Source: a virus
Strand: one strand, 5' to 3'
DNA length: 32,688 nt
IMG/VR virus record: IMGVR_UViG_3300044613_002573
Coordinates: 1-32,688 of that record
The position numbers and the translations under genes are program-made. Under the pieces are notes generated by a model. It searched no databases and was not told where the DNA came from. It was given only the letters and a program-made list of their open reading frames with translations. How positions within the stretch are numbered: the stretch's first letter is position 1; each line of letters starts with the position of its first letter. Of this stretch, positions 1-32,688 are shown one piece after another.

Positions 1-74
1 TGGAGTGCGCTTCAGTGGTTTGCGCTTTTTCTCCGGCTTATCCACATCACGATGATACGACACGCATCACGGAC
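1..74. other. Left edge, no supported gene
   Basis: This short stretch lies beyond the terminator that ends the leftward operon. On the minus strand a GTG at 63 opens a lysine-rich frame that runs off the left edge (about 21 codons). It has no Shine-Dalgarno sequence and begins just after the terminator T-run. I see nothing here that can be called a gene with confidence. Confidence 0.3.
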
Positions 75-125
75 AAAAAGGAGCCCCCGCCATCGGCCAA
101 GAAGGGGAAACCGATGACGGGGGCT
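75..125 (-). terminator. Intrinsic terminator ending the leftward operon
   Basis: Positions 82-96 and 111-125 form a 15-base inverted repeat with a single mismatch (90 against 117), giving a very GC-rich stem around a 14-base loop. Read on the minus strand, the second arm is followed two bases later by five T (A75-A79 on the plus strand). This is the classic layout of a Rho-independent terminator. It sits 18 bases past the stop codon of the last leftward gene. Confidence 0.88.
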
Positions 126-143
126 TGCCTAAATACTAGCGGA

Positions 144-671
144 TTACTCGTCGTCGTTATCAAACTCCGTCAAGTTAATCTCGTCAAAGTCCCACTTGCC
201 GCCGAGGGATGCCCAAAGCGCCCTGTCAATGGATGTTTCCTCAAGGTCAAGGTCCTGCATCATCAGCCTGTGCTGACCAATCGCCTTGCGGAGGAACTCC
301 ACCTTATCCCAGCCATCAGTCTTGATGGAGTCACCGGTCTCAATCATCCGCACGACCTCATCCAGTCGCTTGTCAACATGGAACTTGAACCGACGGACGC
401 GCTGTGCGCGCTGCCCGTAGTGCTGCTGCGACTCAAGTTCAAGCCGAGAGCCTTCGCGGCCCATCGCGGAATAGCGCCTGCTGTCGGATTCCGCATCGGC
501 CTCAATGTTGTCAATCTGGTTCTGCAGATTCTCCGACAGGGCAATCAGCGCATCGCGCCAACGACCCCAGTTCTCCGGCTTGAGCAACTCATCCTTCTGA
601 ATCGGAGAGAGCTTGTTCTTGACTTCTTCTGCGACCATCCTCGCAAAAGTGTCGTCATTTGAGTGCGACAT
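144..671 (-). CDS. Hypothetical phage protein, about 175 aa
   Basis: Last gene of the leftward operon, directly before the terminator. I do not recognise its function. The product is soluble, highly charged and predicted helical, with a heptad-like central part (roughly residues 40-115) rich in Glu, Arg and Gln that could form a coiled coil, and a very acidic tail ending in DNDDE. The start chosen is the ATG at 671, preceded at 6 bases by GGGAGG. An in-frame ATG at 713 also has a good AAGGAG at 7 bases and would add 14 residues. The first residues after 671 (MSHSNDDTFARMVAEE) look more like a natural protein start. Its place next to annealase and nuclease genes allows a DNA-metabolism role, but nothing in the sequence proves it. 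Confidence 0.75.
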   Translation of the reverse strand: MSHSNDDTFARMVAEEVKNKLSPIQKDELLKPENWGRWRDALIALSENLQNQIDNIEADAESDSRRYSAMGREGSRLELESQQHYGQRAQRVRRFKFHVDKRLDEVVRMIETGDSIKTDGWDKVEFLRKAIGQHRLMMQDLDLEETSIDRALWASLGGKWDFDEINLTEFDNDDE

Positions 672-726
672 GAATCGCCTCCCATAGGTTTGCCTTGTAG
701 TGTAGGTATCCATATTCAATCTCCTT
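672..726 (-). promoter_or_regulatory. Two stacked Shine-Dalgarno sites
   Basis: Two ribosome binding sites serve the same frame: AAGGAG (plus positions 721-726) ahead of the ATG at 713, and GGGAGG (678-683) ahead of the ATG at 671. Both spacings (7 and 6 bases) are good. They decide between two start codons 42 bases apart, and both could be used. Confidence 0.5.
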
Positions 727-742
727 GATTGATTATCCCTTT

Positions 743-757
743 CCGCCAGTGTGGCGG
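743..757. other. Small perfect hairpin between two genes
   Basis: CCGCCA at 743-748 and TGGCGG at 752-757 form a 6-bp perfect stem with a 3-base loop. It lies between the nuclease gene (stop at 785) and the last gene of the operon. On the minus strand no T-run follows, so it is not a normal terminator for this operon. On the plus strand a short T-rich stretch follows at 761-768. It could be an mRNA-stabilising or processing hairpin. Confidence 0.4.
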
Positions 758-784
758 CATTGCTTTTCTATCAGGTTCCCTGTG

Positions 785-1585
785 CTATTTCCAAGCCGGA
801 CACATTGATTTGAATCCGCACCAGTTACACAGAATTGATGGCCGATGCTCAAAGTTGCCCGTTTTGCAGGCCTCATCAATATCGGCTTTTGTCTCCTGAA
901 TCGTTAGTTCTGTTTTTGCCACGTCATCCGGAGAAACCGTCCGAAGAAACCTGACCCCATCTTTGAGATAGAGAAGTTCAACATCAAGTTCATCCGAAGA
1001 AACGCCCTCTTTATCAATTGAGAGCGTCCCAATGAGCAGTGCGTAGACGATCAACTGAAAAAATTTGTCGTCTAGGAATGCACTTCGTGGCGTCTTTCCC
1101 GTCTTGTAGTCGGTTACCGCGATTCGCCCCTCCCTGAGGGTGAGGCGGTCAATGTATCCGTGGATTTTCACACCAGCAATCTCACCCCTGACAAATGTTT
1201 CCATTCCACGGGTAATTACATCGTTGGGATTCTCCAGTTTCCACAGGTTCTCAACGCACCACCATGCCGTCCAGCGGAAGAAGTTCAGTTCCTTTGGGCT
1301 GCTGATGAGCGCGGTTACCTGCTCCTCCCACTTGCTCTGCCACTGCTCGCGTGCGAGTTCCTTGGCCAGTGCCTGCGTCCGCAGTTCCGATGGGTATCGG
1401 TACAGATCCTCAAGGATGTCGTGGACGAAGTTGCCAAGCAGCGCTTCTTTCCCGCTTGGGTCATGGAGTCCATCAATCTTTGAGAACTTGAACTTCAGCG
1501 GACACTGCTGAAATGTGTTGATTGAGGATGGAGATAGATACTCCGGTGGAGTGAATGGCGGCTGTTTGGCCTTGTCCTCACTCAT
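785..1585 (-). CDS. RecB/Cas4-like PD-(D/E)XK exonuclease with probable 4Fe-4S cluster
   Basis: This 266-aa protein has the signature of the RecB/AddB/Cas4 nuclease family. Numbered from the ATG at 1585, the motifs are a GNFVHDILE helix with His55, GYIDRL with Asp146, TDYKTGK with Asp159 and Lys161 (the metal-binding core), and the QxxxY helix with Gln177. One cysteine near the N-terminus (Cys28) and three at the end (Cys253, Cys256, Cys262) match the split four-cysteine set that holds a 4Fe-4S cluster in AddB and Cas4. The gene overlaps the upstream annealase gene by 8 bases, so the two are probably translationally coupled. An exonuclease beside a single-strand annealing protein is a typical phage recombination pair. 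The frame is open 32 codons further upstream, but that would overlap the annealase by over 100 bases and is not preferred. Confidence 0.88.
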   Translation of the reverse strand: MSEDKAKQPPFTPPEYLSPSSINTFQQCPLKFKFSKIDGLHDPSGKEALLGNFVHDILEDLYRYPSELRTQALAKELAREQWQSKWEEQVTALISSPKELNFFRWTAWWCVENLWKLENPNDVITRGMETFVRGEIAGVKIHGYIDRLTLREGRIAVTDYKTGKTPRSAFLDDKFFQLIVYALLIGTLSIDKEGVSSDELDVELLYLKDGVRFLRTVSPDDVAKTELTIQETKADIDEACKTGNFEHRPSILCNWCGFKSMCPAWK

Positions 1586-2264
1586 ACGAGCCCGAGAACT
1601 GGAGCCTGATGGCCTCTGCGAGAAGTGCCTGAATATCCTCTGCCGTGGCAGTGGACTTAGTCGGCTTGGGCTTTCCACCACTGTGCTCGTGCCAAAAGAC
1701 GTTCAGTTGCTCCTTGGCCTCCGGCGAGAGAGTGGCAACCGTCTTGATGAAGTTTGCCCAACTGGTGCCGGACTCATCGCCCGCCGGAGTGGCAGTGGCC
1801 TGAGTGGGCAAATCGGCAGTTGCCGCAATCGCCTCTTCGGCGTCAAGAGCATCAGAACTGCGCGCCAAATACAGGCCAACGCCAAATAGTTGGGCTGCCT
1901 TTTTGAGGGCATCCGAGACTGCGCCCTTGAAGTCATTGCCGAGGTCAACTGGCTTGCCGTCTTTCTTGGAGCGCTTGATGGTCTGTCCACCAAACCCATG
2001 CTTGACAATTTGCCGGTCGCCAATCCATGCAATAAGGCTGACGTGCGCGATGATTTCGTCCTGCTCGGACTGGTCACGCTGAACAGAGATGATCTCAAAA
2101 GACCAACCGTCAACGCCCAAGACGCGATTGAGTCTGTTGATGACCTCGCTGACAGGCAGGTAAACGAGTTCCACGCCCGCTACGACGCGGACCTTCTCCA
2201 TCTCCTGCGGGAACTGGGCATACAGTTCCGAGAACGCATTTGCTGCCGTGGTGCTGTCTTCCAT
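1578..2264 (-). CDS. Rad52-like single-strand annealing protein
   Basis: A 228-aa protein of the Rad52/Sak recombinase superfamily. It would bind single-stranded DNA and anneal complementary strands in phage recombination. Residues 25-140 carry the conserved core: a YLPVSEVINRLNRVLG helix, the strand WSFEII, and the hallmark SDALKKAAQLFGVGLYLA (residues 117-134). After about residue 145 comes an Ala/Thr/Pro-rich linker and a helical tail, as often seen in this family, where the tail may bind partner proteins. The ATG at 2264 has AGGAG 8 bases upstream. The gene sits 11 bases after the preceding gene and overlaps the nuclease gene, consistent with one functional unit. Confidence 0.88.
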   Translation of the reverse strand: MEDSTTAANAFSELYAQFPQEMEKVRVVAGVELVYLPVSEVINRLNRVLGVDGWSFEIISVQRDQSEQDEIIAHVSLIAWIGDRQIVKHGFGGQTIKRSKKDGKPVDLGNDFKGAVSDALKKAAQLFGVGLYLARSSDALDAEEAIAATADLPTQATATPAGDESGTSWANFIKTVATLSPEAKEQLNVFWHEHSGGKPKPTKSTATAEDIQALLAEAIRLQFSGSYE

Positions 2265-2275
2265 GTTTCTCTCTC

Positions 2276-2773
2276 CTATTGGTTTTTCGGCTTGCGAACG
2301 ATGATGCTAGTGCGGAGTTCGCCAACTTCGCAATAGTTGTCGGGGTCAATTCCGATTTTGTTGAGTTCCTTGATTCGCCAATACGATGGCGCGCAGTAAT
2401 CAAGCATCTCCACGGCGATTTCATAGGCTGATTTCAATTTCTCGCCAGTATCAGGATCAACGGCGAGTTGATTGAGCCTGTCGGCAACTGCCGAACCAAG
2501 TTCCTTGTGCTGCCACCCCTTGCGCTCGTAGGCGGACTTTTGCTCAATCTCGCTTCCGTCCGGAAGGGACAGTTTTTGAATCCGACCCATCAACTTGGGC
2601 ATGGCGGCACTCAGTGAGTCGTAGACAATGCTGAGATCGCGCTTCAGGAAGTTAATGTCAACAAGAAGATTGCAGGCCTCTTCGGCGCCTGGCTCAGACC
2701 TGACGAATTCGCCAATTTCTTGGTCAAGTTTTGTAATGAGTTGGCGAATTTCGTTAATTGTCTCGTTGCTCAA
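2276..2773 (-). CDS. Hypothetical phage protein, 165 aa, TTG start
   Basis: I do not recognise a function. The N-terminal half (residues 1-70) is helical, with regular hydrophobic spacing that suggests a small bundle or coiled coil. The second half is mixed and contains one cysteine in DYCAPSYW and one in NYCEVGEL. No signal peptide or membrane segment is visible. The start is TTG at 2773, supported by GAGGGG five bases upstream and by the lack of any nearby ATG. It lies between the terminase (26-base gap) and the annealase (11-base gap) in the same operon, which hints at DNA packaging or recombination without deciding between them. Confidence 0.75.
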   Translation of the reverse strand: MSNETINEIRQLITKLDQEIGEFVRSEPGAEEACNLLVDINFLKRDLSIVYDSLSAAMPKLMGRIQKLSLPDGSEIEQKSAYERKGWQHKELGSAVADRLNQLAVDPDTGEKLKSAYEIAVEMLDYCAPSYWRIKELNKIGIDPDNYCEVGELRTSIIVRKPKNQ

Positions 2774-2799
2774 AATAACCCCTCTTGGTTGTTCTTGCG

Positions 2800-5235
2800 T
2801 CAGACGAGTATAGAGACTCGCTTTCGTTGCGGCAACCCGAGACCGGTAAGAAACGTAAATGCACCAACAGCAGAGTCAACTTGGTCGTCATGGTCGGCCG
2901 CCTCGGGAAATGAGGCAAATTCATCAAGCCAGTTAGTTAACCACGCGTTTCTAACAATCCGAACATTTCCATTGGCCACCGCCGCAGCAAACGGGCGGGC
3001 GCGCGTGGTCTTGTCTCCGGTAGAGCGGATTGCGCCGAAGTCATATCCGGGAACGACATAGCGGGCGAATTGGTCAACGATTGCTTTTCCAGAGGAACCA
3101 GGTTCCTGCTCCATCCTGATCGGAACAGCACGGCCGTCCTCCTCAGCGGTCATGGCAATGAGTTGCTCTACCTTGTCTGACTTGGCGCGAATGCGACGAA
3201 CATCAAGGACATAGGCGATTCCGCCGTCAAACAGCATGAGCGTTCCAACGGTGTAGTCAGGGTTTGGGTTTGACTGGGATGGTTCCGTTGCCGCCATATC
3301 CCAGAACCTCACGACACGAGCAGAACTGGTGATGGCCGGAATCTCGTGGGCATCAATGATGACAAACGAAGTCCGCTCAAAGAGGCTGCCGAGGGTGGTT
3401 GACCACCAGTCACCTTCCTCAAGCCTGCGCCTTTCCACTGGATCAAGGGCTGATAGCGACTGGCGGTACGACACGGCGTCAATGCCGGGGTTGTCGGTCA
3501 ACCGTGACGGAACGAAGATACGCCCAGCAGACTTGCCCTCCACGATGAAACGCTGTCTCACCCAGTTTGGTGCTGGGTTGGATGCCGCACGCATTCTCAG
3601 TGGGATCTGGGAGACCGGACCCGAGGCAGGGCGACGCAAGCGGGAGAAGAGGTATCGATAGTCGGATTCACGGATTTCCGTGACCTCGTCCATGCCGATG
3701 AACTGGAACTCCGAACCCTTGTATCGGAGGTAGTCGTTGGCATTATTTAGATAGCCGAATGAAATACGCGCACCAGACGGGAAGGTCGCGATATAGGTGT
3801 TGCTGTTCCAGTGGATGTCGTCATAGTTGGACATCCACGACCTAAAGCGGTCCATGAGCGCTCCCGGCAGCGAAAGGTCGGCGAATGTACGACGGAAGAG
3901 AATGGCCGAATAGCCGGGAATGTCAACATATTGCAATGCAGCCATAAGAAGCGCCGACGAATTGTGTGTCGGGATAAAGTGATGACCAGTGAGGTACAGA
4001 TGGTCGCTATTAGAGACCTGAATACACTTTACTGGCTGCTCTCCGAGCGCTTCAGCGGAAACGATGTAACGGAATTGCGTAGTGCGCCGCTCGGCAATCC
4101 CTTGGAGGGAGAGTTTCCGTTGCAGTCGAAATACTGGTCGGTTAGGCACAAATTTGACTGTCCACTTGGGACCGCAATCTTTGCCATTGAGTCGTGCGCG
4201 TCCTTCGCGCACGGTCGCCTTCATCCCTAGTGTGCGGGCAAGATGGGCAACGCCATCGACGAGTGACCGGTTCGTATTGCAGAACTCGGCGCTGCCAGAC
4301 CCCTTCGCTACGGTGCCGTCGGTATCCATCAAGCCCTGTAAGAGTGCGAGCCGTTGTGTTTCCCCAGCCCATAGATAATCATGGGGAATGTGTTTGTTGT
4401 TCAGTAACCCTGATGACCTGAGTAGGGTCGTGAAACCCTCATAGCGAACAACCCAGAAACCCGCAGAGCGTTCATACCGTGAGCCCACGGGAAAGATTTC
4501 GGCGCAGTGGTCAAAGACCTCTGGGTCAGCACCACAGATACTTCCCGACGAAGAAAATCCATCCCCGAGCCACGCACCCAAAAGATATGGGTCTATCGGT
4601 AGCGGGCGGTTTGGCAGGTCAAGGACATCTGCTACGGGAATAGCGTGGTTCCGTCTGCCAGTAGCGGTAACTAGCGTGGCAACAATTTCTGCGGTGGTTC
4701 GCACTGCACCCGTAGGCGCTTCCATTGTGGGATTGCGGTGGATTCGGTTGCGTTCGGCAACAGCAACGCTCTTTGTCTCGCCTTGCGAGTGAGTTGCTCT
4801 GGATGCGCGTTTAGCGCGGCGAGCCATTCTGAATGCCTCATTGCGTCGACTTAGGGCGGCGAGTTCGCTAGCGGTGTAAGTAAGCCAGAGATGGTCTTCT
4901 GCTGCCTCTACGGTGGCACCATCATCAAATGTCAGACGGTATGACGGCTTTCGCATTATTTCCGACTCGGCGATGACAAGTTGGCGAGAGCCATCCTTGC
5001 CGAACACCACGCAACCGGGATGGATGTCTGCCATCGGGACAAAACCGTTCAGCGTCGGAATCGGGGTATTCAATAGTTCGGCTTTGCCTCCACCGGCCGC
5101 GCCGCCAAACAGTGCCTCAATCGCATTTGTACGTAGAAACACCTTCTGGTTAATTGACGGCTCTTCTGGACAGAATGGCGGCTCTTTCGGTTGGAGATAC
5201 TCCAAGACCTCATTCCAGTTCGGTGTTCCGGTCAT
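2800..5235 (-). CDS. terL: Terminase large subunit, interrupted by an intein
   Basis: The host protein (about 437 aa without the intein) is the ATPase-nuclease motor that packages DNA into the prohead. The ATPase P-loop is AGGGK at residues 47-51 followed, after the intein, by Ser426. Walker B is FIGMDE with Asp516 and Glu517. The C-terminal RNase H-like nuclease shows VRFWDMAA (Asp646), EQEP (Glu711) and HDDQVDS (Asp783/Asp784). The intein occupies residues 52-425. The flanks join to a normal P-loop, so excision should restore a working motor. The gene is read leftward, away from the portal, which is unusual because terminase and portal normally share a strand. The ATG at 5235 has only a distant GAGG (13 bases). 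No small terminase subunit is visible nearby. Confidence 0.93.
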   Translation of the reverse strand: MTGTPNWNEVLEYLQPKEPPFCPEEPSINQKVFLRTNAIEALFGGAAGGGKAELLNTPIPTLNGFVPMADIHPGCVVFGKDGSRQLVIAESEIMRKPSYRLTFDDGATVEAAEDHLWLTYTASELAALSRRNEAFRMARRAKRASRATHSQGETKSVAVAERNRIHRNPTMEAPTGAVRTTAEIVATLVTATGRRNHAIPVADVLDLPNRPLPIDPYLLGAWLGDGFSSSGSICGADPEVFDHCAEIFPVGSRYERSAGFWVVRYEGFTTLLRSSGLLNNKHIPHDYLWAGETQRLALLQGLMDTDGTVAKGSGSAEFCNTNRSLVDGVAHLARTLGMKATVREGRARLNGKDCGPKWTVKFVPNRPVFRLQRKLSLQGIAERRTTQFRYIVSAEALGEQPVKCIQVSNSDHLYLTGHHFIPTHNSSALLMAALQYVDIPGYSAILFRRTFADLSLPGALMDRFRSWMSNYDDIHWNSNTYIATFPSGARISFGYLNNANDYLRYKGSEFQFIGMDEVTEIRESDYRYLFSRLRRPASGPVSQIPLRMRAASNPAPNWVRQRFIVEGKSAGRIFVPSRLTDNPGIDAVSYRQSLSALDPVERRRLEEGDWWSTTLGSLFERTSFVIIDAHEIPAITSSARVVRFWDMAATEPSQSNPNPDYTVGTLMLFDGGIAYVLDVRRIRAKSDKVEQLIAMTAEEDGRAVPIRMEQEPGSSGKAIVDQFARYVVPGYDFGAIRSTGDKTTRARPFAAAVANGNVRIVRNAWLTNWLDEFASFPEAADHDDQVDSAVGAFTFLTGLGLPQRKRVSILV
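3961..5082 (-). mobile_element. Class 3 intein with LAGLIDADG homing endonuclease, in terL Walker A
   Basis: This 374-residue protein-splicing element (terminase residues 52-425) lies between the Lys and Ser of the Walker A motif. Its first residue is Ala, not Cys or Ser, so classical class 1 splicing cannot start. It instead has the class 3 Trp-Cys-Thr triad: Trp117 two residues after block B His115 (EDHLW), Cys404 in block F (VKCIQV), and Thr423 in block G (PTHN). The C-terminal His424-Asn425 and the +1 Ser426 complete the splice site. Two LAGLIDADG helices, LLGAWLGDG (Asp225) and LLQGLMDTDG (Asp306), mark a probably intact homing endonuclease. What is seen are the residues; the splicing mechanism follows from the known class 3 family. 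Confidence 0.92.
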
Positions 5236-5294
5236 AGTATTTTTAATACCTCTTGTCAGAAGAGCAAATTCATTTATGCGCTAGTGTATGTCAT
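5236..5294. promoter_or_regulatory. Divergent intergenic region, possible promoters
   Basis: This AT-rich gap separates the leftward and rightward transcription units, so it is the natural place for two divergent promoters. For the rightward direction TTGTCA (5253-5258) resembles a -35 box, but the best -10 at a fitting distance (TATGCG at 5275-5280) is poor. No convincing leftward pair was found. The assignment rests on position more than on motif quality. Confidence 0.3.
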
Positions 5295-5555
5295 ATGCCA
5301 CAACCAAAACCAAAACTCGGACCAACCGGCATCGCGCTGGTGCTTTTGAAGGTTCGCCTATTCCTAATGACGCGATGGCAGCGATTCAAGATCGCCTTCA
5401 CCAATGCGGCAAATCGGCGCAACTTCGCTTATTTGTTCATGATTTCATTTATACTGCTAACAAGCGTTGGTGCAGGACTGATATTCATTCCTGCTGGTTT
5501 GATCGTGGCTGGTATTACATGCGGACTCTTTGGCTTCTTGCTTGGATCTGAGTAG
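5295..5555 (+). CDS. Small membrane protein, about 86 aa
   Basis: A short protein with a basic N-terminal part (MPQPKPKLGPTG, then RWQRFK) followed by two hydrophobic stretches, roughly residues 45-60 and 62-84, separated by a glycine turn. This predicts a small two-helix inner membrane protein with a cytoplasmic basic face. It ends seven bases before the portal gene, which suggests co-transcription. The start at ATG 5295 is chosen because upstream in-frame codons lie in the divergent promoter region; no clear Shine-Dalgarno is present. Small membrane proteins are common in phages. Function is unknown and could be a holin-like or superinfection role, but there is no specific evidence. Confidence 0.55.
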   Translation: MPQPKPKLGPTGIALVLLKVRLFLMTRWQRFKIAFTNAANRRNFAYLFMISFILLTSVGAGLIFIPAGLIVAGITCGLFGFLLGSE

Positions 5556-5562
5556 ATAAATC

Positions 5563-7653
5563 ATGGGTTGGAATTCACCACAAAATAAGTCCATTGGGGA
5601 TGGTTCAGCGAGCAAAAAGCAGTTGCCGCTCGGAATGCCAGTATCCAATAACCCGTCCTTCATGCAGAAGGCATACCGCGATGGCTGGGATATTGAACGG
5701 GCATACCGAGAGGGAATGTCCAAGATCACATGGGTCAACCGCTGTATTGATGCCATTGCGGGAAACCAAGCCAGACTTCAGGTCCACCTGAAGAAGGACA
5801 ACTTCAAGTGGGGCGAGATAGTCGTCGGCAAGGAAGCGCGGCGTTCTTCGTTGCTTGAGTTGCTCAACAACAAGGCAAACGTGGGGGAGAACTCGTTTAT
5901 TTTCCGCTACCGCATGTCTGCGCAGTTGCTCCTCGGTACACGTGGCGTGTTCATTGAGAAGATTCGCGGCAAGGACGGCAGCATCATCGGCCTGAACCTG
6001 CTTCCACCGCACTCAACCGCGCCAATCCCTGATCCCAAGAAGTTCGTTGCTGGCTACGAAGTGATGATGCCAACCGGCGAAAAGATCATATTGAAGCCAG
6101 AGGAAGTGTGCTGGATTCGTCGCCCACACCCACTTGATCCGTATCTCTCGTTGACGCCACTAGAGGCGGCAGGTGTCGCTATTGAGATTGAAAACCTTGC
6201 AAAGTTGTACAACCGCAACTACCTACTCAACGATGGTCGACCTGGTGGAATCCTCGTAGTCCGTGGCGAAATTGACGAAGATGACAAAGAGGAGTTGAAG
6301 AACAGATTTAGGGGCAACCTCTCCAAGGCTGGCCAGACAACCGTAATCGCAGCCGACGAAGGTGTTGATTACGTAGATACATCGGCATCGCCGCGTGATA
6401 CCGCATACGCGCAGATGAGGCAGATAACCAAGGAAGAGATTCTTTCGGCGTTTGGTGTTCCTGAGTCCGTCATCGGAAACGCAGCCGGAAGGACATTCAG
6501 CAACGCCGCAGAAGAAATCCGCGTTTTCTGGGTTGAGACGATGCTCCCGCACCTAGAGCCGATTGCTCGTGGCCTAGATGAACTTGACGAGAAGTACTAT
6601 GTTGACTTTGACACATCAGAAGTTCCGATCCTGATGCTTTACAAGCAGGAGCGCGACCGTTACCTCATGTCCGAGTTTCAGAGCGGACTGATTAGCGCCA
6701 ACGAATACCGGATCGGCTCAGCAAGGAAGGAAGTTGATTCAGACCTCGCAGACTCGCTGCTAGCCAACCCGAACCTCATTCCAATCGCAAACACCAAGAA
6801 GAAGATGGAAGAGAATCAGGCTCAAGTTCCTGGTCCTGGTGGGGCACCGGGAATGCCCGGAATGCCCGGAATGCCGCCAGGGCCTGGCGGGGAAATGATG
6901 CCGCCACCAAATCCACTTGATCCGAACACCATGCAAGGCGCAATGGCTGCGGCTGCTGGTGGTGCTCCATCTCCAGAGCAGCAACTTGCACAGACAACAC
7001 TTCCGCCAGAAGCGGCAGGTGCCGCGCCACAGGCGGGAGCAATGCCAGTTCCCCCTGGCGCGCTATCAGCGTCAAGCGGCGCAATACAGACAAAGACAGC
7101 AAAGCAAACGAACGAGGAGCAGGAAACAGCAATTGAACGCTGGTCAGAGATCCTCTCACGTGGCATTGAGCGCGTTATTGAGCGCCAGCAGCGCGTTGTT
7201 CTAGAGAAGGTTGGTTCGGCAAAGTCGCGCAAAGCACTTGCGTCGGGGTCGTTTGATGCCGACTCGGTCTTCTCACAGGAGACGTGGGACCGCCAGATGG
7301 ATGAAGATATTCGGCCTGTGCTGTTCGCAATCGTCAACGACTCATTTGAGGCCAAGAAGACGCTTCGCTTCAATGCCGGACTACAAGTGAAGTCACTTGT
7401 GGCATCGGATGTTGCAACAGCAATTGATGCACAAATCCAGCGAATCAATCAAGTAAACGAGCTCATGATGGCAAAAATCATTGATGCAGCGAATGCAATT
7501 ACGCAGACAAAGTCAGAATCAACAGATGAGCAAAAGCAGTCAGCCCTTCGTCGTGAGATAATCGAAACATACGCCAATTTCATGGCCAAAGACCAGCAGG
7601 AAATGGCTGACGATGAAGCACGAGTCTCTTGGTTCATTGGTCAAGTGAATTAG
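5563..7653 (+). CDS. Portal protein with extended C-terminus
   Basis: The first 430 residues match an HK97-family portal, the ring at the head vertex through which DNA passes. Typical features are an N-terminal WVNRCIDAIAGN helix, an LLPPHSTAPIPDP strand, LTPLEAAGVAIEIENLAKLYNRNYL (read in two parts), an RPGGILVV strand, and the C-terminal ILSAFGVPESVIGN with FSNAAEEIRVFW. At 696 aa it is longer than the usual 400-550. After residue 425 comes a Pro/Gly/Met/Ala-rich linker of about 90 residues including GMPGMPGMP, then a charged helical domain (about 515-696). A possible cleavage site LSASSGA lies at 501-507 between linker and tail. It is the first large gene of the rightward unit. Confidence 0.9.
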   Translation: MGWNSPQNKSIGDGSASKKQLPLGMPVSNNPSFMQKAYRDGWDIERAYREGMSKITWVNRCIDAIAGNQARLQVHLKKDNFKWGEIVVGKEARRSSLLELLNNKANVGENSFIFRYRMSAQLLLGTRGVFIEKIRGKDGSIIGLNLLPPHSTAPIPDPKKFVAGYEVMMPTGEKIILKPEEVCWIRRPHPLDPYLSLTPLEAAGVAIEIENLAKLYNRNYLLNDGRPGGILVVRGEIDEDDKEELKNRFRGNLSKAGQTTVIAADEGVDYVDTSASPRDTAYAQMRQITKEEILSAFGVPESVIGNAAGRTFSNAAEEIRVFWVETMLPHLEPIARGLDELDEKYYVDFDTSEVPILMLYKQERDRYLMSEFQSGLISANEYRIGSARKEVDSDLADSLLANPNLIPIANTKKKMEENQAQVPGPGGAPGMPGMPGMPPGPGGEMMPPPNPLDPNTMQGAMAAAAGGAPSPEQQLAQTTLPPEAAGAAPQAGAMPVPPGALSASSGAIQTKTAKQTNEEQETAIERWSEILSRGIERVIERQQRVVLEKVGSAKSRKALASGSFDADSVFSQETWDRQMDEDIRPVLFAIVNDSFEAKKTLRFNAGLQVKSLVASDVATAIDAQIQRINQVNELMMAKIIDAANAITQTKSESTDEQKQSALRREIIETYANFMAKDQQEMADDEARVSWFIGQVN
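6850..6876 (+). repeat. Three tandem 9-bp repeats encoding Gly-Met-Pro
   Basis: GGAATGCCC is repeated twice, with a third copy ending in CCG, encoding residues 430-438 of the portal as GMPGMPGMP. It lies in the flexible linker and looks like a recent slippage expansion. Confidence 0.8.
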
Positions 7654-7758
7654 CGACCAATTTCAGTAAACGGACAATCCATATTGGAAATACTTGCAGT
7701 AGAGCCATAACCAGTGGTTTATTATTTCGTGAGACGTTAAAAGAAAGCACCCAAATCG
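7654..7758 (+). promoter_or_regulatory. 105-base gap before the first giant gene, weak promoter candidate
   Basis: This is the longest true gap on the rightward strand apart from the one at 17728. TTGCAG (7694-7699) and TTTATT (7718-7723) are 18 bases apart and each match four of six positions of a standard promoter. No terminator hairpin follows the portal gene, so read-through transcription is equally possible. The ATG at 7759 has only a weak AAAGAAAG upstream. Confidence 0.25.
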
Positions 7759-8283
7759 ATGTCATTTGATTCGTTTGAATACAAAACAACATCTGAGTAC
7801 GCCGAGAGCGTGAAAGCCGGCGCCATCAACCTTGATGAGGCTCAGGGAATTGTTGAGTGTTTTGTTGCTGGCATCGGCAACAAGGACAGCGTTGGCGACA
7901 TTGTCTCAAGCGGAGCGTTCACGAAGAGCCTGATGCGTCGCAAGCCACGTGTCGTTTGGGGCCACAACTGGAATGACCCAATCGGCAAGGTGCTTGAGAT
8001 CTACGAAGTTGGCCCGAACGACAGGCGCCTACCACTAAAGATGAAGATGGCCGGAATTGGTGGCCTCTTTGCTCGCGTCCAGTTCAACCTTCAGTCCGAA
8101 AAGGGCCGCGAGGCATTTGCCAATGTTGCATTCTTTGGTGAGGAGCAGGAGTGGTCAATTGGCTACAAGACACTCCGCGCGCAGTATGACCAGAAGTCTC
8201 AAGCCAACATCATCCACGAACTTGAACTATACGAAGTGTCGCCAGTCCTCCATGGCGCAAACCAACTAACTGGCACAATTTCG
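7759..8283 (+). other. Domain: HK97-family prohead protease (polyprotein 1, residues 1-175)
   Basis: Family features in order: FVAGIGNKDSVGDIVSSGAF near residue 40, VVWGHNW with His69, GLFARVQFN, EWSIGYK with Ser133, and the closing strand LYEVSPVLHGAN with Glu159. His69 and Ser133 fit the known catalytic His and Ser of this serine protease family (peptidase U35). The family trims the capsid precursor and other procapsid proteins during head maturation. The domain looks complete and active. Confidence 0.88.
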
Positions 8284-11200
8284 GTCAAGGCTGACGACCC
8301 ATACGCAATGGACCCAATGTATGGTCCAGCGACGACAATGGTGAAGCCGAAGCCAGAGCCAGATGCAATGGCGATGCAGAAAATGATGGAAACGCAGTTG
8401 AGCGAAATGCTCGGCATGAAGGTGTCCGTCGTTGAGTTTGATGAGCAAAACGTCACATACGCAAAGCCAGATGCCGATGGCGGAATGCAGAAGTACAAGT
8501 GCCCATACATGCGCGATGGTGGGCGATTTATGTTTGGCGCTCCAAAGCCGGTAATTATTGCTCCAGCGGCCGGTGTTCCAGTTATGCCGAATATGCCAAT
8601 GCCGGCAAACGAGCCACAGCGAGTTATGCGCCCAACGCAGATGCCGGGAATTCCAGTGGCCATTAAGCCAGGTACGTCTGGAATGGTCATGGTTCCGCTT
8701 CCTCCAGTTCAGTACGAGAACCAACCAGCACAGGGTCCAGTTGACAAGAACAACCTTGACAAAGAAGAGGCCGACCTACGCGATGCTCTTCTAAAGATCG
8801 TTAAGCGCCATGGCAGGTTCAATGAAGATTCGTCTGGTGTATGGGCTGGTTACAAGCCGGCAGCAGAGAACTACGTCGCAAAGATTGGCGTGAAGTGCGC
8901 AAACTGCGTCTTCTACGAGGGCGGCAGCACGTGCAAGATCATCGCAATCCCAGTTGAGCCAGAGGGCAAGTGCAGATTTGCCGTCATCCCTAAGGGCGTC
9001 GTGGTTGCCGACCCAATGGCAAAAAAGCAGTACGACATGGAGAGTGGCGCCGACGAGCAGGATTACGTAGAGGAACTTGAAGAGAAGTACCCCGGTGAAC
9101 TCGCTGTTGCCGCTGTTCGCGGAGCACTGAAGCGCCGAAGGGGCAAGAACAGCAAGTACAAGATGCTGAGCGAGTATGGATCGTCCGACGACAAGGGTGA
9201 CATGCCATATGTCATTCCAGTGACGCCGAACGAGGCATTTGCCGTAAAGCAGGCACTTGACCCGATCTTTGACTACTACCGCGCAGAGACATTCGTTGAC
9301 ATTGATGGAATCATCATCAAGTCAGGCGCATCGTTTGACATGATTGAAGCAGTTGACAACGCGCTTCAGAATGTAAAAAAAAAAGCGCTAAGTAAGCCGG
9401 AGGAAAAGTCACTCGGCTACCGAATCGGCAGGGCCGTCGGCAGTCGCCTCGCAGATCGCCCATCAATTGGCAGGGGTGGTAAGGGGCGCCGACGTGGGCT
9501 TGATGTTGATCTGCCAACCGGAGGGAATCCGGGTTCGCGCAAGCCAACGGGTAGCAACTTTGACCCAGACAATGACGGGTGGGTTGACGAAGGAACGACA
9601 AGACCGCGATTCGTTGGCGCAAGAACACCTCAGCCAAATGCAGCAGCAGCAAGAACGGTGGCTCCGCAACAAGAAAGACGATCAGTTGCTGACCGCCTAG
9701 CGAGTTCGCGCGACCTAAATCGCCACGGCCTGCCAAATGAAAATCCAGACATGTTGGATCCGCGTGAGGCGGAAAAGCGCCGTGAGTTTGATGGAATTTC
9801 AAACAACTGGCTCAAGTCAGGTAGCGGCTGGAAATCAAAGCCACGCAAGGAAGGCGACAGGACAAGCAGCCCTGATTTACTACGCGGACGCGAACTCGGC
9901 GAAAACCAAGCGCGACTTTCTTGGAATGGCTCACGCACCGGAAATCTGCGGAGACCCAGAGGGTTTGACGAGCAGGATAGGTCATCCGATGATTACTTTG
10001 ACTGGTATTACGGCCATGTCAACAGGATGGGTTCCTTCCTGTCCGCCCTCAACAGAATGGATCCGGCAACCGCAAAGCGCCGGATATCTCCAGACGAAAA
10101 GCGCGGTATTGAGGAATCAATAATTGACAGCGTTGCGTCCAAGGTTCCCGATCTATCCGGCAATAGACAGGAAGACGAACGCCTCAAGATGTGGCTTGAG
10201 ATGAACGGCTTTGATGGCCGTCTCTCATCTGGTCAGCGCAATAAAGAACCAAAGAAATTCACCGAGCGCGCAGTTGTGCCATTTGATCCATACGGCGATG
10301 ACTTTGACCCAGATAACCCATACGGGGATGAGAATGAGCCATTCCAGTTCGGCGGAAGATCAGGCGAAGACTTCTATGACATGGTCATTGAAGAATTCCT
10401 TGGTCCCGAGGCACCACGCGATCGCATGTCGTCAGGACGCCGTCAAGACGATGAACGGGCAACAGATGAGGAACTCCTTCGTGATTATGAAGAGCAGGTC
10501 AGGCTTGGTAAGGCTGGTCCGCCAACCGATGAAGAGCTTGAGCAGGAATATCAGCAGTGGGTCAATAAGTTCCTTGATGAACGAGAGTTAGATGAGCCGA
10601 TTCGCCCATCTGATAAAGAACTCATGGCCGAATATGAGCGCATGATCGAAGAGGGTGAATTGCGCCCACCGACTGACGAGGAACTTGAAGCAGAGTACCA
10701 AGACAGACTACGTCGCGGCGAAATTGACGAATCGGGCGAAGATGCAAGAAATGATATTGGCCGCCTATCGTCCGGCTATCGCTCCTACCTCGCCCAGCCA
10801 GAGGAGCGTCGGACTCCAAGGCAGGTACAGAAATACGATGGCTATGTTGCCGCATCGCTTTCATCGGGTAAGCGCAAGCCATCAGCACCAGCAAATGCTG
10901 ATGAGCAAGGCGAATTGATTCTAAAGGGATCGCCGAAACTACAGGAAATTTACGATCGTTTTTCGGAGGAAGTAATTGCTGCGCTTGAAGCAGCGATGCA
11001 GGATCCGACTGGTGTGAAGTGGGAAATTCCATGGCGCACAACGAGCGCACCACGTAACCCGGTCACTGAAAAGCCATATACCGGAATTCGCTATAACTTG
11101 GTCTTGCTGAACGCGGTCAAGATGAGCCGTGGATACGATACCTCCAAGTGGGCCGGTGCCGCACAGTGGAGGCGCCGCAACCAGATGCTTCGTGGTGACC

Positions 11201-14200
11201 GTAGTGCTGTTGTGGAAATTGATGAGGAGCGTGGCGTTGACATTCTTGTTCCACAGGTAGTTGATGGCCGCAAGACAGGCAACTATTACGTGCGACGCGT
11301 CTACAACGTCGCAGACGTAAAGGGCCTACCTGAGAGCGAATACAAGAAGGAAGAACCAATTAACCCAGATCAAGCCGCAAAGGAACTTGATCAGGCAATC
11401 AACAATGAGATTCGGCCAAAGATCAAAACCGGCTCGGATGATGGCGCATTCTATAGGCCAAGTGAAGATGTCATTTACATGCCCGACTTTGAGTCGTTTG
11501 TGAGTGCAGAGAGATATTACTCAACCCTCCTGCACGAAACGACTCACTGGACTGGGCACCCAACAAGAAACGACAGACCGCAGAGAAATCTCTTTGGCAC
11601 ACCAGAGTATGCCTATGAGGAACTCATTGCTGAAATCGGAGCATCGCAGGCGCTGTCGCTATTCGGACTGACACTTGGCCCACGCGAAGACCACGTTCAA
11701 TACCTGAAGAGTTGGGTTAGCTTGCTCCGCGAAGACAAGGACGCACTCCGTAGGGCAGTGGATGAGGCGCAAGAAGCAGTTGACGCGATGCTTGAGAAGT
11801 CGCCGACAATGCGCCGCTTCTACGGCGTCCAAGAGTCAGAAGTCACGGCAAGACGCGAGGGATTTAGGCGCCGCAAAATCGGCGTTGAACTCCCAATGGC
11901 CGAAGGCATGGAGGGGAGCGAAAGGATCAAGGGCGGCAAGAAAGCCGGCAAGATGCCGACTAGCGGTCCAGTTTCTGGATACCCGACAGAGATGCTGTCT
12001 AGTGGTCGTCGTCTCAGTGCAGGACAGCGAGACTCTCTCCCGACACATGCAAGTGGACTCTCTCGGGAAGAACGCGATATCTACGAGCCATTTGGCGCTT
12101 CGCAGAGGGGTAGAGATGGCCGAGTCATGGACCTCGGTGGACGTCTCTCAAGTGGCGCTAAGCGCGGCCCAATAAAGGACAGAAACGGCAAGGGAGAGAT
12201 TGAACGTACACCGGATGATGTCTCGGTGCGTGAAATATTTGATTTTTCCTTTGATCCGACCGACCAGCAGCGCGACATTCTTGACACGCTTCTCGCAGTT
12301 GTGTTTGGCAAAACTGGAAAGAAGACGGGTGTCGTATCAGTATCTGCAGGCGCCGGAACCGGAAAGACAACAACACTCAAGACAGTAATGAAGGGGATTG
12401 ACAGGCTATTTGATTTTGGAATATTTGATCGACTGAAGGGCGATGCCAAAGACAAGGCAATAGCAGATAAAAAAGACTATCTTGACAAGTTTTATCCGGA
12501 GATGATCAAGAAGGCAATCAAAGATGCCAAGATTTCCGGAAAGACCAAACTCGCCAATCTCAGCGACGATGAATTTTCAACAGTCATAAAGTCGCTCCAA
12601 AGCGAAGCAAAGAAACTCAAGGGCTTTTACATCGTGTTCGGCAAGAAGAACGAAGAGGACGCCGATGTTGAGTTCCCGGAGAACACTGCCGCCTCCACGC
12701 TTCAAAAACTTGCGTGGTGGGGTCTTAGGAGGGGCATCGGCGACGAACTATACGGTCGCGGAATGCGCAAGAAAATTGCGCTCGGCATGCTCAAGAAGCG
12801 CAAGCACCCAAAGTCAAAGGCTGGTCCAAAAAAAGTCACCTTTGTAGACGCACAGGGTAATGAAGTTGAGTTTGACGGAATGAATCCAGGTTGGAGAGAA
12901 CTTGGGTACAAGATGGTTACCAACGGAATCAGCGTTGATAAATATCTTGATCTAGAGAAGCGTGCAGAAGAAATCGCAACAAGACTTCGCGCAGGAGAAC
13001 AAATACCGGATGCAGAGAACCCATTTGCACAGACAGTAAATGGACAGCGTTATCTCTTGACCAACTCTCAGTTGGGGTCAGTTCTGTTTCGCGCACTCAG
13101 CAACTTCCTGCTGAGCGGCGACGATGAGCCCTCGGCTAAGCACTTCATGAATACAAAAGTGCAGGAAGAACAACTTCAGTACAAAATCAACAATGGAATT
13201 ACTGTTGCCGCCGATGATATCTCGTACCCCGAAATCAGCCAACTTGCTGTTGATGCGATCAAAAAACTCTGGGACGACATGCGCGATGATAATAGTTCGC
13301 TACTCCCACACCAAGGCGCTGTTGAGAAACTATGGGCACTAACACGCCCGTCGCTCAAGTCAAGCCCCGGCATGATTCAGCATGCAAGCAAGGAGCAGGT
13401 GCGTGTTCCGCAAGCATCAGGGCTCCTAAAGCGCGCAGAAGAAGAAGCAAAGAGAATATTCAATGGAAAAATTGACGATTTCAAGATTGCAGAAGCGATG
13501 GCCTCGCTCGTAATTGAGCCAGGTGACCTTGATGGAAAGAAAGCCAAAGATTTCACTGGATATGTGGTAATCAGCGCAAATCGTTCGCCAAATGGTCAGT
13601 GGACAATGACCGTTGCCAAGCCATATGGAGCAGACCCAAAGGACCCCGCAGCGCTAACAATGATTGACGAAGCCCAAGACATGAACGAAGTCATGCTCAG
13701 GGTGCTGCAGGATAATGCCGATGAGGTCCCTCTCGTTATGGTGGGAGACCCGCGACAAGCAATCATGGCTTGGCGTGGAGCAATGGACGTGTTGTCTGCC
13801 ACGGATGCAGATTACGGATTGGCGCTTACTGAGTCATTCCGCTACGGGCCACTGATTGCTCACATGGCAAACATAATTCTGGCGCAAGGGAACTTGGATG
13901 ACCTTGATACCAAGGGCGAACGCACATTTGCACACGTTGTCGGTAGGGCCGATGACCTCATTAAAAAACTATTTACATTTGAGGGAATTGGTGGAGAAGA
14001 CAAGCTCCAAGAGCGTGTGTCGCATATTCAACACGTATTCCAGACTGAACTTGCGGAACTTGCGGCTGCCCGTCCAGAACTTGGCATCAAGAAAGATTCC
14101 GATGGTCTCTACAAGTTAACTGAATTGCGGAGTAGGGACAAAACTGCATTTGAGAATGCCGCAAGAGAATTCCGCGACATGCTTACTACTAGGGCACAGG

Positions 14201-17200
14201 GAACATTCATCGGCCCGGACGATGATGTTGATGCAATTCTTACAGCAACGAATGCTGGGATTATTGACGCTGCTATTCAGTTTGCGCTCAGCCCTGCGGG
14301 TCAACGTTCTCGTGTTGGTGGAAAGCCAACGGCTGTTGTCATTCCGGCAAGTAGATGGAAAGAAATGGTTGATCTACTTCGTCATGTTCAGTACGTTCAG
14401 CAGCAAGACAAATCAAAGTGGACAAAGCCAGAGCCATCATCGCTAATCGGAGATGAGTGGGAGTGGGACAAGATTAAAGGCATGACAAATTCGTCTCAGC
14501 ATGGACCACTGCGTGCACTATTGAATCTCGTAACAAAGCCAATTGCCGGCGAAGATAAACCATTCAGCGCAAGCACATGGCTAAAAATGTTCCAAGAAAC
14601 AAGGACAGACACACCACTTGAAGGTGCGCCACTTCCAATTCAATTCATAAAGTCAAGAAAAGAACTGCGACTTACTGATCTGGTTGATCACCCAGAAAGG
14701 AACGGCGACAATCTCGCTGGTGCAGACTTGGCAAAAATTGCCGCACGAACAGGAAAAGGCCAAGGCCAAGGAACGGGAGATCAGTCAAAGAGTCGCGAGG
14801 CGCGCTACAACATAATCCCAGATCCATTGAGCGCTGATACTAAACGAGTTTATTACACACTTGACTTCTCGGAAGACGACGCATGGAACGGCCGTGTGTT
14901 CATAAGTGGAGGTGGCGCTGCAGGCGCCAAGCAGGATAAACAACGTAATACACAAGGCGGTGTCGGCCAATATCACGATGATATTCAACGTGCAGTTCAA
15001 AAACTCATTGATGACGGCGTAATAACAGCCAGCGAAGCACGCTTCATGCCAGAAATATCCAAAATCAAGACCAGGGACGGTGAGTCACGCGCTGAAGACG
15101 CATTCGTCATTCAGGGATCTGGACGCACCGAAGCAGAACGCAATGACAGGACAGCCTTCATCGTGTCGCGTATTGGGACGATGGTTAGACAGAGCGCCTC
15201 CGGACAAGTTGGCGACATGGAGATCATGACGGCAACTACCGCCAAGGGCAAAGAGTGGGATCGCGTGAGGCTATGGAAAGACTTCACGCCACCGCAAAAG
15301 CCTTTTAAGTGGGATACGGCGTCACCGGAAGAACGCGAAAGACAGGTCGCCAAGACACTTGACTTCTTGACTCCTCTTGCTGATGGGCGGATGAAGAAGA
15401 AGGCAATTTCCCAGATATATGGGATTCCAATGAAGGATCTGGATCGGTACAGTAGGCAGGGAGCACAGGGAAGGGCCGCCCTGCGGGATCTTCTTAAGCC
15501 GCTTGTTGAAGAAAGACTCAAGACGACAAATGCAATAGAGGGCGTTGATTACAGGGAGAAACTCAATCTCCACTATGTAGCCATAACGCGCGCCAAGAGA
15601 GCTCTTGACATGGGCGCTGCTATGTACAAGATTTACCTTCAGGATGCCAATGAAGTACGTAAGTACGAAAAATCAATTGAGGAAGGTCTCGGCGAGGTTG
15701 ACGAAAACGGAAACCCACGCATTCTTCCTGGCGCAAAGAAACCATCGTATTGGAATCTTCCAAAATCATATGCGGATAGGGCGGACGATGATCCGATCTT
15801 TGATCCAGATGCTGACGGCGGTGAGCCAATCGGTGATCTACCAACAGTAGATGAGACTCCAGAACAACCAAAGAAAGGTCGTGGTCGGCCAAAGGCTGAA
15901 GAGGATGAAGACATTGTTGGCGGTCCACAATTTGATGACGACGAGGACGAAGATAGTGGGCCAAGTGACAACATTGATCTTGATAGCGAAGATGATGATG
16001 GTGACGAAGCATCGCAAGCATTGTCTTCTGGAAGAAGAGCAGTAGGCGGCGCATCTCCGCGCCCAAGTGCAACTGGTAGAACTCGTGTCGGCGAACCGGA
16101 GCGCACGCTTTCATCCGGTGTCGGCCCACGACTAAGGGAAAGAGGCGAGGCAGCCGGAAGGCCAGCGGCCATGGGTGGCCGCAGCGGGAGAATGATCAAC
16201 CGCCTATCCAGCGGGAATCGCAATCTCCAAGTTCCCTCTTACCTATCCGGCCTAGGTGATGAAATTGACGACGAAGACGTAGCAAGGGCAGCGAATGTAT
16301 GGAGGGGAATCAGGAATACTGGAATTCCACTGACCATGACAGGTGCGGAGTCCGGCGCAGAGCGGCAACAGAAATTTGACCGCGCAATGAAGTCGGTTGG
16401 GAGCCAAGTCAAGCAAGGCGGACAAGTCACAGTTGGTGATGTCAGCAAAAACGATCCAGAAGACGCCGCATCCAATACCTGGATGCTCCCAGTGTCGCGC
16501 CTAATGGAAACACTACGAGTTCCGCTCAACTTTGATGTAGAGCGAGACGAATCTGGTGCGATAGTTAGCACACGGGCTACGCAGACGCGCTCAATAAACG
16601 CAGACGAACTGGCGACGATGCTTGGTCTTCCTCCGCAGGAAGCACAAAAACTCAGGGATCCGCAGGCCGGAATATCACACGACGACGTACGGCGTCTGGT
16701 TGCCGCTATAGCAAATAGCGACGACTTCCCGGCTTGGCAATACTTCGGTTCGGTCAGTTTCCGTACTGCTGGCCGTGACGCTGTTGCCCAAAGAGGCGTG
16801 ATAGGCGAGAACATGAATCGCCGTCTCATGAGAGACAGATTCATTATTGAAACTTTCGGAGAGGACGCCTATCCTCACTGGTACGACAGAGACGAAGGTC
16901 AGTACATCAGCCCAGAAGAGTATGCCGACCTCGGCGAGGTGAGCCCATCTGCCAAGTTCCGTGCGTTTGGTTCATTTGAGCGCTCTGCCGGCGAACCCAC
17001 ACGGACCCCGTTCTCCGGTGCGGAGGTGGAAATTATGACCAGAGATTATATTGATGCCATGCGCGGAGACGAAGGCAGGCCAACGCCGATAACGGTCAGC
17101 AAAGCTGAAGGAGCGGAAATCAGGAGCAGTTACCCACTAGACAGCCTCCTTGACCATCTCGGCATTGCCCGCGACGAGAATTGGACAGAAGAACTGCGCA

Positions 17201-17727
17201 AACGGATGCAGGCTGCATTTGATACCGACAAAGTTGGCCTATCCGGAACGAACCCAACAGAGCGTAGGGATTGGCAACGCAGAGGAATCCCGACGAGCGT
17301 GGTGAGGGAGATGATCCGCACGGGGATGATTGACAGTGCCGCAACAGTCTGGGGCGATGAGGGTCTTGACTCACAAATTCGCAGGACTACGAACAACGTC
17401 TACGAAGCCCTCATTGACTTCATCAACAAGAATGCTCCAACTGGCAAGGCACCGACGACAAGGCTCAAGGACGAGATTGCGGGAGCCTCAAACCTCGCAG
17501 TGACCCTGCCGCGTGCTGCCAGCAGGAAGAACCGTACGTATTCGGCCAACAACCCCAATGAGAACCTGGTTTCCCAAGACGCAATGCAGGCAATGGTTGA
17601 CAGGCTGAACGAGAAACTCGGCACGAATTTCACTATTGACGATGTATTCAGTGACGAGCAACTCCGCGCAGCCGACGAACGACTCCGTGGTGGCGTTACG
17701 TCATGGAGCAAAGGAAAACAAACCTAG
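7759..17727 (+). CDS. Giant polyprotein 1: prohead protease - ArdC - SF1 helicase
   Basis: A single open frame of 3322 codons. Order: HK97-family prohead protease (1-175); Pro/Met-rich linker; cysteine cluster Cys380, Cys383, Cys392, Cys405; a small folded region to 540; a basic disordered stretch with a calcium-loop-like FDPDNDGWVDEG (601-612); TDEELxxEY repeats (902-980); ArdC antirestriction domain (1055-1330); a complete UvrD/FBH1-like helicase (1490-2630); GRGRPK and an acidic tract (2707-2752); and an unrecognised C-terminus (2820-3322). Nine LSSG motifs divide these parts. Ordinary prohead proteases are about 180-250 aa, so this is an extreme fusion. It resembles the 'polyvalent protein' concept of injected multi-domain cargo. 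All domains are in frame, so an assembly artefact is unlikely. The position after the portal fits a head protease, and the tail domains suggest DNA protection and processing after ejection. Confidence 0.93.
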   Translation: MSFDSFEYKTTSEYAESVKAGAINLDEAQGIVECFVAGIGNKDSVGDIVSSGAFTKSLMRRKPRVVWGHNWNDPIGKVLEIYEVGPNDRRLPLKMKMAGIGGLFARVQFNLQSEKGREAFANVAFFGEEQEWSIGYKTLRAQYDQKSQANIIHELELYEVSPVLHGANQLTGTISVKADDPYAMDPMYGPATTMVKPKPEPDAMAMQKMMETQLSEMLGMKVSVVEFDEQNVTYAKPDADGGMQKYKCPYMRDGGRFMFGAPKPVIIAPAAGVPVMPNMPMPANEPQRVMRPTQMPGIPVAIKPGTSGMVMVPLPPVQYENQPAQGPVDKNNLDKEEADLRDALLKIVKRHGRFNEDSSGVWAGYKPAAENYVAKIGVKCANCVFYEGGSTCKIIAIPVEPEGKCRFAVIPKGVVVADPMAKKQYDMESGADEQDYVEELEEKYPGELAVAAVRGALKRRRGKNSKYKMLSEYGSSDDKGDMPYVIPVTPNEAFAVKQALDPIFDYYRAETFVDIDGIIIKSGASFDMIEAVDNALQNVKKKALSKPEEKSLGYRIGRAVGSRLADRPSIGRGGKGRRRGLDVDLPTGGNPGSRKPTGSNFDPDNDGWVDEGTTRPRFVGARTPQPNAAAARTVAPQQERRSVADRLASSRDLNRHGLPNENPDMLDPREAEKRREFDGISNNWLKSGSGWKSKPRKEGDRTSSPDLLRGRELGENQARLSWNGSRTGNLRRPRGFDEQDRSSDDYFDWYYGHVNRMGSFLSALNRMDPATAKRRISPDEKRGIEESIIDSVASKVPDLSGNRQEDERLKMWLEMNGFDGRLSSGQRNKEPKKFTERAVVPFDPYGDDFDPDNPYGDENEPFQFGGRSGEDFYDMVIEEFLGPEAPRDRMSSGRRQDDERATDEELLRDYEEQVRLGKAGPPTDEELEQEYQQWVNKFLDERELDEPIRPSDKELMAEYERMIEEGELRPPTDEELEAEYQDRLRRGEIDESGEDARNDIGRLSSGYRSYLAQPEERRTPRQVQKYDGYVAASLSSGKRKPSAPANADEQGELILKGSPKLQEIYDRFSEEVIAALEAAMQDPTGVKWEIPWRTTSAPRNPVTEKPYTGIRYNLVLLNAVKMSRGYDTSKWAGAAQWRRRNQMLRGDRSAVVEIDEERGVDILVPQVVDGRKTGNYYVRRVYNVADVKGLPESEYKKEEPINPDQAAKELDQAINNEIRPKIKTGSDDGAFYRPSEDVIYMPDFESFVSAERYYSTLLHETTHWTGHPTRNDRPQRNLFGTPEYAYEELIAEIGASQALSLFGLTLGPREDHVQYLKSWVSLLREDKDALRRAVDEAQEAVDAMLEKSPTMRRFYGVQESEVTARREGFRRRKIGVELPMAEGMEGSERIKGGKKAGKMPTSGPVSGYPTEMLSSGRRLSAGQRDSLPTHASGLSREERDIYEPFGASQRGRDGRVMDLGGRLSSGAKRGPIKDRNGKGEIERTPDDVSVREIFDFSFDPTDQQRDILDTLLAVVFGKTGKKTGVVSVSAGAGTGKTTTLKTVMKGIDRLFDFGIFDRLKGDAKDKAIADKKDYLDKFYPEMIKKAIKDAKISGKTKLANLSDDEFSTVIKSLQSEAKKLKGFYIVFGKKNEEDADVEFPENTAASTLQKLAWWGLRRGIGDELYGRGMRKKIALGMLKKRKHPKSKAGPKKVTFVDAQGNEVEFDGMNPGWRELGYKMVTNGISVDKYLDLEKRAEEIATRLRAGEQIPDAENPFAQTVNGQRYLLTNSQLGSVLFRALSNFLLSGDDEPSAKHFMNTKVQEEQLQYKINNGITVAADDISYPEISQLAVDAIKKLWDDMRDDNSSLLPHQGAVEKLWALTRPSLKSSPGMIQHASKEQVRVPQASGLLKRAEEEAKRIFNGKIDDFKIAEAMASLVIEPGDLDGKKAKDFTGYVVISANRSPNGQWTMTVAKPYGADPKDPAALTMIDEAQDMNEVMLRVLQDNADEVPLVMVGDPRQAIMAWRGAMDVLSATDADYGLALTESFRYGPLIAHMANIILAQGNLDDLDTKGERTFAHVVGRADDLIKKLFTFEGIGGEDKLQERVSHIQHVFQTELAELAAARPELGIKKDSDGLYKLTELRSRDKTAFENAAREFRDMLTTRAQGTFIGPDDDVDAILTATNAGIIDAAIQFALSPAGQRSRVGGKPTAVVIPASRWKEMVDLLRHVQYVQQQDKSKWTKPEPSSLIGDEWEWDKIKGMTNSSQHGPLRALLNLVTKPIAGEDKPFSASTWLKMFQETRTDTPLEGAPLPIQFIKSRKELRLTDLVDHPERNGDNLAGADLAKIAARTGKGQGQGTGDQSKSREARYNIIPDPLSADTKRVYYTLDFSEDDAWNGRVFISGGGAAGAKQDKQRNTQGGVGQYHDDIQRAVQKLIDDGVITASEARFMPEISKIKTRDGESRAEDAFVIQGSGRTEAERNDRTAFIVSRIGTMVRQSASGQVGDMEIMTATTAKGKEWDRVRLWKDFTPPQKPFKWDTASPEERERQVAKTLDFLTPLADGRMKKKAISQIYGIPMKDLDRYSRQGAQGRAALRDLLKPLVEERLKTTNAIEGVDYREKLNLHYVAITRAKRALDMGAAMYKIYLQDANEVRKYEKSIEEGLGEVDENGNPRILPGAKKPSYWNLPKSYADRADDDPIFDPDADGGEPIGDLPTVDETPEQPKKGRGRPKAEEDEDIVGGPQFDDDEDEDSGPSDNIDLDSEDDDGDEASQALSSGRRAVGGASPRPSATGRTRVGEPERTLSSGVGPRLRERGEAAGRPAAMGGRSGRMINRLSSGNRNLQVPSYLSGLGDEIDDEDVARAANVWRGIRNTGIPLTMTGAESGAERQQKFDRAMKSVGSQVKQGGQVTVGDVSKNDPEDAASNTWMLPVSRLMETLRVPLNFDVERDESGAIVSTRATQTRSINADELATMLGLPPQEAQKLRDPQAGISHDDVRRLVAAIANSDDFPAWQYFGSVSFRTAGRDAVAQRGVIGENMNRRLMRDRFIIETFGEDAYPHWYDRDEGQYISPEEYADLGEVSPSAKFRAFGSFERSAGEPTRTPFSGAEVEIMTRDYIDAMRGDEGRPTPITVSKAEGAEIRSSYPLDSLLDHLGIARDENWTEELRKRMQAAFDTDKVGLSGTNPTERRDWQRRGIPTSVVREMIRTGMIDSAATVWGDEGLDSQIRRTTNNVYEALIDFINKNAPTGKAPTTRLKDEIAGASNLAVTLPRAASRKNRTYSANNPNENLVSQDAMQAMVDRLNEKLGTNFTIDDVFSDEQLRAADERLRGGVTSWSKGKQT
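9375..9384 (+). other. A10 run, candidate slippage or frameshift site
   Basis: Ten consecutive A bases encode the end of Val539 and Lys540-542 in polyprotein 1. With one extra A, or a -1 ribosomal shift, the frame reads AGC GCT AAG TAA and stops; with one A fewer it reads AAG CGC TAA and stops. Either slip gives a protein of 543-545 aa that holds the protease and cysteine cluster without the cargo. Runs of nine or more A are known sites of transcriptional slippage. Whether it is used is inference. Confidence 0.5.
10462..10698 (+). repeat. Four TDEELxxEY protein repeats
   Basis: Polyprotein 1 residues 902-910, 923-931, 951-959 and 972-980 read TDEELLRDY, TDEELEQEY, SDKELMAEY and TDEELEAEY, spaced by 21, 28 and 21 residues. 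The region is strongly acidic and predicted helical. The repeats are visible in protein more than in DNA. The role is unknown; a spacer or a protein-binding array is possible. Confidence 0.75.
10921..11748 (+). other. Domain: ArdC-type antirestriction protein (polyprotein 1, residues 1055-1330)
   Basis: The N-terminal half resembles the ArdC single-strand DNA-binding domain, with EIPWRTTSAPRNPVTEKPYTG around 1090-1109 and the following RYNLVLL strand-helix. The C-terminal half is the zincin-like metallopeptidase: LLHETTHWTGH with His1259, Glu1260 and His1263, and the third-ligand helix YAYEELIAEIGA with Glu1287/Glu1288. ArdC proteins protect incoming plasmid DNA from restriction. Here the domain is flanked by LSSG motifs at 1034 and 1413, so it could be released as a piece of about 379 residues. 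Confidence 0.85.
12226..15648 (+). other. Domain: UvrD/FBH1-like SF1 DNA helicase (polyprotein 1, residues 1490-2630)
   Basis: All core motifs are present: Q motif FDPTDQQRDIL (Gln1504), Walker A AGAGTGKT (1530-1537), motif II DEAQD (1970-1974), motif III GDPRQAIMAWRGA (1996 on), motif IV LTESFRYG (2023-2030), motif V TAKGKEWD (2494-2501) and motif VI VAITRAK (2607-2613). The spacing I-II (about 430) and IV-V (about 460) is larger than in typical UvrD, so extra subdomains are inserted. It would translocate 3'-5' on single-stranded DNA if it behaves like the family. The LSSG copies at 1463 and 2755 bracket it. Confidence 0.9.
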
Positions 17728-17846
17728 ACAAGAAAGATAAACGGCAAAACATACTAATTCACCAGTCGTAGACATGGTAGGTTATACTTAAATTCCGAAA
17801 TTTAGTTGTCTGAAATATGACACAAGGTCGCAAAAGCAGGAGCGTT
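17728..17846 (+). promoter_or_regulatory. Gap before the acidic protein: possible promoter and small palindrome
   Basis: A good -10 box TATACT lies at 17783-17788, with only a weak -35 (TTCACC, 17758-17763, 19-base spacer). Immediately downstream TAAATT and AATTTA (17789-17794 and 17799-17804) form a 6-bp inverted repeat around CCGA, which could be an operator or just AT-rich sequence. AGGAG at 17838-17842 is the ribosome binding site for the ATG at 17847 and argues against the in-frame start at 17817. Confidence 0.35.
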
Positions 17847-19415
17847 ATGGCATACAACGAGAAAGCAACTGTCAGCATTGACGCAGAGGGTGAAGTCCTC
17901 AAGTGCGCCAAGGGTGCTGCTCCTGGTGAGTGCGGGTACGTCAAGGGTGCGCCAATTTGCGCCAAGTGCGGTGCGACACCAGTCGAAATGAAGATGGTTC
18001 CAGTTGCCGAGGACGAGATGATGGACGACGAAGAGATGATGGACGACGAGGAGATGACCGAAGAGGAGATGGCCGCGAAGAAGACGAAGCGCATGGCCAA
18101 GCGCTCCTCCAAGGGCATGGGCATGAAGCCTCCAATGGCCGATGGCGAGATGATGGATGACGAAGAAGAGATGTCCGACGATGAGGACATGATGGACGAT
18201 GAGGACGTAATGACTCCCGTCAAGTCCAAGAAGATGATGAAGAAGAAGTCCAAGGGAATGAAGAAGCGCAAGGCCATGGGCGGAGCCATGATGTCCGATG
18301 ACGAAGAGGACATGGACGAAGAGGAGATGGAAGACACCGAGGAAGCCATGGATGAGGCCGAAGAGGCCATGGATGACATGGAAGAAATGGTGGATGACGA
18401 ACTTGAGGAGATGGAAGACGAAGAGGATGAAGAGGACGAAGAAGATGCCGAAATGGGCACGAAGTCCTTCTCTGCCAAGGATCCATACTGGAACGAGGTG
18501 CGCAGTGCGCGCATTCGCTCCATGGGGATGAAGGCTTCCGACCTCGGTTCACTCGGCTATGTCTGCGCGCTTGAGCGCAAGGCTTACCCCGGTTCTGCTC
18601 CTGTCTGTGCTGACTGCCCCGGTGGCTGTGTTGCAGAGAAGGGCATGCCAGGCATTCTCCATGCTGAGGGTCTCGCTGAGAAGATGTTCAACGGCACGGT
18701 CGTTGACTCTGGCTACTCGCCGGATGCCGACATGTTCGTGGTTGATGTTCAGACCAAGGATGGGCGTGTCAATGAAGTATTCATTGACGGAACAAACGCC
18801 CAGATGATGGGTTTCCACCGTCTGGATCGCTCCGCCTACGACGTCAAGTCGGCATATGATGGCTACAAGTTGATTGACTTCACTCAGGCTGCGGAGATTG
18901 CAGTCAAGTCAATTGACGGCAGCGTCATCGCGGTTGAGCCGGACGTGTTTGAGGGCTTTGATGCCTACGCGGTTGAGATTGAGGGCTTTGACGGCAAGTC
19001 GTACGACGTGTTCGTCGGTCTTGACGGCGAAGTACTCGGCTATGACCGCTACGAACTTGACGAGGCCGAGGAGATTGAGGCTGAGGCTGCAGAACTTGCC
19101 CTCAAGCGTGCGTTCTCTGAGGATCGCCGCATGGAACTGGCGAAGGAGGGCATGGCCCTTCCGGACGGTTCGTACCCAATCGTCAACGAGTCGGATCTAC
19201 GCAATGCAATTCAGGCATTCGGACGCGCCAAGGACAAGGAAGCGGCCAAGAAGCACATCATGAAGAGAGCGCGAGCCCTCAAACTTGAGAGCCTCATTCC
19301 AGCCAACTGGATGGCCGGTGCCGATGAGAAGATCGCGTCAGTGACAGATGATGCCGAGTTCATGGCTGCAATCGCTGAGTTCCAACTGCTTGAAGACCAG
19401 ATCGACGAAAACTAG
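17847..19415 (+). CDS. Cysteine- and acid-rich protein with PepSY-like repeats
   Basis: A 522-aa protein of unknown function. An N-terminal cysteine pattern (ICAKCG) is followed by a long Met/Asp/Glu-rich segment (about residues 55-205) with repeated EMMDDE units broken by short lysine-rich patches. A second cysteine set follows (Cys240, Cys254, Cys257, Cys261), then two PepSY-like repeats (about 277-325 and 346-405, with VNEVFIDG and YDVFVGLDGEVLGYD). The C-terminal module ALPDGSYPIVNESDLRNAI to PANW (437-488) is one I know from many phage head and protease proteins (DUF6582-like). It sits where a scaffold or internal head protein would be expected, and the acidic segment could act as scaffold. 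This is inference. AGGAG four bases before the ATG supports the start; the frame extends to 17817 without a site. Confidence 0.85.
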   Translation: MAYNEKATVSIDAEGEVLKCAKGAAPGECGYVKGAPICAKCGATPVEMKMVPVAEDEMMDDEEMMDDEEMTEEEMAAKKTKRMAKRSSKGMGMKPPMADGEMMDDEEEMSDDEDMMDDEDVMTPVKSKKMMKKKSKGMKKRKAMGGAMMSDDEEDMDEEEMEDTEEAMDEAEEAMDDMEEMVDDELEEMEDEEDEEDEEDAEMGTKSFSAKDPYWNEVRSARIRSMGMKASDLGSLGYVCALERKAYPGSAPVCADCPGGCVAEKGMPGILHAEGLAEKMFNGTVVDSGYSPDADMFVVDVQTKDGRVNEVFIDGTNAQMMGFHRLDRSAYDVKSAYDGYKLIDFTQAAEIAVKSIDGSVIAVEPDVFEGFDAYAVEIEGFDGKSYDVFVGLDGEVLGYDRYELDEAEEIEAEAAELALKRAFSEDRRMELAKEGMALPDGSYPIVNESDLRNAIQAFGRAKDKEAAKKHIMKRARALKLESLIPANWMAGADEKIASVTDDAEFMAAIAEFQLLEDQIDEN

Positions 19416-19424
19416 GAGTGCCCT

Positions 19425-22400
19425 ATGGCCGACAGAGGGCGTAGGGTAGAGAGGCACATACTCTCTAAGCGCCTTATTGTTGACGACTATCTCGCGGTCA
19501 ACCACAACGACCGTGCGGTGGCATTCAAGCAGGCAATCAACGCATCGCTGAGTACATCGGCGCTCAATCCCGATGTCGCAACAAAGGCGGCGATGGGAAT
19601 GGGTGGGCCAAACAGCGACGATACGGACAACAGGAAGCGCGAATTTTCCGCAGATGCACGTCCAGGAGTTGAGACCAACGAACGCGGCTGGCGCTGGGAG
19701 ACGGCGAAATCGCGTGAGCCCGGCGACCAACTATTTCTGTTCCCCTCTTACAGAAGCAGAAAGTCACTTAGCACTGAGCCAAACTTTGGCTGGTTGCCAA
19801 ATGAGCCGGAGGATTATTCCTCATTTGAGGAAATGCTTGAGCGCGTTAGGAACAAGCCATCCGTAAAGATCACCAAGTATCCGGTAAACCCCAAGACCGA
19901 TGACATAAACCGTGATGCAGGGGTTGACATTGATCCATTTTCGATCATGTCCGGCATGTCGTATGAGGAGCGCAAAAAGCGCAGAGAAGAAAAAAAAAGC
20001 AATAAAAACGAAATAAAAACAAAGAATCTTGGCAGGTCATTAAAGGACCGCATCCCCGGCGGAACGCTCGTTGCGCGCGCCGCCGCGATGGCCGGTGTTG
20101 TCATTGATGAACGCAATAAATTCCGGTGCCCACCCGGCACCCCTGCCGCAAACCAGTTCACCGATCGCACTGGTAGCAACTGCTTTGGCTTCAGCCCGTC
20201 GCGTTTTGGACGTTTTGCTGCCCAAATGGCGCGAGAGGTCTACCCAGAGGGCGCTGACCCGAGTGGTCTACGTGGTGGGGTTCGTGGCCTATTTGACTTC
20301 CTTTATACCGGCAGAGGTTCGTACAGCGCACCAGAAGATTTTGGCCGTACTCCGTATTTTGATCCAGTTACCGGTGAGCCAAATGCTCCCATGGATTGGA
20401 GAACCGCAGATCCACCACAAGGAAAGCGATGGATCAAGAACGGTTTTGCAAATGCGCAAGACAAGGTTGCTGCGAATAAGGCCCAAGTACTGAGCCTTCA
20501 GCAGAGACTTGGAGTTGACACCAGCGACGAAGCACGCCGGACAAATGCCGACCTTGAAGAGACGATAGAAAAATTACGTCAATCTGGTGAGTGGGATGTC
20601 CAACTCCAGTCACTGACAGGCACTGGCGGCAAGAGAATGACCGAGCGCCAGGTTGAAGACTTTGTACGCGCGCGTCTTGAGTCAACGCCAGGGTGGCTCA
20701 ATCTATCCAAGCAGGAGCAGGACATACTCGTCCAAGCCGACAAGGTTCGGTACTACCAGACCGAGCGAGGCGTAATCGAAGGAATTCTAACCCAGTACGC
20801 GGAAAATCCAGAACTTGTACGCAACGTTGGAATTATCTCACTTCAGCCGATGCCAAGAAGGGGGATGGTTGACGAGGCAAGTACCGCTTTCTATGGCTCA
20901 GGTAGCAACTTGCGTGCCATCGTAAACATCAACATTGAAGAGATAATGAGCAACCAAGAGGCAATGTTGCCGAACATGGGGCCAAACGAGCGACTGGCAA
21001 TCGCGGCAGTTGGAACACGCACCGATGCGGAGGCCAGTAAGGCAGTTGCTGATTTCTTGGTGTCATCCGACGTTGCTGCTCGCGCAATGGCCGGAATGAT
21101 TGATGGCGCATACTCGTTCGCGGCGCATATTGGGCATCATGAAATTGGGCACGTACTTCAGGGCGCAGTGTTCATGGAGAACATCAGGGAAAGTCTTGCT
21201 GCCAAGGGGTACATAGAAGTTCCTCTCTTCAAGCGAGATGGTTCTCCGGATCTTGATTCAGCAGGAATTCAAAAAGTTGCGCGAGTTACGTCAATGGACC
21301 AACTTACTGGCGGTCAATTGATTCAACTCATGCAAGGAATGTCAAAGGAAATACATCCTGCTGATGTTGACGATGTAATGCGGCGCGCGTCCGTTGTATC
21401 GCTTCTTGCTGGAAACTATCCAGACCAATATAAAGCAGATGGAAACGATCCAGTCTGGCTGCTTGAACTTAGCGCCGAACTACACGCACTACGTTCACAG
21501 GGTTTGTTTACCGGAGAAGACCTTGATGCAGTGAACAAGTTTCTTGAATGGCAGGACGGACCGGCAGATCAGGCAGTCCAGAGACGGCGCGCAGAGTTTG
21601 ACGCCGCAGAGGCCGCACGTGAAGAAGCGGAGTCGTTCACACCCGACGAACCGACAGAGGTAGATATTGATCCAGCATCCGTGACGCCAGCGGAACTTGA
21701 GGAGATATACAAAGACCGGCTTAGCGACTATAGGGACGCAACCGCCGCTCGCCTGATGCAGGCCGAGGAGATGATTGAGCAACTAGACGAACGACAGACG
21801 ATCAGTTTCGGCTCCGAGATGGAAGTGGGGATGCTTGAAGTTGACGAAGAAGTCAATGCGATAACCGAGAGAATCCGGAGCATTGTTGGTGACAAACTCG
21901 CTGAGGATGGCTCCATCAAGATGGATGAACTTAGCGAAGAGTTGCAAAAAGAAATCATGCAACTTCAGTTCCAGCGACAAATCAAGGCCCTTGATCGCTC
22001 GCTCTACGACAAGGTTGCTGGAAGAACGCGCGATTCTTGGCAGAAGAGATACTCGGGCGTCGGCAAGAGCCGTGGTGCCCGCCAGCGATGGGACATCCTC
22101 ATGGAAGATGAGTTGCTGCGTGCTGGATGGGACAGGAAGACGAAGAAGCGACTCCAGACCCCTGATGCTGACTCTCCTGATGCCGACGTGCCGGAAAATA
22201 CCGTAGATCTCCAGTCGGTAAACGACAGTGTCCGTGAGTCGCTAAAGAAGGCTACGCCAGATCAGATTAAGAAAAAGATCATCAATAAGTACAAAGAACG
22301 CGCGCTGATAAAGGATAAGACCTCGGACGACTATCTCATTGCGACAGAAGAACTGGATGCAATGAGCAATGAGTATTTGTTGAAGTTACGTGCATCAGGC

Positions 22401-25400
22401 GATAAGCGGCGCACCGACACAATCCGTAAGGAACTCGTCCAAGAGGTTGAGGCATCTGTTCGTCCAAAGAAGAAGGACCTCAAGAAGTTCAAATCGCGCG
22501 ACGACATCAAGGAAAGCGCGAAGAAGGAACGGGCCACGCACCGCCGCAAACTGACCAAGGAACAAAGGGATGCAGTATCGGAACTTGGGACATTTGAAGA
22601 TGCCGAGATTCTCAGGATGCTTGACCCCCGCGAGCAGGTAGCAGCCGGACGTGCGATAAACAGGAACAACGCAAGGCTCAAGCGCCTTGGTATGAAGGCT
22701 GATCCAAAGTCAAAGGATGAGGGCTCGCTTGAAGAGCAGGTTGAAAACATCCTCATCCCAGCCATGGAGGCTATTGATAAAACAAGCGTTGACCAGCCGT
22801 TTGAAATGGAGACAGTGATGGAGATTGACCCATCACTCGTTTCTGGGCGCGCAATAGGCACAGAGCTTGAGATGAACGGATTCACCATTGGCACTCAGAT
22901 GGTCAATGGCAAGAGCCAAATTGACGTTCCAAAGACCGGACCGGGCGGACAAAAAGCACGTCGCGTCGTGGTTACCGTCAAGGCCGGTGACCGTGGCATG
23001 TTCACCAGTAGGCAGAAGGGAGACGATAGGGATATCTTCACAATGCCCCCCGGCCGCATGCGGATCATCGGCCGCGATCCAGATGGAACGGTCAGAGTTG
23101 AATTTGTTCACCAGTCGGATACACAGGAAGTTGTTGGAAAACTCGCAGTCACAATAGGTGATGGAACCGACGACGCAATTTGGAGAAAAGGCCAGCAGAA
23201 AAAACTCCAGAAGATATTTGACCGTTACGTCGTGTCCTCTGGGGATAGAGGCGACTCACGTGTCGGTCCACGCGACAGTGGTGATAGCGAGATCCGCGAT
23301 ACGAGCACTGCAGTAGTTGATTCAGTAGCGGAAATGGGTGGCTCATTTGCCGAGCCAATTGACGATCTTGATGGAACAGATTCTCCTGAGGCTGGTCGTC
23401 TCTCGTCTGGCGCGCGTCAAGCAGGCCCAACAAGCCCAATCACCCGCGAGGCACAGGAGGCAAAGCGCGCACGTCTCGCTGATGCCGTCCAGACACGTCG
23501 TCTGCAAACAACTGAACGAAGGAAACAGGAACTAGATACTGCAGACAAGCGCGTCACCGAGATGCGTGCAGCAATTGAACATTATGACAGAACAGGTGAA
23601 TGGCGTGGAGGCGAGTATGGAATCAGCCGCACCATCCATAATGAAGATGACCGTTTGGACACTGCATTAGATCTTGACGACAAAACTGACCAGACAAATT
23701 GGACCAGAGAGGAACTTGAGTCATTCTTCCGCGAAGACTTTATACAGAGTAATCCTGGCGCAACTGAAGAGCAAATCCGTGAACGAGTGTCCGCCAGGAT
23801 GTCTTCATTTAGGGATTCGCTCTCACGGAAACTTGATCTATATGAGAAAGAAGCACGACTAAAGAAACACAACCTTGAGGCAGAAGCACAAAGGCGCAGT
23901 CAGAATACGATAGATATTGAGGATCTTCCCGATGAAGTTGTTGACATGCTTGCGGCAGAGAGTGCGCATATAGGTAGTCTTGCAAAAGAAAAGCAAGATC
24001 AGTTATTTTCAACTGGTGATCCATCTACAAAAGCGGTAGTACATAGCGGCGCGGCCGAACTTGCTGGAGGGGTAATCGATCCAAGTAGGTCGGTTGGGAC
24101 AGAAAGTGGAGGTGGCGATGCAATAATGTCCGACACAGCCCAAATTAACAGAAATCAGGCCGCGTATGCACGTGAACAACTGCGCAAGACTAAAACACGA
24201 ATCTCAGGAATGGGAGATATTCGTGCATGGCTTGAATCGGATGATGATGAAATTGTTTTCACTTCAATGGATGAGTTGGAAAATGTACCATTAACAATTA
24301 ATGGCACAAATATACGTGGAGTCATGCAGGACTCCGGTCGTGTTGTTCTGAGGAAATCAGAACTTTCAAAATCCGAACGTCGTTCAATTGAAGATTTTGT
24401 TAGTGAAGCGGAAGAAGCTGAACTGCTTAAAACAATAACCAAACTAGAGAAAGCAGCGGAGATTCTTGAGCGAAACGACAATCAATATATGTCTGTTCAT
24501 TCACGAATCAGCCCTGAGGGGATTGGATTTGCGAAATCGCCGGGTTATTACGGTAGGCATGCATACAAAGTTGTTCCCAGTGATGTAGCCGAGTATCCAT
24601 TACTTGGAGAAATGGAAAGAGGTACGAATCCAGTAATCAAAGACGAACTCATGGAAAGGCGCTGGAAAACACAAGCAGCGCGCGGCGCGACGCACCTTGT
24701 TATTGGCAAAACTGACGAAGATATTGTAGACATTATGGAAGCGTCTGATGAGCGTCAAATACTCTCACGCCTTGCTCCGGTCATTGGTATTTCTACGCCG
24801 GTTCCCGCATCAATTGCCTACAACCCAAACGCAGGCAGTTCTGGAATGGGACCAAGTAAAACTCAAGAAATGGGACTTCTTACTCAAAAAACAGGACCAG
24901 CAATCATTGCCCGCGCCCTGAAGCAACTCAAGCGCGACGGTCGCGTTGACATGGATACGGTTCTCTCCGATCCGACGCTGGCACCGGATGACATGCCATC
25001 AGCATCACTTAGTTCTGGACGGCGCGGTGAAGGACCTACTGCTGGTAGTGGAGTATCCCGTGCTCTCGGCATGGCTGCTGGCGGAACAATCAGAAGCCGT
25101 GCGACGGGGAAGGTAGTAGACAAGATCTTGGAAAGGACCGGCGCTGACGAAGATACAAAAGCCAATGTAAAAGTCGGTCTTGGATTGATTTCCGCCTTTG
25201 GTGCCGGTGGTCCTGCTGGTGCGGCGACGTACGTTGCTGTTGAAGCCGCAAGAAGAGGCGGCAGGGATCTTGCTGAATTCGTGGTTGACGAACTCGTAGA
25301 GCGCGGCAGAATGACCCCCGAGCAAGCCGGTAGAGCCATGGACGCCGTTGACAGGATTGCTCCTAATGGCCTTCCGGATGGAGCCAAGAGAAAACTTGGG

Positions 25401-28400
25401 CAGGCATTCACCGAAGCAGCAGACCTACTGGAGCGGGTAAATACACCAGAGAACAGGGCAAGACTCGCAGAAATGAGCGACGATGCCATTGATTCAGTTG
25501 TTGAGAAAGCGAGAAGCGCCAAGGAGGGCGTCCGCGAAATAACCGATACCACGGTTGAGAGCCTGCGCGATCTTGGTAGTTCGGCGCGGGAACTCGGTGG
25601 CTCTGCAAGGGAGAAACTGCGTGGGGTGCGCACGCGAGTCATGGGGCCGGGTGCAGCCAGAGTTGACGGATCCGGGCCCAAACTGTCTTCCGGATCGCGT
25701 ATTGCAGAACTCCCAACGCCAAGGGAAATCGCATCACGCCGAGAAGTTGTACGTAGCAGAGCGGTCGCTGCTGATAAAGAACGCGGAGAAGCAGTTGACA
25801 GGGCTACCAAGACCGTTGATGGGCTCAAGAAGGCGCTTGACGAGTTTGAGAGAACCGGGGAGTGGAGGGGTGGTGACTATGGTGTAGGGACATTACCCGA
25901 TACGGTTCCGGAAAATACTTCCCTAGAAGAAGCGTCCGCCAAGGCGAGTAATCGGTCCATGCAGGAACTCATGCAGATCCTGAAAACTGCACCACCGCAA
26001 AATGCGACGCCAGAGCAAATAAAAGAGGCGGAAGAAAAGACAAAACAAGCACTTCGGGCGCGCGTTGAAAAAACAATCAGCCTTTGGGAGAAGGACAAGC
26101 GCGTGCGTCAGCACAACCTTGAGTCTTCCCGTCTACGCCGCGAACAGGGAACAATTGACATTGAAGACATACCGGATGATGTTCGTGCTGAACTCATCGC
26201 CGAGGGCGGCGCACTCCTTGATGCTGCATATCAGGATCGGTCAGTACTGGATCCAATATTCTCCACTGGCAGTGATTCTTCGCGCGTGGTTATCCATCAA
26301 GGACCAGACACGCTCAAGGACGGAGTTATTTCACCAAACGTAAATTTTGGTTCAACAGAGTCGGGATCGCTAGGTGGAAATACCGCAGCAGTAAATGCAA
26401 TTGGCGCGCAACGTTTCTACGAGCGCCATGAACGCCGTGTAAGGCAAAGGCGCAATCTTGGAGATATCCGCCGGTTGCTTGATGGGGAAGTTGACAGAAT
26501 TGAGATTGACGACCAATCAATCCGCGCAGACCTTGAGGGGCTGATACCTGGATATAGCAGTGCCAATACCAGCCTCACCAGAGACCAGATCAATGGCCTT
26601 ACGCCGGCTCAACGCAATTCGCTTCTCAATCAGTATGCAAGCAAAGAGAAACTTGACCGACTAGACACAGATATTTCAAAGTCGCAAAAAACATATGATG
26701 TGTTGAAGAGCAACGATGGACAGCATCAGTCGGCATATTCGGACCCAGTGAGCGGTGTTGCCGGTGGCTATTACGGTCGTTACGCCCAAACAACGACAAT
26801 TCCGAAAGACGTTGCCGATATCGCCCCAGAATGGGAAGGCGGCGTACGAGGAGAGAAAACCAAGATAAACGACCCAGATGCCTATAAGCGCTGGCAAAGC
26901 GCCATGCGCGGCGGTCACTTTGTTGTCGTTGGCGAGCGCGGCAGTGAAATAACGCAAGACTGGGGTCCAAGTGACGAGGCTCAAATCATCGCTCCTAAAA
27001 AACCGATTATTGGAATTTCTGGACAATTAAACCCAGGCAAAGGACAGATCAGCGGCACCAGCAGTGATGGACAGAAAATATCTATGGCTATTGCCGCACG
27101 CGCAATGGAGCAATACAGACGAGATGGCCGTGTAGACCCAGAGACTGTTCTTGCAGATCGCTCGCTAGTTCCGGAACTTGCCAGTATTGACATCACAGGT
27201 CGCTCCGAGCGCGCCATTGAAGAACTCCGCGCCGCAGAGAAATCCGCCCATAATCCGTGGATAACGACAAAAGATCTGATCAGCATCTCCACGAAACAGG
27301 AGAAGCCCAACACAAAGCCGGACGAACTAGTCCTCGGCCAAGAAACTCGGTCTCAGCGCAAGAAAGAGCGCATGGCGATTGTCGGCAAGGCGATATATGA
27401 ACTCAAGCAGATAATTGGTGGGGCGACATCTAAGGAATTCCCTGGCGTCACCCGTGCTGACATAGACCCAAAGATCGTGCGCCTATTGATGAAGGAGCCG
27501 CTAGAGGTTCTCAATGCACGACTTGAAAAGGCCGCAATGAGGATGCACATGGGCTTTGACCGGCGTGTGCGCGTGCGAATGACAGAAGATGACCTAATGA
27601 ACTTTGGCAAGACCGGCTCAGTTCGGGCAGGTGGGACAAACAGTAGTTCGCAGCCATCACGACGACTTGAGCGCCTCATGCGGATGGACCCCGAATATCG
27701 TGAATCACGCTCGGCAAGGTCAATGGCCGGAAACAAGATTGCCCCCGTTTCTGGGACTGACAGCGCTGTATCACAGGGCCTGAAAATGGCGCAAATGATC
27801 CTTGAGTCTGGCAAAACTCTGTCAAACATGTCCGATGAACAGATACAGGATACGTTCAGCGGCGAAGTCTCTAGAAAAGATAACAATAGAAACGATAGAG
27901 AATCAGACCCAGTCTACCTAACCAAGAATCGTGCAATTGCGGTTGCGATACTTGCACTTGGCGAGAAGGTTGAACTTCAGCCAAGTTCGACAACCGGAAA
28001 AATCATCCCTCAGCAGTTGGTGAGCGAGGCAACATCTGGCGCACTGCTACTCGTGTCCAAGGATTCTGATGAATGGCGCGACTTTGCTGAAAAAATCGGC
28101 TTGCCAAGTGACGAGCGCGCCACAAATGAAGAAATGGACGATGCGCTAACCAACTTCATTGAAACCTACAACATCAACTTCTGCTCAATGCCACAAGCCA
28201 GCGGGAATATCCTGTGCATCAGTGGAGTTGAGGTTGACAGAAATGAAATGCCACAACTCGTCGGTAATCCAATTGACGGTAAGAGCGTTGCTGGAAGAAT
28301 GTTCATTGACGGCATGCTTGACGGAACATGGAAGTCCAAGTTCGCAGACGAACTGGCAGAGTCGCGCGAGAAACTGCGTGCTGCAAGAAATTCGCGAGAT

Positions 28401-30989
28401 GAAGACAACACGGAACACAATATTGCCATTGTTGATGCAATACAGCGGCGCGTTGCCGCGCTGGAACAGAAGGAACTCCAATACAGGAAACTATCTGCAC
28501 GTCACGACAATCCACAGGGAAAGAGTGCCGACGAGGTGCGTGAGCAGGAGAGTGCAATAACGACTGCGATTGATGAGTTTGAGGACAAACTCAGCGATCT
28601 TCGTTTCACGGGCAATACGCGTCAAGCGGAAATTGACAAAGTCAATGACCAAATCAACGCGGCAAATGAGCGACTTGACATATTGCGCTCAATGAAGACC
28701 GGAAAACTGACGGACGAAGAAAGATCGTGGTTGTATCAGAATACGGATTGGTCTTCGGTTACCGTTGATGCCCAGCCGCTGTTCTTGGAGTTTGCCGCCA
28801 AGGCCTTGGACAAGGCCAACATTGCACAAAGCGATCCAACCCCCGTTGACCCGCTTGACCTACAGCCAACACAACTGAATGTCAGCGCGACAAAGGTAAA
28901 TGAGTATGCGCAGAACATCTTCATGGAGGTGGAGATCATCTCTGACATCCTGAAGGCAAAAGGCCTCTATCCGGGAACCGATGAGTATGCGGCGGCACTG
29001 TCCAAGGAACTCATGGATAACCCAATTGGGACGCGGATCGTCGTTGCAAGGAATGGACAGATAATTGACGGCCACCACAAGTGGGCGGCAACAATCATGG
29101 TCAACGAATCGCTGCCCGACAACGAAAAGTTGCCAATACTCGTCTCCGAAATTGATGCTGACGTAATAACAGCACTATCACTGGCAAAGGTATTCCAGAC
29201 TGCAATGGGCATTGCCACTCCAGATACGAAGAAACGTGAGTGGAAGCATGACACTGCCCGACCGATAGGTGAGCAGGAAGTCAAGATGCTTGTGAACTCA
29301 ATGGCTGAAGATGCCAGTTCATTGGTCAAGGAACTCCATGAGGATGGCCATTTCATAAAGATCGCTGGCGTAGGAATACCAGCATCAGGTTCGACCAAGT
29401 TGGCGAAAACCGTTGAGAAAATGCGCACGTCTGCTGATATGTCGGCAACAGATTCAAGAAGCGCGTTTGAGACCGGACTTGGCGGACGCAACAACCGCAC
29501 CAAGCAAAGGACGTTTACCGGAGACGGATTTGACAATGTACGGAAGACCAAGAAAGCGATTGAGTCTTCTCTAAAGAAGGCAAACCTAACGCAATGGCAG
29601 GCGGATGCAGTAAGGCAGGCGGCATATTTCGTCCTCATGATGGAGAAAGAAGGCCCTGCCGGCATGGTGTCCGAGGCGGCCCTCCGCATTTCACGTATTG
29701 GCGGTCGCGGCCTTGCATACACGGTCCTCAATTACCTGAATAGTGAGCGCAAAATCAAAAAAGCGGACGTGGAGAGAATCTCGGCGCAGGTTGAAAGAGG
29801 CAAAACACGTTCAGTTACTGCTGAGGAGCGCAGCAAACTCGTCAATGCATTCAGATCTATTGTGCCTCAACTAAAAACATCCATTGCGCAGAGCGCAGAT
29901 GCAGAAGAGTCAATGCCGACAAACTTTGACGACAGGGTGCGCGCGATCACTGGCCGCCGAACCATGCGCCAAGCAAGCAACGAAAATGCGGGCGAAGACA
30001 CTGGTCTCGGCAATCAGGGACCGCGCATCAACTCCTTCATGCGCAAGCACTACGCAAAAATCGGAATTCCTGTAGATGCGCCAGAGGATGTGTTCCCAGT
30101 CCATGGATATGTCGTTCATAAGTCCCACGTCGCGTCACGACTCAATGCAGCACGCGAGAAAGGCATGGGCAACATAGAGGAAACCGCAGTGTTTGAGATA
30201 TCCAAGACAGATCCAAGCGGAGACGGATTGCCGGCATATGGTGAGGTTGAAGTGGTCCTGAGGAAACCGGTCTCGTCACGTGCCGCATACTCGCTCGGTC
30301 AGTCAATGGCAATTGGCTCTACCCCGGTCAAACTGAATTCAACAGTCAGGGAGGACATTGCCGATGCCTTCTATTCGGCACGCAACCCCAAGGGCAAATG
30401 GGCAAACCTTGACGCAATAATCGGTCTACTAATGGCAGAAATCACCAACGACTACAACAATGTAAACACGACAGTCATGGGAGACGAGCCTTCAAACAGG
30501 GTCTTTGAGGCCTTGGTACTAGGTGGCTTTGACAAGGATGAGGTCGCGCAAATCAACTATCCATATTCACGAATCACGGAACTTGCAGAAGCCGAGTCGG
30601 TTGGCAACCTCATTTCAGACAAGGAAATAAGGACCAAACTTGCACAGGCTGGTTTGATTCCTGAGGAAATTGAGTACGTGATGTCAATGCCGTCATCCCA
30701 GAAAAAGACAAAGGCCGAACGAGAGATCCGTGAGTACTTGGCCGCCCAGAAAGTCAAGCAAAGATTGAATAATCTCGGATTTGAGAATGTCAAGATTGCG
30801 CATCCAGACGGATTTGACCTAGACGATCCACGCACCTATTCACGTGGTGCCCGTCGCGGGGATTCCGTTATGGCGGTACTAAAGAACAAGATGCTTACTG
30901 AGTTGACGAAACTTGGACAGTCTTCCTCAAATGAAGCCAAGAAGGACGAGTCAAGCAAAATCGTCAAGCGACAGGGCCAGCAAGCATGA
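19425..30989 (+). CDS. Giant polyprotein 2: zincin - ART-like - duplicated module - ParB-like
   Basis: A 3854-codon open frame starting nine bases after the preceding gene, with AGGAG six bases before its ATG. Order: unknown N-terminus (1-190); an A9 run; a RCPPG...FTD...SNC motif (234-253); metallopeptidase motif HHEIGH (571-576); a charged coiled-coil stretch (about 690-1100); an ADP-ribosyltransferase-like region (about 1105-1265); a duplicated module (1332-1860 and 2093-2585) around a hydrophobic/amphipathic segment (1866-2090); an unknown region (2590-3130); a ParB-like domain with DGHHKWAA (3215 on); and a C-terminal domain around 3530-3640. LSSG motifs lie at 1326, 1862 and 2087, with a variant VSSGDR at 1270. 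As with polyprotein 1 the content fits a polyvalent cargo protein. It overlaps the next gene by four bases (ATGA). Much of it has no recognised family. Confidence 0.92.
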   Translation: MADRGRRVERHILSKRLIVDDYLAVNHNDRAVAFKQAINASLSTSALNPDVATKAAMGMGGPNSDDTDNRKREFSADARPGVETNERGWRWETAKSREPGDQLFLFPSYRSRKSLSTEPNFGWLPNEPEDYSSFEEMLERVRNKPSVKITKYPVNPKTDDINRDAGVDIDPFSIMSGMSYEERKKRREEKKSNKNEIKTKNLGRSLKDRIPGGTLVARAAAMAGVVIDERNKFRCPPGTPAANQFTDRTGSNCFGFSPSRFGRFAAQMAREVYPEGADPSGLRGGVRGLFDFLYTGRGSYSAPEDFGRTPYFDPVTGEPNAPMDWRTADPPQGKRWIKNGFANAQDKVAANKAQVLSLQQRLGVDTSDEARRTNADLEETIEKLRQSGEWDVQLQSLTGTGGKRMTERQVEDFVRARLESTPGWLNLSKQEQDILVQADKVRYYQTERGVIEGILTQYAENPELVRNVGIISLQPMPRRGMVDEASTAFYGSGSNLRAIVNINIEEIMSNQEAMLPNMGPNERLAIAAVGTRTDAEASKAVADFLVSSDVAARAMAGMIDGAYSFAAHIGHHEIGHVLQGAVFMENIRESLAAKGYIEVPLFKRDGSPDLDSAGIQKVARVTSMDQLTGGQLIQLMQGMSKEIHPADVDDVMRRASVVSLLAGNYPDQYKADGNDPVWLLELSAELHALRSQGLFTGEDLDAVNKFLEWQDGPADQAVQRRRAEFDAAEAAREEAESFTPDEPTEVDIDPASVTPAELEEIYKDRLSDYRDATAARLMQAEEMIEQLDERQTISFGSEMEVGMLEVDEEVNAITERIRSIVGDKLAEDGSIKMDELSEELQKEIMQLQFQRQIKALDRSLYDKVAGRTRDSWQKRYSGVGKSRGARQRWDILMEDELLRAGWDRKTKKRLQTPDADSPDADVPENTVDLQSVNDSVRESLKKATPDQIKKKIINKYKERALIKDKTSDDYLIATEELDAMSNEYLLKLRASGDKRRTDTIRKELVQEVEASVRPKKKDLKKFKSRDDIKESAKKERATHRRKLTKEQRDAVSELGTFEDAEILRMLDPREQVAAGRAINRNNARLKRLGMKADPKSKDEGSLEEQVENILIPAMEAIDKTSVDQPFEMETVMEIDPSLVSGRAIGTELEMNGFTIGTQMVNGKSQIDVPKTGPGGQKARRVVVTVKAGDRGMFTSRQKGDDRDIFTMPPGRMRIIGRDPDGTVRVEFVHQSDTQEVVGKLAVTIGDGTDDAIWRKGQQKKLQKIFDRYVVSSGDRGDSRVGPRDSGDSEIRDTSTAVVDSVAEMGGSFAEPIDDLDGTDSPEAGRLSSGARQAGPTSPITREAQEAKRARLADAVQTRRLQTTERRKQELDTADKRVTEMRAAIEHYDRTGEWRGGEYGISRTIHNEDDRLDTALDLDDKTDQTNWTREELESFFREDFIQSNPGATEEQIRERVSARMSSFRDSLSRKLDLYEKEARLKKHNLEAEAQRRSQNTIDIEDLPDEVVDMLAAESAHIGSLAKEKQDQLFSTGDPSTKAVVHSGAAELAGGVIDPSRSVGTESGGGDAIMSDTAQINRNQAAYAREQLRKTKTRISGMGDIRAWLESDDDEIVFTSMDELENVPLTINGTNIRGVMQDSGRVVLRKSELSKSERRSIEDFVSEAEEAELLKTITKLEKAAEILERNDNQYMSVHSRISPEGIGFAKSPGYYGRHAYKVVPSDVAEYPLLGEMERGTNPVIKDELMERRWKTQAARGATHLVIGKTDEDIVDIMEASDERQILSRLAPVIGISTPVPASIAYNPNAGSSGMGPSKTQEMGLLTQKTGPAIIARALKQLKRDGRVDMDTVLSDPTLAPDDMPSASLSSGRRGEGPTAGSGVSRALGMAAGGTIRSRATGKVVDKILERTGADEDTKANVKVGLGLISAFGAGGPAGAATYVAVEAARRGGRDLAEFVVDELVERGRMTPEQAGRAMDAVDRIAPNGLPDGAKRKLGQAFTEAADLLERVNTPENRARLAEMSDDAIDSVVEKARSAKEGVREITDTTVESLRDLGSSARELGGSAREKLRGVRTRVMGPGAARVDGSGPKLSSGSRIAELPTPREIASRREVVRSRAVAADKERGEAVDRATKTVDGLKKALDEFERTGEWRGGDYGVGTLPDTVPENTSLEEASAKASNRSMQELMQILKTAPPQNATPEQIKEAEEKTKQALRARVEKTISLWEKDKRVRQHNLESSRLRREQGTIDIEDIPDDVRAELIAEGGALLDAAYQDRSVLDPIFSTGSDSSRVVIHQGPDTLKDGVISPNVNFGSTESGSLGGNTAAVNAIGAQRFYERHERRVRQRRNLGDIRRLLDGEVDRIEIDDQSIRADLEGLIPGYSSANTSLTRDQINGLTPAQRNSLLNQYASKEKLDRLDTDISKSQKTYDVLKSNDGQHQSAYSDPVSGVAGGYYGRYAQTTTIPKDVADIAPEWEGGVRGEKTKINDPDAYKRWQSAMRGGHFVVVGERGSEITQDWGPSDEAQIIAPKKPIIGISGQLNPGKGQISGTSSDGQKISMAIAARAMEQYRRDGRVDPETVLADRSLVPELASIDITGRSERAIEELRAAEKSAHNPWITTKDLISISTKQEKPNTKPDELVLGQETRSQRKKERMAIVGKAIYELKQIIGGATSKEFPGVTRADIDPKIVRLLMKEPLEVLNARLEKAAMRMHMGFDRRVRVRMTEDDLMNFGKTGSVRAGGTNSSSQPSRRLERLMRMDPEYRESRSARSMAGNKIAPVSGTDSAVSQGLKMAQMILESGKTLSNMSDEQIQDTFSGEVSRKDNNRNDRESDPVYLTKNRAIAVAILALGEKVELQPSSTTGKIIPQQLVSEATSGALLLVSKDSDEWRDFAEKIGLPSDERATNEEMDDALTNFIETYNINFCSMPQASGNILCISGVEVDRNEMPQLVGNPIDGKSVAGRMFIDGMLDGTWKSKFADELAESREKLRAARNSRDEDNTEHNIAIVDAIQRRVAALEQKELQYRKLSARHDNPQGKSADEVREQESAITTAIDEFEDKLSDLRFTGNTRQAEIDKVNDQINAANERLDILRSMKTGKLTDEERSWLYQNTDWSSVTVDAQPLFLEFAAKALDKANIAQSDPTPVDPLDLQPTQLNVSATKVNEYAQNIFMEVEIISDILKAKGLYPGTDEYAAALSKELMDNPIGTRIVVARNGQIIDGHHKWAATIMVNESLPDNEKLPILVSEIDADVITALSLAKVFQTAMGIATPDTKKREWKHDTARPIGEQEVKMLVNSMAEDASSLVKELHEDGHFIKIAGVGIPASGSTKLAKTVEKMRTSADMSATDSRSAFETGLGGRNNRTKQRTFTGDGFDNVRKTKKAIESSLKKANLTQWQADAVRQAAYFVLMMEKEGPAGMVSEAALRISRIGGRGLAYTVLNYLNSERKIKKADVERISAQVERGKTRSVTAEERSKLVNAFRSIVPQLKTSIAQSADAEESMPTNFDDRVRAITGRRTMRQASNENAGEDTGLGNQGPRINSFMRKHYAKIGIPVDAPEDVFPVHGYVVHKSHVASRLNAAREKGMGNIEETAVFEISKTDPSGDGLPAYGEVEVVLRKPVSSRAAYSLGQSMAIGSTPVKLNSTVREDIADAFYSARNPKGKWANLDAIIGLLMAEITNDYNNVNTTVMGDEPSNRVFEALVLGGFDKDEVAQINYPYSRITELAEAESVGNLISDKEIRTKLAQAGLIPEEIEYVMSMPSSQKKTKAEREIREYLAAQKVKQRLNNLGFENVKIAHPDGFDLDDPRTYSRGARRGDSVMAVLKNKMLTELTKLGQSSSNEAKKDESSKIVKRQGQQA
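19990..19998 (+). other. A9 run, candidate slippage or frameshift site
   Basis: Nine A bases in polyprotein 2 span Glu189-Ser192. One extra A (or a -1 shift) gives AAG CAA TAA and a 193-aa product. One A fewer gives a stop after residue 196. The arrangement parallels the A10 run of polyprotein 1: an N-terminal segment, an A run in a Lys/Glu-rich linker, then stops in both other frames. Confidence 0.4.
20712..21224 (+). other. Domain: zincin metallopeptidase-like (polyprotein 2, about residues 430-600)
   Basis: IGHHEIGHVLQG gives a clear HExxH with His572, Glu573 and His576 on a helix after FAAHI. The preceding part (about 450-565) has alternating strands and helices, such as LRAIVNINI, in keeping with an alpha/beta peptidase fold. 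The third ligand is not certain. A structural, self-processing or host-targeted protease role are all possible. Confidence 0.6.
22767..23219 (+). other. Domain: possible ADP-ribosyltransferase-like fold (polyprotein 2, about 1115-1265)
   Basis: The order of elements recalls phage-associated ADP-ribosyltransferases: a helix with SGRAIGTELEMNGF, a strand RVVVTVKAGDRGMF, then DIFTMPPGRMRIIG and VRVEFVHQ, where toxins of this fold have E-x-lf-pPG-r-h. The usual STS and ExE residues are not evident, so it may be a degenerate or binding-only version. The assignment is by pattern only. Confidence 0.35.
23418..25004 (+). repeat. Duplicated module, copy A (polyprotein 2, residues 1332-1860)
   Basis: Copy A shares with copy B, in the same order: RTGEWRGGEYG (1389-1399), a helix followed by TIDIEDLPDEV (1495 on), IFSTG-like then VVHSG with His1540, GDIRAWL, GYYGRHA, a GATHLVIG strand, and RDGRVDMDTVL near 1845. 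It begins right after LSSGAR and ends right before LSSGRR, so it matches one predicted cleavage fragment of about 536 residues. The function is unrecognised; the His-Gly and YYGR elements recall transferase folds only loosely. Confidence 0.8.
25020..25694 (+). other. Hydrophobic, amphipathic segment between the two copies (residues 1866-2090)
   Basis: A glycine-rich hydrophobic stretch (1915-1942, including GLGLISAFGAGG and AATYVAVEAA) is followed by about 120 residues of amphipathic helices with repeats such as LGSSARELGGSARE. It is bordered by LSSG motifs on both sides, so it could be released as a fragment of 225 residues. The composition resembles membrane-active segments of ejection or tape-measure proteins; this is inference from composition. 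Confidence 0.5.
25701..27179 (+). repeat. Duplicated module, copy B (polyprotein 2, residues 2093-2585)
   Basis: Copy B repeats the landmarks of copy A about 750 residues further on: RTGEWRGGDYG (2143-2153), TIDIEDIPDDV (2243 on), IFSTG then VVIHQG with His2291, GDIRRLL, GYYGRYA, GHFVVVGE and RDGRVDPETVL near 2566. It starts just after LSSGSR. Identity is clear at the landmarks and low between them, so the duplication is old. No LSSG closes it on the right. Confidence 0.8.
28842..29219 (+). other. Domain: ParB-like (polyprotein 2, about residues 3140-3265)
   Basis: DLQPTQLNVSATKVNEYA opens like the ParB N-terminal domain, and GTRIVVARNGQIIDGHHKWAA (read around 3202-3221) holds the signature D-G-H-H-K/R-W-A with Asp3215 and His3218. 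ParB-fold domains bind or cleave nucleotides and DNA and are a recurrent part of published polyvalent proteins. Confidence 0.75.
30012..30344 (+). other. Unassigned C-terminal domain of polyprotein 2 (about 3530-3640)
   Basis: A compact region with VHGYVVHKSHV (His3560, His3565) and YGEVEVVLRKPVSSRAAYS. The pattern Y-G-x-V-x-x-x-L followed by R-x-x-Y-x-x-G recalls actinobacterial ADP-ribosyltransferase-like or DUF3626-like proteins. This is only a resemblance. A helical tail follows to the end. Confidence 0.3.
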
Positions 30990-31492
30990 AAGCGGTACTA
31001 GTTGGGCTAAATGGAGACAGCAAGCTCTATTACGACCTTGATGCATCGGCCAGCGACCCTGATGGTGTCGTGGAGAAGCCAAATGGCGATACCTATAAGG
31101 TTGATTTCTTCTCTTATGTCGCTTCTTCGCTTGGGCTGAAGAAACTGATGACTACCTCCTTTCATAGGAGGCTGTGGGATGAGCCAACAAAGCAAAACGA
31201 ACGCGCGTGGGTTGAAATGTTCGTAGACAAGACGCGCAAGCCGACGGACAAAATGCTGGATGACCTTGACATACTGTCAACACTTGGCAGGAATAAGTCA
31301 AAGATGAAAACCAAATCGGATGCTGTGTCGTCGTTTATCAGGACCAAAACGCTCTCAGGAATTGAAACAAAGTCATGTTGTGGTGACGAACAACACCAAG
31401 AACGCCACAAACAAATGACATTTTCTAGTAATATTCATAGGCGCGAGGCGTGGCTTGCCATGATCCTTCTTCGTGATTTGGAAAGTGAGTAA
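30986..31492 (+). CDS. Hypothetical phage protein, 168 aa
   Basis: Not recognised. Its ATG overlaps the stop of polyprotein 2 as ATGA, which suggests translational coupling. The first 60 residues look like a small alpha/beta fold (MKAVLVGLNGDSKLYYDL). The middle is helical and rich in Lys and Asp (WDEPTKQNERAWVEMF, then DKMLDDLDILSTLG), and a CC pair (131-132) is followed by a His-rich stretch. No membrane segment or signal peptide. Three bases separate it from the next gene. Its place in the head gene region suggests a minor structural or assembly role, without direct evidence. Confidence 0.7.
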   Translation: MKAVLVGLNGDSKLYYDLDASASDPDGVVEKPNGDTYKVDFFSYVASSLGLKKLMTTSFHRRLWDEPTKQNERAWVEMFVDKTRKPTDKMLDDLDILSTLGRNKSKMKTKSDAVSSFIRTKTLSGIETKSCCGDEQHQERHKQMTFSSNIHRREAWLAMILLRDLESE

Positions 31493-31495
31493 ATA

Positions 31496-32152
31496 ATGAC
31501 CGGTTTCAATGACGCGCCGCTTGGCAAGGCCGATCCGCTTGGCGGTCTACTCCCGCAGGAAATCGTCACTGGCGACGTACTTCGCGGATATGGACCAAGA
31601 AGAGGCAACCTTGAGCGCCTTCTTCGTTACTGGCGGCCAATCATGCGCAAGCCAGGTGGCTTCCGCCGTTGCCGCGTGATTTTGGCGAACCATCCGGAGT
31701 TGTACCCGCTGAACAATATCTGCGCGTGGCTTCACCATGAGACAACTGGCCTATGGCCGAACGAGGGCTGCCATCACCCAGGAATGAAGAACTGCAAGAA
31801 GAAGATGCGCAAACTTACGAATTGGACGGATGCCGAATTTGCGTCCCACCTTCGCGGGAAGTTCAAAAAGCGTCCGACGAACTCGCCAAAAGGCAAGTCA
31901 GCACAGCGTGATAACGACATGTTCTTCTATGACTTTGAGGAATATGACCAAAAGACCGCACAGTACGTTGTCACTGAATCAGATGTAAAGTACGCAACAG
32001 AGGTTCTGTCCGAGTTTGCGGCGCTGGAGGAAAAGTTCACAACTTTCCTTGGCGACGACAAGAACTGGGAAATTGTTGGCACAAACGAAGACGGCCAAGA
32101 AGTCTCTACGCCGGTAATGGGAAAGAAGTCACTGGACGATGACATTCTTTAA
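31496..32152 (+). CDS. Conserved-looking phage protein, 218 aa, Cys/His-rich
   Basis: I do not recognise a named family. The N-terminal 110 residues look well folded: GPRRGNLERLLRYWRPIMRK, then FRRCRVILANHPELYPLNN, and WLHHETTGLWPNEGCHH with a following cysteine. Cys59, Cys76, Cys92 and Cys100 plus His80, His81, His93 and His94 could bind zinc. The C-terminal third is acidic and helical and ends in DDDIL. There is no clear Shine-Dalgarno, and coupling to the preceding gene three bases upstream is likely. Its last 14 bases overlap the next gene. Gene order suggests a head-related protein. Confidence 0.75.
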   Translation: MTGFNDAPLGKADPLGGLLPQEIVTGDVLRGYGPRRGNLERLLRYWRPIMRKPGGFRRCRVILANHPELYPLNNICAWLHHETTGLWPNEGCHHPGMKNCKKKMRKLTNWTDAEFASHLRGKFKKRPTNSPKGKSAQRDNDMFFYDFEEYDQKTAQYVVTESDVKYATEVLSEFAALEEKFTTFLGDDKNWEIVGTNEDGQEVSTPVMGKKSLDDDIL

Positions 32153-32688
32153 TGATGCAGATTCCGATTCTTGCTGCGACGAAAAGAGCGAGACCTACGT
32201 CTATCGCGTAATTATTGCTGACCTTGACTCACGCGAGCGAATTGATCACATTCGCGCATTTCCAGCATCCAGCAAGCAGTCCGTCTCGTACAAGGCGTTA
32301 TCTCGCATCAATGGGAACAACCGCAAAAAGGTCGTGACCGAGGAATCTTCCACGGTCCTCACCAAGGCGGCCGCAGGTCGGCAGATAGCAAGCGGCATCG
32401 TAAGTTCTCTGGTACCAGGTGACATGAGCCCTGTCAGATCACCAATCAGGTCTGCTGCGTGGAGAACAATCACACCAGGGTTCGGTGGTGGTCGCGGAGG
32501 TTCACGGCCGGGAGAAAATCGCGGCTACCGATGCCCAGAGGGCTACCAATATGGAGGACGCTTCACTGATAATCGTCTCTCAACTTGTGGTGCCAAGTTG
32601 TTTGACATTCCGAGCCCACTGCGCGCAATAGCGCGTGCACTAATGAACGCAGGTTCAGTTGCTCCTGGGACAATTACTGGTCGTGAGG
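32139..32688 (+). CDS. Partial gene at right edge, with an RCPxG-FTD cysteine motif
   Basis: An ATG at 32139 inside the end of the previous gene opens a frame that stays open to the window edge (183 codons), so the gene is cut. The N-terminus (MTFFNDADSDSCCDEKSE, then YVYRVIIADLDSRERIDH) suggests a small alpha/beta domain. After a Gly/Arg/Ser-rich linker comes YRCPEGYQYGGRFTDNRLS and a cysteine (Cys132 and Cys150), the same spacing as Cys235 and Cys253 in polyprotein 2. Helical, alanine-rich sequence follows (LRAIARALMNAG). It could be the start of a third large protein of the same design. Function unknown. Confidence 0.7.
   Translation, partial: MTFFNDADSDSCCDEKSETYVYRVIIADLDSRERIDHIRAFPASSKQSVSYKALSRINGNNRKKVVTEESSTVLTKAAAGRQIASGIVSSLVPGDMSPVRSPIRSAAWRTITPGFGGGRGGSRPGENRGYRCPEGYQYGGRFTDNRLSTCGAKLFDIPSPLRAIARALMNAGSVAPGTITGRE

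Follow-up and report, generated by a model that had tools for sequence, protein, structure and literature searches.

How does a phage keep a working packaging ATPase when the gene of its large terminase subunit (TerL) is interrupted, within the codons of the ATP-binding loop, by a long in-frame insert, and how did the insert come to be at such a place? A preliminary description of this DNA had proposed a class 3 intein inside the terminase ATP-binding loop, and the sequence, its relatives and a confident structural model all support this proposal. The window, i.e. the whole stretch of 32,688 bases analysed here, is a single IMG/VR virus record and probably a fragment of a phage genome. The answer that we regard as highly probable is that a class 3 intein carrying a LAGLIDADG homing endonuclease lies in the Walker A motif of a tailed-phage TerL, splices via its Cys353 and homes into empty terL genes.

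The interrupted terminase gene and its empty-site relatives

The product of the open reading frame (ORF) at 5235..2800 on the minus strand is a TerL, with matches to Terminase_6C (2.6e-14), TIGR01630 (1.3e-18) and phrog_979 (4.4e-99). Its parts, in window coordinates, are as follows.

2800..5235, minus strand: terL precursor ORF, 811 aa, consisting of a 374-aa intein and 437 aa of extein
5083..5235, minus strand: N-extein, 51 aa, with Walker A GGAAGGGK as its C-terminal end (from empty-site relatives)
5083..5106, minus strand: Walker A GGAAGGGK, up to the insertion point (from empty-site relatives)
3961..5082, minus strand: intein, 374 aa, Ala1 to Asn374, precursor residues 52-425, in frame (from empty-site relatives and alignment)
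2800..3960, minus strand: C-extein, 386 aa, the remaining ATPase and the RNase H-like nuclease

The intein splits Walker A between Lys and Ser (GGAAGGGK/SS, then ALL). To find TerL relatives, viral contigs were searched with the C-terminal extein alone, and the 80 closest loci were retained. Walker A is unbroken, GGGK-SSALL, in 78 of them, which are about 82-94% identical to the window TerL in the C-extein, the closest being L026 at 94%. As for the remaining two, one (L025, the same contig as L003) is identical to the window including its intein, and the other begins past the site at a contig edge. Because 78 of 80 relatives are uninterrupted at exactly GGGK/SSALL, the insert is real, optional and exactly bounded; this comparison with intein-free homologues, which the preliminary description had called for, shows its span of 3961-5082 between the Walker A Lys and Ser to be exact. 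It had further held that packaging is strictly dependent on splicing. Since Walker A is split and a second TerL gene is absent from the 32.7-kb contig, a dependence of packaging on splicing can soundly be inferred from the sequence; the word "strictly" is weakened by the contig being probably incomplete.

Several other features of the window were recorded. A 3322-aa ORF (7759-17727, plus strand) combines a Peptidase_S78 prohead protease domain with ArdC N-terminal, MPTase-PolyVal and UvrD-like helicase domains and is, judging by these domains, a giant polyvalent protein with a head protease at its start. Another ORF of 3854 aa (19425-30989, plus strand) has zero Pfam matches at E 0.001, and ORFs are also found on the strand opposite the intein. 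A scan of bacterial and archaeal genomes for the host of the phage gave four MAG contigs with labels from three phyla (Phycisphaerae, Acidimicrobiia and Gammaproteobacteria), which are too mixed to indicate a host.

Splicing residues, modelled fold and proposed mechanism

Class 3 inteins are defined by Trp-Cys-Thr in blocks B, F and G (PMC5050341, PMC7664689), and Cys-His-Thr has been proposed as the catalytic triad of MchDnaB1 (PMC7664689). The corresponding residues of the window intein, together with its endonuclease, are located as follows.

5080..5082, minus strand: Ala1, a non-nucleophile at position 1 (A, L, G or D in relatives)
4891..4893, minus strand: His64, counterpart of MchDnaB1 His65 (alignment)
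4885..4887, minus strand: Trp66, block B, W of the WCT motif (alignment to 6rix and 6bs8)
4081..4614, minus strand: LAGLIDADG homing endonuclease domain, limits approximate (fold, Pfam)
4558..4584, minus strand: LAGLIDADG motif 1, LLGAWLGDG, precursor residues 218-226, with Asp225
4315..4344, minus strand: LAGLIDADG motif 2, LLQGLMDTDG, precursor residues 298-307, with Asp306
4024..4026, minus strand: Cys353, block F, C of the WCT motif, the expected initiating nucleophile (alignment to 6rix and 6bs8)
3967..3969, minus strand: Thr372, block G, T of the WCT motif (alignment to 6rix and 6bs8)
3961..3966, minus strand: His373 (penultimate) and Asn374 (terminal)
3958..3960, minus strand: +1 Ser, second nucleophile and also the Walker A Ser

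His64, Trp66, Cys353, Thr372 and His373-Asn374 all match their counterparts in the class 3 inteins 6rix and 6bs8, and none of the Trp, Cys, Thr, His and Asn columns varies among the 19 aligned inteins, the window included. In the same alignment position 1 is Ala, Leu, Gly or Asp, never Cys or Ser, and the +1 residue is Ser or Thr. The earlier reading of an intein that lacks a nucleophile at position 1, bears all three class 3 residues and is followed by a +1 Ser is thus borne out. Its Trp117, Cys404 and Thr423 are the right residues under precursor numbers, the intein numbering being W66, C353 and T372. For the splicing halves the top PDB sequence matches are class 3 DnaB inteins (5e-15), which, with the invariant columns, argues that the identification is not due to chance. 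Pfam splicing-domain models gave no match on the window intein, and the call of a splicing domain rests on the PDB sequence matches, the fold and the alignment.

An AlphaFold2 model of the intein, built on the 19-intein alignment, reached a mean pLDDT of 86 and a pTM of 0.84. Its best whole-chain fold matches are PI-SceI entries (Z 26 over about 335 residues), and the best among splicing-domain-only structures are class 3 DnaB1 inteins (6bs8: Z 19.3, 1.4 A over 124 residues); the modelled chain contains the HINT splicing fold. In the endonuclease, Pfam finds LAGLIDADG_3 (4.7e-10) and Hom_end (5.4e-07), both above cut-offs, the acidic residue is retained in both LAGLIDADG motifs and a KHIP block is present. 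These features and the modelled fold agree with the earlier impression of a two-motif endonuclease that looks intact.

From what is known of the family we infer the chemistry and the competence of this intein for splicing. After translation, the block F Cys353, helped by His64 and Thr372, would attack the Lys51-Ala1 peptide bond and take the N-extein as a thioester, and this chain would then be transferred to the +1 Ser. Cyclisation of Asn374 and ligation of the exteins would restore GGAAGGGKSS and hence a working packaging ATPase. By the same family analogy the endonuclease would be active and would cut terL alleles that lack the intein, at the conserved codons of the P-loop, with repair copying the intein in.

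Homing history of the family and alternative readings

A scan based on the intein gave 22 viral loci, and in 21 of the 21 with a readable N junction, phage Contagion included, the insert lies at the same P-loop Lys/Ser or Lys/Thr point. The terminases sharing this site are highly divergent, down to 26-40% identity. In comparisons with close TerL relatives, intein identity (55-65%) is lower than extein identity (70-77%), whereas with distant ones the intein is the better conserved part (45-52% against 26-40% for the C-extein), a reversal not predicted by vertical descent. In the wider family the intein and extein trees are in well-supported conflict: L011 and L015 form a pair in the intein tree (support 100/99), but in the extein tree L011 pairs with L016 (100/99) and L015 with L017 (100/98). 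Between L004 and L005, fourfold sites differ at 13/170 in the intein versus 65/189 in the C-extein (p = 3e-10), so the intein there is younger than its host gene; the endonuclease part of this pair has a low dN/dS of 0.055, though from few changes. On the tree of close TerLs, at least three gains or losses are required to account for which of them have the intein. All these observations are the traces expected of homing, the evidence coming from relatives and not from the window's own copy. In the window's own group (with L004, L006, L009 and L012) intein and extein trees mostly agree, the intein has few close relatives (the nearest 64% identical, apart from the identical contig L003), and synonymous sites are saturated for dN/dS against its nearest intein relatives.

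Related inserts following a P-loop-like GK or VGK were also aligned from Microcystis, Gordonia, Clavibacter and Acinetobacter phages. Some intein-bearing phage proteins (L118, L110 and L115) carry the names "putative replication protein P", "exonuclease" or "HNH endonuclease", labels which may be taken from the intein or mistaken. L019 (1474-2484) has LGNG replacing LGDG in its LAGLIDADG motif 1 with the splicing residues kept, and its endonuclease may be dead. In L006 a second TerL insert of 343 aa (3595-4623), running from Cys1 to Gly-Asn/Ser with LAGLIDADG_3 at 2.7e-05, lies at YKG/SEF just before Walker B; by its sequence it is a class 1-like intein sharing the gene with the class 3 one, and the same site is empty in the window TerL. 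As a tentative picture, to which we would not yet commit, one class 3 intein lineage may have specialised on Walker A codons and moved among otherwise dissimilar terminases, its endonuclease recognising DNA that cannot vary freely in any packaging ATPase gene; in L006, stacked with a class 1-like intein near Walker B, it would give one motor two splicing chemistries.

Other readings of the window intein have to be weighed. Its Ala1 would also suit class 2-type splicing, a direct attack of the +1 residue on the N-junction that needs no block F Cys. However, the window intein has Trp66, Cys353 and Thr372, none of which varies among relatives, its nearest solved splicing domains are of class 3, and its +1 residue is Ser, in contrast to the Cys which known class 2 inteins, to our knowledge, use; we give this reading almost no credence. 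A less remote case is that the splicing domain works while the endonuclease of the window copy is already inactive, the intein being merely inherited now. The search gave no second independent copy close to the window intein, and the LGNG of the distant relative L019 shows that decay occurs in the family, but the window copy retains the Asp of each motif, the KHIP block and the endonuclease fold, which makes such a state unlikely.

The intein might also be a regulatory switch, with splicing withheld until redox or other conditions shift and packaging thereby timed. In M. smegmatis, a DnaB intein of class 3 is reported to act as an oxidative stress sensor (PMC6195587), and the authors of the Mic1 paper proposed packaging control by TerL inteins (PMC7156551). 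Nevertheless, five mycobacteriophage terminase inteins spliced fast in a reporter (PMC5050341), and sporadic presence with many empty close relatives fits a selfish element without a needed role; we therefore consider a switch quite improbable. The class 3 intein with a homing endonuclease is the reading compared with known systems below.

Comparison with known inteins

The solved DnaB1 inteins of M. smegmatis (6bs8) and M. chimaera (6rix) share with the window intein the WCT motif, the triad His and the splicing fold (Z 19), but they are DnaB-derived, 139-146 aa long and lack an endonuclease, whereas the window's has one and lies in TerL. Since the class 3 structures among the search matches are without an endonuclease, the window intein could serve structure work. 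PI-SceI, the VMA intein, resembles it in the whole-chain fold of a splicing domain and a two-motif LAGLIDADG endonuclease; however, it is class 1 (Cys1) and comes from a eukaryotic V-ATPase gene. The freshwater cyanophage Mic1 also has an intein-bearing TerL, with two inteins as in L006, but their author-given boundaries are Cys and Asn, i.e. class 1-like (PMC7156551).

In mycobacteriophages, terminase inteins occupy seven sites (Kelley et al. 2016, PMC5050341). One of these, TerL1-a, separates the P-loop Lys from the Thr that follows, and the window insertion at the Walker A Lys/Ser of TerL falls at this TerL1-a type of P-loop site. In a reporter, splicing was seen for five inteins taken from other terminase sites, two of which also cut empty alleles (PMC5050341). 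Closest in kind is gp8 of Contagion, by our reading of its insertion site a TerL1-a example: the insert is between the P-loop Lys and Thr and has Ala1, the Trp, Cys and Thr, LAGLIDADG motifs and a C-terminal His-Asn. It differs in being about 36% identical to the window intein, in a +1 Thr instead of Ser, and in belonging to another terminase family and another host group. The preliminary description does not mention such precedents for the site and the class. The general picture of intein function is unchanged. What the family illustrates clearly is homing between distantly related terminases, at a site that is essential and can hardly vary. Because site, class and endonuclease type are already on record together in other phages, Contagion among them, the window intein is another member and not a new type; what it adds is a well-bounded, endonuclease-bearing class 3 intein from an aquatic phage group, with 78 natural empty alleles.
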